Virus record (IMG/VR): IMGVR_UViG_3300036944_000990
Location: 62,001 to 126,000 of that record
DNA from: a virus
Direction: 5' to 3' (one strand)
Length of the DNA stretch: 64,000 nt
This document shows positions 1-64,000 of the stretch, one piece after another. Positions within the stretch are counted from its first letter, which is position 1. The number at the start of each line of letters is the position of its first letter. The notes beneath the pieces are model-generated. The model saw only the letters and a program-made list of their open reading frames with translations. It was not told where the DNA came from and ran no database searches. The position numbers and the translations under genes are program-made.

Positions 1-258
1 CGCGTCGGTCAGCTCTTCGCCAGCTTCGTCGCCTTCCATGGAAACCGACAGAGCGTTCTTGATTTCGCCTTTCAGCATGTCGGCAGTGCGGGTCAGTTCG
101 CCCAGGGAGGCCGCGTCCAGCGATTCCATGCTGATCACTTGTTGGGTGATCTGACGGGAGCTGAGGTCGGTACCTTGCGAGTCGATGGTGCTGCGCAGAG
201 CGCCTACAGCAGTGGCCAGAGCGGAACCCTGTCCGGATTTCGAATTGATACGAGACAT
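1..258 (-). CDS. Virion head protein, N-terminal part (runs off the window)
   Basis: The minus-strand frame opens with ATG at 258 and stays open to base 1, so only 86 residues are visible. The start begins MSRINSKSGQG. Two Ser-Met-Glu sites are present (residues 43-45, VISMES, and 73-75, SVSMEG). In phiKZ-like phages the prohead protease cuts after S/A/G-x-Glu, so this looks like a propeptide removed during head maturation. It could be the major capsid protein or an inner-body protein; the C-terminal part outside the window is needed to decide. The codon choice (GC-rich, few rare codons) fits a highly expressed virion gene. Confidence 0.6.
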   Translation of the reverse strand, partial: MSRINSKSGQGSALATAVGALRSTIDSQGTDLSSRQITQQVISMESLDAASLGELTRTADMLKGEIKNALSVSMEGDEAGEELTDA

Positions 259-351
259 GTGTTGAGTCCTTACCTTATTTCAGATACAGTGGGGAGTACG
301 GCAGAAGTCGCCTCATAGTGTAGGTACATCTACAGGAAACAATTTAATCTG

Positions 352-360
352 CTATACCAT
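352..360 (-). promoter_or_regulatory. Candidate promoter motif upstream of the head protein gene
   Basis: Read on the minus strand the sequence is ATGGTATAG, about 95 bases upstream of the ATG at 258 and preceded by an AT-rich stretch. The same ATGGTAT core recurs before other genes (9555, 35432, 41555, 57542). phiKZ late promoters are described as having a short TATG-type core; the link here is inference. Confidence 0.35.
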
Positions 361-430
361 TTGCAAAAAATCCACTTCCTTGCAGAAAGCAGAAACTTGT
401 TGGCTTGGCGTTAAACTCCATAGAATAGAG

Positions 431-988
431 TTAGGCGACCAATCCTTTCAAATAGTTGATAAACACCGGCTTGTCAGCCAACTCTGGCAACTTATGCTTC
501 AGCAGGTGTTGACCAAACAACCGCTCCTTAAACAGGCGCTCGGCTTGTCGCACTACTTCGTTGGGCGTACCCACCTCGTGCTGACCCAGCGTGACGACGA
601 TGTACTCGTCATCCAGCACAGTGCAGCTATAACATAGTGGCGCACCCTCCACGAAATTGCGGCCGATCAGATGCTCCAACGGATTGAACTGTTGGGTCTG
701 AGCAGGGTTGTTAACCTCAGTGGCAGGATTGAGCTTCATTTCCAGATAGCTCATATACGAACTGACTCGTGCATCCTGAAGGGCCAGAGCCTGTTCAGTG
801 ATCTCGTAACAGCCCGTATAGACGGCACCAGAGACGTGTAGCGGCCACGCATTAACCATGGCGTAAACCGATACATCTTCAGCTGATGTTATAGACAGAA
901 CTTTTTTAACGTCGGTGACAGCAGACAACGGAAGCCCATGGGCTGCCAGGGTTTGCTCCAGCCACCGAGGAACAATGATCAACTTCAT
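431..988 (-). CDS. Conserved-type phage protein of unknown function (185 aa)
   Basis: Complete frame from ATG at 988, preceded by AGGAG. No family is recognised. The protein is soluble-looking, with no signal peptide or membrane segment, and has three cysteines (residues 60, 118, 121). It is divergently placed from the helicase gene with only 21 bases between the two start codons; both ribosome-binding sites sit on the palindrome TCCTAGGA. It could be co-expressed with helicase, but the sequence gives no function. Confidence 0.65.
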   Translation of the reverse strand: MKLIIVPRWLEQTLAAHGLPLSAVTDVKKVLSITSAEDVSVYAMVNAWPLHVSGAVYTGCYEITEQALALQDARVSSYMSYLEMKLNPATEVNNPAQTQQFNPLEHLIGRNFVEGAPLCYSCTVLDDEYIVVTLGQHEVGTPNEVVRQAERLFKERLFGQHLLKHKLPELADKPVFINYLKGLVA

Positions 989-1009
989 GTTTTACTCCTA
1001 GGAAAGACA
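989..1009. promoter_or_regulatory. Back-to-back ribosome-binding sites on one palindrome
   Basis: The 21 bases between two divergent start codons contain TCCTAGGA (996-1003). Read rightwards it gives AGGAAAG before the helicase ATG at 1010; read leftwards it gives AGGAG before the ATG at 988. There is no room for two promoters here, so at least one transcript must begin inside a neighbouring gene. The same layout recurs at 47149-47174. Confidence 0.6.
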
Positions 1010-2542
1010 ATGGACTTCAATATTTTGCTGGTTCAGGTGATTACCCTTTTGTATCGGGAAAGTCAGCTGGACAACCGGACGAGTAACTCTGCCGAATTGG
1101 CGAATACCGTCGTAGGTACCATCAAGCTTCCTGACACCACCGTAGAGATGGATCGTAGTCGCGATACCTTGGTCTCTCTGCGCAGCACAGCCTTGTGGAT
1201 GATCGGCAACCCGCCGACACAGGACTACGATCGCGGAATGCTGCTTCAAAGGATACGTGTAAACGTTGGTGATGACGAGTATCTCTACCAAGCTGTGGAG
1301 ATGGCCACACAAGACCTTCCTGACATCGGTGCTGTTAAGAAGGCAGTGCTCGAATACCGTGCTTCGCTGAACTCGTATGTCAACCTGGCAGCGGTTGAGG
1401 AAATCCTCAAGAACAACTACCACAAGCTTGCTTTTCATCGCGGTGCCATTGGACGAGACTTCGTAGGCGAGATTGTCACGGCCCTCGAACCTTACCAAGC
1501 CGGTACAGGTGCTATTGCTAACCCTGCCATCGTTGGTGAAGCCGACCTTGATGACATGGAGAAGGTACTGTCTCTGTTGGAACAGTCGCGTGATGAACTG
1601 TCCAACGAAGGTATCCTCAAAACCGGTTGGCAAGCGATCAACCGGATGTTTGGTGATCAGGACGGTGCACGGCGCGGTGAGCAGATTCTGGTAGGTGCAC
1701 TCCAGCACAACTACAAAACAGGTTTTACCCTGAACCTGTTTAAGCACTTCTGTATCTACAATAAACCGTACATGCGTGACCCTTCCAAGAAACCGATGGG
1801 TGTGCACATCTCGGCTGAGAACAACCTCAACGACAACATCATGCAGCTCTACGTCTCGCTTCGTGAGAACGAAACCAAAGAGCCGGTGGTGTTGCGTGAG
1901 GTGGATATCGACTATGCCTCCAAGTACGTTAAGGAAAAGCTCCAGGAGACGGGTTACTCCATCCGGATGCTTCGGGTAGACCCCAGCCTTTTCACGTACC
2001 GGGACTACATGGACTTGATCACTCGCTACGAGTCCGAAGGCTACGAAATCCACTTCTGTGTGTTCGACTACCTGAACATGATCAACAAGAAGGGTTGTCA
2101 GCAAGGCCCGCACGGTTTTGAAACACGTGATCTGTTCCGGAGGATGCGTAACTTCAATACCCCACGAGGCATCACCTATATCACACCACACCAGTTGTCG
2201 ACTCAAGCCAAAGAACTCGTACGTTCCAACATCGAGAACTTTGTCCAAGAGATTGCCAACAAAGGTTACTACGACTCCTGCCGGACGATCGACCAAGAAG
2301 TGGATATGGAGATTGCGATCCACATCGAGAAGATGAATGGTAAGAGCTACCTGACTGTACAGCGAGGTAAGCACAGAAAGTTGGGGGTGACTAAGAACGA
2401 ACACCTTTACACTGTACTTAAGTTTGAACCTGTAGGGGGAGGAATACCCGACGACATTAATGGACCCGATATGTCTCTAAGAGCAGTTGGCGGAAGCGCC
2501 GTATCTTCAAGCGAACAGACTGACACTTGGTGGGCTAACTAA
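1010..2542 (+). CDS. Replicative DNA helicase, DnaB/SF4-like
   Basis: The ATG at 1010 (after AGGAAAG) is preferred over the longer upstream frame, which would overlap the divergent gene; the product is 510 residues. The C-terminal half is a RecA-fold helicase domain. Residues 229-237 (GALQHNYKT) sit at the Walker A position, residues 350-354 (CVFDY) at Walker B, and a later ITPHQLS stretch matches the DnaB motif that normally reads ITxxQLNR. The N-terminal half is helical and probably contacts primase or drives oligomerisation. Its role would be unwinding at the phage replication fork. The Walker A glycine before Lys is replaced by Tyr (NYKT in place of xGKT), which is odd. A strong terminator follows directly. 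Confidence 0.8.
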   Translation: MDFNILLVQVITLLYRESQLDNRTSNSAELANTVVGTIKLPDTTVEMDRSRDTLVSLRSTALWMIGNPPTQDYDRGMLLQRIRVNVGDDEYLYQAVEMATQDLPDIGAVKKAVLEYRASLNSYVNLAAVEEILKNNYHKLAFHRGAIGRDFVGEIVTALEPYQAGTGAIANPAIVGEADLDDMEKVLSLLEQSRDELSNEGILKTGWQAINRMFGDQDGARRGEQILVGALQHNYKTGFTLNLFKHFCIYNKPYMRDPSKKPMGVHISAENNLNDNIMQLYVSLRENETKEPVVLREVDIDYASKYVKEKLQETGYSIRMLRVDPSLFTYRDYMDLITRYESEGYEIHFCVFDYLNMINKKGCQQGPHGFETRDLFRRMRNFNTPRGITYITPHQLSTQAKELVRSNIENFVQEIANKGYYDSCRTIDQEVDMEIAIHIEKMNGKSYLTVQRGKHRKLGVTKNEHLYTVLKFEPVGGGIPDDINGPDMSLRAVGGSAVSSSEQTDTWWAN

Positions 2543-2555
2543 AGTCGGCATAAAC

Positions 2556-2592
2556 GAGGTCTTCCCCTTCGGGGGAAGCCTCACCCTTTTAT
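2556..2592 (+). terminator. Intrinsic terminator after helicase
   Basis: GAGG-t-CTTCCCC, loop TTCG, then GGGGAAG-CCTC, followed by acccttttatg. The stem is 11 bp with a UUCG tetraloop, 14 bases after the helicase stop. Confidence 0.8.
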
Positions 2593-2625
2593 GACCTCTG
2601 TATTCTAGGCGGCATAAAAGTTATT

Positions 2626-2868
2626 CCGACCACTAAGCCTACGGGTGCACTCCGCGCTTAGTGGTCGGTCTAACCCCGTCACCTAACAACACCCGCGCAC
2701 AAAAGCTGGGTATAGGCTTGACGGCTGCTCACTGACTTGACGGGTCAGAAGCGTTCTCGTTCGTCCCCTGAGTGTCAATTCAGGGCACACGTTAAGCGCT
2801 CTTAGGCGCTGAAAGGGCTTTCGTAACCCTCACCACCTGCACGATGAGTCAGTGATGGAGCGTATCTT
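2626..2868 (+). ncRNA. Structured RNA candidate, upstream part of the gene-free island
   Basis: No convincing reading frame lies here. A perfect 13-bp inverted repeat occurs at 2626-2638 / 2656-2668 (CCGACCACTAAGC with its complement). Further on, TCACTGACT (2729-2737) pairs perfectly with AGTCAGTGA (2847-2855) and encloses three local hairpins: CCCTGA/TCAGGG (2766-2771 / 2780-2785), AGCGC/GCGCT (2795-2799 / 2806-2810) and AGGG/CCCT (2814-2817 / 2827-2830). A closing stem around several hairpins is the layout of a multi-branched RNA. The strand is assumed to be plus because flanking transcription is plus; pairing alone does not prove it. This may be one domain of a longer RNA reaching to about 3515. 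Confidence 0.45.
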
Positions 2869-2916
2869 TAACACTCATTAAAAACCCCACAAAAGTAATT
2901 TTTTACAGAATTGGGT

Positions 2917-2930
2917 AAAAGTATACTTTT
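2917..2930. promoter_or_regulatory. AT-rich 14-bp palindrome, possible promoter or operator
   Basis: AAAAGTATACTTTT is a perfect palindrome within an AT-rich stretch (2870-2935), separating the two structured parts of the island. It could hold the start of transcription of the downstream RNA or bind a dimeric regulator. It does not match the TATATTAC promoters elsewhere in the window. Confidence 0.25.
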
Positions 2931-2940
2931 TTTGACCATT

Positions 2941-3515
2941 AGTTTGAGAGTAATGTACTCTCTTCACTTAAGGTACCCCCAGTACCATAACCTAATCAAG
3001 CTTCGTGCTTGCGTATCGGACTAACCACTGTGAATAATCACAACGTCCTGAACGGGTGTGACTGTCGCCAGCAGTCACCAAAGACCCCGTTTGAAACTGG
3101 TTTAGCTCGTAACACCGTAACACCCTTCACTGTCGCTGATCGTCAGCAAACCTCTCACGAGGGTTTTCTCAGTGTCGCGTTGTTCCTCTTGATCGGCGAT
3201 CTTTCTAATAGAACCGTTCAGTGTGGGAAAACTGCAATTCATCGCGGTTTGGTAACTTTGTTGTTTAAGACAAAGCCTCTCTTTAAAGTTCTCTCCAACC
3301 AGAACTTTAGTCGGGTTTTTAAAAGTGTTCAGTTGGGCGTTGGCCGCAAGTCGCGTGTACTCTCTACACCTATTGTCGCAGCGTTCTACGCAGGTTCTTA
3401 TTGTGAATACCTCACAACGAGTACCAACCGGTAACGATAGCGCCCCTGCCACAGGGCCACCCTTAGGAGGACTCCCGTGTAGGGAGCCTCCAAGGGATCG
3501 TTATGCCGCTTATTT
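2941..3515 (+). ncRNA. Large structured RNA candidate (about 575 nt)
   Basis: Short perfect helices follow one another through the whole stretch: 2946-2952/2956-2962, 2972-2976/2982-2986, 2997-3001/3007-3011, 3029-3033/3038-3042, 3060-3064/3072-3076, 3135-3139/3143-3147, 3256-3261/3270-3275, 3285-3291/3302-3308, 3355-3359/3365-3369 and 3401-3405/3413-3417. The 3' end forms a clear three-way junction: AACGAT (3433-3438) with ATCGTT (3497-3502) encloses CCCTG/CAGGG (3444-3448/3452-3456) and a 15-bp hairpin (3460-3476/3482-3496, two bulged A). It ends in TTATGCCGCTTATTTT, like other terminators in the window. Frames that span it lack start signals. Large ornate phage RNAs such as GOLLD and ROOL are the nearest concept; no identity with them was established. 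Confidence 0.5.
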
Positions 3516-3896
3516 TCCAAAGCCTTTTATGCCGGCAGAGCTAAAGAGCCGTTTGGTACTGTAGTAACCAAAAGCTCGACCACTGTACCCGTGGCTTTTT
3601 GGCAGTGAGACTTCCACCACCATCAGTCCTTGATCGTCAAAACGACGTTCAAGCATCTCCCCTAAGCTGACAATGAAGTCGACTTCGCGGTGTTTGAGTT
3701 CAGAGAACAGGCTGTCACTGACATACAAGCAAAAGCGTTGGCGGTAGTATTGACTGTCATTCTTCACCCGGTAGGTGACATAACCACTACAGCTCTTCTC
3801 AATGTCATCCTCAATATCAGCGATGGGCATGAAAATCGTGTTAGGTAATACTTGAATAACATCGCCGTTCTCCACCATAGCGTCCAATGTAATCAT
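3510..3896 (-). CDS. Unknown protein (128 aa)
   Basis: Frame from ATG at 3896 to a stop just inside the RNA island's 3' edge. It begins MITLDAMVENGDV and is rich in beta-forming residues with a Tyr-rich C-terminus; no family recognised. It is last in the minus-strand run that starts near 9366, 35 bases downstream of the DUF1353-like gene. No membrane segment or metal motif is visible. Confidence 0.6.
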   Translation of the reverse strand: MITLDAMVENGDVIQVLPNTIFMPIADIEDDIEKSCSGYVTYRVKNDSQYYRQRFCLYVSDSLFSELKHREVDFIVSLGEMLERRFDDQGLMVVEVSLPKSHGYSGRAFGYYSTKRLFSSAGIKGFGK

Positions 3897-3931
3897 CTAC
3901 TACACCTCGGATTACGTGACTGGTGCTGTGG

Positions 3932-4453
3932 CTAAAGGACAGTCTTAAGGACAAACCCATCGAAGAAGTTTTTAAGCACGATTGGATCAGTTTGAAGGTG
4001 TACTTTAGCAGCGCTAGGTTTAGTGAATCTTCCGCCGGTGAAGGTCCGGTGTAGATCCACGCCACCTCGAATTAATGTGAGTTTCCACTTAGCCACTTTT
4101 AGTACTTGTAAAGCTTCGTAGAAAATGGAGTCGACTCGTGCCCGGCTGATCACCTTCGGTCCGGTCGGAGTCATGAGTTCTGGTTTCTCACACAGTTTGT
4201 CGTGTAAGGCTACCGCTTGGTCGTATTCACCGTGACGCGGTAAGAGTGACCAGACAATGCGTGGGATATCGGCTCCATTGGTCAGAAAACCCAATTCGAC
4301 GTCAACCCATTCGTCACTGCCCTTAGTACCCACATAATACCGGAATGGTACACACACCCGCCAGAAATCTCCGGCCAGTATGAAACTTGCATTCTCGTCA
4401 TAGGCAAACGCCGTGCGGTTACTCAGATTGGTGAATCCAACAAAAGTATCCAT
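3932..4453 (-). CDS. DUF1353-like phage protein
   Basis: The start MDTFVGFTNLSN at 4453 is chosen because AAGGAAG lies just upstream; the longer frame would read through a terminator and a poly-T run. The product is 173 residues. The central stretch ELGFLTNGADIPRIVW followed by YDQAVALHDKL matches the DUF1353 pattern (TDGASIPR...W...A..LHD), found in many phages, where the conserved Asp/His suggest a small hydrolase-like fold. Biochemical function is not established. It follows a TTTTATGAGAGGG motif and an 11-base T run, so it is probably separately transcribed. Confidence 0.6.
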   Translation of the reverse strand: MDTFVGFTNLSNRTAFAYDENASFILAGDFWRVCVPFRYYVGTKGSDEWVDVELGFLTNGADIPRIVWSLLPRHGEYDQAVALHDKLCEKPELMTPTGPKVISRARVDSIFYEALQVLKVAKWKLTLIRGGVDLHRTFTGGRFTKPSAAKVHLQTDPIVLKNFFDGFVLKTVL

Positions 4454-4494
4454 AAGCTTCCTTGTGAAGGCTAACGAAAAAAAAAAAGGACGAG

Positions 4495-4510
4495 GCCCTC
4501 TCATAAAATA
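4495..4510 (-). promoter_or_regulatory. TATG-type promoter motif before the DUF1353-like gene
   Basis: Read leftwards: TATTTTATGAGAGGGC. The same TTATGAgAGGG motif appears at about 15180, 21760 and 28445, always 40-100 bases upstream of a minus-strand start. Interpreted as a late-type promoter by analogy with phiKZ TATG promoters. Confidence 0.35.
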
Positions 4511-4518
4511 GGCGGCAT

Positions 4519-4540
4519 AGACGGGGCCGTAGCCCCGTCT
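4519..4540 (-). terminator. Terminator hairpin between the small membrane protein and DUF1353-like genes
   Basis: AGACGGGGC, loop CGTA (TACG on the minus strand), GCCCCGTCT, perfect 9 bp, followed on the minus strand by ATGCCGCCTATTTTATG. It ends the transcript of the 45-residue gene 15 bases upstream. Confidence 0.7.
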
Positions 4541-4554
4541 AAACCAAGTAGCAA

Positions 4555-4692
4555 CTATTTCGCCAAGAGGTACAACCAATACCCAAGGTTCGCTAGCAGG
4601 AATGCGCAGTTACCCACCAGAAAGTTCCGGTCGGCTAGAAAGGCCCTACGACGCTCCTGTTGCAGCACCAGCGCTCTGTCGAACACTACCAT
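4555..4692 (-). CDS. Small single-pass membrane protein (45 aa)
   Basis: ATG at 4692 follows TAAGGAG with good spacing. The product begins MVVFDRALVLQQERRR and ends in a hydrophobic stretch (about residues 24-44, FLVGNCAFLLANLGYWLYLL) that fits one membrane helix, with a basic, soluble N-terminus likely inside the cell. It lies between the gene ending at 4716 and a strong terminator, so it is the last gene of that operon. Small inner-membrane proteins of this type often modify host physiology or superinfection in phages; no specific function can be read. Confidence 0.6.
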   Translation of the reverse strand: MVVFDRALVLQQERRRAFLADRNFLVGNCAFLLANLGYWLYLLAK

Positions 4693-4715
4693 GGCTTACT
4701 CCTTAAACGCCTTGC

Positions 4716-5384
4716 TTAGACCAATCCAAAGGCGTTGTGTAGACGTTTGATCATCACACGGCCATCGTCCGCATGCTGTTCTTCGGTTTCCACTTGGATG
4801 GAGGTGATGTACCGCGAGGGTACTACGAAACGACCTTTGTCATCGCGTGGGAAGAACTGTACAACATACTCGTTCTCCAGTTGATCAGTGACCATGTCGG
4901 CCGAAAGGACGTGGAACTGTTTCTGATCCCCGTACGCACGTAACGTGAGGTTTTCCAACCACCCCTCTTTACATTCGTCATCGGCGTAGTACCGAGGGAA
5001 CTCGATATCGCGGGTCATGTTGGTGATGCGTACCGGCTGGTACTCACGCTTCATGAACTCTCGCACCAGGTTCAGGTTGTGTTCATCGTTGGCGAACATC
5101 CCGAAGGTATTGAAGCGACTGCCCAACACCAACAGAATCACCCGACGGCGAAACGTTTTGCGTTCAGGGTCAAAGGTGGAGATGGGGGAGAAGCGTTCTT
5201 TGAAAGCTTCTTCGGTGTTGTAAAAGAGCGTGCCGCGCACACTGTCGAACGATTCGGTCAACAGGGAATACACCACCTGCTTTTGCGAACAGTCATCGGC
5301 GTGACTGGCCACCCCATGAAACATCACCGGAAAGCCGCTGCCGCTGATGTAGATGGTGCTCGTGATTGGGTTGTGGTCAAGCAT
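4716..5384 (-). CDS. Unknown protein (222 aa)
   Basis: The start MLDHNPITSTIYIS at 5384 has GGAG upstream and gives an 8-base overlap with the preceding gene, typical of coupled phage genes; the longer frame start (MATLFW) would overlap more. The protein is alpha/beta-looking, with acidic and basic patches and no recognised motif. It sits in an operon just downstream of DHFR and a small unknown gene. Confidence 0.6.
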   Translation of the reverse strand: MLDHNPITSTIYISGSGFPVMFHGVASHADDCSQKQVVYSLLTESFDSVRGTLFYNTEEAFKERFSPISTFDPERKTFRRRVILLVLGSRFNTFGMFANDEHNLNLVREFMKREYQPVRITNMTRDIEFPRYYADDECKEGWLENLTLRAYGDQKQFHVLSADMVTDQLENEYVVQFFPRDDKGRFVVPSRYITSIQVETEEQHADDGRVMIKRLHNAFGLV

Positions 5385-5742
5385 TGATACTGTTCTCCAA
5401 AACAACGTAGCCAACGGTTCCGTTGGTCAGGTGATATTCCTGAAGCACCATGCCTTTCCACGGCACCTGCTGACCGACCTTAGCCCCTTCGAACAGGTTC
5501 TCAGCCGAGTTGGTCAACATCCGGACACTGCCGAGATGGCCGACGTGGTTGTTCAGCTCTTCGAGGGATTCGGTTGTAGCGTTGATGCGACACCCTTTGA
5601 CATTGAAGTAGACGATGCCGCCGGATGCTTTACCGACCCCGACTGTGGTCCGCTTAGGGTGGAAGGTGTTAAAGTCCACACCCTCGATCACGCCCAGCTT
5701 CTTCCCCAACCCCAGTTTTTTGAAAGTCATAAAGCTACCCAT
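5377..5742 (-). CDS. Unknown protein (121 aa)
   Basis: ATG at 5742 follows AAGGAG. It ends just inside the next gene (8-base overlap) and begins 3 bases after the DHFR stop, so these genes are translated as one unit. The sequence is glycine- and valine-rich, predicting a small beta domain. No family recognised. Confidence 0.6.
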   Translation of the reverse strand: MGSFMTFKKLGLGKKLGVIEGVDFNTFHPKRTTVGVGKASGGIVYFNVKGCRINATTESLEELNNHVGHLGSVRMLTNSAENLFEGAKVGQQVPWKGMVLQEYHLTNGTVGYVVLENSINA

Positions 5743-5745
5743 GTC

Positions 5746-6249
5746 TTACGCTCCTTGCTTTTTGTAGTGTTTAGTGACGACCTTTACCCCGTGCTCCCAT
5801 TCCGTAAATGTCATGGGGCCCACATACCCGTCAAGGGGTGGGGTGTAGTAAGTATCGCCTTCGTAATCCTCATCGATGTGGGTGATGAGGTACTCGTCTA
5901 CGCCGTAGGTGTCGGCAGTTTCGTAGAGTTGTTTTCCACCTATGACGTAAACAAAACCCGTTTCAGAAACACTTTTGGCAAAGGCCAGTGCTTCTGGGTA
6001 CGTGTTGAAAACCCGAAGAGATTCATCTGTGGGCAGATTCAAAGAGCGTGTGACGACGATGTTGAGGCGGCCGGGTAGCGGCTTGCCGAGGCTCTTCCAC
6101 GTATTGGCACCCATGAGGATCGGGCTGCCCATGGTGGTCTGGCGAAAGTACTGCATGTCGCACTTGAACCGGGGCCATGGCAAAGCGTTTTCCTTGCCAA
6201 TAACTCCATTGCGAGCGATTGCAACGATTGAGCGAACTTTGACTGTCAT
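5746..6249 (-). CDS. folA: Dihydrofolate reductase
   Basis: Starting at MTVKVRSIVAIA (ATG 6249, AGGAAG upstream) the product is 167 residues, the usual DHFR size. It carries the family signatures in order: IVAIARNGVIGKENALPW near the start (the Met20-loop region, with NALPW), MGANTWKSLGKPLPGR for NADPH binding, and FVYVIGGKQLYE near residue 110. It reduces dihydrofolate to tetrahydrofolate with NADPH, regenerating the cofactor oxidised by thymidylate synthase, which the phage also encodes at 29094-30128. The usual acidic active-site residue is expected in the segment FKCDMQYFR. The upstream frame overlaps it by 227 bases. Confidence 0.93.
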   Translation of the reverse strand: MTVKVRSIVAIARNGVIGKENALPWPRFKCDMQYFRQTTMGSPILMGANTWKSLGKPLPGRLNIVVTRSLNLPTDESLRVFNTYPEALAFAKSVSETGFVYVIGGKQLYETADTYGVDEYLITHIDEDYEGDTYYTPPLDGYVGPMTFTEWEHGVKVVTKHYKKQGA

Positions 6250-6574
6250 TCGATGACTTCCTAGTTTGTACCGCAACTAAAGTGACTTGGCGACGCGCAA
6301 GGGCCGCGCACACCCACTCCAACTCGATCCAGGAGATGCCTGAGACATCTAACCCGTAACGCGGGGAGTGTTGAGCAGTTGGTTGTTTTATCCCTTCCAA
6401 GGTCAACAGGGCTATACATCCTTGTAGCCTCTGGAAGTGGTCCAGCATTTTACTTGCAGCGATTTCCAGCGGAACGTACCGCGCTCCGCTATTGCAGTAG
6501 AAGCGTAACTTCAACGTCGGGAAATACGCCAGAAATACCGAAAGCTGCTCAGAGTTGAGCGACGGCAGTTTCAT
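6023..6574 (-). CDS. Unknown protein, C-terminus overlapping DHFR out of frame
   Basis: ATG at 6574 gives 183 residues. The first roughly 107 residues (MKLPSLNSEQLS onward) look like an ordinary protein. The last 75 are encoded in the DHFR gene in another frame and are rich in Arg, Gln, His and Ser, as out-of-frame DNA tends to be. Either the gene truly overlaps DHFR by 227 bases, or its original stop was lost by a point change or indel near 6265. A stop (TAG) exists in the alternate frame just before the DHFR start. No family recognised. It also overlaps the upstream gene by 26 bases. Confidence 0.5.
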   Translation of the reverse strand: MKLPSLNSEQLSVFLAYFPTLKLRFYCNSGARYVPLEIAASKMLDHFQRLQGCIALLTLEGIKQPTAQHSPRYGLDVSGISWIELEWVCAALARRQVTLVAVQTRKSSNDSQSSLNRCNRSQWSYWQGKRFAMAPVQVRHAVLSPDHHGQPDPHGCQYVEEPRQAATRPPQHRRHTLFESAHR

Positions 6575-7172
6575 CCCCAAGACGACTTCTCCTTGCTGCT
6601 TGTTGAGCAGCCAATTCGTTGTGTGTGAAAGTTGCTTCTAAGACCTCACCCTCCCCAGGGTAATACAACAGGTCTTTGTAAGGAACCGGTCCACCGATGT
6701 TTTTGATTGCCCACCAACGAGGGATGCCTTTAAAACCCCAGTTACCGAACATCAAGAACTCCGCCTCGATGTTGTCTACAATGCGGTGATGCCAGATCAA
6801 CCAAAAGAGCGCAGCGGTGTAGATTTCAGTTTCGTTCTCGTGGGCCCACAACAGGTCTTCTTCGGTTTCGTAGGTGACGTCAATGCCCCACACTACACCG
6901 TTGTGGATGACCATCCCCATTACACCCGCATCGCCCAGCTTACGAGCAGGGAGTGCGTAATACAGATAGTCGTCAATGTAATTGTCAAGTTTACGGGAGG
7001 CTGACTCGACATTGCGGTCGAGAATACATTTTTTGATAAAGCCTTGGGCCACTTCAGGTTTGACCTTGACTTTACCTTTGTACATGTCAACCGCTTTTTT
7101 ATACATCGCTTTCTTACCATGGTTGATCTCAATCAACTTCAGAATCAAAAAAGCATCCAAGTCATGATACAT
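6549..7172 (-). CDS. Unknown protein (207 aa)
   Basis: ATG at 7172. The N-terminal 60 residues are lysine-rich and helical (MYHDLDAFLILKLIEIN onward); the middle is rich in aromatic residues (FWLIWHHRI, IPRWWAIKN). No family or catalytic motif recognised. It begins the operon that runs through DHFR to the small membrane protein at 4555. The upstream leader holds a hairpin CTTAGGCtcacGCCTAAG near 7230. Confidence 0.6.
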   Translation of the reverse strand: MYHDLDAFLILKLIEINHGKKAMYKKAVDMYKGKVKVKPEVAQGFIKKCILDRNVESASRKLDNYIDDYLYYALPARKLGDAGVMGMVIHNGVVWGIDVTYETEEDLLWAHENETEIYTAALFWLIWHHRIVDNIEAEFLMFGNWGFKGIPRWWAIKNIGGPVPYKDLLYYPGEGEVLEATFTHNELAAQQAARRSRLGDETAVAQL

Positions 7173-7282
7173 AATGCGTATCCTTTCTTCCGTTTAGGAA
7201 TGTAAGTTTAAGTGAAACTCTACAGGGCTTAGGCGTGAGCCTAAGACCCTATAGAAAAATGCAGGAATGTTTTTATTTATCG

Positions 7283-8254
7283 TTACAGGCGACCCAAATA
7301 GCTATCGCGGAGAACCTGTATACCCGCGCTATGGGCATGTCCGCCCCCACCCCACTTCTCAGCAATGGTGTTGACCACAATCCCACCTTTCTTCGAACTG
7401 ATGCGGTACACGCGTCCCATGGCGGTTTCGTGATAGATCATCACGATGGAGAAGTTGTCTTCCAACGCCCGACCGATTTGGGTGCAGAGGTACTTCGGTG
7501 CGTTGACCAACGCCACGTCATAGTAGGTGGTGGTGCGACCGTCACCGTTAGGCACCTCCAAGCTCACCACGCGCAAGGTGTTCTCGATGGCCCACTGAAC
7601 GTGATTGTCCTCAGTCTCCATCAACAGGCGAGCCTGCTCCATCACGCGCAGATCGGAGGTAAAGCCATCAACCATGTACAGGTTCAGGAAATCGTCCACT
7701 GCACGCATGCTGGTCAGTTTGGCTTTACAGTACGCTGCAAAGGAGCGGTATTCAGCTTTCTGGGCATCCGGAAGCTGGAGGTCCCACGTCTGTACGCGGT
7801 CCAGCAGGCGCTTGTAGTGACGCATGTCACCAATACGCACACAGGGGAACGCCAGCTCGTCAAACACCAGCTGTGCTCCGCAACGTTCTAGGTCAAAGAC
7901 TAAGCGTACGTCAACCCCGTTAAAGTACTCCCCTGAGAGCCCTTCAAACATCCGAACGGCGGTGTCGTGGTGATCGTAGATGTGTACCCCAACAGCTTTC
8001 TCAGCGATCGCCAAGATGACGTCAGGCTTTGCTGACATGTCGGCAAAGACCACTTGATCGCCAGGCATTACGAAACTCAGCAGTTCGTCCTTGTAGGTCA
8101 CCGCATGGAGTTCGTAGGGTTTACCAATGTACTCGAACACCCGCTTGAGCAAAGCCCCACTGAAGTAACCGTCGGTACAGTCTTTGTGATAAAAGCCCAC
8201 CATGCGGGTAATGGCGGGGGCGTCTTTCCAGGCTTGAGTGATTGCGTGTGGCAT
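7283..8254 (-). CDS. DHH/DHHA1-family phosphoesterase
   Basis: The 323-residue product has the elements of the DHH superfamily in order: HKDCTDG at 23-29 (motif I), VVFADMS with D71 (motif II), YDHHD with the D94-H95-H96 triad (motif III), VQTWD near 155 (motif IV) and GGGGHAHSAG at 302-311 (the DHHA1 glycine motif). Relatives are Mn-dependent enzymes: NrnA-type nanoRNase/pAp phosphatases and c-di-AMP phosphodiesterases. Here it could recycle short oligonucleotides from host DNA/RNA breakdown, or hydrolyse nucleotide second messengers used in antiphage signalling. It lacks PAS, GGDEF or membrane parts, so it is a stand-alone soluble enzyme. Family assignment is firm; substrate is open. Confidence 0.8.
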   Translation of the reverse strand: MPHAITQAWKDAPAITRMVGFYHKDCTDGYFSGALLKRVFEYIGKPYELHAVTYKDELLSFVMPGDQVVFADMSAKPDVILAIAEKAVGVHIYDHHDTAVRMFEGLSGEYFNGVDVRLVFDLERCGAQLVFDELAFPCVRIGDMRHYKRLLDRVQTWDLQLPDAQKAEYRSFAAYCKAKLTSMRAVDDFLNLYMVDGFTSDLRVMEQARLLMETEDNHVQWAIENTLRVVSLEVPNGDGRTTTYYDVALVNAPKYLCTQIGRALEDNFSIVMIYHETAMGRVYRISSKKGGIVVNTIAEKWGGGGHAHSAGIQVLRDSYLGRL

Positions 8255-8265
8255 TGTAGAACCTA

Positions 8266-8319
8266 TTAGGTATTAGGGGTTAGGTGTCTCTTACCTAAGT
8301 AGATCGTGTGTTTACGCAT
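8266..8319 (-). CDS. Possible 17-residue leader peptide upstream of the DHH gene
   Basis: ATG at 8319 follows CCGAGGTAGAC and encodes MRKHTIYLGKRHLTPNT, ending 12 bases before the DHH gene's ATG. It lies downstream of a terminator on the same strand. It could couple translation to the next gene, or be chance. Confidence 0.25.
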   Translation of the reverse strand: MRKHTIYLGKRHLTPNT

Positions 8320-8324
8320 GTCTA

Positions 8325-8504
8325 CCTCGGGTAAAAAATAAAAAGGGAGGATAAGGCCTTTGTGTCCTTATCCAACCCCTTGTTAGGTAAAGCAAGAGCA
8401 GTGGTAGTCGTAAGGCAGAATAAACTGCCTTACTCCTTATTCTATCCGAATAAGCTCTCAATCAATAAGAGCTATCAGTAGAAATAAACCCGATAGGGTT
8501 TAAG
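8325..8504 (-). terminator. Three successive hairpins ending the transcript of the 8500-9366 gene
   Basis: In minus-strand order: AAACCC/GGGTTT over the stop codon (8486-8501), a perfect 9-bp GTAAGGCAG/CTGCCTTAC stem (8410-8433), and GGATAAGG/CCTTATCC (8349-8373) followed by a T-rich tail (tccctttttatttttt). The last is a textbook intrinsic terminator. The reason for three stems in 180 bases is unclear. Confidence 0.65.
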
Positions 8505-9366
8505 CCTGATGCTTGTAACGCTTAAGGAACATCAGATCCAGCACCTGCATACCCAAGTGCATCTGAGGCGTAGCCTGAATGCCTTCCTCGGTTTCAGTGA
8601 TCTCAACCGGGATAGCTTTCACTTGCATGTGAATCCCATCCTCTTCCATACGAGGACCCATGAAGTACACCTGCTCAGGGCTATCTACCCGTACCACTAG
8701 CTCCCCTTCCTGCAGGTCCTGCCAGCCGTGGTTACGGATGTGATCCATGAGCTTACGGGTGACAGAGTTGACAGGGGTGAGGCCCGGCAAGCGCAGAGTA
8801 CCGTTATGTAGTGCTTCACGCAACACCTGCTCACTGGTGGGTGTTGGTAGGATACGGAACAGGTTAGCATTGCTTAAGTGGTCCAGGTACAATTCCAAGA
8901 CCCCATGATGAAGCACCACCTGACCGGCGATTTGAGCCAGTTCCTTGTCCCGACCTGAGTAGGTCAGGTACTCACCCTCAACCCCAACAAACTTGAAGCT
9001 GTCAGTTAAGACCGTGTCGTGGTAGGTGACTTGGAATTCAATTAGGGCAAACAGCTGCTCGAATAGTTCTGGGTGATCTTTGCCCTGGTAGGTTCCGAGG
9101 TGTGGGTCACGGAGACTGGCCATGCCAAAACCACCGAAGTGCAGACCTGGGAAACGAGGGGTGGGGTACTGACTCAGGAACTGGTGCTTGCGGCAGAAGT
9201 ATTGTTGGAACTGGTGATATTGCTTGGACACCACTGTGATGATGTCGATAACGTCCTGCGAATCCAGCTGCACCGATTCGATAGCTGTGGCCAGAACTTC
9301 TTCGAGGCAGACGCCGCTAGACGGGCTATTGATAACGGTGTTGATGTTGAAGGTCTTCTTATCCAT
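8500..9366 (-). CDS. Unknown early-type protein (288 aa)
   Basis: ATG at 9366. The protein begins MDKKTFNINTVINSPSSG; the body is hydrophilic, with a stretch FPGLHFGGFGMASLRDPHLG in the first third and no recognised domain. It is a single-gene unit: a TATATCATC promoter-like element lies about 55 bases upstream and a triple hairpin terminator follows. Its placement beside nrdA but on the other strand, with an early-type promoter, suggests expression early in infection. Confidence 0.65.
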   Translation of the reverse strand: MDKKTFNINTVINSPSSGVCLEEVLATAIESVQLDSQDVIDIITVVSKQYHQFQQYFCRKHQFLSQYPTPRFPGLHFGGFGMASLRDPHLGTYQGKDHPELFEQLFALIEFQVTYHDTVLTDSFKFVGVEGEYLTYSGRDKELAQIAGQVVLHHGVLELYLDHLSNANLFRILPTPTSEQVLREALHNGTLRLPGLTPVNSVTRKLMDHIRNHGWQDLQEGELVVRVDSPEQVYFMGPRMEEDGIHMQVKAIPVEITETEEGIQATPQMHLGMQVLDLMFLKRYKHQA

Positions 9367-9419
9367 GGTGGTGCTCCATTTAAGTTTAAGGTAAAGGGGT
9401 ATCGCTAACTATTGCACTT

Positions 9420-9450
9420 GGATGATATAGGTTTGAAAATATTTAGGTTG
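9420..9450 (-). promoter_or_regulatory. Early-type promoter (TATATTAC-like) for the 8500-9366 gene
   Basis: Read leftwards: AATATTTTCAAACCTATATCATCC. The block TCAAACCTATAT matches the promoter at 61000 (TTGAAACCTATATTACCC), and the T-A-T-A-T core matches those at 43040 and 59333. One base of the TATATTAC core differs (C in place of T). Confidence 0.5.
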
Positions 9451-9536
9451 GAATAAGAAAAAACACCTTGGACCTAGTGTATGCAAAGTGTCTAATTTCA
9501 GGTAAGGCGGGGCATCCCTGAGGTCCGTAGTCCGGA

Positions 9537-9563
9537 TTGAATTCCGTTGACCCTATGGTATAG
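9537..9563 (+). promoter_or_regulatory. Candidate promoter for nrdAB
   Basis: Contains ATGGTATAG at 9555-9563, about 50 bases upstream of the nrdA ATG and matching the motif at 352-360. A sigma70-like reading is also possible: TTGAAT, 16 bases, TATAGT. The two readings cannot be separated by eye. Confidence 0.35.
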
Positions 9564-9612
9564 TTGGCACAATTTTTTAACCCCCGATTGACTTGAAGAA
9601 AAAGGTTTTCCA

Positions 9613-12102
9613 ATGCTTAAGACCATGGTGAAGTTCAACGGTACCGAAGAACCCTTTACAGCGAAGAAGGTCGCTCGTTGGGCAGAGTGGGCCGCCAAGA
9701 AGCTGGGTCACAAGGTTGACTGGCCGAGCATCGTTATCACTGCGGTAAACGAATGTCCTGAGAAGATGTCCACTCAAGACTTCCAGAAGAAACTGATCGA
9801 CGTCGTCCTGCGTGGCGAAGACTGGCCTCATTACCAGATGGCCGGTCGGTTGTATGCCCCGATGATTTCGAAGGCCACTTATGGTCATGACGTCCCCACC
9901 GTCCAGCAACTGCATCAAAAGCTGGTCGGTTTGGGTTTGATGGACCATCTGAGCTACACCGACGCCGAATACGCTGCTGTGGAAAAGGTCATCGACCATG
10001 ACCTGGACAAGGATTACATCCACTCGCGTATCGAGTACATCTACAAGAAGTACGCGGTACAGAACCGTGTGACGGGTAAGAGCTACGAAACCCCACAGTT
10101 CGTCTACATGCGCATGGCCATGGCCTTGTCGGAAAGCTTCCCGACTGAACAACGCATGAAGCACATCCGCAAGTGGTATCACTACCTCAGCAGCGGTAAG
10201 CTCAATGCTCCGACGCCGAACTACGTCAACCTGGGTACGCCGCTCAAGGGCTTTACCTCGTGTTGTATCTACACCAACCACGACTCGGCACGTTCGATCG
10301 GGGTGGGTCTGCATATTGCCTACACCATGACCTACATGTCGGCAGGCACCGGTACGTACCTCAATACCCGATCGATCGGGGATGAAGTGCGTGGCGGAGC
10401 CATCGAACACCAAGGTAAGCTACCTTACCTGCGTGCTGAAAAGTCTATGGTTAAGTGTAACCTGCAAAACGGACGTGGTGGTGCACTGAACGTCAGCTGG
10501 TCGGCTTTTGATCCTGAAGCCGAAACGTTGGTGGCGGCGCAGAACCCGATGTCGGTGGAAGACAAGAAGATCCGCGGGATCGACTACACCATGACCATCT
10601 CCAAATTCATGGTGCGCTTCGCAGCTCGCAAGCAGAAGCTCTTCCACTTCAACAGTCACACCGCACCTGATCTGCACGACGCTCTGTTCTCCGGCGACGT
10701 TGAACACTTCGAGAACCTGTACAACAAGTACGAAGCCGATCCGCTGTTCATCAAGACCTACTTCAACGCGCGTGAGCTGATCCTCAATGCGATGAACGAG
10801 GCCTACGAGACCGGCCGCTACTACTTGGCATGGGCTGACACCATCAACATGCAGACGCCGTTCTATGACACCATTTGGGCAACCAACCTGTGTGTCGAGA
10901 TCATGTTGCCGACCTCCGGGTACGCCGACATGCAGGATCTGTACAAGACCGAGGACGTGGGTTACATCCGTTTCCAAACCACCGATGGTAATCGCCATGA
11001 ACTGACGGCTTCTCAACCGGTTTATGTGGAGCGGGCACCTGTCAATGCACTGCGTACCGCACGCCGTGTGATTCCGGCCATTGAGCTGGAGCAGGGTGAG
11101 CAGTTCCAGTTTGTCAAGGATGGTCTGCACTTCAATGTGTTGCAAGTCGATGAGCGCAAGGCTGAGCCGGAAGTGGCGATGTGTAACATTGCCGGTATCT
11201 GTCCGGGACTGATCGAAAGTGACGAAGAATACGCCGACGTGATGTATTACGCGCTGCTGATGATCGATCGTTGCATCCACATGACACACTACGAACTGCC
11301 ACACATCGGCTTCACCTCGAAGAACCGCATGAACGCAGGTGTAGGCATCATCGGTGACGCGTACTGGATGGCCAAGAACGGGTACAGCTACACCACCCGT
11401 GAAGGCAAGGGTAAACTGTTCGAGCTGAACGAAACCCACTACTACCACGCCATCACTCAGTCGATTCGTCTGGGCCGTGAGTTTGGTAACGCGCCGTGGA
11501 TTCACCGCACCAAGTACCCAGAAGGTTACTTGATCTTCGACGATGGCGCTAAGGCCGTCATGGAGATCCATGATCAACCGTTCATGCGTGACTGGGACCA
11601 AGTCCGCAAGGATCTGGTAACGTACGGTGGTGGACGTTTCAGCTGCCTTGTAGCCCACATGCCAGGCGAGTCCAGCTCCAAAGGGGCCGGTCAACCTAAC
11701 GGTCGTTATCCGGTTCGTAAGGCTGTGATGACCAAGACCGACAACGGTATTGTGACGCGCTTCGCTGCACCTGAGAGCGATGTATTGCACTACGAATCGT
11801 GCTGGGATCTTTCCAGTGTGGATCAGATCGATATCTATGGTCTGGGTCAGTACTTCACCGATCAAGGGATCTCGGCTGACACCTGGAAGCGTCTGCCACC
11901 GGGTGAGACTGTCAAGACTTCTGAGATGATGAATGACATCATCTACATGACCAAGATGGGCATGAAGTCGCGCTACTATACCAACAGCCTGACCTCCTCG
12001 CTCAAAGAGCTGGAAGACGGTACAGTGGTGATGGTGGAGCACCTCAATACCGATAATGCGGTGGAAGTGGCGAACTGTGCTGAAGGTGCCTGTTCTATGT
12101 AA
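9613..12102 (+). CDS. nrdA: Ribonucleoside-diphosphate reductase, large (alpha) subunit, class Ia
   Basis: 829 residues. Reduces ribonucleoside diphosphates to deoxyribonucleotides with NrdB. Visible catalytic parts: Cys217/218 in FTSCC (active-site disulphide partner), NLCVEI with Cys427 and Glu429 (thiyl radical and acid), Cys524 in AMCNIAG (second redox Cys), the tyrosine pair in RYYTN for radical transfer, and a C-terminal CAEGACSM (Cys822, Cys827), the shuttle pair matching the E. coli CESGAC tail. Cys427 and Cys524 are 97 residues apart, whereas E. coli has 23, because of an insert at about 451-522. The start MLKTMVKF is at 9613; MVKF (9625) is an alternative. The N-terminal part, ahead of the catalytic barrel, fits an ATP-cone. 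Confidence 0.95.
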   Translation: MLKTMVKFNGTEEPFTAKKVARWAEWAAKKLGHKVDWPSIVITAVNECPEKMSTQDFQKKLIDVVLRGEDWPHYQMAGRLYAPMISKATYGHDVPTVQQLHQKLVGLGLMDHLSYTDAEYAAVEKVIDHDLDKDYIHSRIEYIYKKYAVQNRVTGKSYETPQFVYMRMAMALSESFPTEQRMKHIRKWYHYLSSGKLNAPTPNYVNLGTPLKGFTSCCIYTNHDSARSIGVGLHIAYTMTYMSAGTGTYLNTRSIGDEVRGGAIEHQGKLPYLRAEKSMVKCNLQNGRGGALNVSWSAFDPEAETLVAAQNPMSVEDKKIRGIDYTMTISKFMVRFAARKQKLFHFNSHTAPDLHDALFSGDVEHFENLYNKYEADPLFIKTYFNARELILNAMNEAYETGRYYLAWADTINMQTPFYDTIWATNLCVEIMLPTSGYADMQDLYKTEDVGYIRFQTTDGNRHELTASQPVYVERAPVNALRTARRVIPAIELEQGEQFQFVKDGLHFNVLQVDERKAEPEVAMCNIAGICPGLIESDEEYADVMYYALLMIDRCIHMTHYELPHIGFTSKNRMNAGVGIIGDAYWMAKNGYSYTTREGKGKLFELNETHYYHAITQSIRLGREFGNAPWIHRTKYPEGYLIFDDGAKAVMEIHDQPFMRDWDQVRKDLVTYGGGRFSCLVAHMPGESSSKGAGQPNGRYPVRKAVMTKTDNGIVTRFAAPESDVLHYESCWDLSSVDQIDIYGLGQYFTDQGISADTWKRLPPGETVKTSEMMNDIIYMTKMGMKSRYYTNSLTSSLKELEDGTVVMVEHLNTDNAVEVANCAEGACSM

Positions 12103-12108
12103 ACTACA

Positions 12109-12137
12109 GGAGGGTTTAGGCCCTCCTTTCCTTTTTT
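12109..12137 (+). terminator. Terminator/attenuator between nrdA and nrdB
   Basis: GGAGGG, loop TTTAGG, CCCTCC, then tttccttttttg, located 7 bases after the nrdA stop and 14 before the nrdB ATG. Partial read-through would set a lower NrdB level. Confidence 0.65.
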
Positions 12138-12150
12138 GTCAGAGTGTGTT

Positions 12151-13269
12151 ATGAAACTTAAACCCGTCGATATTGACCCGTCCATTTTTAACCTGAAGAA
12201 GACTGACTACGAGACCAAGAGTTTGTTCTTGGGTCAGCAACCGGGTTTGTTTGATACGATCAATAAAACGTATCCGCTGATCTGGGAAAACTACAAGACC
12301 ATGAAGTCCCTGGACTGGGATGAGAATGAGTTCAACTACTCCAGCTGCATGGCCGAGTTTGAATCCGAAGACCCACGCAAGGTCCGTAAGATGATCTACT
12401 CGCTGGCGTGGCAATGGGAAGCCGATTCGGTGGCGGCGCGTTCGATCAGTCACATCGTTTCGTTGTTTGACCCAGCTTCTGAGTTATGGGCTGCCTGGCA
12501 GCGAATCAGTGACAGTGAATCGACACACGGGGCTACCTACTCAGAGATTGTACGGGCGAGTTTCAAAGACCCGCGCAAGGTTCTAGAAGACGTGTTAGGT
12601 ATTGTGGAGGCTCACCAACGGTTGGCTGTAGTGGCGAATGAGTTTGCTTGGATTCGTCGTCGTGGTCTCCGGTATCAACTGGGCGACGTTCCAAATGACC
12701 AAGAAACCTACAACGCGATTTTCATGTTCACCTTCCTGATGTTCGTACTCGAGCGTCTGCAGTTCATGTCCTCGTTCGTAGTGACCTTTGCCATGGGTGA
12801 AGAGAACAGCTTCATGCCGGCCTGTAAAGCAATTCAGAAGATCGCTCAGGATGAGTTTGAAGTGCACGTAGAGTTGGACCGCATGGTGCTGAACAACGAG
12901 TTGCAGACCGAGCGTGGTAAGATCGCTTATCAGCAACTCAAGCCGCGCATGCAAGCGGTGTACGATGCAGTCATCAATGCCGAAGTGACCTGGCTCAAAG
13001 ACGTTCTCTGGGCTGACGGTTACGACCTACAGAACCTCAACCTCAAGCAAGCAGTGGATTGGGTTCACTGGTGTGGTCTGAACGTTGCGCGTCCTATGGG
13101 TCTGGAAGTGACTCACCCTGTGGTCGATCGCATTCCGGTTCACTACATGAAGACCTGGCTGAACATCTCTGACATCCAAGCTTCGCCTCAGGAAGAAGCC
13201 AACGGTCAGTATAAAGTGGGCATTATGGAACGTGACGACGAGGACATCGAGTTCGCGGTGGACTTCTGA
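12151..13269 (+). CDS. nrdB: Ribonucleoside-diphosphate reductase, small (beta) subunit
   Basis: ATG at 12151 is used (an upstream TTG lies inside the terminator tail); 372 residues. Di-iron ligands are visible: Asp92, Glu123 and His126 in ESTHGATY, Glu201 in FVLERL, Glu235 and His239 in QDEFEVH. The radical tyrosine is Tyr130, four residues after His126 as in E. coli (His118/Tyr122). The last ligand pair is spaced Glu-x3-His, not the usual Glu-x2-His. It forms the tyrosyl radical used by NrdA. Its stop overlaps the next start (TGATG). The C-terminus (DDEDIEFAVDF) is acidic, as needed for docking to NrdA. Confidence 0.93.
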   Translation: MKLKPVDIDPSIFNLKKTDYETKSLFLGQQPGLFDTINKTYPLIWENYKTMKSLDWDENEFNYSSCMAEFESEDPRKVRKMIYSLAWQWEADSVAARSISHIVSLFDPASELWAAWQRISDSESTHGATYSEIVRASFKDPRKVLEDVLGIVEAHQRLAVVANEFAWIRRRGLRYQLGDVPNDQETYNAIFMFTFLMFVLERLQFMSSFVVTFAMGEENSFMPACKAIQKIAQDEFEVHVELDRMVLNNELQTERGKIAYQQLKPRMQAVYDAVINAEVTWLKDVLWADGYDLQNLNLKQAVDWVHWCGLNVARPMGLEVTHPVVDRIPVHYMKTWLNISDIQASPQEEANGQYKVGIMERDDEDIEFAVDF

Positions 13270-13352
13270 TGAACACGGTTCTGTTAGTACTTTTCGCGGT
13301 GTTGCTGGGCGTTATTTCCTGGTGCGTGCGAAGTGAGGAAGACCATGGTTAA
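13269..13352 (+). CDS. Small membrane peptide in the nrd operon (27 aa)
   Basis: The ATG overlaps the nrdB stop (TGATG), a standard coupling arrangement. The product MNTVLLVLFAVLLGVISWCV plus a charged tail RSEEDHG is a single hydrophobic helix. Its end overlaps the next start by 8 bases. The overlaps on both sides argue for real translation; the role is unknown. Confidence 0.45.
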   Translation: MNTVLLVLFAVLLGVISWCVRSEEDHG

Positions 13353-13614
13353 TCAAGTCCGTCCTCTGGAGCGTTTGGCATTTCTCTTCGAATGTCGGGA
13401 ATACCCCATCCGTGAAGAGAACCGTCATGGTTATGTGGTGTCCGATCGAGACGAGAAGCGGTTCTTTACGATCATCAACGGCGTATGTCGACCTGATGAA
13501 GTACAGGACTACTTCAACACTCAAGGAATCGGCCGTTTGGTATTGGACAATCCGCTGTTTGAAGTGGGTGAGCCAGTCGAGATTCACTTTAACACTCCTC
13601 TTTGTGGTTTCTAA
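13345..13614 (+). CDS. Unknown protein in the nrd operon (89 aa)
   Basis: ATG at 13345 follows GAGGAAG. The product is a compact, charged domain (MVNQVRPLERLAFLFECREY onward) with one cysteine near each end (ECREY, PLCGF). It is the last gene of the nrdA-nrdB unit and ends at a strong terminator. The position suggests a role linked to nucleotide metabolism, but no glutaredoxin/thioredoxin CxxC is present, so it is not the missing reductant. Confidence 0.6.
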   Translation: MVNQVRPLERLAFLFECREYPIREENRHGYVVSDRDEKRFFTIINGVCRPDEVQDYFNTQGIGRLVLDNPLFEVGEPVEIHFNTPLCGF

Positions 13615-13623
13615 CCACTTGGC

Positions 13624-13697
13624 CTCTAAGGGACTTCGGTCCCTTAGAGTGCTCTTTATGCCGGCATAAAACCCATGAGGCCCGAAGGCCTCATGGG
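13624..13697. terminator. Pair of converging terminators joined by a 16-bp palindrome
   Basis: Plus-strand hairpin CTCTAAGGGAC-TTCG-GTCCCTTAGAG (13624-13649); minus-strand hairpin CCCATGAGGCC/GGCCTCATGGG (13672-13697). Between them TTTATGCCGGCATAAA (13655-13670) is perfectly palindromic, made by the two TTTATGCCG tails meeting. They end the nrd transcript and the tail-fibre transcript. Confidence 0.85.
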
Positions 13698-13703
13698 TTC
13701 GCC

Positions 13704-14327
13704 TTAGGCTGCCGGAGCTTCCGGTTGAGCAAAGGTCCAGCTGATGGCGTTGAACGCAACATCGTCACCCAGCTCTGCAGCAGTTCGCAGTTGTTTCTCG
13801 ATACCGTGGCGGTATGCGGTGAAGCCAGCCAGCGCCGGACTGTACACTGCATCATTAGCCAGGATACGCGAGACCAGGTCTTCGAAACCGTCGCCAACAT
13901 TTGCAGCCACGCGCCCTTCGTTCAGTTCCACCAGGAACGGAACTTCAGGAGCATCACCTACACGACCACCATCGATCCATGCTTGGTACGCACGGGCTTC
14001 AGTGACTTGTAGGGTCCACGTGTGTGTTTCAGCAGCGGGGTAATCGACATTGAGGACAGCCACCGCCTGATCGTAGTCAGCATTCAGACGACCCAGTTGG
14101 ATGGTCAGACGCTCGGCCAGCGGCTTGGCCAGATACTCTTCTTCCGGAGTTGGGATGTGAGGTGCTTCTACAGCGATCGGATTGCCTTCGGCATCTGCAT
14201 CGAGCACCTTACCGGCAGCCAACTCGATCATCAGTGCGGTAGCAACTTCCTCGGTCAACAGAACCGCATCGTCACCCACCGGCAGGTTGAACAGGCCTTT
14301 ACGAGAAGGCGAGAAATAGGTATTCAT
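13704..14327 (-). CDS. Tail fibre assembly chaperone (DUF4376-like)
   Basis: 207 residues from ATG at 14327 (GAGGT upstream). The N-terminus MNTYFSPSRKGLFNLP and the following GKVLDADAEGNPIAVEAP match phage tail-fibre assembly proteins of the gp38/Tfa type. The C-terminal half (AYQAWIDGGRV and the following helices) resembles the DUF4376 module found at that position. It should help the neighbouring fibre protein fold and trimerise. It lies 23 bases downstream of the fibre gene ending at 14351 and is last in the operon. Confidence 0.75.
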   Translation of the reverse strand: MNTYFSPSRKGLFNLPVGDDAVLLTEEVATALMIELAAGKVLDADAEGNPIAVEAPHIPTPEEEYLAKPLAERLTIQLGRLNADYDQAVAVLNVDYPAAETHTWTLQVTEARAYQAWIDGGRVGDAPEVPFLVELNEGRVAANVGDGFEDLVSRILANDAVYSPALAGFTAYRHGIEKQLRTAAELGDDVAFNAISWTFAQPEAPAA

Positions 14328-14350
14328 TTAACGTACCTCAAGGTGATGAA

Positions 14351-15094
14351 TTACGGGGTGTACTTGATCCACAGGTCGCCGTCTTTACCGTCAGCAGCGA
14401 CAGGGTCAACGGTCGACACGAAGATGTTGGCCGTCGAGGCAGTACCGAGGTTCAGTGCAGTTTGAACGTCACTGATTACCTGTGCTTTGGTGCGACCTTC
14501 AAGCTTAGCCGAATCAGCTGCCTGGGCAGTGGCGTTAAGCTTACCGGCCAGGTCGTCAGCCAGTGCAGCTTCGGCAGCCGCGACAGCTTCAGTTACAACC
14601 TGAGCTTTGCTCGAACCTTCCAACTTCTGAGAGTTTACAGCCGTAGCAGTAGCGTCCAGTTTCTGGCCGACCAGAGTGGTCAGTTCGGTGATCACATCCG
14701 GGTTGTTCTGTAGGGCTTCGGCCAGCTCAGCGATGGTGTTCAGGGCTTCCGGGGAAGCACCGATCAGCTCGTTGACAGCCGACTCGATAGCCGCTTTGGC
14801 CGACACAGCGGTGATGTACTTGACATCGTCAGTGCCCGCAACAGCTTCAGCAACCGAGGCCTTGGCGGCCACGAAGTCATTGAACCCTTGTTGCAGAGTG
14901 GCGAGGTCAGCACCCGAAGCCAGATCAGCCAGCAGAACGGCCAGTTCCAGTTCACCCACTTTGTATTGACCGAAGTCATCAGTCTTATCGACCTTGGACC
15001 CCAGCGATGCTGCGACGGAGGCAAGTGCCCCGTCTACTTTTTCCGACACCCAAGTCGAAAATTCGGCAAAGCCGAAAAAACGTTTATCAAACAT
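14351..15094 (-). CDS. Tail fibre-like protein with KRFFGF anchor domain (247 aa)
   Basis: The start MFDKRFFGFAEFSTWV at 15094 is chosen because two other fibre genes start the same way; a longer frame would begin inside the leader. The N-terminal 20 residues are a shared anchor motif. The rest is Ala/Ser-rich and low-complexity, with repeats of the type AKLEGRTKAQVISDV (also KLEGSSKAQVVTEA), and ends in ADGKDGDLWIKYTP. It probably forms a short trimeric fibre or a connector. It lies between the desaturase cassette and the fibre chaperone. Confidence 0.65.
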   Translation of the reverse strand: MFDKRFFGFAEFSTWVSEKVDGALASVAASLGSKVDKTDDFGQYKVGELELAVLLADLASGADLATLQQGFNDFVAAKASVAEAVAGTDDVKYITAVSAKAAIESAVNELIGASPEALNTIAELAEALQNNPDVITELTTLVGQKLDATATAVNSQKLEGSSKAQVVTEAVAAAEAALADDLAGKLNATAQAADSAKLEGRTKAQVISDVQTALNLGTASTANIFVSTVDPVAADGKDGDLWIKYTP

Positions 15095-15131
15095 TTTTGA
15101 TGCTCCGTTGAGGTGAAAATAAAGCAAGCTT

Positions 15132-15196
15132 GAAAAAGGTGTGTCGAGAGGCCAGTTTCGAGAGCCCTTTTTCATCGCCCTCTCATAAGATTCTGA
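15132..15196 (-). promoter_or_regulatory. Promoter/leader of the 14351 fibre gene, duplicated at 28410-28460
   Basis: Read leftwards it holds TTATGAGAGGG (promoter-like), then a stem GAAAAAGG/CCTTTTTC (15132-15139/15166-15173). Two exact matches link it with the leader of the 27955 gene: 14 bases at 15146-15159 = 28410-28423 and 13 bases at 15184-15196 = 28448-28460. Both precede genes with the same N-terminal domain, so promoter, leader and first codons were duplicated together. Confidence 0.5.
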
Positions 15197-15235
15197 TGTT
15201 TGGTCCGCTAAAGTCCTAGAACTCCCTTTATTTTT

Positions 15236-16015
15236 TTAATCCTTTCTGATTAAACGGATGAACCAAGCTGCTGTATCGACTTCACCCTTTTTCATCACGG
15301 TGGTCCATGAGCGAGGATGTGCGTGGTGGTTGTTGTGTAAACCACAAGCACCAAAACTCAACAAGTGCATGCTCGGGGAGTTTTGAGAATGGTCGGGTGT
15401 GTCGAAACTACGGTAGTTCAGAGGTGCCTTAGCATGAAGCATGTAGTTTTGGACCGTAGAAAGAAAGGGTCCCAACGCCCAAGGCAAAAGTACAATGAAC
15501 ATCAACCCATTGATCCCCGCCAACCAATACCACAGACACGCCCACCCCAACATCCAAAGAACGTAGTATTGGTGCAGTGATTTGTGGATAGGGTCACGAG
15601 CCAAGTAACGAACAGAATGTAACGTTCCCGTGTAAGGATAACGCCACACCAACAACTCCCAGAACTTCGAGTATTGTGCACTGTGTGGATCTTTCTCGGT
15701 ATCCGAGTATTGATGATGGGCGGCGTGGATCATCGCCCAACCCATGGTCGATCCAGTTCCCGGTACCACACTGGTCAGTACTGCCAATAACCACTCAACA
15801 GGTTTGCTAAGTTGATACGCCCCATGAGTACAGAAGCGATGGGCAAAGGCTTCGATCAAACAAATGTTGAAAAACGCCACCACACCCAAAGTCGCCCACA
15901 ACCACTGGTAATTCAGTTGTGTTGTGTAGTGAAGAACCGGTAGTAGTGTCACTACTAACAACACCTGCAGCGGCATGAACTCGCCCCGCGAACGAGTGTA
16001 TTCCCAAAGTTTCAT
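15236..16015 (-). CDS. Membrane fatty-acid desaturase (delta-9 type), copy 1
   Basis: 259 residues from ATG at 16015 (AAGGGGG upstream). The three histidine boxes of membrane di-iron desaturases are intact: HRFCTH at 59-64, HAAHHQYSDTEKDPH from 97, and GLHNNHHAHP with HNNHH at 227-231. About four hydrophobic segments flank them. The family inserts a cis double bond into acyl-CoA, acyl-ACP or phospholipid acyl chains, taking electrons from ferredoxin, rubredoxin or a cytochrome; no donor is encoded nearby. The ending MKKGEVDTAAWFIRLIRKD is nearly the same as in copy 2, showing paralogy. It is last in the cassette, 10 bases after the acyltransferase gene. Confidence 0.88.
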   Translation of the reverse strand: MKLWEYTRSRGEFMPLQVLLVVTLLPVLHYTTQLNYQWLWATLGVVAFFNICLIEAFAHRFCTHGAYQLSKPVEWLLAVLTSVVPGTGSTMGWAMIHAAHHQYSDTEKDPHSAQYSKFWELLVWRYPYTGTLHSVRYLARDPIHKSLHQYYVLWMLGWACLWYWLAGINGLMFIVLLPWALGPFLSTVQNYMLHAKAPLNYRSFDTPDHSQNSPSMHLLSFGACGLHNNHHAHPRSWTTVMKKGEVDTAAWFIRLIRKD

Positions 16016-16025
16016 ATCAACCCCC

Positions 16026-16949
16026 TTAAGACAAAAGTGTCACAAATTGTTCGAGGTACGATTCTTGGTTTGGGATTGCTCGATTAAAAGCAACCCGCAA
16101 ATGATGCGTACCGTTGTAGGAGATCACTTGGAGTCTTCCCATCTGATTCTTCTTTAGAAACTGTACCAGTTCAGTAGGTTCAAAGTGACTGGAACCTATC
16201 GGGAAAGAGCCTACAAAGAAGTTTCCAATCTTCTCACTCAAACCAAACTTCATGATCAAACGAGTGAAGTTTTCGTGACTGATGTCGAGCGAGAACTTCC
16301 CGTCTTTATTAGACCCTAAAGCATAGAGCGAGTAGTGTCCCCAATAGTCCTCACACCCTTCTACAAAGCGCGTGGTGATGATGTTAGGGTTATCCAATAC
16401 CGTACAAGTCACTTGAGCGAGGTAGTCCTGTACACGCATCCCTAGGGCTTTAGCTTGACGCAAGTAACCGGTACCAATGGGGATGCTGTAGGTGTTGGCT
16501 AAACCGACCTCCCCTTCAAAGACAAAGGGTCTCAGTTCCATTGGTCCCGTCGGTTGTATTTTCGGTAAAGGTTGGTTGGATACATAAGTCCCTACCTCAC
16601 CAGTTCGGGCAATGTGGAACAGTTCACGCGTGGTCTTCATGAACGTCCAACCATCAACAAACTCGTGGGACAAACCAATCCAAAATCCGTTATCGTCCTC
16701 GGTGACCGATAAGCAGGTTGGAATCTGTTGGTGGAGGTTACCGTGACCTTGTGTTACCAACACCCGATCATGTTCCACGACTTTACCATTGACCACACAG
16801 GCTTTAAGAAGTGGGATGTGATGAGTCAGTTCGTCCACCGCTTCTTGCATCAGGTTGCGGTCACATGGGAATAAAGGGACGTTCAAACTGCTGTACATCA
16901 TCGCCTTTCCATCATTAAGAAAGGCTTTCTGAAGTAGGTTCAATTTCAT
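16026..16949 (-). CDS. HxxxDG acyltransferase-like protein (condensation-domain superfamily)
   Basis: The start MKLNLLQKAFL at 16949 is chosen because its ATG overlaps the desaturase stop (ATGA). 307 residues. It contains SHEFVDGWTF with His95-x3-Asp99-Gly100, the catalytic motif of CoA-dependent acyltransferases, condensation domains, BAHD and wax-ester/PapA-type enzymes. Preceding it is a hydrophobic alternating strand (NGFWIGLS), as in that fold. Family members are usually over 400 residues, so this is compact. Placed between desaturases, it plausibly moves the desaturated acyl chain from CoA/ACP onto an acceptor. The motif is clear; the acceptor and true reaction are unknown. Confidence 0.55.
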   Translation of the reverse strand: MKLNLLQKAFLNDGKAMMYSSLNVPLFPCDRNLMQEAVDELTHHIPLLKACVVNGKVVEHDRVLVTQGHGNLHQQIPTCLSVTEDDNGFWIGLSHEFVDGWTFMKTTRELFHIARTGEVGTYVSNQPLPKIQPTGPMELRPFVFEGEVGLANTYSIPIGTGYLRQAKALGMRVQDYLAQVTCTVLDNPNIITTRFVEGCEDYWGHYSLYALGSNKDGKFSLDISHENFTRLIMKFGLSEKIGNFFVGSFPIGSSHFEPTELVQFLKKNQMGRLQVISYNGTHHLRVAFNRAIPNQESYLEQFVTLLS

Positions 16950-17689
16950 CGTTTGATTAGCCTGATAAACCACGCCCCTGGGTCAATTTCGCCTTTTTTC
17001 ATGGCCATGTCCCAGCGGTTGGGGAAAGCGTGGTGGTTGTTGTGTAGACCCTCACCCCCAAACAAAAGTGCTAAAAGTTTGGAGTTGCGTGAGTCATCAT
17101 TAGTGTTCCAACTCTGGTATCCGAACCTATGGACCCAGTCGAGCAAAACTGTTTTGCGTAATACCTGAGTACACGCCGTTGGGATCGCCCACAAATAGAT
17201 CAGAGCCTCCCACGAGATCAAGGCTAGAACACCGGCCGTTACTAGAGGATACAAAAGGTAGTACTTTTGAATACGCATCGCAACAGGGTCGTTTAGAAAC
17301 TGTTTGAGTAACCGTCGGGGGATTGTGAGGTTCAGTTTCTTAGCGTTGACCAAACCCCAACCGCGATAATGGTTGTGGGGGTCGTTCGGGGTGTCTGAAT
17401 GTTTGTGGTGCTCGCGGTGGATAGCAATGCTGATATAGGGATGGAGTCCTCCGGCGGCACAGATAGCCCACACCATAAACTCCCGCCAGAATGGACTGGT
17501 TTCAAATGAACGGTGTACAAAGTACCGATGAGCCCCACAGGCGACGCCGCAGACCCAATACACTTGAAAGGCCATAAAACTCCCCAGTACCCATAAGGCA
17601 CTGGGGTGAATTACGCAGAACAGACTGATTCCCATTGCCAGCACAGCTACCAGAACCGAAGCCCTGCCACTGAACTGTAGATATTTCAT
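16946..17689 (-). CDS. Membrane fatty-acid desaturase, copy 2
   Basis: 247 residues. Histidine boxes: GAHRYFVHRSF (His54...His59), HREHHKHSDTPNDPH (His91/94/95) and GEGLHNNHHAFP (His216/219/220). All ligands of the di-iron centre are kept, and the spacing is that of bacterial acyl desaturases, though the protein is short (typical 300-400). Hydrophobic segments near 12-50 and 145-175 anchor it in the membrane. Both ends overlap neighbours by 4 bases (ATGA), so it is made in step with copy 3 and the acyltransferase. Confidence 0.88.
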   Translation of the reverse strand: MKYLQFSGRASVLVAVLAMGISLFCVIHPSALWVLGSFMAFQVYWVCGVACGAHRYFVHRSFETSPFWREFMVWAICAAGGLHPYISIAIHREHHKHSDTPNDPHNHYRGWGLVNAKKLNLTIPRRLLKQFLNDPVAMRIQKYYLLYPLVTAGVLALISWEALIYLWAIPTACTQVLRKTVLLDWVHRFGYQSWNTNDDSRNSKLLALLFGGEGLHNNHHAFPNRWDMAMKKGEIDPGAWFIRLIKR

Positions 17690-18474
17690 TTACGGATCAC
17701 CTTGATAATCCAATAAGCTGGATCGAATTCCCACCACTTCTCACGAAGGTTAACGGCCGTTTGGTCGTGATGGTGGTTGTTGTGCCAACCTTCACCCCCG
17801 GAGATGAGTGATACGAACCACCAGTTGTGACTCAAGTCAGGTGTTTCGTGGTTACGGTAACCCAGTCCCGGTACGTGTCCTGACCAAACCACAAACCGCA
17901 AAGTCATGTGACACATACCACCTGGAACGAGGTACAACCAGAAGAGTGCAGTCAGAGGATCAAGTCCTGCAAGTACACCCACCGAGGTCAGACCAGCTGC
18001 CAACAGCGCTACGATCAAGAAGTAATACTTGATAGTCAATCCGTGCATCGGGTCACTTGCCAACATCTTAAGCAACATGCGGTTGCCTTTGAAGTTTTCG
18101 TGGCTGAAGGGTGAGACTCCTGTGCGGATAAAGTCGATATACGGATCATCGTCTTCATCGGCATGTTTGTGGTGCTTGATGTGCAGATCAGCCCATACAC
18201 AAGGCGGACCTGTCAAGGCACCTACGCAACTGACTGCCATCACCCACTGCCAGAAACGACTGGTTGTGAACATCCGGTGAGAGAAATAACGATGCGCTCC
18301 CACCACCAATCCCATCACTTGCAAAAACTGCCAGATAGCAAGGGTTGCAAACAACAGTCCCCAACTCATGCCAAAGACGTACGCCACCAAGGGCGCTGTA
18401 AGGACACAGGCTGCGGTCAACCGATTAACGACTTTAAGTCGTGAGTAGGTAATCATGAAAGGTGGGGTTTGCAT
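17686..18474 (-). CDS. Membrane fatty-acid desaturase, copy 3
   Basis: 262 residues from ATG at 18474 (AGGAG upstream). Boxes: GAHRYFSHRMF (His61/66), HIKHHKHADEDDDPY (His98/101/102) and GEGWHNNHHHDQ (HNNHH at 231-235). It is the first desaturase of the cassette and more divergent at the second box (ADEDDDPY versus SDTxxDPH), which may mean a different chain position or substrate. The C-terminus EFDPAYWIIKVIRK aligns with those of copies 1 and 2. It follows the 18478 gene by only 3 bases. Confidence 0.88.
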   Translation of the reverse strand: MQTPPFMITYSRLKVVNRLTAACVLTAPLVAYVFGMSWGLLFATLAIWQFLQVMGLVVGAHRYFSHRMFTTSRFWQWVMAVSCVGALTGPPCVWADLHIKHHKHADEDDDPYIDFIRTGVSPFSHENFKGNRMLLKMLASDPMHGLTIKYYFLIVALLAAGLTSVGVLAGLDPLTALFWLYLVPGGMCHMTLRFVVWSGHVPGLGYRNHETPDLSHNWWFVSLISGGEGWHNNHHHDQTAVNLREKWWEFDPAYWIIKVIRK

Positions 18475-18477
18475 GCG

Positions 18478-19116
18478 TTACTCCTGAAGGCTTTCGACGG
18501 TGGCTAAACTCTCCACCGGAACGTTGGTACATTGGGCTTTGACTTCTTCTACAGTTGCTTCATAAACATAGACCAGGAACGCATTGTCTTGTCCGGTATT
18601 ACGGAAGCTGTAGTCTTGGGGTTTAGTCAAACGAAGGTGTTTGATGCTATTGAACACCCCGCCGTCATTTACCTGAAGAGCCCCTTCTACGATAAAGACA
18701 TTTTGCTCCATCTCTCGAGGGGTGATCACACACGACTCACCGGGAGCCAACGCGTAGTTCTTCGACAGGTAGAGCTTGGCCATCGGGTCTTGTGCATTGA
18801 TGCACATAAACCGATTGCGATCCTCCATCCCCAGCAGATGAAAACTACCCTTGATGGTCACACGACTCTCATCGCCACCGTCACCACGACTCCGAATGAA
18901 TTCGGGTGTAACGGTAGAGCCGACTTTAAAAGCCCCTTCGATAAAGGCGTTGAATCGGTAGGTGTTGATACCTGCATCGCTGGAACCCAAAGTCGCTTGT
19001 GCGGGCACGTCTACAGGTACTGCGGCGATCTTGTTTTTTTCCAGAACCAGTTCGAACAAGTCAAAGCCATTTACGCGAGTGACGTTCCAACCGTTACGGG
19101 TATAGGTTGTACTCAT
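18478..19116 (-). CDS. Unknown beta-rich protein, possibly cupin-like (212 aa)
   Basis: ATG at 19116 with GGAG upstream. The second half alternates strands and turns (LAPGESCVITPREMEQNVFIVEGALQ in two steps, then SFRNTGQDNAFLVYVYEA), resembling a cupin barrel, but the usual metal-binding histidines are missing. It is directly ahead of the first desaturase, in the same transcript as the fibre gene at 19977-21665. It could be a virion decoration protein or an accessory of the lipid cassette. The assignment is by shape only. Confidence 0.5.
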   Translation of the reverse strand: MSTTYTRNGWNVTRVNGFDLFELVLEKNKIAAVPVDVPAQATLGSSDAGINTYRFNAFIEGAFKVGSTVTPEFIRSRGDGGDESRVTIKGSFHLLGMEDRNRFMCINAQDPMAKLYLSKNYALAPGESCVITPREMEQNVFIVEGALQVNDGGVFNSIKHLRLTKPQDYSFRNTGQDNAFLVYVYEATVEEVKAQCTNVPVESLATVESLQE

Positions 19117-19353
19117 TTAAATCTCCTCCGTGACTTCTCGAGTCACTTGGGTTTCTTCCAATCCTTCGTTGTGATTGGTGGCGGGTTGATGAGGCAGACC
19201 GCAGTTGAACAGAACCGCATAGGCCATCCCTTGAAGGAATGCTTCGTCTGGAGGGAGTGCACCCACATCCATAGGCTCGTAAAAGATCTCCACATTCCCA
19301 TGCAGTGTTTCTACCACCACACTCTTTTCATTACGACTGACAAAATTAAACAT
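19117..19353 (-). CDS. Unknown small acidic protein (78 aa)
   Basis: ATG at 19353. Starts MFNFVSRNEKSVVVETLHG and ends in a glutamate/threonine-rich tail. No acyl-carrier DSL motif is present, so it is not an ACP for the desaturases. It shares its boundary with the downstream gene (stop directly before the next start's leader) and lies in the fibre-lipid operon. Confidence 0.5.
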   Translation of the reverse strand: MFNFVSRNEKSVVVETLHGNVEIFYEPMDVGALPPDEAFLQGMAYAVLFNCGLPHQPATNHNEGLEETQVTREVTEEI

Positions 19354-19363
19354 GGAGTCACCT

Positions 19364-19915
19364 TTATGGGAGGAGTTTAACGACAGTGGATTTATTGAGG
19401 ATAGCGCTTCTTACAGTCGTAAATTGTGCCGCGGTTATAGCAACAGAAAAGACAATTGTACTGGTGCCAGTTTTAGTGTTTGTAACAACTGTAAAGGCTC
19501 CTGAGAACGTCACCCCACCAATTACCAGTTTGGTCGCGTAGGACCAAGCAGGTCTCGCTCCACCCGTATTGACTTCAAAAGACACACTGTAGCTACCGGC
19601 ATAATTCATTACCGAACAAGTCGAAATGGCGTAGCCAGATAACGTGGTCGGTGAAACCGAGCCGTACGTGGCTGAGCCGAAACCCACATTCTCATACCCA
19701 GATGTGGGTACATAGGAAACGGCACCCAAAGTGATTTCAGCCAGACTGTTGTTAACGGCCTTGCCGCGCAACATCGACAAGTTCACCTGACCACTGAGTG
19801 CACCTACTAGTTGACGAATAGAGGCATCACTCAAATTTAATTGTTGATTGGCAGGACGACCCAATTCAGTATTGATCATACTGAATGTGATCGGACCGGA
19901 AGTAGGCAATGCCAT
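19364..19915 (-). CDS. Virion decoration/fibre-associated protein (MALPTSGPI family)
   Basis: 183 residues. The opening MALPTSGPITFSMINTELG followed by SDASIRQL and LRGKA is a widespread N-terminal module of phage tail/fibre-tip proteins, in which a start like MALPTSGPIS precedes a short LRGK turn. The C-terminal 110 residues are Gly/Ser/Thr-rich beta sequence resembling a receptor-binding or carbohydrate-binding tip. It sits 61 bases downstream of the large fibre gene and is probably attached to the same tail structure. Confidence 0.65.
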   Translation of the reverse strand: MALPTSGPITFSMINTELGRPANQQLNLSDASIRQLVGALSGQVNLSMLRGKAVNNSLAEITLGAVSYVPTSGYENVGFGSATYGSVSPTTLSGYAISTCSVMNYAGSYSVSFEVNTGGARPAWSYATKLVIGGVTFSGAFTVVTNTKTGTSTIVFSVAITAAQFTTVRSAILNKSTVVKLLP

Positions 19916-19976
19916 GGTGTATTACCTCGCAATAAAAAAGGACTGAGTCGTAGCGGCTCAGTCCTATACACAGGGC

Positions 19977-21665
19977 TTATTTTTCGAGTTGGCTTTGGAG
20001 TTCGGTAAGTTGCACTTTGATTTGCTCAACCGACAGCACCAATTGATCGAGTTTCGATCGATCATTGTCAGCCAAGTCCGCCAGCTCATTGATCGCCATT
20101 ACCACGTACGGAAGTGTGCGGTGGTATTTCATTGTGAGGTAGTACTCACCCGATCTTGAGACATTCGGTTCCCCGTCGTCATCGTAATCAAAAGGTGCCA
20201 ACTCAACAATTTCAGGCGCAACGACTTGCCATTCTTGAGCACTGAAACCCACCTCAGGTTTGAGGGGGTCGTAGCCAAACCCTGCGGCCAATTCGTTGGC
20301 CGTATAGCGATAGCCCGTGATGGTACGTAGACTTTCCAAAGCCCCTTCAATCGGCGTCATGTTCTCTTTCAGACGTTCGTCGGAGTAGAAGCCACTGATC
20401 TCACCTGTGGCTGCAATGTTACCCTCAACGTAGAAACTCTTAGACCCGTACACACGAACCCAAGTAGTATCCGACATATGGATGCCGCCACCATAGGTCT
20501 CGCTATACCAACCTGTTGCTCCGGTGGAACGGAACCAGTTCCCCGTATAGAAAGTCGAAGCCGTGATGTTACCGTTTACGGTACCACCCGACGTACTGAA
20601 CTTGGCATCCAGAGCTGCTTGAAGACCCGATACAGTCGAGATCGCTTGTGTACCCGTATGGTTACTACGGCTCAACAATGCAGCGTCTGTGGAGTTAACA
20701 GTGGCGCCGGCTGAGATACCATTGAGCTTGGCTTTATCGGCCGCACTTAACAACCCAGCCGCCGCAGTAGTGGCTCCAGGCAAACTGGCATTCGTACCCG
20801 TGGAGCTGGTTATAGTACCGGCAGTAGCACCTGTGGTATAGCCCAAATCGGTAGGTACGTTGACTTGGGCGCCAGCAGCAATACCGTCCAGTTTGGTTTT
20901 ATCCGCAGAGCCTGTCCACCATGCAGCAATTGCCTGACGTACCCGTTGTGCAGTCCAAGCACGACGCGTTGTAGCCACACCTGTCTCTGCTTCAGACTGG
21001 GTGATCGTAGTCGCTGACCACTCACGGGCATCTGTCAACCGTGTATCCGTCTTGTCGACTTTAGAAGCCAACTGGTTGGTGATGGTAGTTGCAAAGTTGG
21101 GATCATTACCCAATGCCGTTGCCAACTCATTCAACGTATTCAACGCATCAGGAGAAGAATCTACCAGCGCCGAAATAGCTGCATTTGTGAAGGCTTTGTA
21201 CTCAGCTTCGATTGTCGCCAGTTGTTTACCATCAAGCGCGTCAGCATCCAATCCTGAGTTAGGACCGTCCACTGTCAACAGCTTAGCCAAAACGTCACCA
21301 GCGGTATAGCCAGATGCATTGAGTTTGGTGTTCAATGCGGCCTGAAGAACGTCAGGCTGTACCGCAGTGTCGGCCTTAACGCCTTGTGCGGCAGTTGCAA
21401 ATTCGGTACGGGCCGTCACATCCAACTTAGTGTCTAGGTTGGCTGCTGCGATTGCCTCAAGAATAATCTGGGCTTTTGTTTTACCGTCAAGCAAGGATGA
21501 ATCCACAGCTTTTCCAGCAATTGCCAAGAAAGTCTCAAGGGCTTCTTGTTTCGTGTGTACACTGGTTTTATCAGCTTTAAGGTTGAGGGCATCCATGACC
21601 CCCGTGACTTGGTCACGCACCCACATGCTGAAATCAGCAAACCCAAAATAACGTTTATTGGTCAT
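19977..21665 (-). CDS. Tail fibre with C-terminal self-cleaving chaperone (peptidase S74)
   Basis: 562 residues. N-terminus TNKRYFGFADFSMWV is the anchor shared with the genes at 14351 and 27955. The middle is a repetitive collar/shaft with AKLDGIAAGAQVN and AKLNGISAGATVN repeats and HTGTQ turns, typical of long trimeric fibres. From about residue 450 the sequence SDERLKENMTPIEGAL begins the S74 chaperone: Ser and Lys five residues apart (SDERLK) form the dyad that cuts just before the Ser after trimer folding. The rest (GYRYTANEL, EVGFSAQEW, coiled coil EQIKVQLTELQSQLEK) is the released chaperone. It is the receptor-binding candidate. Confidence 0.85.
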   Translation of the reverse strand: MTNKRYFGFADFSMWVRDQVTGVMDALNLKADKTSVHTKQEALETFLAIAGKAVDSSLLDGKTKAQIILEAIAAANLDTKLDVTARTEFATAAQGVKADTAVQPDVLQAALNTKLNASGYTAGDVLAKLLTVDGPNSGLDADALDGKQLATIEAEYKAFTNAAISALVDSSPDALNTLNELATALGNDPNFATTITNQLASKVDKTDTRLTDAREWSATTITQSEAETGVATTRRAWTAQRVRQAIAAWWTGSADKTKLDGIAAGAQVNVPTDLGYTTGATAGTITSSTGTNASLPGATTAAAGLLSAADKAKLNGISAGATVNSTDAALLSRSNHTGTQAISTVSGLQAALDAKFSTSGGTVNGNITASTFYTGNWFRSTGATGWYSETYGGGIHMSDTTWVRVYGSKSFYVEGNIAATGEISGFYSDERLKENMTPIEGALESLRTITGYRYTANELAAGFGYDPLKPEVGFSAQEWQVVAPEIVELAPFDYDDDGEPNVSRSGEYYLTMKYHRTLPYVVMAINELADLADNDRSKLDQLVLSVEQIKVQLTELQSQLEK

Positions 21666-21694
21666 TGTGAAGTCTCCAGTTTAAGTATCGAGGC

Positions 21695-21769
21695 AAAAAA
21701 AAAATAAGGGCTAGACTTAAGTTTGGAAAAATGTCTTCTCTTTGTAAGTCTAGCCCTCTTCATAAAATT
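21695..21769 (-). terminator. Strong hairpin plus T-run in the leader of the 19977 fibre gene
   Basis: GGGCTAGACTTA (21708-21719) pairs perfectly with TAAGTCTAGCCC (21745-21756); on the minus strand a ten-base T run follows. Just before the stem lies TTTTATGAAGAGGG, the promoter-like motif. The order promoter, terminator hairpin, gene would make this an attenuator; alternatively it ends the upstream operon and the motif is not a promoter. Confidence 0.6.
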
Positions 21770-21792
21770 GCTTAGGGACAGACCCCCATTGA

Positions 21793-22254
21793 CTAACGCC
21801 AGTTAGAGTCTAACTTCACTACTGCGTTGGGTAAACCACCTGTGACTGGGATGCCAGAACCGCAAGGTGTCAGAGATAGTCGGTTAATACCTACCCTCAC
21901 TACAGGTTTGAAGCCAGCATATTGTACGTTGTCACTCGCATCGTAACGAATAGAGCCTAGGTACATCGATTCCAAACTCTCAGGCATAATCTCCCTTCTA
22001 ATCTGGTGTTCCACCACCCCGCCACCGATAGTCAAGTAGACATGATAGACTTTATTAGCCGTCACTTCGTCTTGAATAACAGTTTCAAATTGATCGAACA
22101 CCCTAGACTGCCCTCGGATAAACGCCACGTTTCGTTTAGTGAACCTTACTGTTTTTCCAGTAACGGAAACCCCGATGTCGTCGTCGTTAATTTCACCATA
22201 ACGACTAACAGACAACGAACCCAGGGATAGCCTACTGTCCAAGTACTGATCCAC
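21793..22254 (-). CDS. Fibre-associated paralog (SRYG/C-terminal fibre domain)
   Basis: The exact start is uncertain: GTG at 22254 (VDQYLDSRLSLGSL) follows GGAGGGG at a rather long distance, while longer frames overlap the previous gene by 77 bases. The roughly 153-residue product contains LSVSRYGEI, matching SRYG in the paralogs at 25102 and 25774, and a C-terminal block NKVYHVYLTIGGG...SMYLGSIRYDA equivalent to their last 70 residues. It looks like a trimmed member of the fibre family. Confidence 0.5.
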   Translation of the reverse strand: MDQYLDSRLSLGSLSVSRYGEINDDDIGVSVTGKTVRFTKRNVAFIRGQSRVFDQFETVIQDEVTANKVYHVYLTIGGGVVEHQIRREIMPESLESMYLGSIRYDASDNVQYAGFKPVVRVGINRLSLTPCGSGIPVTGGLPNAVVKLDSNWR

Positions 22255-22279
22255 GTATGTGGTGGTGACCCCTCCACAA

Positions 22280-25105
22280 TTAACCAGCAGCAACCAATTG
22301 GATGTTCTCCAACCGCGAGGCTTTGCGTACATCAATTGAGGTGATGGTGCTGGCACCTGTCACCACACGCCCCAAATACAACAGAGTTGTGCTGTCGGCT
22401 TGTTTGGTCAGACTCACCAAGTATTTGGCTTCACCGTTTACCACTTGAACGTGAACGTAGAACGTTCTGTTCGCTGGTGTGGCGGTGAGAGTAAGTAGGT
22501 TAAAGTTTTGTGGTGGTAGTTTGTAGAAACGTCCATTGAGCACTACAGAAGTTTCTTCTGTGAAATACAGTACCCACCCTTGCGCTACTTCCTGTGAGGT
22601 CAAAACACGGTAATTGGTTTTAGGGACGTTACCCAATACCCAATTGTCGAATTCACTCTCGGAGATCTTGGCAATCGGCACAAACACCAATTTAGTCAAC
22701 TCATCGTTTGCTCCAGAGGAACCGACTACGCCATAAATCATCCCTAGACCCAAGGACGGTGAGGCATAGTACGAGCGACTACTGTGTAGAGCATTATACG
22801 CCTCAAATCCCAGCCCAGCATCGAAAACAAACTGGCCGGTGGTTTTGTTGTACTTAAAACGGATGGACGTTTGAGGACCGTTCCCGACAAACAGATATCC
22901 AAAAGGTCCAGCGTACCCGATCAGACATACAGACCCTACAGTGTAAATAACTGTCGCACCGGCGTAGAGTTGATAGCCTTGATAGCGTAACAGAGACAGG
23001 CCACCCGTGGACAAAAGAACCCGAGGTGACAGTGAGTGTACGGTCACTTCAGTTACTGCTCCACTAGCTACACCACCGACCACATTCAAACGAGCCACAA
23101 ACTTTTGGATGATACGGTTGGTATAAAGGACCATCACCACTGCGAATGGAGGTACGCCTGAGGCTTGTGGGAACACCACATCAACAACCATGTCTTGAAC
23201 CACACCCGCTTCACCAGCAGCCGATAACGCCACAGCTAATTTGGCTTTAAGGTCATCAATCACTGCTTGTGACATCGACCCTGAACCACTGGTAGTAAAG
23301 TCCGCATTAATGCGTACAGGGGCGGTGGTTTTTAAACCATCCAAATACCGCGTACCGGCTACTGTGTGAGAAGATCCATTTACCTCTACGATTGGTGCCG
23401 CAAGATCAATGGGGTTACTCACACCAATGTCGGTTAAGAAATCGCGGTTCGCTGACGGTTTATAACCACTGTAGCTACCGTTATAGATCGATTTGTGCGT
23501 ATACCCGGTTGGGAGTCCTTCCAAGTCAGTATATGCCAATCCGGCTATTGTTTCACCGTTGCGTGACCGACCATTGGAGAAGAAGATCATGCGAGTATCC
23601 GACAACGCAATAGGGGCTGCCAACTTACCACCCACAGCACTACCAAATGCTGGCGGTAGCGATATACCACTATAGTTCATAACAGACTGACGAGGTATGC
23701 GCAGAGCTTCGTATTTGTCACTGAAGTCAACCATCTGTGAGCGATACAAAGCCACGCTATCTACTGTTTGGCTGTTGATCATGTGGAATACCCACCCACT
23801 CCCCGAATAGATGCGGGCGTCGTAGACGTTGCCGGTGGGCGGGTAACCTAAAGCCGATTCGGATTTAGAAAACAACGTTCCTGACGGAGTAATGGAATTG
23901 TTGTCTTGACGAGTCATCGTTGCTTGAACAATGTTCGTCTCGTCCAGCGCAGCTGTTTTGCTCACAGGATCGTAGGTGAAGCTAAAGATCACTGCACCTC
24001 GAGTACTGGAGTAACTGTTAGCAAAATAGGAGCGTCCTATCACCAACCCGCGCAATTTACCGGTGACAGGGTCAGCAGCCAATTGAAGGTATGGTATCTC
24101 GTAGTGGAAGACGTTGCGGGCTGTAAAACCAGTACCGACTGACAATACCAGCGGTTTAGTGGCCGGATCGTCACTAACGCTAACGTTGGCTAGATGGATC
24201 AAGCTAGCGTTTGCTACCGTTCCACTGAATCCTGTAGTAGTGATACCTGTCACCAAGGTAAATGCTACAGTTCCGCCCGCTTGAACGGCCGCTTTAGAAA
24301 CTTGGTAAACCAAATAACCAAACGCACCGCTTGCGTTAAGACCCGTCGGGATCATGTAGTAGATGGTGGAGCCGGCCAGAATGGCTGTTCCCCGTGAACC
24401 TTGATACGTAGTGGTTGAGATGAGGGCGCCAGTGTGTTTGGCGTCGTTGTAGGTACCGTTGGTTAGTGAGATAAAGTAATCCCCCAAAACACCATTCGCA
24501 TCTTGGAGACGACCCATGATGACCGACTCGCTACAACTGATGACAAATGCCGCTTCCATACCCGCTGGAAAAAAGGATGGGCGGTACTTTTTATTGGTAC
24601 GGATGGGTTGGCGAAGGTTACCGACCATCGCGTTTCTTAAATAGGCGTAGTATACACCTCGTCCTGAACCGTTGGTCCCATTTCTCAGTATGATCAATGT
24701 TCCATCGTCTTCCACGAACATACCAGCATCTTTGGGTGAGGTGATGGTGGTGGCTCCTTCGAATGTGGCGGCCAAACCCACCGGCAGGTAGTCGGGTGTG
24801 CCGTACGAGGATAACGGCAGAATCCCTTCAGGCATCCGTGTGGCGGCCAAACTACGCACCTCAGCTTCACTATAACCACCAACATCCGCCGGCGTCAGGT
24901 TGTGTGGGTTGCCTTTAACCAGTTGATGGTCCATGATCGTTTGTAGGCTTTGTGTTTCCAGATCGCTGTACGGTAGGTCATTCAGTGCGTCGCTGTTGTC
25001 AGCACTGACGGTTGGCACCACACGTGAAATGGCTTTATCATGTAAAGCCTGAAAGTACCGCCCCATCGCATCAGACAAGGTAGTTAGGTTGAGATTGAAT
25101 TTCAT
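22280..25105 (-). CDS. Large tail fibre / receptor-binding protein (941 aa)
   Basis: N-terminal helical segment MKFNLNLTTLSDAMGRYFQ, then GNPHNLTPADVGGYSEAEV, the NPHxxT..xVG motif of phage fibre shafts, then a long beta-rich region of Ser/Gly/Thr/Tyr repeats consistent with a propeller or helix used for binding. The last 70 residues (NRTFYVHVQVVNGEAKYLV...LYLGRVVTGASTITSIDV) are a domain shared with three downstream/upstream paralogs. Its ATG overlaps the previous stop (ATGA at 25102-25105). It probably contacts a surface polysaccharide; no glycosidase motif was recognised. Confidence 0.65.
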   Translation of the reverse strand: MKFNLNLTTLSDAMGRYFQALHDKAISRVVPTVSADNSDALNDLPYSDLETQSLQTIMDHQLVKGNPHNLTPADVGGYSEAEVRSLAATRMPEGILPLSSYGTPDYLPVGLAATFEGATTITSPKDAGMFVEDDGTLIILRNGTNGSGRGVYYAYLRNAMVGNLRQPIRTNKKYRPSFFPAGMEAAFVISCSESVIMGRLQDANGVLGDYFISLTNGTYNDAKHTGALISTTTYQGSRGTAILAGSTIYYMIPTGLNASGAFGYLVYQVSKAAVQAGGTVAFTLVTGITTTGFSGTVANASLIHLANVSVSDDPATKPLVLSVGTGFTARNVFHYEIPYLQLAADPVTGKLRGLVIGRSYFANSYSSTRGAVIFSFTYDPVSKTAALDETNIVQATMTRQDNNSITPSGTLFSKSESALGYPPTGNVYDARIYSGSGWVFHMINSQTVDSVALYRSQMVDFSDKYEALRIPRQSVMNYSGISLPPAFGSAVGGKLAAPIALSDTRMIFFSNGRSRNGETIAGLAYTDLEGLPTGYTHKSIYNGSYSGYKPSANRDFLTDIGVSNPIDLAAPIVEVNGSSHTVAGTRYLDGLKTTAPVRINADFTTSGSGSMSQAVIDDLKAKLAVALSAAGEAGVVQDMVVDVVFPQASGVPPFAVVMVLYTNRIIQKFVARLNVVGGVASGAVTEVTVHSLSPRVLLSTGGLSLLRYQGYQLYAGATVIYTVGSVCLIGYAGPFGYLFVGNGPQTSIRFKYNKTTGQFVFDAGLGFEAYNALHSSRSYYASPSLGLGMIYGVVGSSGANDELTKLVFVPIAKISESEFDNWVLGNVPKTNYRVLTSQEVAQGWVLYFTEETSVVLNGRFYKLPPQNFNLLTLTATPANRTFYVHVQVVNGEAKYLVSLTKQADSTTLLYLGRVVTGASTITSIDVRKASRLENIQLVAAG

Positions 25106-25773
25106 GCGACCACCTCAATCGTTCCGTCTCGGTTGGTGTATACCCGATATTGCGTCATCAGACGCGACACTTTACGAATCGCTGTGCTCAGGATGCCTGA
25201 GGCATTCGTGGTGAGAGTACCAATGTTCATCAGTACGTCCGTCTCAGCCAACACCGATTCACTGAACCGGTAACGCAACGCCCCGGCATCTAACACCACA
25301 TAAACGTAAATCGTTTTGTTGGCCGGGTTAACAATCGATTGCGACAAGTCGTAGTCAGCTGCTACCAACACCCCTTCTTGTCCCGTTAAGATCACCGGCA
25401 CTGCGTTTTGGAAACTGACCACCCAGCCACCACTACCGATCACCGTTGGGAAAGTAGTATCCATTGACCCGTAACGTGATACTGCCAACTGCCCTTGCGG
25501 CATCAAAGGTGCCAATAAGGCGTCTATCTGAGCCGTGGTGAGCATTCCCAAATGGGCTGCAGTGGTTTGGTGAGGATTGGATTTATTCGCTTCATGTGAG
25601 GCGACAACCACGTTCACGGTGTTGGTCAGATGGGTCTGGGTTTTACCCTCAATGGCCAAGGCGTTATCTGCTACCGAGGCGTGAGCCAACTTTTTACTCA
25701 GTAGAGTTTTGATGTCGGTGAACATCGTATCCAGCTGGTTACGCAAAGCGGTAATTTTTTCAATGATACTCAT
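25102..25773 (-). CDS. Short fibre paralog (223 aa)
   Basis: N-terminal coiled-coil-like helix, then SNPHQTTAAHLGMLTTAQI (NPHxxT motif), LAVSRYGSMDTT (SRYG motif) and the C-terminal shared domain NKTIYVYVVLDAGALRYRF...IGTLTTNASGILSTAI. The same order as in the 25774 gene shows tandem duplication. The absence of the large central binding region of the 22280 protein suggests a short fibre or adaptor for it. Start ATG at 25773. Confidence 0.6.
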   Translation of the reverse strand: MSIIEKITALRNQLDTMFTDIKTLLSKKLAHASVADNALAIEGKTQTHLTNTVNVVVASHEANKSNPHQTTAAHLGMLTTAQIDALLAPLMPQGQLAVSRYGSMDTTFPTVIGSGGWVVSFQNAVPVILTGQEGVLVAADYDLSQSIVNPANKTIYVYVVLDAGALRYRFSESVLAETDVLMNIGTLTTNASGILSTAIRKVSRLMTQYRVYTNRDGTIEVVA

Positions 25774-26424
25774 TTATACCTCCCGAACCAAACCCAATGA
25801 ACCATTGGCGTTGGTGACCATTCGACACACGTCCAACCGAGACAGGTGCGTCAAAGTGTGGCTAGTGATAGCTGTCGCTGAGGTCACAACAGTTCCTAAA
25901 AACATGCTGGTCAATGTGTCTGGTGTTTTAGCGGTTTTGATCACATAGACCAACGACCCATTCGACACCTCTAAATACACGTAGTTGGTGCGATTGGTAT
26001 AACCTGCAAAACTCAGTACCTGTTGTGGCAGATTGGCATACAGTCCAGCCAAGAAACAGGACACTGGTTTTAAGGTCAGGTTTAAACCTGAAGTAGTGGG
26101 CGCAATAGTGGTACCTGGTGCCCCGTAACGAGAAATCGGTACATATTGAGCAGCCAACAGTTGTGCTAACGCCGCTTGTACTTGTGCGGTGCTATAGCTC
26201 CCTACTTGGGCAGCCGTGGTATTGTGGTTATTACGACTGGCTATGTGAGCAGCTGCTGAAGTTTGACTGGCGGACATAATCTCAGCAAAGGTTTTACCGC
26301 CTAACAACAATGCGTTGTTGGCAGCAAACGACGAAGCCACTTTCTTTTTCAGTGCCGTTGTAGTGTCGGCGATAACCTTTTCCACGCTGGCCTTAAGCGC
26401 AACCAGTTGTGTTTGAATTGTCAT
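25774..26424 (-). CDS. Short fibre paralog (216 aa)
   Basis: The start MTIQTQLVALKASVEK at 26424 (AAAGG upstream) is preferred over an upstream GTG. Contains the alanine-rich coiled start, NNHNTTAAQVGSYSTAQVQ, VPISRYGAPGTT and the C-terminal domain NRTNYVYLEVSNGSLVYVI...FLGTVVTSATAITSHTL. It is a direct paralog of the next gene; the two abut with no spacing. Confidence 0.6.
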   Translation of the reverse strand: MTIQTQLVALKASVEKVIADTTTALKKKVASSFAANNALLLGGKTFAEIMSASQTSAAAHIASRNNHNTTAAQVGSYSTAQVQAALAQLLAAQYVPISRYGAPGTTIAPTTSGLNLTLKPVSCFLAGLYANLPQQVLSFAGYTNRTNYVYLEVSNGSLVYVIKTAKTPDTLTSMFLGTVVTSATAITSHTLTHLSRLDVCRMVTNANGSLGLVREV

Positions 26425-26481
26425 GACGATACCTTTTATAAAACCCACAGAGGCGTGTGACCGCCTCTGTGAGTAACCCCT

Positions 26482-27081
26482 TTAGAAGGTAACTGTAGAG
26501 GCCAGTGACATCCTAGCCACCAAGTCCCCACGATTAAACATGGCACTCTCAGCCCCTGTAGACACCATCATCGAATCAATCGACATGGTAGAATAATAGA
26601 TGCTGGAAAAGAACATGCGAACGATCACGTTGTTGTTACTGTCTACGTACACGGTCGGTGAGAAATTGCCTTTAGTAGCAATCCCTTCAGTCCGACCTGC
26701 CGACGCTTTACAATAACCCACTACGGTCTCGTCGATGATTTTAGCCGACCCGTAACAATAGCCTCGAAACCGCAGGTGAAACATACGGTTGTTGGTTGTG
26801 ATCTTGAGCGGCAATTTAAAATGAAGGTACACGTTACTTGTGTCGCCCAAATCTGTTCGAGGAAAATCGCCAGCCGCACCTAGACCCGGTGCACCACCTG
26901 TGGCGTAAATGATGCCCTGGAAAATCCCTCGACGAACACACCCTGGACGCGTTGGGTCACCTTCTACACTTTGCAAAGCATTAAGCTCTGCTAAGTCTTC
27001 TGTGACTTCACTCAAGCGCAACGCATAGTCAATCAACTGTTGTTCTGTTGCATTGACCAGCTGGTTAACCGATTCAATCAT
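26482..27081 (-). CDS. Fibre-locus protein, paralog of the 27322 gene (199 aa)
   Basis: ATG at 27081 (a GTG lies one codon earlier). After a helical N-terminus, the pattern RRGIFQGIIYATGG, SNVYLHFKLPLKI, FRGYCYGSAKIIDETVVGY, KGNFSPTVYVDSNNNVIVRMFF and FNRGDLVARMSL can be aligned along its whole length with the 27322 protein. Beta-rich and probably a virion-attached accessory of the fibre. No catalytic motif. Confidence 0.6.
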   Translation of the reverse strand: MIESVNQLVNATEQQLIDYALRLSEVTEDLAELNALQSVEGDPTRPGCVRRGIFQGIIYATGGAPGLGAAGDFPRTDLGDTSNVYLHFKLPLKITTNNRMFHLRFRGYCYGSAKIIDETVVGYCKASAGRTEGIATKGNFSPTVYVDSNNNVIVRMFFSSIYYSTMSIDSMMVSTGAESAMFNRGDLVARMSLASTVTF

Positions 27082-27096
27082 CACACCACCTCACAG

Positions 27097-27312
27097 TTAG
27101 AAGGACGGTGTAGTCGGCCAAACAACCGCATATGGCGATTCAATGGTCTCGGTTATGTCACGTAACTGTTGACGATACGCAGCCATCTCACTCTTTTGCT
27201 CGACCGACAGAGGACTGTCAGGCAATTGGGTGAAGTCGGTTTTGCGCAGCAGTTGGTTACGTGTTTCACGCACCGAAGCCCACGCCGCTTTAAGCACTTC
27301 TTCTTCGTTCAT
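27097..27312 (-). CDS. Small helical protein (71 aa)
   Basis: MNEEEVLKAAWASVRETRNQ followed by a polar region with SPLSVEQKSEMAAYRQQLRDI and a C-terminal VWPTTPSF. This pattern (short helical segment with MAAYRQQLRDIT and a closing WP) is common in phage tail-fibre assembly-type proteins carrying a phage tail assembly chaperone tail. It lies between two paralogous fibre accessory genes. Function tentative. Confidence 0.55.
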   Translation of the reverse strand: MNEEEVLKAAWASVRETRNQLLRKTDFTQLPDSPLSVEQKSEMAAYRQQLRDITETIESPYAVVWPTTPSF

Positions 27313-27321
27313 AATTACACC

Positions 27322-27942
27322 TTAGAAGTTGACGTTAGCACTGAGCGAAAGACGAGCAACCAAGTCACCCTTATTGAACAACCGTCCATTACCCACCCGC
27401 ATCGTGTCGATTTTAAGCGTGGTGTAATAGATACTTGGGAACAACAACCGAATCACCACGTTGCCACTGACATCGGTGTAAAGGGTTGGTGAGAAGTTCC
27501 CAGTGGCATTGTTATTCAACAGGGCTTTACTAACCGCATAGCTGTAACCGACGATTGTCTCATCGATCATCTTAGCCGAACCAAACGCGTAGCCGGTCAG
27601 GTGAAACCACAACATCTCTGAATTGACGTTGATGTTCACCGGCACTTTGAGGTGTAGGTAGACGTTGGCATTGGTCCCCAAGTTCGGGACTGTACCAAAG
27701 TCACCCTGTGACCATATCTCTTCGCCGCCACCGGCGATGTTACCTACGAACCCCTGGAATATCGCTTTACGGACAGTCCCGATGTTGTACGGAATACCGT
27801 CGACTTCCCGCAACTCAAGTAGCTGTGTAGCGTTGAGTTCTTGTGTAGCAATACCTGACTCCAATTGATCAGTCTTTTCCTGTATAGCTGTGGAAAAGCG
27901 ATCAATGGACTGCAAAAGAGCTGCACGATTTTCAGCATCCAT
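27322..27942 (-). CDS. Fibre-locus protein, paralog of the 26482 gene (206 aa)
   Basis: Starts MDAENRAALLQSIDRFSTA. Matching blocks with the 26482 protein: RKAIFQGFVGN, NVYLHLKVPVNI, LTGYAFGSAKMIDETIVGY, TGNFSPTLYTDVSGNVVIRLLF, FNKGDLVARLSL. The first third differs. The duplicated pair may give alternative tip proteins. Confidence 0.6.
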   Translation of the reverse strand: MDAENRAALLQSIDRFSTAIQEKTDQLESGIATQELNATQLLELREVDGIPYNIGTVRKAIFQGFVGNIAGGGEEIWSQGDFGTVPNLGTNANVYLHLKVPVNINVNSEMLWFHLTGYAFGSAKMIDETIVGYSYAVSKALLNNNATGNFSPTLYTDVSGNVVIRLLFPSIYYTTLKIDTMRVGNGRLFNKGDLVARLSLSANVNF

Positions 27943-27954
27943 ACATCACCTCAC

Positions 27955-28353
27955 TCAGACCGCATTGATCTTGTCAGCACCTTCGTTAAACGCAGCAGTG
28001 AGGTCAGTCAACATGGTGTTGACATCGGCTTCCAGTTGAGTTACCGCTTCTGCTGTGGCGTAATGGGTAGGGAGTTGTCCACCCAACTTAGCCGAATCTA
28101 CCGCTGTAGCAGTAGCATCCAACTTAGTGTCTAATGCATCGGACACTTCGTTCTGATTGGCTTTGGTCGCTACCGCTTGATTGGTCGAATCCAAAGCACT
28201 TTGGTCGGCTTTGCTCTGAAGAGTTTGGTCCACCCCATCCATCCGAGTGTTGACTTCACTCAACTCCAGATTCAGATAATCGGTCAACGTTTGGACTTGG
28301 CTGCGCACCCACGCACCGAATTCCACGAAACCGAAGAAACGTTTCTCAGACAT
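27955..28353 (-). CDS. Short tail-fibre anchor protein with KRFFGF domain (132 aa)
   Basis: SEKRFFGFVEFGAWVRSQV at the N-terminus matches the anchors of the 14351 and 19977 proteins. The remainder is a predicted coiled coil with the KLDATATAVDSAKL repeat seen in the 14351 protein, but no binding tip. It could be a base piece onto which the 22280-27942 proteins assemble. First gene of the 21793-28353 operon. Confidence 0.65.
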   Translation of the reverse strand: MSEKRFFGFVEFGAWVRSQVQTLTDYLNLELSEVNTRMDGVDQTLQSKADQSALDSTNQAVATKANQNEVSDALDTKLDATATAVDSAKLGGQLPTHYATAEAVTQLEADVNTMLTDLTAAFNEGADKINAV

Positions 28354-28382
28354 AATGAAGACTCCAGTTTGTGTATTAAGGC

Positions 28383-28460
28383 AAAAAAAAACAAGAACCC
28401 GACTTGCAAGAGAGGCCAGTTTCCCAAGCGTAGCCTTAGTTCCTTTTCATAAGATTCTGA
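28383..28460 (-). promoter_or_regulatory. Promoter/leader of the 27955 fibre gene
   Basis: Contains TTATGAAAAGG (28442-28452 read leftwards), the 14-base and 13-base blocks shared with 15146-15196, and a nine-base T run before the start. See the duplicated leader at 15132. Confidence 0.45.
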
Positions 28461-28486
28461 ATAAATACGGTATAAAGCCCGCCCCG

Positions 28487-28918
28487 TTAATCGGGACGGA
28501 CTTTGCGTATTTGTGTCAGAATTTGTTGGGTACAGCTCATCACACGAGTTGGGTACAAACGTAAGTCGTATGCCGAACCACAAGAAAGACGATCTTCGGT
28601 AATAAGGTCTTTGTTAACATGGACGATTTCATCGTAGTTTTCACGAATCAGAACGGTCAAGTAGTCAAAGAACTCATCACTGATAATGGTCTCATCCAAG
28701 TAGTAATAGGCGTAACTACCCATCAGCCACCAGGATACTGCAATGTTTTTAGAGCGCTTAAGGAGGTTCGCTACATATACATCCAAAACACCATTGACCA
28801 CCATCAAAGGAGGGTATTGGTAATTAGGTTGATGTTGATAACTGGCTAGGTAGCCTGACGCTTTGGGGGTCAGGCTTACCACATCAGACTCCTTAGGTGC
28901 AAAGAGGTCTATTTGCAT
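28487..28918 (-). CDS. Unknown protein (143 aa)
   Basis: The start MQIDLFAPKESDV at 28918 has GGAGG eight bases upstream and is preferred to the longer frame. Aromatic-rich centre (VSWWLMGSYAYYYLDETI) and a C-terminus with two cysteines (SCGSAYD, SCTQQI). No family recognised. Stands alone between thyA and the fibre operon, followed by the hairpin GCCCGCCCCGttaaTCGGGACGG near 28480-28500. Confidence 0.6.
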   Translation of the reverse strand: MQIDLFAPKESDVVSLTPKASGYLASYQHQPNYQYPPLMVVNGVLDVYVANLLKRSKNIAVSWWLMGSYAYYYLDETIISDEFFDYLTVLIRENYDEIVHVNKDLITEDRLSCGSAYDLRLYPTRVMSCTQQILTQIRKVRPD

Positions 28919-29093
28919 CGATGCCTCCTTCACGCTGTCTGCTTTGATAAAAACGTTCACACTAAACCCCCAAAGAAAAGCTGTGCAGTCTCTATTAGAT
29001 ACCACACAACCGTTAAGTTTAACTGGTCAGCGAATGTCCATTAGGACCTCCAGTTTAAAAAAGAGGGTGGGGTGTCCCACCCTCTATGTCGTC

Positions 29094-30128
29094 TTACACC
29101 GCTGCTGCTGGGTACTTGATTGCCGGTTGTGGATGGTAGTCCACCACTTGAATATCGTCGATGGTGAAATCGAAGATGTCCTTCACTTCGGGGTTGAGGA
29201 CGATACGAGGTGTGTACGGACCTTCGGTTGGACGCGCCAGCTGTTGATTGGCGGTGGTCACTTGGTCTTCGTAAACGTGGCAATCGCCACCCACCCAGAC
29301 AAACTCACCCGTTTCCATGTTGGTGACATGGGCCAGCATTTGGATCAGAAGCGAGTACTGGACGATGTTGAAGGGGACTCCGATCGGTACATCAGCGCTG
29401 CGCTGATAAAGCAGACCAGACAACCGATGGGTTGCTACTTGTTCCAGAGGGATGTCCCGTTCTTCAGCAATCACCTTGCGTTCCGTCAACCCGAGTTTGT
29501 ACGGTTTGAGATGAAGGAGGGTGTGACAGGGCGGCAAAGCCATCTCGTCAATCTCCGCCACGTTCCATGCCGAGAGGATGATACGGCGATCGTCGGGGTT
29601 ATTCTTGAGCTTATCGACCAACATCTGGATTTGATCGTACTCCTTCTTCATGATGGCGTACGTCAGGTGGTCTTCAGGCTGATAGACTTCAGTCCAGAGC
29701 CGATACCCTTTGTCCCGGTAGTAATCGACCAGAGGACTGTCATTGTCCACCGTCTTGATCGATTCCCAACGCCGCCACTGATGTTGATAGATCTTCGGAA
29801 GTTCACCTGCGACGAGTACACCGTCCACGTATTCCTCGGTGCCCTTCTTGACCCAACTGTCCCAGATATTCACCCCGTGTTGCTTGAGGTAGCGGATGTT
29901 GGTATCGCCTGAGAGCATCCAGATCAACTCGTGGATGATACCTTTGGTGAAGACCTTCTTACTGTGAAGCAGGGGAACTTTACCTTCACTAATGTTAAAG
30001 CGCATCACGCGCCCAAACACACTATGGGTGTCGATTCCGGTACGGTTCTCGCAATGGATGCCGTTATCCAGAATGTCTTCCATCAGGGCGTGATACTGAC
30101 CGGTTGGGCTATTGTCGCGGTGAGGCAT
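29094..30128 (-). CDS. thyA: Thymidylate synthase (ThyA type)
   Basis: 344 residues. Converts dUMP to dTMP using methylene-tetrahydrofolate; the folate is recycled by the phage DHFR. Motifs: ENRTGIDTHSVFG near the start, FTKGIIHELIWMLSG, IYQHQWRRW (113-121), NPDDRRIILSAWN with the phosphate-binding RR (181-182), catalytic Cys201 in ALPPCHTLL, LYQRSADVPIGVPFNI, and HVYEDQ near the C-terminus. The protein is about 80 residues longer than E. coli ThyA, with inserts after QWRRW (about 122-165) and around 212-240. Start ATG 30128 has AAGGAA upstream. Confidence 0.95.
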   Translation of the reverse strand: MPHRDNSPTGQYHALMEDILDNGIHCENRTGIDTHSVFGRVMRFNISEGKVPLLHSKKVFTKGIIHELIWMLSGDTNIRYLKQHGVNIWDSWVKKGTEEYVDGVLVAGELPKIYQHQWRRWESIKTVDNDSPLVDYYRDKGYRLWTEVYQPEDHLTYAIMKKEYDQIQMLVDKLKNNPDDRRIILSAWNVAEIDEMALPPCHTLLHLKPYKLGLTERKVIAEERDIPLEQVATHRLSGLLYQRSADVPIGVPFNIVQYSLLIQMLAHVTNMETGEFVWVGGDCHVYEDQVTTANQQLARPTEGPYTPRIVLNPEVKDIFDFTIDDIQVVDYHPQPAIKYPAAAV

Positions 30129-30166
30129 GAGTCGTTCCTTATCAAGGAGGGTTAGCGTTTAGTTGA

Positions 30167-30352
30167 TCAAATGACAAAACTGCTAGCTTCGGCGAGTGCG
30201 GCGAGGATTAGTCGTCTTAAATCTCCATCGTTCTCCAAATTTAAAGTTTCAATCTCAAGTACTGGGCGGGGGATATACCGAAACTTGATCGTACGGGAGT
30301 TGAATTCATACCAACAACTTAAGTAATGTCCTCGTGGGGCATATATAGACAA
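30167..30352 (-). CDS. Possible small protein (61 aa)
   Basis: The frame opens with TTG at 30352 and lacks a clear ribosome-binding site; the codons look protein-like (MSIYAPRGHYLSCWYEF onward). It lies between two minus-strand genes and may be translated by coupling from the gene ending at 30376. A shorter or absent gene is possible. Confidence 0.35.
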   Translation of the reverse strand: MSIYAPRGHYLSCWYEFNSRTIKFRYIPRPVLEIETLNLENDGDLRRLILAALAEASSFVI

Positions 30353-30375
30353 CAGTCTGCGACAAAGGGTAGTGC

Positions 30376-31017
30376 TTAGAAAAAGAAGTCGAGGTCGATG
30401 TCTTTCTTGTCGAAGGTGTGGAACGCTTCACCTACGTTTTCCAACGCTGTGGTAGCGGTTCTCATCAACTCTTCCACCGCTTTACGAGCTTCTTTAGGCT
30501 TGACGACAGTGGGGACGTAAAACGCTTCGAAGGCTTTGTCGTTGACCTTTACACCAGCGTAGCCAATGGTCGCCCACTCGGGTGCGAATTGTTTAACCAA
30601 CACTTTAACGGCATCGGTCGACCACCACCAAGGATCAGTACGCAGTTCACTTTCAGAAGTGATGATAACGCGAATGTGTGGGACGCTTTCCAAGTTGTGT
30701 GACGGTGCTCGCACCACGGTCTCAGCGACTTGAAGGAAACTGATAGGCCCGTTGTAACGTACCGACGCACCTTCGTTTTGTACCCACAAGCCCGTAGGTT
30801 CTTTGCCGTTACGGCGCATCTCGCTCAAGGTGGCATAACCTTCTGCCCCGTCGTATTGAACGATTTGAGATTCGTCGATCTCCAAAGACAACACGTCTTC
30901 ATTGAAGTTGGGTTGGACGTAGTCCATGTCAGGATAGAAGGTCAGCGAGATCCCGGTATCCAGTTCCTTGAGGTGGGGTGTGATCAACGCATTCAGAGCA
31001 AAGTACATTTTACGCAT
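30376..31017 (-). CDS. Unknown protein (213 aa)
   Basis: ATG at 31017. An acidic N-terminal half and a C-terminal helical region with a Lys/Asp tail (DKKDIDLDFFF). A WWW stretch near residue 130 is notable. No family recognised. First of several unknown genes between thyA and the Nudix-like gene, spaced 10-60 bases apart and probably one transcript. Confidence 0.6.
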   Translation of the reverse strand: MRKMYFALNALITPHLKELDTGISLTFYPDMDYVQPNFNEDVLSLEIDESQIVQYDGAEGYATLSEMRRNGKEPTGLWVQNEGASVRYNGPISFLQVAETVVRAPSHNLESVPHIRVIITSESELRTDPWWWSTDAVKVLVKQFAPEWATIGYAGVKVNDKAFEAFYVPTVVKPKEARKAVEELMRTATTALENVGEAFHTFDKKDIDLDFFF

Positions 31018-31075
31018 GGGTTATTCCTTTTACCGATCCAAAAAGAAAAGGCCAGCGAACTGGCCTTGAGTTGGG

Positions 31076-31510
31076 TTAAAGCACTACTGTAACACGGCCT
31101 GAGGCTTGTAACCCGGCCCAGAAGTGACTGAGTACGCGGTCTTTGTCACGTTCACGTTGGTGTTCACTGGCGTAGGTCATACACCCCTGTAGCTGATCAA
31201 TGAACTGATCAATGGCATGGTCCAAGCCTTCAGGAAACCCAAGCCATACAGAGGGCTTTACAGGGACTTGGGCTAGGTCAACTGGAGGGATAGCATCACC
31301 CAAGGGTCGATCAATGACCGTAGTGAGCACCACGATGGCACTTTCAGTCATGAAGGCTGTCAAGTGAAACGCACGCGCATGGTCTTTAGGGCAATCACCC
31401 AACACTTCGAAATGCCGATCCCACATATCGGGTTCTTCTTTAACGAACAGAGCCTCACGAGCTTGTGGGGCGAGGAAGGTGCGAAATTGACCGTAGTTTT
31501 GTGTTGACAT
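31076..31510 (-). CDS. Unknown protein (144 aa)
   Basis: ATG at 31510. Contains histidine-rich HARAFHLTAF and a proline-rich segment IPPVDLAQVPVKPS. No recognised domain. Located 20 bases downstream of the 322-residue gene. Confidence 0.6.
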   Translation of the reverse strand: MSTQNYGQFRTFLAPQAREALFVKEEPDMWDRHFEVLGDCPKDHARAFHLTAFMTESAIVVLTTVIDRPLGDAIPPVDLAQVPVKPSVWLGFPEGLDHAIDQFIDQLQGCMTYASEHQRERDKDRVLSHFWAGLQASGRVTVVL

Positions 31511-31530
31511 GGGAACTTAGTCCTTTAAAA

Positions 31531-32499
31531 TTAGGCAGTTGCTTGTTGGATTGAGGTAACCTGAGTTTTGTGAACGAGATCAACCAAGCTAAACATCCGC
31601 TCGGGGCGGTACGTGCTGTATTTGACAATGGTCGTATCGCGACGGCCAGGGAAGTCAACTACAACCATGGTGGTTTCTTCTTTCTCTGAAGTACACTCAC
31701 CCACAACCATTCCTACCCACGTAGGGGTCGCTACGAGGTCACCATAATTGAAACCGCCAAAACACGGGGTTCCCCACTTAGTGCGAACATGGGGATGGTC
31801 TTCTTCAACATAACGCTGAGTCTTGAAGGTCCAGCTGAACAAACTTTCCTCAGGTTCACTGGCTAATAACCAATGGCTGAGTAACGGACGACCCATCGGG
31901 ATGGGATTTAATACCGCATTCCACAGGTGGCCTTTGGTGTAGTCCCAGTGGATAATGTGTTTGAACTTCAGTGTTTCAGCATCCAGGACATTGAAGTTGA
32001 TGATACTGCCTTGGGAAAGACTAGCGCTGTCACAGGGACGAGACCCCGAGTACAGGGTCAGCAGATTACCAAAGGTATCTGTCCCGACCACCCATTCAAC
32101 CACGCGGTGCAAAGACATCGCCTTGGCAGCGTAGGATGCCGCCAGACGTTCGTCCACACCTTGGGTGAGGGCTACATACCTGAAGTTACCAGCGGGCAAC
32201 AGTGCGGCTTTGGGAACCTCTTCCACGGTGTAGGTAAAGGTACTGCGTTCGTGAGTGTAGGGGTTGAGTATTGCGTAGGATTCTTCGCGTTTACTGCGAT
32301 CGTAGTCCGCACTTGTAATCATGCGAATTTGCGAACTAAGGCCGAGTTGACGACCTCCTAGATCGTTGTGGCGAACGTAGGCACACCCATCAGCTTTAAT
32401 CGCAGCTTTCACTTTGATAAACAACTCACTACGACGATGGGGTTTGGAGAATTTAAACAGCGCATTCGCTGCGCGTTGAATGAAGCCTGGGGTGCTCAT
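31531..32499 (-). CDS. Unknown protein (322 aa)
   Basis: ATG at 32499. Basic N-terminal 30 residues (MSTPGFIQRAANALFKFSKP), then a mixed alpha/beta body with VRHNDLGGRQLG and WGTPCFGGFNYGD segments. No enzyme motif recognised. It lies between the Nudix-like gene and smaller unknowns. Confidence 0.6.
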   Translation of the reverse strand: MSTPGFIQRAANALFKFSKPHRRSELFIKVKAAIKADGCAYVRHNDLGGRQLGLSSQIRMITSADYDRSKREESYAILNPYTHERSTFTYTVEEVPKAALLPAGNFRYVALTQGVDERLAASYAAKAMSLHRVVEWVVGTDTFGNLLTLYSGSRPCDSASLSQGSIINFNVLDAETLKFKHIIHWDYTKGHLWNAVLNPIPMGRPLLSHWLLASEPEESLFSWTFKTQRYVEEDHPHVRTKWGTPCFGGFNYGDLVATPTWVGMVVGECTSEKEETTMVVVDFPGRRDTTIVKYSTYRPERMFSLVDLVHKTQVTSIQQATA

Positions 32500-32559
32500 A
32501 CTCGTTCCTTGATGACATAGCAGAGTGAGCCTTACGACCCACTCTGATACATTTATGGG

Positions 32560-33441
32560 TTACAGACGTTCAGCTTGACACTCTGCCGAACAGCCTTCTT
32601 CTGAAACAGTTTCTTGGGCTTCTTGCACGCCTTCAACACCACCCACGGCAACCAGACCTTTGAGGGCCTCTTCCTGTTGGGCTTTGAAGTCGGCGAACTG
32701 CACCGCTGCAGCCAGACCTGCTTGGGTCAGGTCTTCGATGAAGCTGTCTTCGAAACCTTCGATCAGCAGCTTCGACCAGTTTTCGAAGTTGTAGTCGGCC
32801 AGGGTTTGGCGCAGCTTGCTCAGCGGAATGAAGCCCAGGCCGACAGCCGAGGATTCGCCCATGACCGGCTCGAGACCGTAAGGGATCATCATCAGCATGG
32901 TCACGCCGAGATGACGCTGACCGACCGGGTCGCTGTTGTCGTTCAGGTAGCCGTAGATGCTCGGTTGAGCACGGATGTTTTCGTCGAGCAGGGCTTGGAT
33001 GATCGGCTGCCCTTTGAGGGTCAGTTCTTCACACAGCTCTTCCATCACGTTGTACATGATGGTCATGCCGAGGTTCAGGCTACTGTGGGCATCGTAGAAC
33101 TGAGCATGGCTGACGTTGATGTGACCGCCCAGACCGATAGAGTGACGACCCAACAGGCGCTCTTCGCCGCTACCTTTCACACGCTGGTAAACGAAAACTT
33201 CGAGTTCACCTTCGGGGTTCACGCGGAAGATCTGGACGTAGGGGAGCAGGTGACGATAGGCCGGGTTTTCTTCGACCGCCTCACGGCGCTTGATGGCCAG
33301 CCCTTCATTGAGAGCGGCTTCCAGTTGCTGGATATTGGCGAAGTTCGGGGCCATGTCCGTGCCGGTGGCAAAGCCTTCTTTCGGGAACAGGTCATTGATC
33401 TGAGCGGTGGGATGAACGAGGATCAGTTCTTTCTTCGACAT
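32560..33441 (-). CDS. Nudix-like hydrolase
   Basis: 293 residues from ATG at 33441. The central part has the Nudix arrangement: GLGGHINV at 103-110, then after about 20 residues MYNVMEELCEEL at 129-140, corresponding to the REUxEExGU helix that binds Mg. The usual Arg is Glu here, so the box is GGHIN...EELCEEL. Nudix enzymes remove nucleoside diphosphate-linked groups (for example NTPs, ADP-ribose, capped RNA); phage ones include T4 NudE. The C-terminal 60 residues are a glutamate/alanine-rich tail. A substrate cannot be chosen; a non-catalytic Nudix fold is possible given the missing Arg. Confidence 0.6.
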   Translation of the reverse strand: MSKKELILVHPTAQINDLFPKEGFATGTDMAPNFANIQQLEAALNEGLAIKRREAVEENPAYRHLLPYVQIFRVNPEGELEVFVYQRVKGSGEERLLGRHSIGLGGHINVSHAQFYDAHSSLNLGMTIMYNVMEELCEELTLKGQPIIQALLDENIRAQPSIYGYLNDNSDPVGQRHLGVTMLMMIPYGLEPVMGESSAVGLGFIPLSKLRQTLADYNFENWSKLLIEGFEDSFIEDLTQAGLAAAVQFADFKAQQEEALKGLVAVGGVEGVQEAQETVSEEGCSAECQAERL

Positions 33442-33447
33442 GGGTCG

Positions 33448-33648
33448 TTATTTCCTTGTAGGTTGGGTAGGGGTTTTTGCGTTAGCAACAATCCAGTTGT
33501 CCACATCATCCAGTTTAAATAACACAACCGGCTCAGTTTCAACGGGGGTGAGTTCCTCCACACATCGCAGGATGGCTTGAACGTGATAGCCCTTACAGGC
33601 CAGTTTGGTGTACAGTTGTTCGCGTGCGATGGTTTTAATAGCGGCCAT
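33448..33648 (-). CDS. Small unknown protein (66 aa)
   Basis: MAAIKTIAREQLYTKLACKG onward, ending in a Thr/Pro/Lys tail. It lies 6 bases upstream of the Nudix-like gene, so the two are likely co-translated. No motif. Confidence 0.55.
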   Translation of the reverse strand: MAAIKTIAREQLYTKLACKGYHVQAILRCVEELTPVETEPVVLFKLDDVDNWIVANAKTPTQPTRK

Positions 33649-33714
33649 AGTCTGACTACTTCGGGGAGGTTAAGGTTAAAGGCTTTTGCTCACAGCATGG
33701 GACTTGCTAGTTTT

Positions 33715-33993
33715 TTATAACTGTATGTTGTACTCTTCGACCAAGGCTTGGATTTCTTCTGGGGGTAAGAACTCAATATGGCTGCGGAACGGCCATTCTT
33801 TTACCAGAGCCAAAAACCGTTGCGTGGTTTCCGGGTGAGACTCACTATATTGAGGAAACGCCTCAACCACCCGCAAGGCCAGCGACGCAAGTCGGTCCAC
33901 ACCCAAATTTTGCAACAGGGTTGCATCCTTCGGGTGGTTTTCCATCGTGTTGATGGCTTTGTCGATAAAGGCTTTCCATTGGGTACCGCGCAT
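33715..33993 (-). CDS. Small helical protein (92 aa)
   Basis: MRGTQWKAFIDKAINTMENH onward; predicted mostly helical (LAALALRVVEAF-like segment) with an acidic C-terminus (PEEIQALVEEYNIQL). No family. Eleven bases after the 34005 gene. Confidence 0.55.
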   Translation of the reverse strand: MRGTQWKAFIDKAINTMENHPKDATLLQNLGVDRLASLALRVVEAFPQYSESHPETTQRFLALVKEWPFRSHIEFLPPEEIQALVEEYNIQL

Positions 33994-34004
33994 ACACCAC
34001 TTCC

Positions 34005-34271
34005 TTACAGATTAAGATTGGCGGGATCTTGGTCGAGATAACCGATCCGCACGTTGTAGACATGACCGTCTTCACGTTGACGTACGATCTCTACGGGCCA
34101 GCCGTAGGTATCTCGTTCAAAGAAGACCAAGTCAATGTTATATTGTTCGGGGACATGGAAGTCAGGGTGTTCGAGCACCCCTTTGATGAACAACTCTTCC
34201 TCGAACTGGTAGGTGAGTACTACCATGGGTGCGTCTTGATAACCGCACTTAGTCAGTGTGACTGTCGTCAT
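34005..34271 (-). CDS. Small unknown protein (88 aa)
   Basis: The start MTTVTLTKCGYQDAP at 34271 gives a 23-base overlap with the upstream gene, more plausible than the longer frame whose first 43 residues are Arg/Ser/Thr-rich out-of-frame sequence. Beta-rich, ending in RIGYLDQDPANLNL. No family recognised. Confidence 0.55.
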   Translation of the reverse strand: MTTVTLTKCGYQDAPMVVLTYQFEEELFIKGVLEHPDFHVPEQYNIDLVFFERDTYGWPVEIVRQREDGHVYNVRIGYLDQDPANLNL

Positions 34272-34860
34272 CGTCAAGGTCCTCGAGGTCTTCCAAGGTT
34301 GCGGGACGGAAGTTTGGTGTAAACGCACGGCACGTATGGCGCCCTGCGCTGTCGACAATCCAGATGCTGGGGACTGTCGGGTACAACACGCTGTTGTCAT
34401 CGAAAGCAGCGTAATTCAGGGTGAAGTAATCACAGAGTTCGCCGCCGTCCAAGAAGTACGCGCGAGGGCGAGCGTTCTTCACACAGATGTCTTCGACTTC
34501 CTTACGCATCACCGTGTATTCGGCAACGTCATAAAAAGACAAATCCCCGATGACTACATAGCGGACATCAGGGGACAGGTTTGGTGAGACGGTCACCGGG
34601 ACACCATCTACCCCTTCGATAACCACAGTGCGCATGACTCGGGGTTGAGGGATTTGGAGAATGCGAGCATACTGAATCACATCCTCACTGTTATCGTTGA
34701 CAGGATGCCAAGCCAATACAAAGCCAGTCGCCCCATTGTTGATAAGGTCGCCCACCTCGGCCAATACTTCAGCGTCGAGTTCGCCATTACCAAGGTAACT
34801 CCCACGGATTTGGGAGAAACGGCTTTCACCATTGATGCGGTCTTCGATCAGTTTAAACAT
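34249..34860 (-). CDS. Unknown protein (203 aa)
   Basis: Begins MFKLIEDRINGESRFSQIRG; alpha/beta look with VVIEGVDGVPVTVSPN and an aspartate-rich C-terminus (LEDLEDLDDDDSHTD). The end overlaps the next start. No family. Confidence 0.6.
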   Translation of the reverse strand: MFKLIEDRINGESRFSQIRGSYLGNGELDAEVLAEVGDLINNGATGFVLAWHPVNDNSEDVIQYARILQIPQPRVMRTVVIEGVDGVPVTVSPNLSPDVRYVVIGDLSFYDVAEYTVMRKEVEDICVKNARPRAYFLDGGELCDYFTLNYAAFDDNSVLYPTVPSIWIVDSAGRHTCRAFTPNFRPATLEDLEDLDDDDSHTD

Positions 34861-34861
34861 C

Positions 34862-35353
34862 TCAGATTCCTTGAGGAATGTAGGTTAAGTTTGGGGTTTT
34901 ACGTTTACGACGAAGTTGTTGTTGATTGTGCACCGCACTGATCAGGTGATCAGGGACATCGAGTTCGATCTCCACCTGAATCAAACGGTAGTTTTTGAGT
35001 TGCCCTTGGTACATGACCAAGACCGACTCCTTTAATGGCTGAATCTTCCAAATGTGAGAGAAGTACTGAATGACCCTTAAGTACACCGAATAACTCAACA
35101 TCACCAACGAATTGAACTCGTGTTCTTCAAGGTCGTTAATACGATCCATCACCACACGATCATCGTTGAAGTCTTCGTCCCACAACGTACCGTCAAAGAG
35201 GTATTCAATCATCTCGGTATGGAATTTCTCATACTCCATATAACGGTAGCTGGCGCAGTAGTTCAGGGCACAATCAAGCAGGTAAGGTTCTAGTAGACGA
35301 AACAGATGATTAGATCCCAAATGGAGGTCCGATACATCAACAGTCACCAACAT
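34862..35353 (-). CDS. Unknown early-type protein (163 aa)
   Basis: ATG at 35353. Contains many aromatic residues (CASYRYMEYEKFH) and a basic tail (QQLRRKRKTPNL). It heads the minus-strand series down to thyA and follows a promoter-like element at 35384-35400. No domain recognised. Confidence 0.6.
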   Translation of the reverse strand: MLVTVDVSDLHLGSNHLFRLLEPYLLDCALNYCASYRYMEYEKFHTEMIEYLFDGTLWDEDFNDDRVVMDRINDLEEHEFNSLVMLSYSVYLRVIQYFSHIWKIQPLKESVLVMYQGQLKNYRLIQVEIELDVPDHLISAVHNQQQLRRKRKTPNLTYIPQGI

Positions 35354-35379
35354 GATACAACACCCAGTAGCAGAGTCAC

Positions 35380-35400
35380 TTTTATAATGTATGTCTCAAA
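35380..35400 (-). promoter_or_regulatory. Early-type promoter-like element for the 34862 gene
   Basis: Read leftwards: TTTGAGACATACATTATAAA. It shares the T-A-[TC]-A-T-T-A core and the upstream TGAGA/TCAAG context with the stronger copies at 43037 and 59330, with one core mismatch. Confidence 0.35.
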
Positions 35401-35431
35401 TGTGTTTAATTACCGACTCAGGGTGTCAGGT

Positions 35432-35446
35432 ATGGTATGAGAGGGG
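35432..35446 (+). promoter_or_regulatory. TATG-type promoter motif for the 35499 gene
   Basis: ATGGTATGAGAGGGG, about 55 bases upstream of the ATG. It combines the ATGGTAT and TATGAGAGGG versions of the motif seen elsewhere. Confidence 0.45.
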
Positions 35447-35498
35447 AAACGTACTCTCACTTTAAATGGGCAGTAGGAAACCAAAGGGGAAACAAACC

Positions 35499-36017
35499 AT
35501 GAAATACGATATCCTGAAAAGTGGTATTGAAAACATTCTGGCTCTGGTCAATGCGGACAACGCCCAAGCGTTCACTCTTGAGCAGATCTCGATCGGTGCA
35601 CCTGCGGTATTCGTGGATGAGACGGGGGTCAATCCACGCAACACCCAGATCGTGGTCAGTGCTCAACCGGGCAGTGGTATGGTGGGTTCTCAGACTCATC
35701 GTTACACCCGTCTGGATCTGGCTGGTCTTCCGGTAGCTCCGATCGAAATTCAACTGGGTGAGACCACCACTCTGGCTGACGTCAAAGCCGACGTTGTTGG
35801 TCAGCTGCTGGTCTCTGACAGTGAAGTCGAATTCACCGTCGCCGAGATCCCTGCTTTCGAAGAAGGCGTAACCTCTCAGGTCCTGACTCTGCAGGCTATC
35901 GACGGTAGCTACGGCTATATCGGTTCCGTAGAGATCACCGTCCTGGCTTACGAGGCTCCGCCGGTTGAGCTGAGCAGCGTACTGCCGAACCAAGACCTGA
36001 ATGGTTTTGAGTACTAA
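35499..36017 (+). CDS. Probable virion structural protein (172 aa)
   Basis: The start MKYDILKSGIENILALVN at 35499 has AGGGGA upstream. After a short helix the protein is beta-rich (FTVAEIPAFEEG, SVEITVLAYEAPP) with regular codon usage of common codons, as in strongly expressed virion genes. It is a single-gene plus-strand unit with its own TATG promoter and strong terminator between minus-strand genes. A decoration or minor head protein is plausible; no family name is assigned. Confidence 0.6.
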   Translation: MKYDILKSGIENILALVNADNAQAFTLEQISIGAPAVFVDETGVNPRNTQIVVSAQPGSGMVGSQTHRYTRLDLAGLPVAPIEIQLGETTTLADVKADVVGQLLVSDSEVEFTVAEIPAFEEGVTSQVLTLQAIDGSYGYIGSVEITVLAYEAPPVELSSVLPNQDLNGFEY

Positions 36018-36030
36018 GTAGCAAACGGCA

Positions 36031-36066
36031 TACAGGGAGGCGTGAGCCTCCCTGTAGGCTTTTATG
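36031..36066. terminator. Bidirectional terminator
   Basis: TACAGGGAGGC-GTGA-GCCTCCCTGTA, 11 bp, flanked by ggca on the left and cttttatgcgg on the right, between convergent genes. Confidence 0.85.
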
Positions 36067-36069
36067 CGG

Positions 36070-36672
36070 TCACAAACCAGAACGGTTAATGACTTCATCA
36101 ACCATCTTGTTCAAGTCGCGATGACCGGACATCAGGTAGTAACGGCTAGGATCTGCTTCGATCTGATCCAAGAAGCCTTCACGCACCCTTTGGTGGTATT
36201 CCAACCCCTTGGCTTCCATCCGGTCCAGTACCCCACGGGCACTTACTTTTTCGAAAGACAGTTTGGGGTCGACGTCGATCACCACAGTCAAGTCAGGACG
36301 AAATTCGCCCAACGTGGTGTTGACCAACGCATTGAAGGTGTGTCGTGAAAGGTTACCACCACGGCACTGGAGTGCGTAAGTCGAGTCAATGAAACGATCG
36401 CACAATACGATCTTACCCATACGGAGATGGGGTTTGATCACTTGTTCGATGTGCTGGCGCCGGCCGGCGAAGAACAACAGAGCTTCGGTCAGCGGATCAA
36501 CTTTCTCGTCGCGGTGGCGCAGCAGTACTTCACGAATCTCTTCAGCCATCGGCGTACCGCCAGGCTCGCGAGTTTGAATCACCTCGTGACCCATGCACTC
36601 AAGGCGAGTGGCTAACGCATTACGCAGAGTGGTTTTGCCACATCCTTCCCCGCCTTCAAACACAATGAACAT
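36070..36672 (-). CDS. tmk: Thymidylate kinase
   Basis: 200 residues. FEGGEGCGKTT (residues 5-15) is the P-loop, TREPGGTPMAE the dTMP-binding motif with the Arg after the strand, CDRFIDST the DR(F/Y) signature, and FRPDLTVVIDVDP the next strand. It phosphorylates dTMP to dTDP, the step after phage thymidylate synthase. Together with NrdAB, DHFR and ThyA it completes dTTP supply apart from nucleoside diphosphate kinase, which the host has. It lies 2 bases from the end of the 36675 structural gene. Confidence 0.95.
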   Translation of the reverse strand: MFIVFEGGEGCGKTTLRNALATRLECMGHEVIQTREPGGTPMAEEIREVLLRHRDEKVDPLTEALLFFAGRRQHIEQVIKPHLRMGKIVLCDRFIDSTYALQCRGGNLSRHTFNALVNTTLGEFRPDLTVVIDVDPKLSFEKVSARGVLDRMEAKGLEYHQRVREGFLDQIEADPSRYYLMSGHRDLNKMVDEVINRSGL

Positions 36673-36674
36673 CG

Positions 36675-38015
36675 TTACTCCTCTTCCTTATCCAGGAATA
36701 AATACAGCGCCGTGTTGGATTTAAACCGTTGGCTCGTACCACCTCTACCTTCCATCGAGATAAAGTGTTGATCCCCCACCAGAACGCCATAACGAATGCG
36801 GACTTGGTTTTCATGCTCGTACATGAAGCGTACAGGCATGCCGGGGTAAAGCAGGGTGTGATCAGAGTTCTCCCACGTGGCAGTTACATTGTTGCCCTTG
36901 CGAAAGACTGTTTTAGACAACTCAGCAAACAAGTTACTGGTTGCTTTGGCCCCACGCGTAACGTGTGCCAATCCCTCCACTGCTTGATCAATCAACACCT
37001 CCGTAACGTTCTTACCTCGAGAGGCTTTGGCTACGTTACCGACAGTGTGTACAAAACTGTCTAAGAGACCTTTGGCGTCGTTGAACCGAATACCAATCCC
37101 CTTGTCCAGCTTTGCTTTATCTGAAGTATCGGTAATGTCCGTGCGACCAGTGGACAAGACAATCAATTGATTCCCTTTAGTCAGCCACGTTCGTTCGATA
37201 CTCGGCATCTTCTCTTCTGGTACGTTAATGACCGTGAGTCCACGAGGACTTTGGTCAAAACGTTTGGTGTTCAGTGCTGGCCATACATACCAGTCGCCTG
37301 CCAGTAAGTAAATACCCAACCCGGTGTTGTAAATCCCCCCACATTCTTCTTGAAGAAAATCAGCCAGTTCCACCAACGGCTTACCGTGAGGCACTACAAT
37401 GTGGTCACGAGGTTCAAGGTTGTCTGGCGGTACCATGTCAACACGTCCTTGGGTACCCACCACCTCACGCGGAATCTCCTGGGTTTTAACCGTCAACAAA
37501 GTCAACAGAAGATCTGCTGCTGTACGTTTGCGGAAACTCCCACCCACTGAAACAGACCGCAACCACTCAACCGATCGATCGATCAACTGCAGGCGTACAT
37601 TGGCAACGTTAGCTGAGTCAGCGACCTCAACGTTATCCAGAATGCCTGAACCCGAAGCGGCAGCAATATCCTTGGTCTCACACAGAACGGCTTTGTATTC
37701 TCGGGTGATGATCGGTTCATCATCGGCTGTGGCGTGATCCCCAATGACTTCACGAGTGAGTTGCACCGACAGCCGCTCTTTATTGGGATAGATGTATTTG
37801 CTGTACGTCCCCACCCCAAAGACGATCGTGATATACGACTCATCGGCGAACGTCTTGAGGTAGTCACGGGCAATGTCAGTAGACACCACCCGTAACGGTA
37901 CCAATTCACGACCGTCCGGTAGGCGTACACTACAACTGTAGCGATATTGGGGAAGTGGCGTACGGCTGTCCGTCACTTCCCGCACAGCGTTGATTAAGGA
38001 ACTATTCTCCAGCAC
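36675..38015 (-). CDS. Tail/baseplate structural protein (446 aa)
   Basis: The start is GTG at 38015 (VLENSSLINAVREV), preceded by GCGGAGGTAAGGACA and overlapping the previous gene by 14 bases; the longer frame runs inside that gene. Beta-rich with an ordered series of RVDMVPPDNLEPRDHIVV and a C-terminus with HFISMEGRGG, an SME site that could be cut by the prohead protease or be incidental. First of four coupled genes that look like a tail/baseplate module. No family name assigned. Confidence 0.6.
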   Translation of the reverse strand: MLENSSLINAVREVTDSRTPLPQYRYSCSVRLPDGRELVPLRVVSTDIARDYLKTFADESYITIVFGVGTYSKYIYPNKERLSVQLTREVIGDHATADDEPIITREYKAVLCETKDIAAASGSGILDNVEVADSANVANVRLQLIDRSVEWLRSVSVGGSFRKRTAADLLLTLLTVKTQEIPREVVGTQGRVDMVPPDNLEPRDHIVVPHGKPLVELADFLQEECGGIYNTGLGIYLLAGDWYVWPALNTKRFDQSPRGLTVINVPEEKMPSIERTWLTKGNQLIVLSTGRTDITDTSDKAKLDKGIGIRFNDAKGLLDSFVHTVGNVAKASRGKNVTEVLIDQAVEGLAHVTRGAKATSNLFAELSKTVFRKGNNVTATWENSDHTLLYPGMPVRFMYEHENQVRIRYGVLVGDQHFISMEGRGGTSQRFKSNTALYLFLDKEEE

Positions 38016-38589
38016 TGTCCTTACCTCCGCGTTTATCAACCATGTCCGTAATGGCGTGCGCCAGCGCATTGTGGGTATAATCCACTTTTGGCATTTCAGC
38101 CTGCTCTTGGGACGCACGTCGACGAACACTACGACGACTGTTGAGTCGATCCAAGGCGTTGAACAGCTTGGAATTGGTCGGTTGGGTTTCCATGTACATC
38201 CGAGCCATGGGGAAGAGCTGTTCGGCGAACTCTTCCAAGGTAGCCAGGTCCTCTACCGGTGCATCGCGACGGTTGGGGTCTAACAACAGAGCATCGTGCC
38301 AGTCACTGATATGGTCCCGAATCCATTCATAGATCTGTTTGGAATCATCGGGGTTGATCAGTGCAATCTGGGCACCCTGGCGGGCTTTATCCGCCATCTG
38401 CGCAACCGTCAGACGCGCAGGAACAGGAGCGTTCATACGTCCGTTGTCCACAGCATCATCCATCGAGGTGTGCAGGCCGAAGTGTTCGGCAAACGATTGG
38501 TCGATCAGATACAGCTGTGGGATCATGCAATCGACGTAGTATTTGAAGATCTTTTCGGCGGGGGTGTGCCCAGGTTTTTCGATGATCAT
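38002..38589 (-). CDS. Structural-module protein (195 aa)
   Basis: ATG at 38589. Helical with RRSVRRRASQEQ basic stretch and acidic VEDLATLEEFAEQL. It ends in KGGKDSAGE, overlapping the next start by 14 bases. Its position in the coupled run suggests a tail assembly or baseplate role. Confidence 0.55.
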   Translation of the reverse strand: MIIEKPGHTPAEKIFKYYVDCMIPQLYLIDQSFAEHFGLHTSMDDAVDNGRMNAPVPARLTVAQMADKARQGAQIALINPDDSKQIYEWIRDHISDWHDALLLDPNRRDAPVEDLATLEEFAEQLFPMARMYMETQPTNSKLFNALDRLNSRRSVRRRASQEQAEMPKVDYTHNALAHAITDMVDKRGGKDSAGE

Positions 38590-39999
38590 TTAGTAATCTG
38601 CCATGGCGTACTTGATGAGGATCAACACCAGTGGGATGTAGTAGAAGCGCTCAAGGTTGGGCCAAGTCTTAGCAGACTCTACCAATCGTAACAGATCGGC
38701 TTTATCCACAGGCTTGCCTTCCAAGGTATTGCGCGTCGCCAACTCCAACACGGATTGACCTTGTTCTTGGTAGTAGAATGCCCGACTGAGGACGTAGAAG
38801 TCGTCAATGGTCACCGGATGGATCAGTACCGGCTCACTACCTGATCCCTTTTCAAAGCCTGCGAGGTCAGTGCTGGCTTGAAGGATCTTGTTCAGGTTAT
38901 TACTGCGACGAGAACCTCCCACAATACGTTCGGGTATCAGTGGGTCTATGTATTCACACCCGTAGTTCAATCCTTGGTAATCAGTCCGATCACTGCGTGT
39001 CGAATCCACCACCTTAAGATTGGTTTTGTCGGTGGGGTAGACAATCGATTCAATACCGCTGTAATAGAACCCATTGAACTGTGGGTGCTCGTTGAAGCGT
39101 TCGCGTGGTGCCACTCCGGCTTGATAAAAAGCCATGGTCAACAGATCCACGTTGTTCTGCGCCAAGCACTGCCACAAGTTAACTTCCTTGAAAGCCGGAT
39201 CGCGTTCAACGTTCAACACTTTGATCCGGTAGATCAGCGGATGTTCACTCTGCTCAACGGTCGACAACACCCCACTGACCAAGAAGGGGTCGTACAGCTT
39301 CTCCGGTTGATCGGGCACCAATAACGTTTGGTGTTCGATGTTGAAGAAGTCTCGGAAGTAATGCATCACCAAGTGTTTGTAACCTGCCTCGATTTTGGCC
39401 AGTTGTTCGAACTCGGTAGTGACCAGGGTGGCATTACGATTGGTTTGGAGGGTGTTTCTAACAAACACCTGTTCCACCACAACCTTACTGTCGAGGTCAC
39501 GTCGATGCAAGTCATCCATCTCAGAACGCATTTTGTACGAGATGGTGTACACCGCATCATGAAGACGAGACTTCTTCTCAGAAGCCGTAACAGTAAACAG
39601 GCCTTCTTTACCGTCGCCGATGTCTGCAATGAATACGTCACCTACGTTAGGAATCACTCCTGCGTAGACAGTGGCTTCACCAGATACTTCCCACGTGCGG
39701 GTATTGGCATCTTGGCTTTGGGAAAGCTCGCCGGTAACCTTGAGTTCCAGAAGCTTTACCAAACGGTATTGTTGATAGGCCGCCTCTTGGTTGACTTGGA
39801 GATCAGAGACCTCATCATCTTTACCTAAGATTTGGCTGTAGTAGTTGACAATCCAACTGGCCCCTTCCACGTACGCCAACAGTGACTTGTGAGGTTGGTA
39901 CCGGGTATCGACCACGTTACTTTGAATTTCGGGCGCAACGGCATGGCCCAGGTTTTTCTCTGGAGCGGGTGCTGGCGCTTTGGGATTAAGAATCGGCAT
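38590..39999 (-). CDS. Tail/baseplate structural protein (469 aa)
   Basis: The start MPILNPKAPAPAPEK at 39999 lies inside the end of the previous gene (14-base overlap); the longer frame is out-of-frame DNA of that gene. Pro/Ala-rich N-terminus, then beta-rich with AGVIPNVGDVFIADIGDGKEGLF, which reads like an OB or barrel element of a baseplate protein. It ends near a hydrophobic YYIPLVLILIKYAMADY. No relative outside phiKZ-like phages is expected. Confidence 0.6.
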   Translation of the reverse strand: MPILNPKAPAPAPEKNLGHAVAPEIQSNVVDTRYQPHKSLLAYVEGASWIVNYYSQILGKDDEVSDLQVNQEAAYQQYRLVKLLELKVTGELSQSQDANTRTWEVSGEATVYAGVIPNVGDVFIADIGDGKEGLFTVTASEKKSRLHDAVYTISYKMRSEMDDLHRRDLDSKVVVEQVFVRNTLQTNRNATLVTTEFEQLAKIEAGYKHLVMHYFRDFFNIEHQTLLVPDQPEKLYDPFLVSGVLSTVEQSEHPLIYRIKVLNVERDPAFKEVNLWQCLAQNNVDLLTMAFYQAGVAPRERFNEHPQFNGFYYSGIESIVYPTDKTNLKVVDSTRSDRTDYQGLNYGCEYIDPLIPERIVGGSRRSNNLNKILQASTDLAGFEKGSGSEPVLIHPVTIDDFYVLSRAFYYQEQGQSVLELATRNTLEGKPVDKADLLRLVESAKTWPNLERFYYIPLVLILIKYAMADY

Positions 40000-41506
40000 G
40001 GAGATCTTCCTTCGGTCGGACGATGATGCTGTAACTACCCACAGTCCGCATCGTTGCTTGTCGACTGGTGCGATCAAGGAGTTGTTGAAGCGTCTTACGG
40101 GGCAGTAATTTATCGCCGAGCAGTTTAGTGTCTTTGGGGTCGATGGACTTTTGCGGGTAAAGTACCTTAACCAAATCCAGCGCCAATTGACCATGTTGAC
40201 GCAAACGTTCCAACGCCTGAGGACTCAGGATCTTAAGATCACAGATAGTCATCACCACGTGGTACATTTTACGAGGATCGAGGTCGACTGTGGTTCTCAC
40301 ATTCAGATCGGCGTCCACTGTCAAAACCGTCTCCTCCATTCGGGTGTCGCCATTGAACAAATGGAGGTTGAAAACAGTCTGTGCAGGCAGATTCAAGTAC
40401 CGACACTCGTCTGAGAGAAACGCCAGAACTTGTGGTGTGAACTCGTGTGTACCCAACTCCTTAAGACTGAACAACTCACGAGGGTCTTCAGGATTAACAC
40501 CCATCAACAACGTCAGTACTGGGTACATGTTCTTAAACTGGGTAGTGGCAACCCAGTCATCGTACTCCGGAATGCGTACACCTTTAAAGGGATAGAGTAC
40601 ATCGGTGTACAGACGTGTGAACTTGTCCAAGTGACGACGTTCATCGTTCGGTCGGCGGGCGATGTTGGCCAGTTCGTAGGTCAATTTCTCTTGACGGTAC
40701 TTCTGATCCACCACTTGGTTGTGGACAACAATCGGGTAGCGCATCGCACAGGCCACAGGCTTGTCGTACTGGAATCGGTATTCAAACCCGATCTCCCAAG
40801 GAGCCCCTTCATTCGCAGCACCGCCTTTGTCGGGCTGGGCCATAAAGTCAAACCAGCCGATGACCCCTACCTGACGTTCAGCCATGGACAACAGTGCACC
40901 GCGCCCCGCTTGGTTAGTAACCGAAACTACCCGAGGACTGAAGTGTGCTCGTAGGTATGATTTCAGATCTTCTCCATAACCGTACTCGGCTTCTCTCATT
41001 CGCCACAGTTCGCGCAAGATGAGTAGTTCGGCCTTAGGGAGGGGGTAGTGGTAGTCGAACTCGTGCAAGAGTTCCTGTTGGCCTTCAGAGACCTTCAAAC
41101 GCATCCGATCTCGCCACCGTAGGGCGCTGGTGCGATCTGGTGCTCGGTAGCGGAAACTGATCGCTACCTCTGTCCGTACATAGACGGGTTTGATGTGAAT
41201 ACCCAGTACCGGGTCTGAGAAAATGAACTGTTCGTTCGGTTTACGAACCGCGGTGGTGAGGGTACGTTCTTCAATGTACTCCTCCTCCACTTCTACATAA
41301 ACCCGCCCAGTGAAGCCGTACTTGTTTTCAGCAGTAGGGTCCATGGGACTGGCCGATTGGTATTGTGCTTCAGTGGCGCCGTAATAATCGATCCCGGTGT
41401 CTTTAGGCAACCCCATATAAGCTACCAGGTCTTTGATCATCTGAACGCACACTGGTCGAGTCACCGAGTTATACGTCTCGGGGATCTCAGAAACAATGTT
41501 GGGCAT
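39986..41506 (-). CDS. Structural protein (506 aa)
   Basis: The start MPNIVSEIPETYNSVTRP at 41506 has AAGGAG six bases upstream. Mixed alpha/beta with many Tyr/Arg; contains a stretch WRDRMRLKVSEGQQELLHEF and a helical middle with a repeating charge pattern. First gene of the four-gene structural run; a TATG-type motif at 41555 precedes it. Probably tail sheath, baseplate or connector; not resolved. Confidence 0.6.
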   Translation of the reverse strand: MPNIVSEIPETYNSVTRPVCVQMIKDLVAYMGLPKDTGIDYYGATEAQYQSASPMDPTAENKYGFTGRVYVEVEEEYIEERTLTTAVRKPNEQFIFSDPVLGIHIKPVYVRTEVAISFRYRAPDRTSALRWRDRMRLKVSEGQQELLHEFDYHYPLPKAELLILRELWRMREAEYGYGEDLKSYLRAHFSPRVVSVTNQAGRGALLSMAERQVGVIGWFDFMAQPDKGGAANEGAPWEIGFEYRFQYDKPVACAMRYPIVVHNQVVDQKYRQEKLTYELANIARRPNDERRHLDKFTRLYTDVLYPFKGVRIPEYDDWVATTQFKNMYPVLTLLMGVNPEDPRELFSLKELGTHEFTPQVLAFLSDECRYLNLPAQTVFNLHLFNGDTRMEETVLTVDADLNVRTTVDLDPRKMYHVVMTICDLKILSPQALERLRQHGQLALDLVKVLYPQKSIDPKDTKLLGDKLLPRKTLQQLLDRTSRQATMRTVGSYSIIVRPKEDLHADS

Positions 41507-41554
41507 GGTTAACTCCTTGGGTTGTGTAGTGTCAACCACACGTTTAGTCTAAGC

Positions 41555-41562
41555 CATACCAT
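41555..41562 (-). promoter_or_regulatory. TATG-type promoter motif before the 39986-36675 structural run
   Basis: Read leftwards: ATGGTATG, 49 bases upstream of ATG 41506 and directly after the terminator that ends the Tad1-like gene's transcript. Confidence 0.4.
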
Positions 41563-41570
41563 ACGCGGCA

Positions 41571-41606
41571 TAGGAGGAGGGGCTAACCCCCCCTCCTTAC
41601 TTATGC
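41571..41606 (-). terminator. Terminator of the Tad1-like gene
   Basis: AGGAGGAGGGG, loop CTAA, CCCCCCCTCCTT with flanking tatgc; 9-10 bp with one slipped C, adjacent to the stop at 41601. Confidence 0.65.
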
Positions 41607-42017
41607 TTTCTCGAGACCTTCGACTTGTCGAACCAGTCGGTCCAGGGTCCTTTGTTTAAGGGCATCCAAAGCTTTGCCCACGTGTAGCAGTGCTTCTGCA
41701 TTATAGTTGTTGGAGTATGGTCCTGACTGGAAACCAGACAAACGGTGTTCGCAGATTGCCAACAGTGCTTCTATGGTTATGCCGTTCTGACCACATTCGG
41801 GTACGGTACCGTGTTGGAATATCACCGGCAACCTACTGAAACTGGAAACATAGCCTTCAGCGTTACTATTACTGGGATTGGATTTAGTATCAAAACCAGT
41901 GATGGTGTAGTGATGGTTAGCATTACCTGGTCCTGGTTGATCTACGGCTTCAACTACTAGGGACTCTTTATGGTCACCAAAGATAACCAGATGGCGGTGA
42001 AGGGTTTTATTACTCAT
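41601..42017 (-). CDS. Acb2/Tad1-hairpin-like protein, possible cyclic-nucleotide sponge
   Basis: The start MSNKTLHRHLVIFGDH at 42017 has GGAAG upstream; 138 residues. The second half reads PVIFQHGTVPECGQNGIT, EALLAICEHRLSGFQSGPY, AEALLHVGKALDALKQRTLDR, ending VRQVEGLEKA. This order (IxFQxGP..E.G.NG, then LLxIxxxRLxxFQxGP, a second helix with ALxxL.xRTxxR, then VEG) is that of proteins with the Acb2/Tad1 helical hairpin. Tad1 from phages binds and hides cyclic ADP-ribose variants and cyclic nucleotides, blocking Thoeris and CBASS. Likely role: counter-defence. Sequence pattern is clear; ligand is unknown. Confidence 0.7.
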   Translation of the reverse strand: MSNKTLHRHLVIFGDHKESLVVEAVDQPGPGNANHHYTITGFDTKSNPSNSNAEGYVSSFSRLPVIFQHGTVPECGQNGITIEALLAICEHRLSGFQSGPYSNNYNAEALLHVGKALDALKQRTLDRLVRQVEGLEKA

Positions 42018-42077
42018 ATCGACTACTTCCATTAGTGGTGGGTTGTCTATAGTATCACTAAACAATGTAAAAAAAAA

Positions 42078-42100
42078 AAGAGGCCCGAAGGCCCCTTTGT
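42078..42100 (-). terminator. Terminator of the 42114 gene
   Basis: Minus strand AAAGGGGCC-TTCG-GGCCTC followed by a T run of eleven, directly downstream of the stop at 42114. Confidence 0.85.
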
Positions 42101-42113
42101 TTATTGTGTAGCC

Positions 42114-42977
42114 TTATGCCACATACAGACGATGCAGACCCAACGGAATACCAGGACCTGTCAACAGCGTAGCACGCATCATCGAGAAGAGATTGCTACG
42201 ATCTTTACGCATGTGATCAAGACGGGTTTGGCGTTCACGCTTGTAACTCACCAGACTTTCGAGATGTTCGAGTATCTCAGTTTCAGGCTCGTTCAGTTCG
42301 CCGGCGGAGCGCAGGGTCCGGATCAAACGTTCGCTACGTTCCAGGTCTTCTTCAGCGGTCACCACCGGAGCGGGGGTAACTTTGGTGATGGTTTCTTCTT
42401 TACGCACCTGTTCGACATTCGAGGTTTCGGCCGAGGCTTCTTCCTGAGTGGCGACACGCACCGGAGTCATACCTGCAGCAATCATGGCCTGAACCAGGCT
42501 GTCTTCATCAGACAGCATGTCAGGATCAACCTGCTTGATGGCCTGATCGACGGTGGTCATGGTGGCAGCCAGAGCACTGCTGATCAGTTCTTCACCAGAG
42601 ACATTACCGCCTTTGGCGTCGTACTGACGAATCATGTTGTTGAAGCTGGCCATGATGATCGCCTTTTCCATCATGTTGCAATGGAAGAACAGCGGATTGA
42701 TCAGACCCATCTTCTCGCAGTAGATGGCGAATGCGTCCTTGACCGGAAGGTCGTGACCCGGCTCGAATTTCACAGCCCCCTTCAGGCGCTTATTGGTGAA
42801 AGTGATTTCGCCTTTATCGTCCACTGTGATGTTGACCGGGTAGTTGTAATCGCTGATCAGGAAGATACGTTCTTCCTTGTCAGTGGCCACGCCGGCGTAG
42901 AGTTCGTCACCTACCCGCCCGCCATTGTCCATCAGTTGGACAATAGCTTTGATCAAATTGATGTTGTTAACTTTCAT
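42114..42977 (-). CDS. Unknown early-type protein (287 aa)
   Basis: 287 residues. N-terminal domain with INLIKAIVQLMDNGGRVGDE and a beta part NITVDDKGEITFTNKRLKG; the C-terminal half is helical, with a Glu/Val-rich linker (EEASAETSNVEQVRKEE) and a basic end. No recognised family. Transcribed alone from a strong TATATTAC promoter, between two structural modules. Early expression suggests host takeover or regulation. Confidence 0.65.
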   Translation of the reverse strand: MKVNNINLIKAIVQLMDNGGRVGDELYAGVATDKEERIFLISDYNYPVNITVDDKGEITFTNKRLKGAVKFEPGHDLPVKDAFAIYCEKMGLINPLFFHCNMMEKAIIMASFNNMIRQYDAKGGNVSGEELISSALAATMTTVDQAIKQVDPDMLSDEDSLVQAMIAAGMTPVRVATQEEASAETSNVEQVRKEETITKVTPAPVVTAEEDLERSERLIRTLRSAGELNEPETEILEHLESLVSYKRERQTRLDHMRKDRSNLFSMMRATLLTGPGIPLGLHRLYVA

Positions 42978-43029
42978 GGTGAATCTCCTCAGATAAACAA
43001 TGGTAGTAGATACGTTAGTGTATCCTATT

Positions 43030-43062
43030 CACCTGAGTAATATAGACTTGAGATTTTTTTAT
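43030..43062 (-). promoter_or_regulatory. Early promoter (TATATTAC) for the 42114 gene
   Basis: Read leftwards: AAATCTCAAGTCTATATTAC then TCAGGTGAATAGG. The TATATTAC core (43037-43044) and the AAAAAAATCTCA block are shared with the promoter at 59330. phiKZ early promoters are known for an AT-rich stretch with this core. Confidence 0.65.
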
Positions 43063-43085
43063 TTAGCCTTTATAACAGGCGGCAT

Positions 43086-43113
43086 AAAAGCCCACCCTTC
43101 TGGGTGGGCTTTT
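43086..43113. terminator. Terminator after the internal head protein gene
   Basis: AAAAGCCCACCC-TTCT-GGGTGGGCTTTT, perfect 12 bp, preceded by ggcggcat. Confidence 0.85.
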
Positions 43114-43143
43114 ACAGTGCTCTAAAGCAACCCCACCGAAGAA

Positions 43144-44430
43144 TTACTTCTTCTTAGAAGGACCGGCTTTGTGAGCGGCAACGCCACGATCAACCAGAGC
43201 CAGTGCGGCGCGAACAACAGCGAACTCGTGCGAGTACACTTGGTTCACAACGCGGGACAGGTCGAAGTTGGCCTTACGCATGATCATGGAGGCAGCAGCC
43301 TGCTTGGCGCTTTCCTTGATCTTCTTGGTCCAACCTTCAACCTTGGTCTCGGTGGCTTTGAGCGCTTTCTCGCGAGCAGCGGTCAGCTTCTCGAGAGGCT
43401 TCTTCTTCTCTTCCAGCTGAGCGATCAGCTTACCGGAAGCTTCGAGAAGCTTCAGCAGTTCGGCCTTGCTCGGTGCATCGATTTCAGTACTGACATCGTC
43501 GATGGCCTTGAAGCCGTAACCTTTGATCAGCTTCGGTGCGCTGAGGTTGGTGTCGGAGCCTTTTTCCATGCTCTGAGTAACTTCAGCACGAACAACGGCG
43601 TCGCCGGACATCGGAGCGGAGACGGAAGTGATCTTCTTGATCACACCTTCAACGCCGTCAGTGGCTTCGCTCAGAGCTTTCTGAAGCTCCTCACGGGCGA
43701 AGTCATTAACTTCGGCTGCTTCAAGCAGACGAGGAACGCGGATTGCGTAGAAGGTTTCAGCGGCGTCGCCGAGATCCTTGAGGATGCCGGCAGCCTGTTG
43801 GTGAGTGGCACCCATGCCGGAGAGGATCGAACCGATGTCAGCCTTGCCTTTGTAGCGCAGGGTATTGGCGTTCGGGACTTTGATCTTGTCACCGTTTTCT
43901 TCCTTGATTTCCTTGACAGCCTTTTTCAGGGCTTCTTGGCGGCTCTTCAGCTTGGAGACGCCGCCGAAGATCTTGGAGAAGAAGTTCTTGATGGCCTGGA
44001 TGGCCTTGGAGACGGCGTTCTTGATCGCCAGCCAGATCTTCTTCAGGGTTTCGCCGATACCTTCCATCGAGATGGTGGTAGCAGCGGCTTGGCCAGAAGC
44101 GCCACCGAAGGATTCCATCGACGGGGTGACGTCGGAGGCTTCCAGGCCGAGGCGGCCAACGTGGGCTTGAACGGCGTGCTGCATGAACAGGGCTGCTTGC
44201 GGGTTCAGACCGCCGTCTTGCATGGCGCTTTCCATGGAGACCAGGATGCCTTCCAGACCTTCGGAGATGTCGCCCAGCTCTTCGACGTTGTCGCCTTGCT
44301 CTTCGAATTCACCTTCGGCTTCGCCAGCTTCGGCGATTTCGATTTCGAGGGTATCGTCGGCAGAGACGACCAGCTCGGTTTCGTTGGTGGCTTCATCTTC
44401 CATGGAGATGAACAGTTGCTTCAGACTCAT
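43144..44430 (-). CDS. Internal head protein with multiple prohead-protease sites
   Basis: 428 residues. Four Ser-Met-Glu sites lie in the first 125 residues (cuts after Glu11, Glu67, Glu106, Glu123), with a fifth downstream (TQSMEKGS). The N-terminal 60 residues are strongly acidic, like a scaffold/propeptide. Just after the fourth site is an amphipathic basic helix (KKIWLAIKNAVSKAIQAIKN), then helical, Lys-rich sequence to the tail AHKAGPSKKK. This fits the inner-body/internal head proteins of phiKZ-like phages, which are processed in the head and ejected or packed with DNA. An upstream ATTGTATG resembles the late motif. Confidence 0.65.
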   Translation of the reverse strand: MSLKQLFISMEDEATNETELVVSADDTLEIEIAEAGEAEGEFEEQGDNVEELGDISEGLEGILVSMESAMQDGGLNPQAALFMQHAVQAHVGRLGLEASDVTPSMESFGGASGQAAATTISMEGIGETLKKIWLAIKNAVSKAIQAIKNFFSKIFGGVSKLKSRQEALKKAVKEIKEENGDKIKVPNANTLRYKGKADIGSILSGMGATHQQAAGILKDLGDAAETFYAIRVPRLLEAAEVNDFAREELQKALSEATDGVEGVIKKITSVSAPMSGDAVVRAEVTQSMEKGSDTNLSAPKLIKGYGFKAIDDVSTEIDAPSKAELLKLLEASGKLIAQLEEKKKPLEKLTAAREKALKATETKVEGWTKKIKESAKQAAASMIMRKANFDLSRVVNQVYSHEFAVVRAALALVDRGVAAHKAGPSKKK

Positions 44431-44516
44431 GAGTAAAACTCCGTAACGTTAAGGATAGTCATGCGACTAGGTTTTGCGCACTTGTGCATACAATACACTG
44501 ATTGTGCGAAAAATGT

Positions 44517-45089
44517 TTAAGCGAAAAGCTGGTTGAGCTTTTTGATCCGATCGGCTGTCGATTCCGTGGTGTCTTGCTCAAAAGAAGAGCCAAACATCAA
44601 CCAGATCGTCATAACCATATCTTCAAAACCATTCGGGTGGGAACACCAGAGGGCAACGACCTCAGCTCCTGGGCGACCCATGAATGGCTTAAAGACATCA
44701 CCCAGCTGGCCACTACTAGCGCGCTGCTTGTGCTCAGAACGGGGTTCGGCCCATTCAGCCAGCAAAGGCTTCCAGTTGTGAATGGAGACCTTGCGGCATC
44801 CAGTCTGGATGAACTTCAGCGTATCCAGCAGAAACTCATAGTTATAACCGTAGAGGAACGGGTTATTTTTCTGAGTGTGGAGGAACTGGGAGAAATTACC
44901 AAAGAACTCCATAGCTATTGGGAAGACTTCCCGATAGAAGGAAAACCCTTGGGTGTTGGCACGGCCGGTGAGGATGAGGTCCATCACGCGATCTACGTCA
45001 CGGCTGCCAGGTGTGGTGACAACACCACCTGCACCATTAGCCACGAGAAAGCCACGTGGGTAAAGAGCGCCCGACAACTTAATTGTCAT
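44517..45089 (-). CDS. Structural-module protein (190 aa)
   Basis: ATG at 45089, overlapping the previous gene by 11 bases. Alpha/beta with aromatic-rich middle (NPFLYGYNYEFLLDTL) and a C-terminal helix TADRIKKLNQLFA. No family recognised; head or tail role inferred from context between two virion genes. Confidence 0.55.
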   Translation of the reverse strand: MTIKLSGALYPRGFLVANGAGGVVTTPGSRDVDRVMDLILTGRANTQGFSFYREVFPIAMEFFGNFSQFLHTQKNNPFLYGYNYEFLLDTLKFIQTGCRKVSIHNWKPLLAEWAEPRSEHKQRASSGQLGDVFKPFMGRPGAEVVALWCSHPNGFEDMVMTIWLMFGSSFEQDTTESTADRIKKLNQLFA

Positions 45090-45978
45090 AGTAGTCGCTC
45101 TCCATGTCCATCACCTTCTTGTTCAGCTTTTGCAGACGCCCTTCGGTGTAGGCGATTTCCTGCTGGAGCCGAGCATCCGGTTCACGTTCTTCTTTGAGAG
45201 CGAGCAGTCGGTATTCGAGTGCACGCTTCTCTTCCAACGCCGCTTTATAGCGACTGACTTGCCATTCAGCCACAGCCATGCGGACGTAGTAGATCGGGTT
45301 CAGACGAACCGGGATCAAACCAAAGCCGAGCGGGTCGGTCTTGGTCGCACCCAGGGTTTGTTCAACCATGGGGACTTCGTCAGCAGTGACGGTCATGTCC
45401 GGGATCGCAGCAAAGCTCGATTCCAGCTGACGTGTCGGGATGTAAAGGATGCGGCAAGCCTGAGCGAAGTTGTCGCGGTTATCCCACACCCAACGCTCTT
45501 CGGCTTTGGACATAGCCTTCGGCAACGTGAAGCCGGTTTTGCCTTCAGCCTGTTCTTCACTCAGCGTCCAGAGCAGCAGTCGACGAGCGTAACGCGAAGC
45601 AAAGGAAGCCACCTCGAGGTACTGAATCAGGTTGGCGCGCGTGAAGCTGATGGCACTGGAGCCTACGTCTTGTGCGAAAGCCTTGTTCACCATCTTCTCG
45701 ATAGTGTCCAGACGCTCACCCAGACCTTCCAGTACGGTAGATACCGCGTAGAGGTAGTTAGCGTTAGCCAACTTGGGGGAGATCTTTTTGGCGAACTCAC
45801 GGTCGTAGTTCTGGCACTGCTTGGCATGGAGCTTGCTGCGACCGTAATGCTCTTTAACCGAGAGATACGGAGGCAGGGTGATCTCTTCGACCTCTGCGCG
45901 CAGAACCGAGAGTTCCTCGGTCAAACGGCTGCGCTCGAACGTCGGGAGCATCAGAGAAAGGAACTTTTGGATCTTCAT
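45079..45978 (-). CDS. Virion structural protein (299 aa)
   Basis: ATG at 45978. Long helices with repeated Leu and charge (AALEEKRALEYRLLALKEERE, EGRLQKLNKKVMDMESDYYDN in part) predict a coiled-coil C-terminus; the N-terminal half begins MKIQKFLSLMLPTFERSR. It lies between the inner-head and 45991 genes. Confidence 0.55.
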   Translation of the reverse strand: MKIQKFLSLMLPTFERSRLTEELSVLRAEVEEITLPPYLSVKEHYGRSKLHAKQCQNYDREFAKKISPKLANANYLYAVSTVLEGLGERLDTIEKMVNKAFAQDVGSSAISFTRANLIQYLEVASFASRYARRLLLWTLSEEQAEGKTGFTLPKAMSKAEERWVWDNRDNFAQACRILYIPTRQLESSFAAIPDMTVTADEVPMVEQTLGATKTDPLGFGLIPVRLNPIYYVRMAVAEWQVSRYKAALEEKRALEYRLLALKEEREPDARLQQEIAYTEGRLQKLNKKVMDMESDYYDN

Positions 45979-45990
45979 GGTTGACTCCGG

Positions 45991-47148
45991 TCAAATCGTG
46001 GGGTTGGCGCCCATCTGGTAGGCCTTCATGATCTCGGCCACATCCGGGCCCTTCTTGCCGTTGGAAACTTTCAGTTCCTTGAACGACAGCTCCGTCGGAA
46101 TAGCAATACCCCGATGGTAGAAGGTAACCATTTCGTAGTCCGGGTCTACCACACAGAGAATCATGCAGTAGGTTTCGTTGAAGACTTTGTCGCGTACACG
46201 CAGGTCTTTCAGACGCCCACCGACATTACGTTCCAGTTCGCGGGCGGTGGATGCACCGATCACGATCAGGTTCGAGGCAGTGGCCACCGACGGCTGACCC
46301 GAGAAGATTGCCGAAATGCTGTTGCCACGGCGACGCTTGCGGATCTCCTCGTACAGACCCGAGTTGTCTTTGGCCAGGGTCTTCTTGTGAGCATCGATCA
46401 GGTCTTGGCACATCACGAGGTCACGGATGAACTCGAGTTGGCCTGCACGCCACGCATGGAAGCGCTCTTTGACACTGATTTTCTTGTTGCCGACCGATAA
46501 GATATGAACCAGTTCACTGGAACCAATGCCGGTGCAAATCAGGCGGACGTTGATCGGGAAGGTGGCTCTTTGGCCATCGGACTCGATGTGGACTTCGAGC
46601 ATCTTACCGACCGAGAGGTTGGTGAGGTCTTGGAGCGAGGCAACTGTATCGCGACCAAGACCCATGGTTTCTTCACCACCAGGTACTTCTTCACCGGCAC
46701 CAGCACTTCGCACCATGTCGCGCACCGAAGCCGCTTCCATGGAAATGCCGAGCTTTTCCAGCCCAGTAGGCTTACCCGGAACCGGGAGACGGAAGCTGTA
46801 GGAACGGGCGTCTTCCAGGACGAGGGACACACCGTCACTGATGCCGTTGGCTACGTTGTCTTTGACGCTGCGTTGGGGGTTCAGCTTGTCGAGCAGTTTG
46901 ACGACATCTACCCGACCCACGTTCACCGACAGGGCCACGGCCTGCAGGTAATAACCACTGAACAGTGACGTCAGCGATTGCATGATATCTGGGGCGACAT
47001 CCAGTTTGGTAACCCGAGCATCCATCAGCACCAGCGGTTCAACGCGGGTGGGCTTGGTGTACTCGATCAGCGAATCGGAGGTGCTGTTACGCATAACCTC
47101 CGTCAGTTTACCGGCCAGCGCAAGACCGGTGACGACGTCATTCATCAT
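45991..47148 (-). CDS. Virion structural protein with SME site (385 aa)
   Basis: Two ATG codons abut at 47148; the first is used. Mid-protein KLGISMEAASVRDMV carries a Ser-Met-Glu site that, if cut, would release an N-terminal part of about 140 residues. The C-terminal half is helical and basic, with RKRRRGNSISAIFSGQPS. Divergent to the 47175 gene across 26 bases. Head or tail-tube-like; not resolved. Confidence 0.6.
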   Translation of the reverse strand: MMNDVVTGLALAGKLTEVMRNSTSDSLIEYTKPTRVEPLVLMDARVTKLDVAPDIMQSLTSLFSGYYLQAVALSVNVGRVDVVKLLDKLNPQRSVKDNVANGISDGVSLVLEDARSYSFRLPVPGKPTGLEKLGISMEAASVRDMVRSAGAGEEVPGGEETMGLGRDTVASLQDLTNLSVGKMLEVHIESDGQRATFPINVRLICTGIGSSELVHILSVGNKKISVKERFHAWRAGQLEFIRDLVMCQDLIDAHKKTLAKDNSGLYEEIRKRRRGNSISAIFSGQPSVATASNLIVIGASTARELERNVGGRLKDLRVRDKVFNETYCMILCVVDPDYEMVTFYHRGIAIPTELSFKELKVSNGKKGPDVAEIMKAYQMGANPTI

Positions 47149-47174
47149 AGTTGAAAATCCTTCGAAGGTGTTTC
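47149..47174. promoter_or_regulatory. Divergent start region with a palindromic ribosome-binding site
   Basis: The palindrome CCTTCGAAGG (47159-47168) gives an AAGG ribosome-binding element in each direction for the ATGs at 47148 and 47175. No room for two promoters; see the identical layout at 989-1009. Confidence 0.55.
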
Positions 47175-48299
47175 ATGAGCAAAACGATTAAGGATGTCTT
47201 AGGACAGATCTCACGGTCGGTTGGTCGAGGCGATATCTCCCAAGCGGCGTTGAACACGCTTTATGGGATTAACCACCGTGGGTATGGTAACCCTGTTCCG
47301 AACAACAAAGACAATGTAGGCCTGACCTTTTTTACGCGGCCTAATCTCAACCTAACATACGATAACATCTCGCCGATCCGTGTCCTGACCCCACTACTCG
47401 ATGGTAATGGTGGTGGTGTGAATACGTTACAGCGAGCCATTCGCATGATACTAGACCCTTACCTTGGGAGTCCGGCTAAGTTCGATGACCCCACCCTAGG
47501 TGGCAGTGGTGTCCCGTTGACATGTCCGCTGATTGATCAGGACAGCGCTTTCATACCGCTACTTAGCAACAATCTGATCTCCCTCAGTGGTTGGCCAGAT
47601 GTAGGTGTCGAGACTTTCACCTCTACACCGGGTCTATTCCAAGAATCTTGGAGTATAGTTGATGGCCACTCGCGTTTCTATGAGACGTATGACCTCACCG
47701 CGACCTTCAAGAATATTGAAGGCGACCCTATATCATTGCTGTTTTTCGTATGGCTCCACTATATGTCCTCGGTTTACCAAGGCGTAATGGTTCCATACCC
47801 TGAGAACATTGTGGAGCGTCGCGTTGATTACCAGACTCGGATTTACCGTTTGATTCTGGATTACAAACGACAGTACGTTCAAAAGATTGCGTGTTGTGGC
47901 GCTGCGTTTCCGTTGAACAGTCCTTTGGGTAATGCCTTTAACTTCACTAACGAAGGGGTGTACATCAGCGACAACGATCAGCTCAACATTCGATTCAAAG
48001 CCATGGGGGCTGATTACAACGACCCCATTATCATCTCCGAGTTCAATGCGGTGGTGGCTATCTTCAACGGTAAGATGAAAGGCAAAGCGAGTGATCGTGA
48101 ACGGTACTATCGCAAAGTCTCTGCCGACGAGTTGGACTATTTCAACTACCGGGGTTATCCCTACATTGACCCAGAAACCCACGAGTTGGAGTGGTGGGTG
48201 CCGAAAGAGTTGTACACCGAATATGAAAACCGATTCAGTTTTGGTGTTGAATCATTGAACTCAGACAAATACTCTGAGATCGACCCCTTAAAGATGTAA
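47175..48299 (+). CDS. Virion structural protein (374 aa)
   Basis: The start MSKTIKDVLGQISRS at 47175 uses AAGG in the shared palindrome. Beta-rich with GTP-like no motif; a recognisable feature is the aromatic/acidic C-terminus (YIDPETHELEWWVPKEL). Leads the plus-strand block 47175-51643, all probably tail/baseplate. Function not identified. Confidence 0.6.
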   Translation: MSKTIKDVLGQISRSVGRGDISQAALNTLYGINHRGYGNPVPNNKDNVGLTFFTRPNLNLTYDNISPIRVLTPLLDGNGGGVNTLQRAIRMILDPYLGSPAKFDDPTLGGSGVPLTCPLIDQDSAFIPLLSNNLISLSGWPDVGVETFTSTPGLFQESWSIVDGHSRFYETYDLTATFKNIEGDPISLLFFVWLHYMSSVYQGVMVPYPENIVERRVDYQTRIYRLILDYKRQYVQKIACCGAAFPLNSPLGNAFNFTNEGVYISDNDQLNIRFKAMGADYNDPIIISEFNAVVAIFNGKMKGKASDRERYYRKVSADELDYFNYRGYPYIDPETHELEWWVPKELYTEYENRFSFGVESLNSDKYSEIDPLKM

Positions 48300-48317
48300 C
48301 GTTTTGGAGTTACCGTT

Positions 48318-48719
48318 ATGACCCGTAAGCACCGTTCCCTGGACCTCACCGGGCTGAAACTCGATTATGCGCTTGCCATGGCGTTGGATTGGACCGAACC
48401 GATGTATGGTGTTGGAAAGATTCGTTATCACGAAGATGATAACTACATGACGATGGACGAACCAGATCCGGATGAGGACGAGTGCACCGAACCCCATCAC
48501 TTCAACCATTATGTTCAGTGGGCGCCACAACGTCTTAAGTCCATCATCCTCCAACTGATGATTGAGCATCGGGTGGGTGTGAAATGGGAGTGTGGTTCTG
48601 CGCGGGTCAGTAAAAGCGGGTTTGCCCACACCGGGGAAAATTTAGGAACTGCGGTAGCTCAATTGTTGGTGGCGTGTACGTTTGGTCTATACGTCGAGTT
48701 GCCTGAACACATTAATTGA
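48318..48719 (+). CDS. DUF2591-like phage protein (133 aa)
   Basis: ATG at 48318. Contains LDLTGLKLDYALAMALDWTEP, resembling the LTG..LDYAVA start of DUF2591 proteins, and a middle block DEPDPDEDECTEPHHF. The end (LVACTFGLYVELPEHIN) fits that short family. Function unknown; usually in structural/morphogenesis regions. It sits between two virion genes. Confidence 0.5.
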   Translation: MTRKHRSLDLTGLKLDYALAMALDWTEPMYGVGKIRYHEDDNYMTMDEPDPDEDECTEPHHFNHYVQWAPQRLKSIILQLMIEHRVGVKWECGSARVSKSGFAHTGENLGTAVAQLLVACTFGLYVELPEHIN

Positions 48720-48733
48720 TTAAGGGGGCTACA

Positions 48734-51643
48734 ATGCCACTGTCCATTGAAGAGATGAAGGCCCAGATCGACTTGGTTCGATTCAATCCTTCAGCCATCT
48801 GCCAAGTGGCACTGGATGTGTTGGAAGAAGTCAATACAGGTACTCGCCTGATTGTTGATCCCTCCAACCCGTTCATGTTCCTCTTGGAAGCCAGTGCGGT
48901 CAACGCATCAGCTGCGATGTCTTGCTTTGCCGATTACAGCCGTAAACAATACGGGGTGATGGCACAAGATGAAGACGAAATCTACATGCACATGTCGGAC
49001 AAGGATTTCTTGGGTCGCTTTGGTAATCCGTCGTCCACTACCATGGTGATGCTGCTGAGCCTTGAAGAAGTAAAAGCCAAGGCTATTCAGACCGAATTGA
49101 CCAACACCCGGAAGTTGGTGATTCCTCGCCACACCACGTTCACGGTTGCCGGTTACAGCTTCATGATGCAATACCCGATCGAGCTACGGGTGATGAGCCA
49201 CGGTGGCTTGAACGTGTTGCACGATGTCAGCCGCAAGTCACCGTTCATGAGTCTGGAAACAAATGTGGTGGAACATGAGATCGTCAACATCGACGGCACT
49301 GTGTTCATTTGCATTCAGATCCCGGTGTTGCAACTGAGTTCTGATATCTACTACCCCAAAGTGTCTATGGGTACTTTGACGGAAGCCACGTATACCTTCT
49401 CCGGCCAGTTCCATTTTGCTAGGGTTTATCGGTCGTTGGAGAACGGTGAGTGGGAGGAGATGCAAACCACCCACAGCGCCCAGGTCTTTGATGTCAACAC
49501 CCCTACAGCTGTTCTGAAGGTGTACGAGCAATCGGTTCGTGTGAGCATCCCTCTTGTGTACCAAGCCAACGGGATGGTCACTCGTGAGCTGCGGGTTGAG
49601 ATCTACAGCACCAATGGCGAGATCAACCTGATCCTCAACAACTACCCACCGAATGCCTACAACGCGATGTGGTTGGACTACGACAATGACGACGATGGTC
49701 GTTACGTGGCGCCGCTGAAGACTTTCAACGCCATCTCGGTGTATTCGGAAGCGACAGTAGCGGGCGGTACCAACAGCATGTCCTTTGATCAAGTGCGGGA
49801 ACGTCTGATCAGTACGGCTTTGCGTGAACAACAACTGCCAATCACCAGTGTTCAGTTGGGCGCGACCTTGGAAAACGCCGGTTTCAGCGCCGTGGTCAAT
49901 ACTGACTACGTCACTCAACGCCAGATCTTGGCTACACGTACACTCCCCACCCCTGAGGACCTCAGTGTCTATACAGGAATGGCTTCCACTATGGGGATGC
50001 TTCAGTGTACGGCCGATGAGATTCGTAATCTCCACGGTGTGTATGACAACAACAAACGGCTGACCCTGACACCTAAGGTGTTGTACCGTAACACCGATTC
50101 GTTGTTGACCATCATGCCGGAAGCGACCGTCCAAGGACTCGAAGCGCTGCGTGTTACTGATCTGTTCACCCAAGAAGTCAGTGGAAAGAACTACCTCTGG
50201 TCGCCGTTCTACTACGTCTGGGGTTTGGCCGGTGATTACTTTGATGTACGGGCTTATCACTTGGATAGTCCAGACATCACGTCCAAAGCGTTTGTGGAGG
50301 AGAATCCGACGCTTGGGTTGGTGGTTGCAACCGACTCATACGCCATTGAAAAAGTGGCTGCGGGCTACCGTGTGGTGGTGACAACTCGTTCAGGTCCTGT
50401 TTATAAAGAGCTGGATCTGGAACAACGTCACGTGGTCTTGAGTTTTGAGGCACCGAATGAAAACGGCCGAGCATCGTTGGCCGGGACGCTGTTGTACGTA
50501 AACGAGGAAACCAGTGAAGCTGCGTATGAGTTCTTGGTGGAAACGCAGTACGATCTGGATGAAGAGCATCACCTGATCGTAACGAACTTCACTATCTTCG
50601 GACAAGTCCAGCCTTGCGGTATTCGTCTCAAGGACAAGTTCACGCTGGTCTATGGGGTGAGTAACTACCAAACGCAAGACATGCAGTTCACTGACATGGA
50701 TAAGTTGACGGACACCACCTTGGTACCGGCCAGTCACTATGCGATTATCCAAGAAGAACTCAATTTTGTTTTGGGTTATTCGCTGGACCGTTTGTGGACC
50801 AATGGTCGTAGTGTGGTAGGTAGTGAAGGCTATCTGACATACGAGACTGATGTACCGGCCTTGTACGAAGCCACGCAATATCGCCGTGATCCTGTCACCG
50901 GCAGTTACGTCATTCGCATGGTAGATGGTCAACCGGATTTCGAGATCCTCCACAATATCGGAGACCCGGTGTTGGTCAATGGCGAGCCTCAGTACGCACA
51001 CCGTAAAGGTGATTTGGTGTTGGACAGCAATGGGCAACCCATTGTAGCCAGTCCGCGTAAAGTGGTACGTCAGGTGGATCTGTTCCTGGTGGATGGTCTT
51101 TACTACTTTGCCGACGATGAAACCACGTTGACCTATACCCGCTCCATTCCGAATACGGTGGTTGGGTGGTTGGAAAACGATATCACCATGGCATCGAAGA
51201 AGATGCTGGAACTGACCGACCTGTACTTCTATCCACAACGAACCACAGGTTATGTGGATGCGCTGGTCTTGGAAGGCTTTGAGATTCGCTTGGAGGTTGA
51301 GCAGGCGCTTCACATTGAGCTGTACATGACCAAGAGTGGGTATGAAGATCTTCCGTTGCGAGCCTCTATCGAAACCAGTATCTTGGAGATTCTGGCCGAT
51401 GAGTTCAAACGGGATACGGTTCGTTGCATCGACATCGAAAACCGAATCATTGCGTCTGCTAAAGACCAAGTGATTACGGCGATGGTGTCAGGGTTGGGTG
51501 GCTCCAGTAACTACCGAGTGGTAACGCTGGTCGATCAGTCTGCACGCTTTGGCATTCGCAAAAAGCTGCAGGCCTTGGCCGACGGTACCTACTCGGTGGT
51601 GGACGATGTCACCATCAGCTTCCTGCGACACACCAACGCATAA
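48734..51643 (+). CDS. Large virion protein, baseplate/tail (969 aa)
   Basis: The start MPLSIEEMKAQIDLVRF at 48734 follows AAGGGGG. 969 residues of mainly beta structure with frequent Tyr/Asp/Thr turns and few Cys, typical of very large baseplate or tail-wedge subunits of giant phages. No repeat or enzyme motif is obvious. Last gene of the plus-strand block, ending at a perfect terminator. Confidence 0.65.
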   Translation: MPLSIEEMKAQIDLVRFNPSAICQVALDVLEEVNTGTRLIVDPSNPFMFLLEASAVNASAAMSCFADYSRKQYGVMAQDEDEIYMHMSDKDFLGRFGNPSSTTMVMLLSLEEVKAKAIQTELTNTRKLVIPRHTTFTVAGYSFMMQYPIELRVMSHGGLNVLHDVSRKSPFMSLETNVVEHEIVNIDGTVFICIQIPVLQLSSDIYYPKVSMGTLTEATYTFSGQFHFARVYRSLENGEWEEMQTTHSAQVFDVNTPTAVLKVYEQSVRVSIPLVYQANGMVTRELRVEIYSTNGEINLILNNYPPNAYNAMWLDYDNDDDGRYVAPLKTFNAISVYSEATVAGGTNSMSFDQVRERLISTALREQQLPITSVQLGATLENAGFSAVVNTDYVTQRQILATRTLPTPEDLSVYTGMASTMGMLQCTADEIRNLHGVYDNNKRLTLTPKVLYRNTDSLLTIMPEATVQGLEALRVTDLFTQEVSGKNYLWSPFYYVWGLAGDYFDVRAYHLDSPDITSKAFVEENPTLGLVVATDSYAIEKVAAGYRVVVTTRSGPVYKELDLEQRHVVLSFEAPNENGRASLAGTLLYVNEETSEAAYEFLVETQYDLDEEHHLIVTNFTIFGQVQPCGIRLKDKFTLVYGVSNYQTQDMQFTDMDKLTDTTLVPASHYAIIQEELNFVLGYSLDRLWTNGRSVVGSEGYLTYETDVPALYEATQYRRDPVTGSYVIRMVDGQPDFEILHNIGDPVLVNGEPQYAHRKGDLVLDSNGQPIVASPRKVVRQVDLFLVDGLYYFADDETTLTYTRSIPNTVVGWLENDITMASKKMLELTDLYFYPQRTTGYVDALVLEGFEIRLEVEQALHIELYMTKSGYEDLPLRASIETSILEILADEFKRDTVRCIDIENRIIASAKDQVITAMVSGLGGSSNYRVVTLVDQSARFGIRKKLQALADGTYSVVDDVTISFLRHTNA

Positions 51644-51647
51644 AAGG

Positions 51648-51690
51648 CGGCATACAGGGAGGCCGAAGCCTCCCTGTACTTTTATGCCGC
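51648..51690. terminator. Bidirectional terminator with GCGGCAT...ATGCCGC flanks
   Basis: TACAGGGAGGC-CGAA-GCCTCCCTGTA (51653-51678), flanked by aaaaggcggca on the left and cttttatgccgc on the right, so stem and tails together are almost palindromic over 43 bases. It serves the plus-strand block and the minus-strand 51695 gene. Confidence 0.85.
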
Positions 51691-51694
51691 GTGA

Positions 51695-52867
51695 TTACAG
51701 CTTGATCTTGGAGGCATGTTCCAGCGCTTTCTTCACTTCTGCGTCGTCGTCTTGGACTGCCAAGGCGGCTACCCGCTTAAGTTTAGTAGCAGCGTACTTT
51801 TCCATACTCATCCAGAACTGGCGCGAACCAGACGAAGCCATACTGCACATCCGGGTGAAAGTCATCAATTGTTGCAGACCACTACGCAACGAATAAGACA
51901 CTTTGTTGATCGCTGCACGGTGATCAGCATCAAGGTCTTTGTTCTTTGAGACTTTCTGCTCGATCTTCTCGACCCGTTTTTCAAGAGTCGCTGTTTCATG
52001 GAAACCGCGTCCGTAGACTTTCGAGTCGCTACCGGTGTGGCCTTTATTACGTTGGAACACTTCTTCCAAATCGTGACGGAACTCGACCTTGATGTCGCGC
52101 ATCGAGGTGAGACCTTCCATGATTTCAGACATGGCACTACTGGCTGTTTCCGAGGAGAACTTGGTGATGTGACTCAATGCTTGAGGCAAGCTCAGGTCCT
52201 TGGGGTCAACCAGTTGGCTCTGTTCCACCGAAACATCTTTGGCATCCACCAACTTTTCCAGTAGGTCGACCGAGGACTTGACTTTCTCGAAGAGACCACT
52301 GGCCACCTTGTGAGCATCGGCGATGACGTGAGCCACTTTACCGTTGGTGATGATCTCTTTGAGGAAGGGGTTGAAGTAACCACTGATCTGCTGCTGATAC
52401 TGTTCGTTCAGCTGCTTAGTGATTTCATCAACCTTGGCCTTGGCCTCACTGTTCATGTTAGCCACGATCCGGTCACAGACCTTGAGGCAGCGTTCGGTGG
52501 ATTCGACATGACCATCGAGTTTCTTGATGGTGAATTCGATCTTCTCACGCGACTTCTTGATGTATTGGAAGATCTTGAGGGCCAATACAGCCACAGCGGC
52601 CACAGCACCTGCAATCACAAGGGCGGTCTTGAGATCAATAGATTCCAACGTCACCTTAAGGTTAGTCTGGGTGGGAGTTTGGCTGTAGTAAGCGTAGTTG
52701 GTCTCTTCCGGCAGCAGGTGAGAAGCTTTCTCGGCCATCGCACGCGATACACCGCCAGCTTCCTGAACCCCGTTCAAAAAGCCATCGATGTCCAAGGTGA
52801 TGGCTTCAAGGGCGGCGAGCTGTTCTTCTTCAGTCCCGAGATCTGGAATTTCCAGTTCTTCATTCAT
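51695..52867 (-). CDS. Internal head protein with a membrane helix (390 aa)
   Basis: 390 residues. Acidic start MNEELEIPDLGTEEEQ; one strongly hydrophobic segment (about residues 82-100, ALVIAGAVAAVAVLALKIF) follows NLKVTLESIDLKT. The rest is helical, rich in Lys/Glu/Gln, with a C-terminal WMSMEKYAATKLK carrying an SME triplet. A candidate ejected or inner-head protein that spans a membrane. Its start lies 6 bases downstream of the 52874 gene. Confidence 0.55.
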   Translation of the reverse strand: MNEELEIPDLGTEEEQLAALEAITLDIDGFLNGVQEAGGVSRAMAEKASHLLPEETNYAYYSQTPTQTNLKVTLESIDLKTALVIAGAVAAVAVLALKIFQYIKKSREKIEFTIKKLDGHVESTERCLKVCDRIVANMNSEAKAKVDEITKQLNEQYQQQISGYFNPFLKEIITNGKVAHVIADAHKVASGLFEKVKSSVDLLEKLVDAKDVSVEQSQLVDPKDLSLPQALSHITKFSSETASSAMSEIMEGLTSMRDIKVEFRHDLEEVFQRNKGHTGSDSKVYGRGFHETATLEKRVEKIEQKVSKNKDLDADHRAAINKVSYSLRSGLQQLMTFTRMCSMASSGSRQFWMSMEKYAATKLKRVAALAVQDDDAEVKKALEHASKIKL

Positions 52868-52873
52868 GACCGA

Positions 52874-53308
52874 TTACTCCGCTGCGACGATGAAATGTGC
52901 ACCGTCAAGCAAAGCCGGACAGGCCTTGAGGAACTCCACCGTCTTGTTGTCGACTTCGCTGATACCACCACAGATGGCGAGGCTCAGAAGCTTCTGACCC
53001 AGCGGGTGAGTCGGTTCATGAACCAGCAGGTAGCGGGTGTACCAGACCCGGAAGATCAGGTCTTCTGCCGTGTCGATGTCCAGCGGCAGCGCTTCGTTCA
53101 GTTCGTTGAGCTTGTCGTACACAGCCGTCTTGACGGAGGTGCGGTAGTAGCTGCGAGCGTTGTCAACACGAGCCGACGGCAGAACCAGATCACGACCGAC
53201 TACGCTGGCGGCGAGAATGGCGGTAGCACGCGGACGATCATACAGACCGACGTTGCAGCTGTTCAGGTGGTTGGTGATTTCTTGGGTGAGTTGGCGCAGG
53301 TTATCCAT
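52874..53308 (-). CDS. Structural-module protein (144 aa)
   Basis: MDNLRQLTQEITNHLNSCN onward; helical with a hydrophobic core and no motif. It is between the metalloprotease and the internal head gene in one transcript, so probably a virion or assembly component. Confidence 0.55.
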   Translation of the reverse strand: MDNLRQLTQEITNHLNSCNVGLYDRPRATAILAASVVGRDLVLPSARVDNARSYYRTSVKTAVYDKLNELNEALPLDIDTAEDLIFRVWYTRYLLVHEPTHPLGQKLLSLAICGGISEVDNKTVEFLKACPALLDGAHFIVAAE

Positions 53309-53322
53309 GGGGGAGTCTCGCT

Positions 53323-54585
53323 TTAAGAAAGTTGTTTGAGGCGCTCGTGGGCTAGGAACAGATCGTTATTGACCAGTTTCTCCAACTCCACTTGGAACTT
53401 GAGCTGTTGGTACTGTTGACGACCCGATGGCAGAACCGAGGTGTAGAACATCTCGATCAATCCACGTTTGTCATCCACTTGTTTGAGCAGTTGATCCACC
53501 GCTTTGATGTCCAGCAGTGTTTCAGCCTTACGCTCAGCCGACATCTTTTCCGATTTGATGGCTGTCATCATCTCATTACGGATGCGGCGCAGACGCGCCT
53601 CAGGCGGATCGTAGGTTTTCTCAGCCGGGTTGATGAACAGGATCAGGAGGAACAGGCCGAAGGTCAACGCCGAGAAGAAAAAGAACAGTGCCACGTTGAA
53701 CACCGTCGCAATCACGTGTCCGGCGGTGGTGCGATACGAACTACCGCCACCATAGGAGCGCATGATCTTGTCCAAACCGGTTGCCAGAGCCCGTCCTGCG
53801 CCCATACGGACAGCAAACTGATCAGCCAAGGCCTCGGTAGCGGTGAGGTCATAAATCGGCGTGCCGAGCGAGCTGCGCGTATTCAGGATCTTCTTACGGA
53901 CGAACACTGTCTGGAAGACCTCTTTGTCCGTACATTCCACCAACGACTCAACGTCATCGATTTCCACGTCCAGTGCTTTACAGGTTTCGTGGACCAGACG
54001 CACTTTACGAACCTTGTCGTCAGCCTTGAAGAACTGTTGGGTGGCGGCGTGCAGTACGATGTTCGTGGTCAGCACGTGACCCAGGAACTCGTAGTAGGTG
54101 AAAAGGTGACCCAGTTCGTGCAACATCACCGCTGCGATTTCTTCGCAACTTACGAGCTTGCTTTCAAACATCCCACGCAGCACAACAGCTTTGTGTTGTA
54201 CTTGGGAGAATGCACCGCCTAAGCGACCATGAGCCAGGTCAACCCAACCGACCACCTGATCCAGCTTCTTATTCTTGATCAGACCATCGAAATCGTCTGT
54301 GCCCAAGTATGGCTTGAAGTAGTTGTACACCAGTGGATTGTTTTTATCCACAGTTGGGATATGAACGTAGGCATTGAGATCCGATGAGTCTTCAACTTCG
54401 AAGCTCACCTTCACTCCGGTGCGATTGAAGATGATGGCAGGGATGTCAATGGCTTTGAGGGCCTTGCCTTTGTAGGCCTTCTCTTCGCGGATGCGTTGGA
54501 AAGCCAGTGTCAGCTCTTTAAAGAGCAGATCGGATTGGACCTGGATGGCCTCCAGTCCGAGATTGAGTTTTCGTGGGGTAAGCAT
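53323..54585 (-). CDS. Membrane zinc metalloprotease (M48-like)
   Basis: The start MLTPRKLNLGLEAIQVQ at 54585 has CGGAG upstream; longer versions run antisense to polB. 420 residues. VMLHELGHLFTYYEF contains HExxH (His-Glu-Leu-Gly-His) and TATEALADQFA supplies the glutamate ligand about 100 residues later, as in M48/gluzincin proteases. A hydrophobic helix (FNVALFFFFSALTFGLFLLILFI) lies C-terminal, followed by a cytosolic helical tail with a coiled coil. Role could be processing of a membrane or virion protein; phiKZ's known maturation protease is of the serine type, so this is separate. Confidence 0.75.
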   Translation of the reverse strand: MLTPRKLNLGLEAIQVQSDLLFKELTLAFQRIREEKAYKGKALKAIDIPAIIFNRTGVKVSFEVEDSSDLNAYVHIPTVDKNNPLVYNYFKPYLGTDDFDGLIKNKKLDQVVGWVDLAHGRLGGAFSQVQHKAVVLRGMFESKLVSCEEIAAVMLHELGHLFTYYEFLGHVLTTNIVLHAATQQFFKADDKVRKVRLVHETCKALDVEIDDVESLVECTDKEVFQTVFVRKKILNTRSSLGTPIYDLTATEALADQFAVRMGAGRALATGLDKIMRSYGGGSSYRTTAGHVIATVFNVALFFFFSALTFGLFLLILFINPAEKTYDPPEARLRRIRNEMMTAIKSEKMSAERKAETLLDIKAVDQLLKQVDDKRGLIEMFYTSVLPSGRQQYQQLKFQVELEKLVNNDLFLAHERLKQLS

Positions 54586-54909
54586 GTCAGCTCCGAAACC
54601 AGAAGAGGGCCTAAAGAAAAGATCACTCATACTGATAACGGAGAGGGGGGGCATAAGAACCCAACCCCAGCCCCTAAGGGCCGGAGTGGGCAGGAGGAAA
54701 CGGGAAAGCCATCCGACAACCAATCCCCTGAGAGCCATAGGCTGGGGGAGTCCGTAGGTGCCAAGGGATTGCTGGATCAACTTCCCCAGAGCGATGTTGG
54801 GCCAAACACCTCTCATACTAAGGTTAGAAAAGTAGTTAATTACTGACCCTGTTAAAAAACACCACCTGTCCTGATAATATGTCTTAAGGGCCTGATTGGA
54901 GTACCAACG
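54586..54909. other. 324-base gap with hairpins on the minus strand; no gene supported
   Basis: Read leftwards from 54820: TATGAGAGG (promoter-like, 54809-54817), then CAAC/GTTG and CAATCCC/GGGATTG stems, AGCCtatGGCT, and an end GGGGTTGGGTTCTTATGCC that resembles other terminator tails. A short transcript of about 200 nt is possible on the minus strand. The plus-strand end (54850-54909) carries the polB leader with TTGGAG. No convincing reading frame. Confidence 0.4.
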
Positions 54910-56961
54910 ATGTCGCTGCCCGTACCTAGCGAGAATATTAAAGGCATTGAATGTAAACACGCGGTTTACACACTGCCGAATGACGATGGTGATGGGGATG
55001 CCCTGATCGTCAAAGAAGTCATTCACACCAAAGACGGTCAATTGATCCCGAACCTCAAGATCATCGAAAACTACAAGCGCGATTTTTTCTATGCGCGTGA
55101 AGGTCAACGTAACTATACAGAAAAGAAGACTCAAGAAAAAATTAATAACCTGCAACGTTACACCTGCACCCAACGTAACCTGCTCAGACAGATTGCGCGG
55201 GCTAAAGGGGTGGGTACTTTGCGTGGGGGTTTGCGTCAGATTGCACGCGACCCTTATTTGTACGGGTGTGACATCACCACACCCACGCTCCTTAAACGTG
55301 AATACCAACTGCGTTCTCCAGATTGCTTGTCCCCCAATGGCGTAGCGGTATTCGACATCGAGACGGATGTTGTCCACGGTACTGAACAACCCATCCTGAT
55401 GGCCTTGACGTTTAAGGACAAAGTCTACCTGGCTGCGACCAAGTTCTTTGTAGGTCAAGACGTTCGCTTCTTGGAAAAGCTTAACAAAGCCATTGAAAAG
55501 TACTTGGAGAAGTACACTAAAGAGCGCAACATTACCTACGAACTGGAGATCGTTGAGACACCCGGTGAAGGCATTCGGCGTTGCTTTGCCAAAGCCCACG
55601 AATGGAAACCTGAATTCGTCACCATCTGGAACATCGACTTCGATATCCCCAAATGCGTCAAGCAATTGGAAGCTGAAGGAATTGATCCAGCTCAAGTTTT
55701 CAGCGATCCATCGGTTCCCGAGCGCTATAAGTTCTTCCGCTACAAGCAGGGCAACGCTACTAAGAAAACCGCTTCGGGTCGAATCGATTCGATTCACCCA
55801 GCCGAACGGTGGCACGTAGCCGAATGTCCAGCGACGTTCTTTCTGATCGACAGCATGTGTGTGTACAAGCGTATTCGAATGGCTAAGCAAAACCTGCCTT
55901 CGTACAGCTTGGACTACGTAATGAAGGAGGAGTTGTCGGGGCTTGGTAAGCTTAAGTTCGAAGAGGCCGACGAATATGCAGGGTTGGCATGGCACGTGTT
56001 CATGCAGACCTATTACAAAGTCGAATATGCGGTCTACAACATCTTCGACTGTATCGGTGTAGAACTGTTGGATGAGAAGACCAAAGACTTGCAGCTGGTT
56101 ATCAGTACCCAGTCGCGGGCTTCGGAATACACCATCTACAATTCGCAACCTCGTCGTTTGGTGGATGACTTCTATTTCTTCTGTCGTGACCGAGGCTATA
56201 TCCTAGGTTCGTGTAGCAACGAAATGGTCCATGAATTGGACGCTTACGTTGTTGGCATGAATGGACACATCGTGACCTTACCCTCTCACCAGACAGTGGA
56301 TAACGGCGTCCGCGCTATTAAAGAACTGCCTGATGTAAGGACCTACATTCGTCGTCACGTAGCCGACTTGGATTAATTAAAAGTCCCTTCAGACTGGAAG
56401 GTCTGAATGTAAACTCTTCTAATTGCTGGAAACCCCTGAGAGCTGTTCCACCACTGCGAGGCGAAAGCCAAAGCCACGGTTTGAAAACGGAACGGATTGG
56501 GCAACCGTGGGTCCTAAGGACCCCTTTAGCAGCCAAGCTCCTCTATGCGAAAGCAGTGGAGAAGGTTCAACGACTATCCCGCAAGGGAGTAGGGACAAGC
56601 GTCCCGAAACGGAGAGCACCCGACCCACCGTATGGTGAAGGGTGATGATATAGTCTCGGCATGTGGGGAAAGCCCACAGCAGTGCTTGATCGCACGGGGT
56701 AAAGTGTTGCGACTTAACCCGAAGATACCGATTGTCAGCACGTACCCGAACGTTCAGGTGATCCTGAATATCTCGCGTGAGACCACGCTTTACGAACTGT
56801 ACAAGATCAAAGGGTGTAATGAATACCAAATGAGAATGGCTGGGTATAACCTGACAGGCGGTCACGTGAATGCGGTAGAAATTGCAGTCGACATCATGAA
56901 AGCCCCGAGCTTTGATCGGATGCTGGCAGAGTTCCTTATGGACCATCCAGACGCAGCATAA
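54910..56961 (+). CDS. Family B DNA polymerase, exonuclease plus motif A; join(54910..56373, 56731..56961)
   Basis: After removal of the intron the product is 564 residues. Exonuclease motifs: VFDIET (Asp149, Glu151), WNIDFD (Asn241, Asp245) and YNIFD (Tyr376, Asp380). Polymerase motif A is restored only by splicing: ADLD-IVSTYPN, with catalytic Asp488 directly before the splice. The C-terminus then stops near residue 564, with no motif B or C (YxDTD), so the rest of the catalytic core must be in another gene. Without splicing translation ends at the TAA right after Asp488. Function: replication and proofreading of the phage genome. ATG 54910; TTGGAG about ten bases before. Confidence 0.85.
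56374..56730 (+). ncRNA. Group I intron in polB
   Basis: 357 nt, no open frame, so no homing endonuclease. The 5' end TAATTAAAAGTCC resembles the start of the T4 td intron (TAATTGAGGCC); P1 pairs exon GGAT with intron GTCC (56383-56386), keeping the U-G pair at the splice site. Core pieces: TGCTGGAAACCCCTGAGAG, CAGCCAAGCTCC, and P7 from GACTA (56572-56576) with TAGTC (56651-56655), followed by TCGGCATG. It ends in G at 56730. The joined exons restore an intact motif A (D-IVSTYPN). Subgroup IA is likely. It should be self-splicing. Confidence 0.88.
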
Positions 56962-56972
56962 AAGGGTTGTAC

Positions 56973-57000
56973 GCTAGGCTCCCTAGGGAGCCTAGTGCTT
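56973..57000. terminator. Bidirectional terminator after polB
   Basis: CTAGGCTCCC-TA-GGGAGCCTAG (56974-56995), perfect 10-bp stem, then tgcttttatgccgc. It separates polB from the convergent nuclease gene. Confidence 0.8.
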
Positions 57001-57008
57001 TTATGCCG

Positions 57009-57464
57009 CTACTTCCCACACCAGTCGTACTTGGTACCGCCGTCATAGGCGACAGCATGTCCACGTTCAACCATGGCGGTTCCTACATTGATGTCGTCTA
57101 TGTAGACATCAGCCAAAAGACGGAAATACTTATCTCGGGCAAGGTTATGGAGTTCGATCTTCTGACCGCCTCTCAGTGCCCCTAATAGAAAATCTTTAGC
57201 CAAACCTGCTTTGTGACGCTCCGCTGCTCGCAGGACGTCGGTACTGCAACTGCTGCGAATCTCCGGGGTGTCTATCCCGTTGATCCTGACAGGTAACTCA
57301 TGACCAAAGACATCCAACATCCCAGGCAGTTGTACCTTAAAGGTATCGCCATCATAGACTTCGACTACATTAGCCGAAGGCATGCGGATCATGTCAGTGG
57401 CCCACAGTGGACTCGGGAGCAATAGCGCACACAAGAAAACTACCCGGATTAAAAGAGAACGCAT
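57009..57464 (-). CDS. Exported staphylococcal-nuclease-like protein
   Basis: The start MRSLLIRVVFLCALLLP at 57464 (GAGGTGGGG upstream) gives a Sec signal: basic start, hydrophobic core, then PLWA as a likely cleavage end (about residue 22). 151 residues total. SNase catalytic residues are present: VYDGDTFKV (Asp40), VRINGIDTPE (Arg60, Asp65, Glu68) and DKYFRLLADVY (Arg115). SNases cut single- and double-stranded DNA/RNA with calcium. Export means it works in the periplasm or the medium. A phage with a periplasmic nuclease could block a second phage or scavenge host DNA. Confidence 0.85.
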   Translation of the reverse strand: MRSLLIRVVFLCALLLPSPLWATDMIRMPSANVVEVYDGDTFKVQLPGMLDVFGHELPVRINGIDTPEIRSSCSTDVLRAAERHKAGLAKDFLLGALRGGQKIELHNLARDKYFRLLADVYIDDINVGTAMVERGHAVAYDGGTKYDWCGK

Positions 57465-57541
57465 ACCCCACCTCACCAAAAAAAAAAAGAAACAGTTAAG
57501 CCTTCGACACCCAGCCACAGAAGTGACTGGGCGCCTTGGGT

Positions 57542-57549
57542 CATACCAT
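57542..57549 (-). promoter_or_regulatory. TATG-type promoter motif for the nuclease gene
   Basis: Read leftwards: ATGGTATG, about 80 bases upstream of ATG 57464, followed by the hairpin CCCAGtCAC-TTCT-GTGgCTGGG and an 11-base T-rich run. Confidence 0.35.
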
Positions 57550-57601
57550 TTCTGGGGGGGGGGGAGGTTAAGTCCTTCTAAAACAGCATAAAAAAAGAAA
57601 T

Positions 57602-57617
57602 GGGGTCCGAAGACCCC
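57602..57617 (-). terminator. Terminator of the 57624 gene
   Basis: Minus strand: AAAGGGGTC-TTCG-GACCCC then atttctttttttatgctg. Six-bp GC stem with a U-rich tail. Confidence 0.7.
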
Positions 57618-57623
57618 TTTAAT

Positions 57624-57941
57624 TCAAACGGCGACCGCTGGGGTGCGTGGGTGGTAACTGGCCATGACCTTGAGGCCTCGCTCTTCTAAGTACGAAGAGT
57701 AGTCCGCCTCAGACCCTTGCTCTTTACACAACCCAATAAAGTTAAGGAGTTTATAGGTCCCGGTCGAATCGTCCACCGTATAAAACCCAACTTCACCTTG
57801 CAGGTCTTCCATGGGGTCTACCACCACCACGTGGTATTCACCATCCACTGAACGTACAATGTAAGCGCTGATCACACTCACTTCTTCAAGCCTTGCAGAC
57901 GTAACGTCCTGCAAGGTATGCAAGGCCTTGGTGCCATTCAT
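57624..57941 (-). CDS. Unknown protein (105 aa)
   Basis: ATG at 57941 (GGGAG upstream). Begins MNGTKALHTLQDVTSARLEE and is beta-rich, with VVVVDPMEDLQGEVGFYTV; a single cysteine lies in the C-terminal half. No family. Last of the small-gene series from 59273. Confidence 0.6.
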   Translation of the reverse strand: MNGTKALHTLQDVTSARLEEVSVISAYIVRSVDGEYHVVVVDPMEDLQGEVGFYTVDDSTGTYKLLNFIGLCKEQGSEADYSSYLEERGLKVMASYHPRTPAVAV

Positions 57942-57977
57942 TTACGTGTTCTCCCTAGAACTTGAATGAGCAGTCGT

Positions 57978-58235
57978 TCAGTAGATCCGACACAGAGGAC
58001 GTGTGGAGCTAGCGTCGACACCCACAGTGATGCACTTGGGTTCTTCGATAGCCGCTACATCTACATCAAAGTACGATTCAGTGGCCCAGGTAAACAAGAA
58101 GCCTACCACAAACAGGATCGACAGGTAGATAATCCATCGACCTTGGCGACGCAGTTGGATCTGTTCACTGGGTGTGAGTGGTCGATGATGTACGTTCGAG
58201 GTGGCGAGAATCGTACTGGAAATGTTTTTGTGCAT
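57978..58235 (-). CDS. Single-pass membrane protein (85 aa)
   Basis: MHKNISSTILATSNVHHRPL leads to a basic RRQGRW and one hydrophobic helix (IIYLSILFVVGFLFTWATES), then an outside-type tail with two cysteines (PKCITVGV, RPLCRIY) that could pair in the periplasm. It overlaps the upstream gene by 71 bases in another frame. Confidence 0.6.
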   Translation of the reverse strand: MHKNISSTILATSNVHHRPLTPSEQIQLRRQGRWIIYLSILFVVGFLFTWATESYFDVDVAAIEEPKCITVGVDASSTRPLCRIY

Positions 58236-58557
58236 CTTCTTCTCCGAGTCCTAATTCCTGAAAGGCGTGCTTGATTTTCCGTCTAACCCAATAGGCAGAA
58301 GGAACCTTACCTCCATTCAACCGCTTGTGCGTATACTGCAAGTTACGCGCCATGAACAGGTAGTGGTACGGAATGTACCAGTACACAGGTCCGCTACCCC
58401 GACGAACGTGGATACTCTGAAACAACTTCTCGTTTTCGGGGGTGATGTTCCCAAGGTGGTATTGACGGATCTGCTCACGCTCTTCTTCATTCAGCGGTTC
58501 GTTGTTATGAAACAAGTAGCTGGTAGGTTCTTCGTGCTGGGGTTTGTGAGCGTTCAT
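58165..58557 (-). CDS. Unknown protein, WVRRK-type (130 aa)
   Basis: ATG at 58557. Acidic N-terminus, then YWYIPYHYLFMARN, then VPSAYWVRRKIKHAFQELG. The last block matches PPDAHWVRRKRKQACRYLK in the 59817 protein, with the same spacing to the end, so the two are paralogs. The C-terminal 25 residues overlap the next gene. Basic WVRRK helix suggests nucleic-acid or membrane contact. Confidence 0.55.
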   Translation of the reverse strand: MNAHKPQHEEPTSYLFHNNEPLNEEEREQIRQYHLGNITPENEKLFQSIHVRRGSGPVYWYIPYHYLFMARNLQYTHKRLNGGKVPSAYWVRRKIKHAFQELGLGEEDAQKHFQYDSRHLERTSSTTHTQ

Positions 58558-58760
58558 ACGCGACCTCTTACGGGGTACACCCGTTGATTGTGCAGGGTGT
58601 AGGTGTGGTGCAGTTCATCAATCGCTTTACGCGTGCGATGCAGGTTAAGTTCCACGAAGCGGCGTTGAGCGCTGTCGCTGGCTATCTTGAGATCTTCTTC
58701 CAGATGCCGCTCATTGGCAACGAGGCATGACAATCGAATCAAATACTGTTTACGACACAT
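58554..58760 (-). CDS. Small basic helical protein (68 aa)
   Basis: ATG at 58760 follows GGAGG. MCRKQYLIRLSCLVANERH onward, helical with heptad-like Leu/Ile and a basic end RVYPVRGRV. It overlaps the next gene by 4 bases (coupled). Confidence 0.55.
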   Translation of the reverse strand: MCRKQYLIRLSCLVANERHLEEDLKIASDSAQRRFVELNLHRTRKAIDELHHTYTLHNQRVYPVRGRV

Positions 58761-58814
58761 TTACGTATCCTCCTAAGGATAACAGGATGCCCCTCCGAAG
58801 AGGGGCGTTATTAC

Positions 58815-59273
58815 TCAGTCGTCGTAGGAAGCGAGTTCCTCTGCAATCTGTTCTGCCTGTCGAGCACGACAGCTACCACAGACTTCATAGACCGGACCGT
58901 TTGAACCTTCATCGATGTCACGCGTGTAACGAAGGTCTTTCTGGGTGGTGACTTTCTTACACCACTCACATTGAGCTTCGTCTTCGGCATGCCTCTCGGT
59001 GAAGTACTGCTGAAGCTCCTGCTCGAGCGTATAACACTCTTCGCAGTAATGGTAATACTCAGCGCCGAACGAATCGGTTTCGCCTTGTACACGCACCGTA
59101 GCGTCGTTCTCACACTGCCACTCTTCACCCTTGGCGTACTGAAGCTTCAGAGCATCAGATGCTTTATTAGCATCGATGATCTCCTTCATGGTTTCGAAGT
59201 AGCCGGATTGTTCGAACTCACATACTGTGGATTCACGAACAGTGGTGACACGACCTGGAAGATTACTGAACAT
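58815..59273 (-). CDS. Zinc-finger-like early protein (152 aa)
   Basis: Three CxxC pairs: HYCEECYTL, AQCEWCKKV and EVCGSCRARQ, the last two about 30 residues apart, fitting a zinc ribbon. The N-terminal half is polar with acid clusters. Could bind nucleic acid or a host protein. Expressed from a TATATTAC promoter 57 bases upstream, so early. No family name. Confidence 0.6.
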   Translation of the reverse strand: MFSNLPGRVTTVRESTVCEFEQSGYFETMKEIIDANKASDALKLQYAKGEEWQCENDATVRVQGETDSFGAEYYHYCEECYTLEQELQQYFTERHAEDEAQCEWCKKVTTQKDLRYTRDIDEGSNGPVYEVCGSCRARQAEQIAEELASYDD

Positions 59274-59321
59274 AGTGTTCTCCTTAGAACGAGGGGGGAA
59301 TAAGTGGTTTGGTTAATCCAC

Positions 59322-59356
59322 TCACCTAGGTAATATAGATCTGAGATTTTTTTATT
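59322..59356 (-). promoter_or_regulatory. Early promoter (TATATTAC) for the zinc-finger-like gene
   Basis: Read leftwards: AAAAAAATCTCAGATCTATA then TTACCTAGGTGAG. The core is at 59330-59337. The bases AAAAAAATCTCA are identical to those at 43030-43062, the strongest pair of matches in the window. Confidence 0.65.
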
Positions 59357-59807
59357 TCGGTAGGCTCAAATCGAAGCATTCTGCGAACTCCAAGACGAAC
59401 TCATCCATCCAATCTTGTACGTACATCACGTTCCAGTAAGGGGTGGCTTGAAGTCGTTTAAAGTCCAGTCGGGAAACTCGTTGTAACTGACCCAAGATCC
59501 TCTCGATTCTCCGCATGAGGAAAGGAACCTCCTCCACTTGGGTTTGTACAGTTTCACGATAGACCACCAAATACGGATGGTCTTGGTGCACACTAAGCTC
59601 ACTGACAACCACCTCGGCTAAATACAACCGAGCCCCTATGTCCACTTGGGCCTCAATCGGGAGGATGTGGCCATAGTAGTTGTAGAGGGAATCGGAAGTC
59701 AGGTTGAGGTGTGGGGTGCGCGGTACAATCTGGGTAACAAACCGATCAAAGTCGGTAATCTCACGATTATCAACTTCAAGAACCAAATACCTGATTACAC
59801 TCGCCAT
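59352..59807 (-). CDS. Unknown protein (151 aa)
   Basis: ATG at 59807. Mixed alpha/beta, with TDSLYNYYGHILP-like centre (SDSLYNYYGHILPIEAQ) and a C-terminal FVLEFAECFDLSLPK. No motif. Its stop lies inside the downstream gene's promoter, so early transcription proceeds through it. Confidence 0.6.
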   Translation of the reverse strand: MASVIRYLVLEVDNREITDFDRFVTQIVPRTPHLNLTSDSLYNYYGHILPIEAQVDIGARLYLAEVVVSELSVHQDHPYLVVYRETVQTQVEEVPFLMRRIERILGQLQRVSRLDFKRLQATPYWNVMYVQDWMDEFVLEFAECFDLSLPK

Positions 59808-59816
59808 GGAGCACTC

Positions 59817-60245
59817 CTACGTTTTTGGTTTTGCACAACTGTCGATCTGTTCTAAGAGAGCCACTTGGGCACGCGCTTTAAGGTACCGACAGGCCTGTTT
59901 GCGTTTGCGCCTAACCCAATGTGCGTCTGGCGGAAGTTGGTTATGCTTATTAGCCGAGACCTCTTGGGTGGACGTGTTGGAGAACAGTAACCACAACGGA
60001 TAATGTCTCAGTCTACCCCCTACCGCTCGCAACACTATCGCTTGGCGAAAGGTCCGACGAGCCGCAGGAGATGCATCTTTCGGATTCTCAAGGTAGGTGC
60101 GAATCAAATGGGCGTTACTACCTTCGGGTTTGACACGACGCACGCGAGAATCTTTCGTACAACCCGCCCGCATAAAGACCACTGGCTGTTCAGGTTTGGG
60201 TTCAGTGAAACCTAATGCCGACAACAAAGAAGCGGGAAACTCCAT
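59817..60245 (-). CDS. Unknown protein, WVRRK-type paralog (142 aa)
   Basis: ATG at 60245. Basic throughout (VRRVKPEGSNAHLIRTYLEN, RRTFRQAIVLRAVGGRLRHY) with PPDAHWVRRKRKQACRYLK as in the 58165 protein. Highly basic helical proteins of this size in early regions often bind DNA or RNA. No known family. Confidence 0.55.
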   Translation of the reverse strand: MEFPASLLSALGFTEPKPEQPVVFMRAGCTKDSRVRRVKPEGSNAHLIRTYLENPKDASPAARRTFRQAIVLRAVGGRLRHYPLWLLFSNTSTQEVSANKHNQLPPDAHWVRRKRKQACRYLKARAQVALLEQIDSCAKPKT

Positions 60246-60289
60246 GTGACATCCTTAGTTTAAGTTTATTCAAGGTATAGTTCAAAAAA

Positions 60290-60304
60290 GTACGATATTA
60301 CTAT
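60290..60304 (+). promoter_or_regulatory. Candidate promoter (GATATTAC) for the small RNA
   Basis: AAAAAGTACGATATTACTAT with the core at 60294-60301; one base differs from TATATTAC. A GGTATAG lies 20 bases before. Confidence 0.35.
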
Positions 60305-60472
60305 GACTACAGGCAATGAACATTCATTGCTCACGAGGAGGTGATCCACTGAGGGGTCTGGTCCTGCCGAGACGGCACCATCCAGCCCAGTACCAGCGCC
60401 TGTATAGTGACTGCTGAGAAGCAGCCATGACTTCAGCCTCTAAAGCCCTCACCCGAAGGTGAGGGCTTTATG
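60301..60472 (+). ncRNA. Small RNA with a 13-nt complement of the 16S rRNA 3' end
   Basis: The 5' end is a hairpin GCAATGAA-CA-TTCATTGC (60313-60330). Then AGGAGGTGATCCA (60336-60348) is exactly complementary to the anti-Shine-Dalgarno end of bacterial 16S rRNA (TGGATCACCTCCT), far longer than the 4-7 bases used by ordinary genes. No ATG/GTG/TTG start at usable spacing follows; a 22-codon CTG frame is the only option. Hairpins TGCCG-AGA-CGGCA and CTGC/GCAG follow, then a perfect 12-bp terminator (60442-60469). It may bind 30S subunits or be a translation decoy. Confidence 0.5.
60442..60472. terminator. Bidirectional terminator of the small RNA and the 60477 gene
   Basis: AAAGCCCTCACC-CGAA-GGTGAGGGCTTT then atgctg; perfect 12-bp stem, CGAA loop. 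Confidence 0.85.
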
Positions 60473-60476
60473 CTGC

Positions 60477-60944
60477 TTAGGGCTTTTGGTGACAGAACGA
60501 ATCGGGCCAATAGTGCAGGACTGCATCCATGGTGGTGGACTTGGCTTTGACTAACGAGATCCCTTCGAAATGCGGGAAGAAGAGTTTCTCGTAACGGGGG
60601 GTACTGACCTCCACTGTAATCGGTCGACAGTCTTCGCTGGCGACGAAGAAGACGATGTCCTGACTGAGCAACGGACTCTCCAACCACTGCTGAGGGGGCT
60701 TTAAACCCCAGCCCACGTAGCGAGTCATCATTGCCTGATACATCTCAGGTGTGATGCCAGAGGTGGCGATTGGGTGAACAAAATAGTCGGGTGAATTGAA
60801 GCCTTCGGGAACTTCGCACATAAACTCAATGTTACCCAACTGAGAACGAGCCAACGCATAAGGGAATGGGGGTGGGGCGTTCAGTAAAACGGGTTCTGGT
60901 GCGGGTTGTAGAAAGTCTACTTTACAACGTACTAACACGTACAT
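60477..60944 (-). CDS. Unknown early-type protein (155 aa)
   Basis: ATG at 60944. Proline-rich N-terminus (FLQPAPEPVLLNAPPPFPY), then alpha/beta with MTRYVGWGLKPPQQWLES and an C-terminal HYWPDSFCHQKP. No family recognised. Single-gene unit: a TATATTAC promoter 50 bases upstream and the bidirectional terminator at its end. Confidence 0.65.
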   Translation of the reverse strand: MYVLVRCKVDFLQPAPEPVLLNAPPPFPYALARSQLGNIEFMCEVPEGFNSPDYFVHPIATSGITPEMYQAMMTRYVGWGLKPPQQWLESPLLSQDIVFFVASEDCRPITVEVSTPRYEKLFFPHFEGISLVKAKSTTMDAVLHYWPDSFCHQKP

Positions 60945-60989
60945 GGATGCTTAATCCTCGTTGCGTTTAAACAAGTATGTCACTTGCCT

Positions 60990-61015
60990 ATGGGTAATAT
61001 AGGTTTCAAATACTT
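60990..61015 (-). promoter_or_regulatory. Early promoter (TATATTAC) for the 60477 gene
   Basis: Read leftwards: AAAAAGTATTTGAAACCTAT then ATTACCCATAGG; core 60994-61001. Differs from others mainly in the flanks. Confidence 0.6.
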
Positions 61016-61065
61016 TTTACTGGAAGGGGCATAAAAAACATCAGGTGAGTTACCCCACCTGAGTC

Positions 61066-61524
61066 TTAAAGGATGCGGTTGTACAGGTAGATGTGGACGG
61101 GAAGGTCAATGTCCGTCAATTTCTCATGGAGGAGGGGGCGAAGGAACTTAATGTAATCAAGCCCCCCATAACCACAACCCAAAGGCGGAAGCCCCAGTTC
61201 TGTGATCCCCATCTCTTTATAGTTCGCCACAAGGTAATCCAGCCCCTCGATGACGTACTCTGGTTTAGACGGATTTTTCCAGTGTGCTTTGGTGGGAAAC
61301 AATAGGACCTGATGACGTGACTTTGGGATCTTATACAGTTGGGGTTGCCCCACCTTCAATTCACCCTTGTCACACAGATCTTTGTAGAAGTCGAAGAGCC
61401 CCCTCACCCGTTGTTTCATGGCCAATGCCAACCCATTCCCCATCACCCCTACCGTATTAACCGGGGCTGTGATAGTTTGCAACCGGGTATCAAACAAGGA
61501 CCCTTCGCCTTCATACACGATCAT
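61066..61524 (-). CDS. Macrodomain protein, DarG/ADP-ribosylglycohydrolase-like
   Basis: 152 residues, close to a single macrodomain. APVNTVGVMGNGLALAMKQ is the ADP-ribose loop (Asn and the GVMGxGLA turn), LLFPTKAHWKNPSKPEYVIEG is a block typical of DarG-type macrodomains, and LGLPPLGCGYGGLDYIKF is the second phosphate loop. DarG removes ADP-ribose that DarT puts on thymidine in DNA; DarTG is an antiphage system. A lone phage copy could undo such marks. Its start overlaps the 61521 gene by 4 bases (ATGA). Confidence 0.8.
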   Translation of the reverse strand: MIVYEGEGSLFDTRLQTITAPVNTVGVMGNGLALAMKQRVRGLFDFYKDLCDKGELKVGQPQLYKIPKSRHQVLLFPTKAHWKNPSKPEYVIEGLDYLVANYKEMGITELGLPPLGCGYGGLDYIKFLRPLLHEKLTDIDLPVHIYLYNRIL

Positions 61525-61961
61525 CGCTTCGCGCCTCCTAAACCCACACCAGCGGCGGCCTGTGCCTGCTGGGCTGCCCGAATTTGCTTTTGAGTTTCAG
61601 CCGTCATGCGAGCCGCTTTCTCAGAAGAGATTCGTAACATCAAAGCACAGTACTCGCGGGGCATGTTGAGGAAGTCCACAATAGACACCCCCCACTCTTT
61701 ATGAACCTCGTACAGATGGTACTGATAAAAGGTTCGGTAAAGCGTCCCGTATTCTGACACATCTTCTTTTGGCTGATACTCAACCAACGCCAAGGGGTTA
61801 GCAGATGGGCTGCCGTGATCACAAATCCCGTACTGGGTTTCGTAGGCATCGCGCATCACCACCTGCGCCGCTATATTGTCCAACTGCTTTCCTTGTTCAA
61901 GGATTTTATCCAGCAAGGTCGGCTTGTTATAAAACCGTGCCCCGAAGCCCGGTAACAACAC
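61521..61961 (-). CDS. Unknown protein (146 aa)
   Basis: ATG at 61961. Starts MLLPGFGARFYNKPTLLDK; the C-terminus is alanine/glutamine-rich (AAQQAQAAAGVGLGGAKR), a common flexible tail. It lies between the macrodomain gene and a structural gene; either virion assembly or early role is possible. Confidence 0.55.
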   Translation of the reverse strand: MLLPGFGARFYNKPTLLDKILEQGKQLDNIAAQVVMRDAYETQYGICDHGSPSANPLALVEYQPKEDVSEYGTLYRTFYQYHLYEVHKEWGVSIVDFLNMPREYCALMLRISSEKAARMTAETQKQIRAAQQAQAAAGVGLGGAKR

Positions 61962-61990
61962 GTGGCTGTCTTGGTCTTCGGGGTTAACGG

Positions 61991-63508
61991 TTAAAGGGAG
62001 GACTTTATGAGTACCTTGTAGATGCGTTGGTTGAGCAGGGTAAAAAAAACTTGCGCCACATCAATCGGTACGACGTACGGACTGAACTGGGCCTCGTCTT
62101 CCTTAACCTGGTTGGCCTTACACACCGGGCACTCGTGCTTGGGCAGACCGATTACCGAAACAGTCACCGAGTTGATGTACTCACTCACCGCTGCCAAGGT
62201 GGTGGTGCGGGTCTCTTCATCGGCAGTCAATACACCCATGAGGTTTTCGATCGTGTCACGGTCAGTGCCGATTTCCGCCTCTTCGATATGCACTTCCTTC
62301 ACCCAGTGACCGTACTGACGCAGGTTGGTCAAACGCCCCTGGTTGGTGATGTAGGCATCGCGCTCATCGCCACGGATGTTCTCACCGAATGCACCTTCCA
62401 TCACCTTGATGATGTTGGCAATCCAGGCGTTGCCCGAATTGTAGTACTGTTCGATGGTTGGGACCGCCAGAGTGATGGCGATTTGGTCGGTGATGGACAC
62501 CCGACGTTCTTGGTTGTACTTGTGCTCTTCGGCGTAGCGCTTGAGGTCTTCGTCGGACATCCGCGCCTTGCGCTGAGACATGCGCTTGGTCTGCCATTCC
62601 GACAGCGCCGCACGGTTGGTCCACATCAGCTTGCTGAGATTCAGCAGGGCTTCGAACACATGGTTGCACACCTTCTCGGTGTTGATACAGCCACGCGAAT
62701 ACGGGTAACCGTTCGGGTAGATGGCCGATGCCAGACCCCAAAGGATCAACGGGATATCGGTCACCAACACAATGCTTTCCAAGTACTTGGGCGACATTTC
62801 TTTAGCGTTGGTGTCGTAGACGTGCTGGAGTGCAAAATCCAGCAGATCGTTGATCAGGTGAACCGCGGTGTTCGAAAACACCAGACCGTTGGTCATACGA
62901 CCCAGCGTCACTTTTGCCGAACCGACACGACGCTCCAGTTCGAGGATCGACGCTTCAGACGGCGCTTTGAAACTGACCCAGATACCAGTATGCCACAGCG
63001 GTACTTGGTGGATGGTACCCAAACCCAGCGCAGCCGTCATGCGCATGACAGCACGCTCGCCAGTCAGGACAGTACCGGACTCTGCAAAGCGCGGACGGGA
63101 GATGCCCATGGGTTGGCCAGCCGACTCAACGGTCTGTTGCCAGTCACCGCCTTCTTGGTCCAGCGCTGCTTGGAAGGGTTCGTTGCGCAGCAGGTTGGCA
63201 GAACCACGTTCGAGCGATTCAACCCAACGGCGAGTACCAGCATCACCTTCGACCTCGATGTTCGGGTGGTTATCACCGGTCTCTTTGAGATCGCCCAGTG
63301 TCCCGTTGATGAACGTCAGGTGTAGGTTGGGATCGGCGAAGATCGCTTTGGCATCGGCACCGGAGTACGGTTTGTCGATGGGGTACTGAAGACGAACATT
63401 GAGGTTAACCGCTTTCGGGGCGTAGCTACTGGTCGACTTCGAGTTCAGGGTGTTCTCGACACCTTCTTCGGGTGCGTTCTCGGGTGTTGGCAGTTCGTTC
63501 TCAGACAT
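61991..63508 (-). CDS. Virion structural or assembly protein (505 aa)
   Basis: The start MSENELPTPENAPEEG at 63508 has AGGTG upstream and is preferred to the longer frame, which reads into the next gene. Acidic Pro/Glu-rich N-terminus, then a helical/beta body with QRKARMSDEDLKRYAEEH and one CxxC (HECPVCKAN) near residue 460 that could bind zinc. Its length and central-gene position suggest a tail/baseplate or head-neck component. No clear family. Confidence 0.55.
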   Translation of the reverse strand: MSENELPTPENAPEEGVENTLNSKSTSSYAPKAVNLNVRLQYPIDKPYSGADAKAIFADPNLHLTFINGTLGDLKETGDNHPNIEVEGDAGTRRWVESLERGSANLLRNEPFQAALDQEGGDWQQTVESAGQPMGISRPRFAESGTVLTGERAVMRMTAALGLGTIHQVPLWHTGIWVSFKAPSEASILELERRVGSAKVTLGRMTNGLVFSNTAVHLINDLLDFALQHVYDTNAKEMSPKYLESIVLVTDIPLILWGLASAIYPNGYPYSRGCINTEKVCNHVFEALLNLSKLMWTNRAALSEWQTKRMSQRKARMSDEDLKRYAEEHKYNQERRVSITDQIAITLAVPTIEQYYNSGNAWIANIIKVMEGAFGENIRGDERDAYITNQGRLTNLRQYGHWVKEVHIEEAEIGTDRDTIENLMGVLTADEETRTTTLAAVSEYINSVTVSVIGLPKHECPVCKANQVKEDEAQFSPYVVPIDVAQVFFTLLNQRIYKVLIKSSL

Positions 63509-63510
63509 TG

Positions 63511-63960
63511 TTACACCTGCGGGTTCTGATTGAGTTGGTTGAAAAGGTCGGTGATCTGCATAGCAGTCGGCACCACGACCAATTGATATGACGTGATCCA
63601 CTGATCATAGGCCTGTGCCACATCCATCAGGAGGGCCAGTTTAGGCAGGTCGACTACGCCACCACGGTGTTGATCGACTGCAGCGTTCAGTTGATTCAGT
63701 CGTGTACTGAAATCCTGAACGTCGCGATTCAGTGTATTGGCCAGTTGCATCAGCGAAGCTTTATCCGCAACGCGTGCCACCAGTTCCTGATTGCGCAGAA
63801 GAGCAACCACCTGTGTGGGCGACTGGTTCAGCTGGAAGCACTGAGCTTGCAAATGGCTCAGATCATTCCAGATGTTTTCGAAGTCTTTGCGCTCCTGAAT
63901 CAGCTCTTTAAGACTGTTCGGCCCACGCTTGACGTAGGAAGGGTTGTGCTTACGGGACAT
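63511..63960 (-). CDS. Helical structural protein (149 aa)
   Basis: ATG at 63960. Long helices with Gln/Leu heptads (SLMQLANTLNRDVQDFSTRL, QLNAAVDQH) predict a coiled coil. Its stop lies 2 bases before the next start. Likely a virion or assembly partner of the 61991 protein. Confidence 0.6.
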   Translation of the reverse strand: MSRKHNPSYVKRGPNSLKELIQERKDFENIWNDLSHLQAQCFQLNQSPTQVVALLRNQELVARVADKASLMQLANTLNRDVQDFSTRLNQLNAAVDQHRGGVVDLPKLALLMDVAQAYDQWITSYQLVVVPTAMQITDLFNQLNQNPQV

Positions 63961-64000
63961 AACGTATTCCGCCTTTTGTAAATTGATTCGTGGGCTCGGG

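Follow-up and report, generated by a model that had tools for sequence, protein, structure and literature searches.

Only a small number of noncoding RNAs have, to our knowledge, been described in jumbo phages. Among the large RNAs described in phages, GOLLD is a structured RNA of phages and prophages that carries no protein, and ROOL is a large phage RNA with a complex secondary structure; the functions of both are unknown (PMC12286853). In the jumbo phage phiKZ, noncoding RNAs of approximately 100 nt, from the 3′ untranslated region (UTR) of PHIKZ298, and approximately 180 nt, from the 5′ UTR of p40, have been demonstrated by Grad-seq and Northern blotting, both being short two-hairpin UTR fragments (PMC8545117). 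This article is focused on a noncoding island in a 64-kb stretch of DNA, referred to as the window, from a virus record of 131.5 kb. With a probability of approximately 0.7, the island is interpreted from its sequence as a locus for two folded, noncoding RNAs on opposite strands in the genome of a phiKZ-like jumbo phage.

Features shared with GOLLD are a large structured RNA of phage origin and the absence of a protein; the island differs from it in the lack of a covariance-model match at an E-value of 10 and in its proposed division into two shorter RNAs on opposite strands. GOLLD is often located near tRNA genes, whereas such a neighborhood is absent at the island, no tRNA having been found by ARAGORN over the 64-kb window. 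ROOL is similar as a large phage RNA with a complex fold and differs in that there is no match at an E-value of 10 and no tRNA neighborhood at the island, the RNAs of which would be approximately 280 and 565 nt long. The phiKZ RNAs are likewise noncoding and come from a jumbo phage related to this one; compared with their published description, the island RNAs are longer and multibranched and occupy a locus of their own. Among 4227 Rfam families, none matched the island at the gathering score, including OLE as well as GOLLD and ROOL, to neither of which the first-pass annotation had matched it; at E ≤ 10 with permissive filters, only a micro-RNA model appeared, far below its cut-off. The island RNAs and the sister-clade RNA described below are outside every Rfam family.

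Locus and Genome Setting

The noncoding gap spans 2543–3509 (967 nt) and contains no supported gene. The first-pass annotation had noted a gap of approximately 970 bases without a supported protein, which is borne out between a gene for a DnaB-like helicase (938–2542, plus strand) and an open reading frame (ORF) at 3510–3896 (minus strand), although its bounds of 2626–3515 required correction. The helicase is assigned to phrog_3213 and has its nearest relatives in phages such as Xanthomonas LucasX and Erwinia SNUABM_54, with more distant ones in Noxifer, Psa21, and 201phi2-1; on this basis, the phage is called phiKZ-like. Where the helicase gene ends, a hairpin (2547–2594) flanked by GGCATAAA and CCTTTTATG is separate from both RNAs. 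The convergent gene at 3510–3896 (gene 3510), the function of which is unassigned, has a homolog (41–46% identity) in all seven sister-clade contigs that reach this position, and its dN/dS is 0 among the close relatives of the window and about 0.06–0.13 in the sister clade. Structural modeling of its protein reached a pLDDT of 60, a low confidence, and the model matched no known fold.

The RNAs of the window are held by three genomes only, i.e., the window and two close relatives, L001 and L002, which are 95–97% identical to it in DNA sequence; within the island, identity is 91.6% for L001 and 97% for L002. Blastn of the island against the phage collection returned no match beyond short, chance-level ones, and the same was true for plasmids. 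When the leftward RNA and the 3′ part of the rightward RNA were modeled and 40 jumbo-phage records were searched with these models, the three genomes were recovered and otherwise only weak terminator-like matches.

Elsewhere in the window, a full-length group I intron (RF00028, 61 bits) is located at 56364–56679 (plus strand). A plus-strand ORF (54910–56376) ends just inside it and another begins at 56632, and the intron may therefore interrupt a plus-strand gene. Furthermore, early promoters of the phiKZ type, consisting of an A-rich stretch followed by TATATTAC and then by a CTAGGTGAATAGG-like motif, are found at 61001, 59337, and 43044 (−), and weaker ones at 9429 and 35391 (−).

Folding and Strand-Specific Conservation of Pairing

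Compared with 20 dinucleotide shuffles, folding of the whole stretch yielded z-scores of −9.8 on the plus strand and −8.3 on the minus strand. In 120-nt windows, stability clearly exceeded that of shuffles only at about 2540–2720 and 3380–3560. The earlier description of the island as hairpin-packed thus applies mainly to its two ends. Since the excess stability is confined to the ends, thermodynamics alone is weak evidence for the middle, and the case for the middle therefore rests on conserved pairing.

To assess conserved pairing, a fold was computed for each strand from the window sequence only, and the pairs broken by L001 were counted, in comparison with an equal number of changes placed at random; the tests draw on few sequences, and the null models were home-made and are approximate. 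A G-U pair on one strand is an A-C mismatch on the other. Pairing that is kept on one strand only, where G-U is tolerated and A-C is not, therefore points to RNA rather than to DNA hairpins and identifies the strand. Judged from the pattern of substitutions, base pairing is under selection in two adjacent domains, on the minus strand at 2607–2885 and on the plus strand at 2945–3509.

The left domain carries 35 substitutions and one 27-nt deletion in L001, the differences of which lie mostly in one block at about 2680–2805. The test of this domain reflects essentially L001, L002 being nearly identical there. In the minus-strand minimum free energy (MFE) fold, 74 of 87 pairs are kept, 12 are gapped, and one is broken, compared with 13.7 broken pairs expected (P < 0.0002); six pairs are compensated on both sides (0.8 expected, P = 0.0002). 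Double changes in the helices include one from C-G to G-U at 2806/2799 and two in the 2791–2758 stem. By contrast, the plus-strand fold has 10 broken pairs (P = 0.08) and two compensated ones. With slightly shifted bounds, 2 pairs are broken on the minus strand and 12 on the plus strand, and with L001 as the reference, 7 and 13; across versions, the plus-strand fold of 2600–2882 loses 10–13 pairs in L001, no better than chance. In the right domain, the 24 substitutions of L001 break only one of 174 pairs of the plus-strand MFE fold (9.2 expected; 0 of 3000 randomizations as low), as against 12 of 188 pairs of the minus-strand fold (9.8 expected). The comparison of the plus-strand fold with L002 is weaker (4 broken pairs, 8.0 expected, P = 0.05). 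No double-sided changes were found in the right domain, where support consists of the lack of broken pairs only.

The test was repeated with base-pair probabilities and the variable part only. The left domain was again kept as a minus-strand fold, and in the right domain all six plus-strand comparisons gave P ≤ 0.012 and none of the minus-strand comparisons was significant. Three-sequence RNAalifold energies likewise favor the minus strand on the left (z of −10.0, versus −6.2 for plus) and the plus strand on the right (−5.1, versus −3.5 for minus). All versions of the strand and shuffle tests that were tried are reported here, with P values uncorrected for the number of tests, and the outcome for the three genomes was the same in each.

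Architecture of the Two Predicted RNAs

The leftward RNA is predicted at 2607–2885 on the minus strand, its 5′ end being approximate. Its core (2836–2607) has a short closing stem (2836–2832/2613–2609) around at least five hairpins, followed by the tail CUUUUAUGCCGCCU. Four hairpins lie at 2831–2813, 2810–2795, 2791–2758, and 2752–2727, and the arm at 2724–2676 is shortened in L001, the deletion of which mainly takes out this inner arm. The terminal long hairpin (2619–2675) has 22 pairs with a 13-bp perfect core (2626–2638/2656–2668), an inverted repeat which the first-pass annotation had reported and which is identical in both relatives; together with the U-rich tail after it, this hairpin forms a terminator-like end of the putative leftward RNA. 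A further element of that annotation, a 9-bp closing stem (2729–2737/2847–2855), is present in the window, where it is a competing pairing, but one of its arms is altered in L001 and the stem is broken.

The rightward RNA is predicted at 2945–3509 on the plus strand, again with an approximate 5′ end, and has hairpins from 2946 onward. It ends in a three-way junction (3433–3509) composed of a closing stem (AACGAT/ATCGTT), a hairpin at 3444–3456, and a 15-bp hairpin at 3460–3496, followed by GTTATGCCGC. This stretch carries no substitution among the three genomes, and the junction with its long hairpin, previously noted at 3433–3502, is identical in both relatives. Between the two RNAs lies an AT-rich center (2880–2945), the proposed point of divergence.

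Many gene ends in the window have a hairpin set between a GGCATA motif and a matching TATGCC tail. Such modules occur at convergent gene ends, e.g., at 51649–51688, 41567, 36027, and 13663, where they are apparently bidirectional terminators, and the same tail is found in LucasX; the 14-nt tail of the leftward RNA recurs there in identical form after a hairpin, at the predicted terminator behind the major capsid gene. Matches of the leftward-RNA model in LucasX were rejected as homologs because they look like shared terminators. Both island RNAs are predicted to end in terminator-like hairpins with this gene-end tail, which we read as terminators. Neither terminators nor sigma-70 promoters were detected in a simple scan of 2400–3700. 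A scan of the island for the early-promoter motif gave no significant match, its best being a weak one at 2902 (minus strand; score −2.1, ranked 32nd among about 128,000 positions), and no recognizable promoter was found at the center.

A single plus-strand RNA of approximately 0.9 kb, with its ends paired (GGCGGCATAAAAG with TTATGCCGC), would account for the z-score of −9.8 of the whole plus-strand fold and for the ability of the ends to pair. However, the plus-strand fold of 2600–2882 is not kept in L001 whereas the minus-strand fold is, and what pairs at the ends is the motif commonly used by this phage at gene ends, which recurs at many convergent junctions, for which reason the paired ends were rejected as a closing helix; this explanation is considered unlikely. 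Thus, the proposal of a large structured phage RNA stands as regards a locus with conserved pairing and with neither a supported protein nor an Rfam match, but not as regards a single RNA, and the anticipated plus-strand transcript of 0.6–0.9 kb is not supported by pair conservation in the left third, where the pattern is that of an RNA from the other strand.

Coding Potential

The longest frame in the island (3009–3434, plus strand, 141 codons) is open in all three genomes. Its dN/dS is 0.8–1.9, whereas gene 3510 has a value of 0 in these genomes; it has no synonymous excess over the other five frames, and its score in a home-made codon measure is marginal (8.8 for 141 codons). In the sister clade, all eight members have a plus-strand frame of 122–168 stop-free codons, in which changes are about even over codon positions, dN/dS is about 0.5–1.3, and no synonymous excess was seen in the close pairs tested. 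Searches with the open frames of the island returned neither a Pfam nor a PHROG family, and in a profile comparison the open frames of one clade did not match those of the other. By these sequence measures, the frame at 3009–3434 shows no sign of coding, and the search among relatives for a conserved protein, the recovery of which would have spoken against an RNA, yielded none.

A fast-evolving small protein encoded by these frames, with or without an RNA role, would explain why a long plus-strand frame is open in every member of both clades and why L020, L116, L119, and L120 have a common C-terminal peptide (LSQPVF.WPMGIKAQM). It is nevertheless improbable given the even distribution of changes and the lack of synonymous excess, of a database family, and of similarity between the clades. 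Furthermore, the conserved ATG opens no more than 27–28 codons in three members, and the common peptide overlaps covarying helices, which could alone conserve it. The unexplained open frame in all members nonetheless counts against the interpretation of the island as two RNAs.

A Predicted Structured RNA in a Sister Clade

A search with a helicase alignment retrieved L016–L020, the helicases of which are 63–66% identical, and L116, L119, and L120 were obtained by searching with the gene that comes next, resulting in a sister clade of eight sequences; a scan of genome contigs with the helicase alignment gave no match. In seven of these phages, a noncoding region of approximately 610 nt adjoins the homolog of gene 3510; the contig of L020 ends before this homolog, which is why seven contigs show the RNA and the gene together. 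Between L016 and L017, the region diverges by 15%, far below the synonymous divergence of the neighboring gene (1.1), and its open frame has a dN/dS near 1 in L016–L020.

In the 3′ part of the sister RNA, 17 of 66 pairs are changed on both sides among the eight sequences and 96.6% of cells are paired, and none of 500 shuffles equaled these sequences in pairs, cells, or covariation score, with the reservation that this very alignment was the source of the structure, which biases the result in its favor. In a fairer check, shuffled columns were refolded each time with the terminator excluded; the plus strand gave 25 compensated pairs (shuffle mean 10.5, maximum 18) and the minus strand, about equally, 27 (mean 12.6, maximum 22). 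Assignment to the plus strand therefore rests on the base-pair-probability test, which preferred plus, most but not all minus comparisons being weaker. This test and the eight-sequence covariation, the basis of the sister-clade claim, were run after the single-MFE version. A plus-strand RNA of approximately 610 nt in the sister clade is thus a prediction supported by covariation. Covariation had been named by the first-pass annotation as a check of its RNA; it is present in the left domain and in the sister RNA, and absent from the right domain.

The sister RNA resembles the rightward RNA in its position beside the homolog of gene 3510, in being noncoding, in its plus-strand structure, and in a 3′ end where a closing stem encloses two hairpins, one short and one long, with the tail ATGCCG. 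Its covariance model recovers all eight members and not the island of the window; the model of its 3′ part, run against 2500–3600 with filters off, gave only short low-score fragments, and alignment of the island with the sister RNA yielded z-scores of about 1–3 only, so that homology is not detectable. In contrast to the window, no left-hand RNA was found in the sister clade, where leftward genes are located instead, preceded in L016–L020 by the early-promoter motif. Possibly, and on clearly less than even odds, the rightward and sister RNAs are deeply diverged members of one class with a shared function in infection, the leftward RNA being a partner gained in the lineage of the window.

Pattern matches to the sister RNA in the unrelated contigs L094, L096, and L097 were rejected because they lie inside ORFs. 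Separately, intergenic gaps of approximately 400–540 nt were observed in L030 (2551–2962), L049 (2710–3105), L052 (2616–3030), L058 (2551–2962), L071 (2607–3044), and L074 (1368–1907), several of them lying about equally far from the helicase and perhaps following the capsid gene; their folding z-scores are −6.8 to −12.4 (8 shuffles each), and they possibly represent further structured RNA.

The sister clade also bears on the explanation that the plus-strand part is a processed 3′ UTR, i.e., a stable fragment of a helicase mRNA that reads through its terminator. The island directly follows the helicase gene, and UTR-derived noncoding RNAs such as the approximately 100-nt PHIKZ298 RNA are known in phiKZ (PMC8545117). 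However, the left domain is conserved on the opposite strand, and several leftward genes intervene between the helicase and the RNA in the sister clade, making it unlikely that the sister RNA is a helicase 3′ UTR; we accord this origin little probability. A DNA-level element, such as a replication origin or a recombination or packaging site with its inverted repeats extruded as cruciforms, has the least to recommend it despite the AT-rich center, the inverted repeats, and the adjoining helicase gene, because pair conservation is strand-specific in both domains, which is not predicted for DNA hairpins, and the cumulative GC skew has no clear turn at the island.

Proposed Function and Perspective

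In the preferred interpretation of two RNAs on opposite strands, both would be transcribed divergently from the AT-rich center (2880–2945), and transcription would terminate at 2607 and 3509, in hairpins that carry tails of the CTTTTATGCC type. The folded RNAs might then act in trans by binding a host or phage protein or a ribonucleoprotein. A role as a leader or riboswitch is unlikely because neither RNA has a gene after it in its own direction, and a simple antisense role is disfavored because the conserved feature is intramolecular folding, with stems that change in a compensated fashion. A trans-acting, protein-binding role is favored over both in our analysis, as a tentative and still doubtful proposal made purely by analogy.

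Three RNA folds, of roughly 280, 565, and 610 nt, are supported by the comparative analysis at a genome position that is conserved, and these folds are concrete targets for probes, antisense oligomers, and pull-downs in addressing the roles of large phage RNAs. The strand assignment alters which transcript is to be sought. If the rightward and sister RNAs do belong together, a class of large phage RNA would exist at a fixed site beside gene 3510 in some phiKZ-like phages.

Follow-up and report, generated by a model that had tools for sequence, protein, structure and literature searches.

A desaturase-desaturase-acyltransferase gene unit conserved in the tail-fibre locus of phiKZ-like jumbo phages, a possible acyl pathway

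We have analyzed a 64,000-nucleotide stretch of viral DNA (the window), bases 62001-126000 of a 131,545-base IMG/VR virus record (G000) whose completeness is not known. Many proteins of the window matched Phabio, a phiKZ-like jumbo phage of Pseudomonas, among them NrdA (57%), NrdB (61%) and a 975-aa virion protein (E 1e-179). Judged from its sequence, the window is a fragment of a phiKZ-like jumbo phage. An earlier note on this DNA had described four ORFs, coding for three desaturases and one acyltransferase, as a single coupled unit in a tail-fibre setting (Table 1). The four ORFs, all on the minus strand, and their positions were confirmed and so was the setting, since the desaturase genes are flanked by virus genes, with the S74 fibre gene upstream and the fibre-like and tail-fibre-assembly genes downstream. 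As for the coupling, the 4-base ATGA overlaps at the D1/D2 and D2/AT junctions, the 3-base gap from the 212-aa gene to D1 and the 10-base gap from AT to D3 were all found, while the limits of the unit had to be redrawn: the packed run begins at 19915, three genes earlier than first noted, and D3 lies outside the conserved core (see below). The run reads MALP protein, 78-aa protein, 212-aa protein, D1, D2, AT and D3, with spacings of 10, 0, 3, -4, -4 and 10 bases, and ends 60 bases ahead of the next fibre-like gene. The length of AT is counted from its ATGA start, a longer GTG ORF extending to 16973. A scan for promoters and terminators found sites no commoner than in shuffled sequences.

Table 1. 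Genes of the packed run and its neighbours, in window coordinates. L148, L149 and L226 are loci in three other phage records.
Feature	Coordinates	Strand	Basis
Tail-fibre protein ending in an S74 intramolecular chaperone	19977..21665	-	Pfam Peptidase_S74 E 1.6e-10; PHROG tail-fibre families; upstream neighbour of the packed run; homologue in the matching position of L148 and L149
MALPTSGPITF-type (MALP) tail protein, 183 aa	19364..19915	-	Opens the packed run
78-aa protein	19117..19353	-	Named from its place and length; matched no family
212-aa protein, C-terminal half weakly cupin-like	18478..19116	-	43-44% identity to L148/L149 proteins
D1, membrane fatty-acid desaturase, 262 aa	17686..18474	-	PF00487; His boxes
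D2, membrane fatty-acid desaturase, 247 aa	16946..17689	-	PF00487; ATGA overlap with D1
AT, compact HEFVDG acyltransferase-like protein, 307 aa	16026..16949	-	ATGA overlap with D2; motif and fold search
D3, membrane fatty-acid desaturase, 259 aa	15236..16015	-	PF00487; window-specific addition
Small tail-fibre-like protein, downstream of D3	14351..15175	-	PHROG tail families
Tail-fibre-assembly-like protein	13704..14327	-	phrog_188 E 6.5e-8

D1, D2 and D3 scored 57, 49 and 54 bits against the Pfam family PF00487 (FA_desaturase), over its curated cut-off of 29.7 bits, and every histidine of the three boxes (HxxxxH, HxxHH and HxxHH) is present in each of them, as had been reported. In D1 these are H61/H66, H98/H101/H102 and H231/H234/H235, with equivalents in D2 and D3. 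Against the DesA family NF049918 the desaturases reached 52-67 bits and missed the equivalog bar (at least 400 bits). Four residues ahead of the mid-sequence His, an Asn that would correspond to the Asn ligand of stearoyl-CoA desaturase is present in D3 and in 19/19 non-window phage desaturases of our alignment A1. It has been lost in D1, D2 and, among the desaturase arrays of other phages described below, in positions 1, 2 and partly 3, a loss that is consistent with a diverged chemistry of these paralogues.

The AT protein (ACYLTRANSFERASE) had no match in Pfam, PHROGs, NCBIfam or the phage and plasmid translations, nor a significant sequence match in the PDB, and no relatives were found in bacterial genomes, plasmids or annotated phages. 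A search of 369 genomes of the class gave a 49-residue AT-like stretch that contains a stop and was not accepted. The assignment to the HxxxDG type made in the earlier note, with its His95/Asp99 numbering, agrees with the HEFVDG motif found at residues 95-100. The motif appears as HEF(V/L)DG in four phages, with H95, D99 and G100 invariant, and the window protein is 44-46% identical to its relatives in the other three. An AlphaFold model from the four sequences was of low confidence (pLDDT 51, pTM 0.42), and the one from a single sequence was of no use (pLDDT 38). When the former was compared with the PDB by Foldseek, all 50 matches listed belonged to the CAT/condensation/WS-DGAT superfamily (best E 5e-7, global TM-scores about 0.3), among them NRPS condensation, heterocyclization, epimerization and related domains, wax synthases, PapA5 and a BAHD enzyme. 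We read these matches as good evidence that AT would belong to the CAT/condensation/wax-ester-synthase superfamily, with a putative CAT-like fold; they carry no evidence on its substrate.

The same gene block was found in other phages. A profile scan of viral contigs retrieved L148 (in a record of 269,790 bases) and L149 (254,123 bases), and a scan with a profile of AT brought in L226 (253,747 bases). These records contain 35-36% matches to the 975-aa virion protein of the window and are phiKZ-like as well. All three share the order MALP, about 77 aa, 209 aa, D1, D2 and AT. The identities to L148/L149 were 51-53% for D1, 52% for D2 and 32-34% for the MALP protein found at the same place, and in L148, L149 and L226 a gene of 75-77 aa occupies the position of the 78-aa gene. 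The L148 homologue of the 212-aa protein gave Pirin_C and KduI matches, both sub-threshold. D3 was absent from the three records (G025-G027), in which D1 and D2 are the only desaturases; the conserved core comprises two desaturases and not three. The L149 record carries a 127-base direct end repeat, so it is probably complete. Because L226 has almost the same D1 and D2 as L149, the independent evidence is nearer to two lineages plus the window. The NG86 dN/dS between L148 and L149 was 0.06 for D1, 0.03 for D2 and 0.07 for AT. An ordered block recurring in three other phage records, together with these ratios, excludes chance and indicates that D1-D2-AT is a maintained unit rather than a quirk of a single isolate. 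Conservation in three other phages also rules out a refuting condition named in the earlier note, that the genes are inactive copies peculiar to one isolate.

We have considered whether bacterial passenger genes had landed in the fibre locus, or whether the contig was chimeric. The window does come from a metagenome-derived fragment and its relatives are devoid of D3. However, identical junctions were found in the three other records, one of them circular, D1, D2 and AT are under strong purifying selection, the base composition of the cassette is like that of the rest (0.490 versus 0.508, sd 0.014), and in our tree the window desaturases fall among phage sequences. A recent bacterial import or chimera was ruled out by the other phage records, the normal GC and the tree placement, and we regard this whole explanation as very improbable.

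In the desaturase tree (63 rows), D1 and D2 are sister paralogues (support 96), and each groups with its own orthologues in the three relatives (99). The split between them is ancient: it predates the divergence of the four phages, so that the two have been retained next to each other as distinct enzymes. D3 groups weakly (86), on a long branch, with array position 1 of the loci L034, L035 and L036, so its placement is unsure. In those three loci, each of the array positions 1 to 4 is an orthologous group of its own (97-100), with position 4 duplicated in L036. This argues against mere dosage.

L034, L035 and L036 are phiKZ-like (the L035 record has 222,493 bases including a 127-base end repeat) and share a gene order of radical SAM genes, two 2OG oxygenases, a ketosynthase, the desaturase array and a fibre gene. 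MALP-like proteins adjoin the arrays of L034 and L036 too; a profile comparison of the 212-aa protein with the cupin-like family of the three loci gave a probability of 14%. More generally, two or more adjacent desaturase genes were present in at least 26 of the 114 viral loci that we gathered and in at least 2 of the 80 bacterial ones, loci chosen by similarity, so that these counts are not frequencies in nature. The tandem arrays of phages comprise 2-7 copies, often with ketosynthase, ACP or AcpS genes. Among 25 desaturase-bearing phage records, G000 included, a ketosynthase was found in 10 and an ACP match in 8 (7 above cut-off); AcpS occurs also in L040, L053 and L065, and a FabA/Z dehydratase in L053. 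These companions suggest that phage desaturases often sit in acyl-building clusters. An Acinetobacter 'phage' desaturase (MD-2021a) was discarded, its neighbours being bacterial genes. The window phage and its three relatives have a matching radical SAM operon at another locus, beside other fibre genes. We do not claim that it is functionally tied to the desaturases; Ralstonia phiKZ-like phages have been reported with a radical SAM run, and our D1 and D2 searches of the phage collection returned no Ralstonia phage.

The partners expected of a complete biosynthetic cluster were searched for in the cassette phages. Neither an acyl-AMP ligase (PF00501) nor a ketosynthase was found in G000, a fragment, or in G025-G027. 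ACP (PF00550) had no match across the 131.5 kb of G000 or, in a pattern search, in G026, rubredoxin had no match at the L148, L149 and L226 loci or in G026 (pattern search only), and neither an exporter nor a thioesterase was recognised among the cassette genes. Without a ketosynthase or acyl-AMP ligase, any product would be built from host acyl groups. The reliance on host donors proposed before is supported, G000 having given neither ACP nor acyl-AMP ligase, and membership in the polyyne clusters, to which the cassette had been likened, is rejected on the negative searches for these two partners. The same absences weigh on another explanation, that the cassette is a reduced phage acyl natural-product cluster releasing a diffusible polyunsaturated or acetylenic small molecule as a signal or inhibitor. 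The ketosynthase, ACP, AcpS, FabA/Z, radical SAM and 2OG-oxygenase genes beside other phage arrays speak for it; with ketosynthase and ligase missing from all four cassette records, ACP from those searched for it, and exporter and thioesterase from the cassette, we consider it improbable.

Taken together, our preferred explanation, held tentatively and with slightly less than even confidence, is that the cassette is a multi-step phage pathway for acyl tailoring and transfer, which uses host acyl donors and is expressed with the tail-fibre module. D1 and D2, with D3 helping in the window phage, are predicted to be inner-membrane diiron desaturases that would desaturate in turn fatty acyl groups of the host pool, with O2 and host reductant. 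AT, a putative soluble enzyme of CAT/condensation/wax-ester-synthase type, would take the acyl group from a thioester and pass it to an acceptor with a hydroxyl or amine group, for which a molecule at the cell surface or associated with the fibre is most likely. We infer for the cassette that the enzymes are active, in which order they work, where and in what form the unsaturation arises, and which molecules serve as donor and acceptor. Against this explanation, the fibre-gene neighbours may reflect no more than the timing of expression or a site that tolerates insertion.

The main competitor is that these are auxiliary genes of membrane fluidity, which would make host phospholipids more unsaturated in infection (for cold or salt tolerance, release or early infection vesicles), AT being an unrelated or accessory acyl-shuffling enzyme. 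The use of unsaturated lipid for 'phage nucleus membranes', also suggested before, is doubtful because the phiKZ-type nucleus is a protein shell. Fluidity is the published model for the Arctic brine phage desaturases (PMC7300359), many phages have a single desaturase, and those of the window are weakly similar to the DesA type. Against this, a single desaturase would suffice, the paralogues are orthologous position by position and not copies that could replace each other, and a conserved AT (44-46%) is translationally coupled to D2. We therefore favour acyl tailoring and transfer over simple fluidity, which we consider rather unlikely, the joint view of AT included.

As to the acceptor, AT could put a desaturated acyl group directly on a fibre protein or one associated with the fibre, such as the MALP or the 212-aa protein. 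Tail-protein genes and enzymes do share one packed run, and the block is conserved whole. However, desaturases and fibre parts act in different places, and known CAT-fold members mostly use other acceptors, acylating small molecules or carrier-bound intermediates. Such virion acylation appears slightly less probable still than the diffusible molecule. A stricter version of the tailoring pathway would be a dedicated one, lying in the fibre loci of phiKZ-like jumbo phages and built from diverged desaturase paralogues and AT, that makes an acyl group of an unusual kind, unsaturated or acetylenic, and attaches it to a molecule of the virion or the host surface, as a reduced form of the wider phage clusters with ketosynthase and ACP. 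A dedicated product is made more plausible by the other phage arrays adjoining ketosynthase, ACP and AcpS genes. As a whole, with AT as a new compact acyltransferase family forming part of it, this version is somewhat unlikely.

Phage desaturases, even five per genome, were already known and have so far been read as membrane-fluidity helpers. What is new is the position in a fibre locus and the orthology by array position, and in the literature searched we found no earlier description of a phage unit joining desaturases and an acyltransferase. Both the conserved D1-D2-AT unit of the fibre locus and the arrays accompanied by ketosynthase, ACP and AcpS genes suggest that phages build acyl products of a defined kind. 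If true, desaturase 'AMGs' would need rereading, and a three-gene cassette would be a new phage tool altering the chemistry of the host surface or the virion.

Lipid desaturases have reportedly been described in cyanophages (by Roitman, in 2018), membrane desaturases borne by a phage as here, the setting there being a cyanophage; we know of no acyltransferase partner or fibre locus for them. AT resembles the WS/DGAT, PapA5, BAHD, CAT and NRPS condensation enzymes in its HxxxDG motif, about one third along the protein, and its low-confidence model matches their fold class. Unlike them, it is short (307 aa versus about 390-450 aa for typical fold-class members among the matches listed) and has no detectable similarity to the curated family sequences. 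Bacterial polyyne clusters combine several desaturases with an acyl-AMP ligase, ACP, thioesterase and rubredoxin (PMC8406139); the window, with three, has the at least three desaturases of such a cluster, G025-G027 only two, and the phage cassette differs in that ligase and ACP searches were negative. Freshwater pelagimyophages, a different phage group, carry fabF and a stearoyl-CoA desaturase (PMC7029224), again a phage desaturase alongside an acyl-chain gene; the part of that source considered here mentions neither a tandem array nor an acyltransferase. A close parallel is that of the phages of Arctic cryopeg brines, with up to five desaturases (vFAD) each, read as membrane-fluidity genes (PMC7300359, PMC10405475). 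Our cassette differs from theirs by having no ketosynthase and a two-desaturase core with a coupled acyltransferase, and is like them in the presence of several three-His-box membrane desaturases per large genome, with Pseudomonas hosts predicted.

The phage record that holds the window, G000, carries upstream of it an operon-like run in a second fibre locus. A cupin and two 2OG-Fe(II) oxygenases are encoded there, along with several proteins of the radical SAM or Cys-motif kind, and the run is kept in three other phiKZ-like phage records (G025-G027). Besides, its counterpart adjoins the desaturase arrays of the phiKZ-like phage loci L034, L035 and L036. The 179-aa protein found among its genes had no match in Pfam and may be a substrate of the radical SAM operon.

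Features of the fibre and desaturase loci
Feature	Location	Remarks
Operon-like run, second fibre locus	G000 30912-41533 (L024 + L025)	
179-aa protein, C-terminus Cys/His-rich CHTSCHSNCNCN	G000 32451-32990 (L024:12451-12990)	adjoins radical SAM genes
MALP-type proteins (MALPTSGPITF-type tail protein)	L034:15892-16392; L035:16633-17145; L036:15014-15727	adjoin desaturase arrays
Seven consecutive desaturase genes	L040:9848-15382	single phage contig

Thr, Ser and Arg repeats are very abundant in the C-terminal half of the three MALP-type proteins. Upstream of the L040 array we found genes for an ACP, an AcpS and a type III PKS-like protein. The short Nitrososphaerales MAG contigs L068 and L070, binned as archaeal, contain paired desaturases of phage length (ca. 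250 aa) and are possibly viral. The phage label of CAKLQH020000002.1 (L021, Acinetobacter phage MD-2021a) is probably wrong, since the stretch seen contains the bacterial genes btuB, trpB and ydiU.

As to known systems, a radical SAM run similar to that of G000 has been reported in the Ralstonia phiKZ-like phages RP12 and RP31.

Follow-up and report, generated by a model that had tools for sequence, protein, structure and literature searches.

A group I intron in motif A of a phiKZ-type DNA polymerase gene, and related introns at two neighbouring sites in jumbo phages

The window, the 64,000-nt stretch of DNA that was analysed, comprises bases 62001-126000 of a 131,545-base IMG/VR virus record. 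The record is probably an incomplete genome, and its source is a phiKZ-like (Chimalliviridae-type) jumbo phage. An open reading frame that begins at position 54910 of the window ends at a TAA at 56376. When 54910-56373 is joined to 56731-56961, a frame of 564 amino acids with no internal stop is obtained, and this spliced product has a full-length match to phrog_3011 (E 5.8e-204). A tblastn search with the polymerase returned 285 phage records, nearly all of them from jumbo phages. On these comparisons the interrupted gene is assigned to the phiKZ gp82 family, the predicted first subunit of a split family B DNA polymerase. The features of the locus are collected in Table 1.

Table 1 Features of the interrupted polymerase gene and its intron (window coordinates)
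Feature	Position	Strand	Basis
Exon 1, codons 1-488	54910-56373	+	phrog_3011 match of spliced product; tblastn
GAT codon of Asp488 (motif A); U at -1 makes the U.G of P1	56371-56373	+	RB69 gp43 alignment; invariant in 33 relatives
Group I intron of 357 nt with subgroup IA features (P7.1, P7.2) and no ORF for an endonuclease	56374-56730	+	RF00028, helices, covariation, absence in L006/L007
Internal guide sequence GUCC; its P1 partner is exon GGAU at 56370-56373	56383-56386	+	Fold
P2 hairpin, 7 bp	56388-56407	+	Double changes among relatives in 7 of 7 pairs
P3 5' strand (partner 56611-56616)	56414-56419	+	Double changes in 5 of 6 pairs
P4 5' strand (partner 56528-56532)	56423-56427	+	Fold and covariation
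P6/P6a	56538-56561	+	Fold and covariation
P7 5' strand (partner 56651-56655), guanosine-binding helix	56572-56576	+	Invariant in 8 of 8 introns compared
P7.1 and P7.2 hairpins (56577-56588, 56592-56605)	56577-56605	+	Fold
P8	56617-56644	+	Fold and covariation
P9, P9.1, P9.2	56662-56720	+	Fold and covariation
Exon 2: codons 489-564 with the stop codon, from IVSTYP (motif A) to the C terminus	56731-56961	+	Homologous to L006/L007 and PhiPA3 exon 2
Opening three codons of exon 2, ATT GTC AGC, synonymous against ATC GTA TCG in L006/L007	56731-56739	+	Probable co-conversion tract

Motif A was assigned by alignment with RB69 gp43, in which FDLTSLYP falls opposite LDIVSTYP with a weak score. Across 33 relatives, residues D486, D488, Y493 and P494 do not vary. 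These results bear out two statements of the initial annotation, that the insertion lies directly after the codon of the catalytic Asp488 and that it occupies the most conserved stretch of the gene. Its further statement, that the polymerase lacks its active site unless splicing occurs, stands in so far as motif A is interrupted, but not for a complete enzyme: the gene encodes one subunit of a split polymerase, and a pattern scan found no motif-C-like pattern in the window, so that the motif C which a one-chain family B polymerase has in the same chain was not found. As phiKZ has a split-subunit DNA polymerase (PMC5105663), the C terminus is reached only 76 residues past Asp488 and motif C is missing from the window, the protein may be read as a subunit that needs a partner. 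An AlphaFold model of the protein of an intronless relative (L006) was confident in its exonuclease part (mean pLDDT 82.6), and its best fold matches were RB69 gp43 (E 2.6e-14) and E. coli Pol II. In the segment 479-513 of the model, which includes motif A, almost every residue had a pLDDT below 50. This low-confidence region and the missing motif C would fit a subunit that needs a partner, without proving it.

Two features were seen directly downstream. Just past the polymerase stop (56970-57003) the inverted repeat GGCTCCCTAGGGAGCC is followed by TTTT, like an intrinsic terminator, and a Staphylococcal nuclease-like protein (PF00565) is encoded on the other strand (57009-57518, minus).

A covariance-model search with Rfam gave a single match in the window: RF00028 (Intron_gpI), 61.1 bits against a cut-off of 50 bits, E 4.8e-13, at 56364-56679 of the plus strand and covering model positions 1-253 of 253. 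Exon 1 ends in GCC GAC TTG GAT, the intron opens with an in-frame TAA and has G at 56730 as its last base, and exon 2 opens with ATT GTC AGC ACG TAC CCG. Two IMG/VR phages, L006 and L007, have ~97% nucleotide identity with the window around the gene and 99% amino acid identity, and in both the gene is uninterrupted at 564 aa. The junction GAT/ATT is thus fixed by homology and not by the reading frame alone. The splice points 56373/56731 proposed in the initial annotation prove to be exact, its range of 56371-56733 taking in one flanking codon at either end of the intron.

In the window copy of the intron P1, P2, P3, P4, P6, P7, P7.1, P7.2, P8, P9, P9.1 and P9.2 can all be drawn with zero broken pairs. 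P1 is formed by GGAU/GUCC with the expected U.G at the 5' splice site, and the P3-P9 core with P7 and the P3/P7 pseudoknot is present. The presence of P7.1 and P7.2 between P7 and P3' points to subgroup IA (td/nrdB type). When eight introns of the polymerase gene were compared, 34 pairs had changed on both sides. Shuffles gave 20.7, with no shuffle of 500 reaching the observed number, and controls with the partners slid gave no more than 16. The covariation score was 0.41 for the structure derived from the window and 0.15 or less with partners slid by 1-3 columns; the slid control somewhat favours the window structure, as the window is itself one row of the alignment, but the double changes are independent of that. 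The Rfam score together with covariation in eight related introns excludes a chance match, and the identification as a group I intron, made initially from the letters alone, is confirmed by the covariance model, the core helices and the covariation. Very probably, therefore, a functional, mobile-type group I intron lies between these splice sites. In kind it is ordinary, another phage group IA intron, and its splicing activity is inferred from sequence.

In the proposed splicing reaction the guide GUCC would pair with the GGAU of the Asp codon and so place the 5' splice site, guanosine would attack there, and the exons GAU and AUU would be joined, restoring DxDIVSTYP. The in-frame TAA at the first bases of the intron would halt ribosomes at the splice site, so that the unspliced message should give only a truncated product of 488 aa. 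All 11 introns examined have an in-frame stop no more than 24 nt from the 5' splice site (L117 was left out of the count because its contig ends at the site).

The initial annotation had suggested that the intron might be fixed. This is contradicted: the Asp488 site is empty in the close relatives L006 and L007 and in most of the family, with 30 distinct intronless DxD(I/V)VSTYP relatives against three intron-bearing ones. Among the phage matches inspected from the 285 tblastn records, PhiPA3 alone had an insertion at the Asp488 site. Its gene gp085 (NC_028999.1; L003:2992-4818) contains a group I intron of 344 nt at the identical point (RF00028, 71.7 bits). The annotated product of 608 aa ends at the TAA of this intron; the predicted splice junction is GAT followed by ATTGTAAGT, and the spliced product is probably one of 686 aa. 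In the open papers searched, a set outside which the PhiPA3 genome paper falls, no mention of the intron was found. The third occupied site is in an IMG/VR phage, L012, which has an intron after the Asp488 codon and a second at ~codon 453. Seven further IMG/VR relatives (L096, L102, L106, L111, L113, L114 and L115) have an intron that follows Asp486, 6 nt upstream. Motif A of the phiKZ-type polymerase is a hot spot where introns occupy two sites 6 nt apart, and some of the introns there are armed with HNH endonucleases while others have none.

Some other candidates were examined. The vB_PQ1 gene, which had appeared interrupted near residue 489, consists of several short reading frames and is read through at the site itself; a junction pattern scan of IMG/VR gave one match, L121, which is unrelated; and no match was found in plasmids. 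In L116 an insert of ~50 nt lies in the polymerase gene just ahead of the YP of motif A (L116:5640-5705), and a further Rfam group I intron match lies at the 3' end of the gene (L116:5879-6185).

The intron was then compared with known introns. That of PhiPA3 gp085 shares with it the gene family, the insertion point DLD/IVSTYP, the guide GUCC, the TAA at its start and the absence of an endonuclease ORF, but the two are ~69% identical over 154 nt only and the host proteins are ~44% identical. The introns at the Asp486 site are also group I, in the same gene and with similar cores; they differ in being inserted 6 nt upstream and, in L106 and L115, in carrying a phrog_59 HNH gene. PhiPA3 has another mobile intron, in the RNA polymerase beta-subunit gene gp210, and phiKZ has been shown to be a target of the HNH endonuclease that this intron encodes (PMC11620839). 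The gp210 intron resembles the window's intron as a group I intron that follows conserved Asp codons in an essential polymerase gene of a nucleus-forming phage, but the window's intron encodes no such enzyme. The closest stretch found was in the RNA polymerase intron of Pseudomonas phage PAP02 (93.6% identity over 94 nt, intron positions 38-131), which, unlike that of the window, is in another host gene and is followed by a phrog_314 homing endonuclease. The DNA polymerase introns of SPO1 and Bastille (PMC11878797) are likewise group I introns in a phage DNA polymerase gene, but belong to another phage group and are known there with HNH endonucleases.

A likeness to the T4 td intron in P1 and at the 5' end had also been proposed. 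The td and nrdB introns are of group IA and have the P1 U.G, but interrupt other host genes and carry I-TevI or a defective I-TevIII. Of the 5'-end likeness only TAATT and the U.G hold: over the first 30 nt the alignment is no better than shuffles (139 of 2000 as good), and a td origin of this end was rejected. The real similarity is in the catalytic core (81% identity over 43 nt with td, 76% over 55 nt with nrdB).

The exons flanking the site carry traces that bear on how the intron arrived. The D488 codon is GAT in all three intron-bearing genes and GAC in 27 of the 30 distinct intronless DxD(I/V)VSTYP relatives; GAT is explained by the U at -1 that P1 requires. All 30 intronless relatives have TCN as the Ser codon just past the site, where the window has AGC and PhiPA3 has AGT. 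A change from TCN to AGC or AGT needs two substitutions and so fits co-transfer from a common donor. By simple counting, uncorrected for relatedness, the chance of the GAT and AGY concentrations is ~0.004 and 0.006, respectively. A run of three codons all differing, as at the start of exon 2, has P ~1.5e-4 against L006 and 4e-4 against L007, while other runs of changed codons occur in the gene. Among near neighbours these changed codons are found in the window phage alone. The exon signature is not universal, as L012 has the intron yet a Ser codon TCA. L006 has GAT without an intron, which may point to intron loss. With moderate confidence, the changed exon 2 codons can be read as bases of a donor exon that arrived with the homing intron, apparently from a PhiPA3-like phage.

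The absence of the intron from close relatives, and an exon codon type common only to the window and PhiPA3, suggest that it homed recently into the window lineage, a reading to which we give a probability of roughly 0.65. Entry would have been at the DNA level, from an intron-bearing PhiPA3-like phage and together with a few donor exon bases.

Homing of this kind would need an endonuclease to make the break, and, in agreement with the initial annotation, none is encoded within the 357 nt of the intron. The enzyme may have acted in trans, from a co-infecting phage or from the unsequenced part of the genome, or may have been lost from the intron. T4-type phages provide known cases of introns that lack a working endonuclease and home in trans (PMC2988022, PMC3984707). 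The 131.5-kb record contains no HNH_3 match, and its GIY-YIG matches fall outside the intron. One is a free-standing ORF just past the window (L122:2261-3085, window coordinates 66261-67085), which adjoins an apparent RNA polymerase subunit gene and encodes an I-TevI DNA-binding domain as well as two GIY-YIG-like repeats. The intronless phage G001 has a 66% identical counterpart in the same place, its C-terminal end nearly unchanged, which makes this gene a weak candidate for the mobiliser. More attractive as putative mobilisers are the HNH enzymes of the Asp486-site introns, whose targets probably overlap the Asp488 site. The introns of L106 and L115 encode HNH_3/phrog_59 homing endonucleases, which implies that this region of the polymerase is under endonuclease attack in the family; the L116 intron near codon 453 gave a weaker HNH_3 match.

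Spread by reverse splicing would need no endonuclease at all: excised intron RNA, its guide reading GGAU, would insert at GGAU sites in its own or related transcripts and return to DNA by way of cDNA. The introns of the window and PhiPA3 and both introns of L012 follow GGAT and carry GUCC, and most exons at the Asp486 site also end in GGAT, although this sharing is partly forced, the protein fixing GAY, and the exons of L106 and L114 end in CTGAT. A P1 complementarity of 4-6 bp is what reverse splicing requires (review PMC3984707). The two L012 introns (L012:4369-5250), ~35 codons apart, have an overall identity of 79% and match without a difference over a long P7-P8 block, and their sites share only TGGAT/A; homologous homing cannot directly produce such a pair. 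Reverse splicing would, however, keep the exon bases of the recipient, and the first three codons of exon 2 are changed in the window, which argues for DNA-level transfer of this intron. We consider spread by reverse splicing unlikely, and likewise the wider proposal that one GUCC guide gave related introns three sites (~codon 453, after Asp486 and after Asp488), with the L012 pair made in this way. If it were true, the L012 pair would count as evidence from nature for RNA-guided reverse splicing in a protein-coding gene of a phage. That pathway has so far been supported mainly by rDNA introns.

The intron could instead be an old one, inherited vertically and lost from L006 and L007, either because it was precisely deleted or because these phages recombined with intronless ones. 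The GAT codon kept in L006 and the use of the Asp488 site in both PhiPA3 and L012 agree with this, but the 30 distinct intronless relatives against three intron-bearing ones would demand many precise losses, and among near neighbours the changed codons occur in the window alone; vertical inheritance is judged quite improbable. The modest Rfam score (61 bits), put down to extra sequence ahead of the P4 3' strand and an unusual P4/P5, might also be taken to mean that the intron has degenerated and lost its splicing, in which case the phage would make only the 488-aa protein or use another polymerase. This is very hard to reconcile with core helices that are intact without one broken pair, a P7 invariant in all the introns compared, and an open exon 2 that gives a spliced protein 99% identical to the intronless one. 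Recent homing at the DNA level is the preferred reading.

The overlooked PhiPA3 copy and the hot spot are of main interest here, and gene models such as that of PhiPA3 gp085 are corrected. PhiPA3 and phiKZ, with the intron present and absent, are a workable laboratory pair in which one could ask whether an intron that lacks an endonuclease is able to home, and whether introns of polymerase genes serve as weapons like that of gp210.

In a close relative, G002 (L125:1836-2941), the thymidylate synthase gene is itself interrupted by a group I intron, which comes with a GIY-YIG/NUMOD3 endonuclease. This intron has no blastn match to the window's intron and was rejected as its origin. The thymidylate synthase gene of the window (~29034-30364, minus strand) is uninterrupted, the reverse of the pattern in the polymerase gene when compared with G002.
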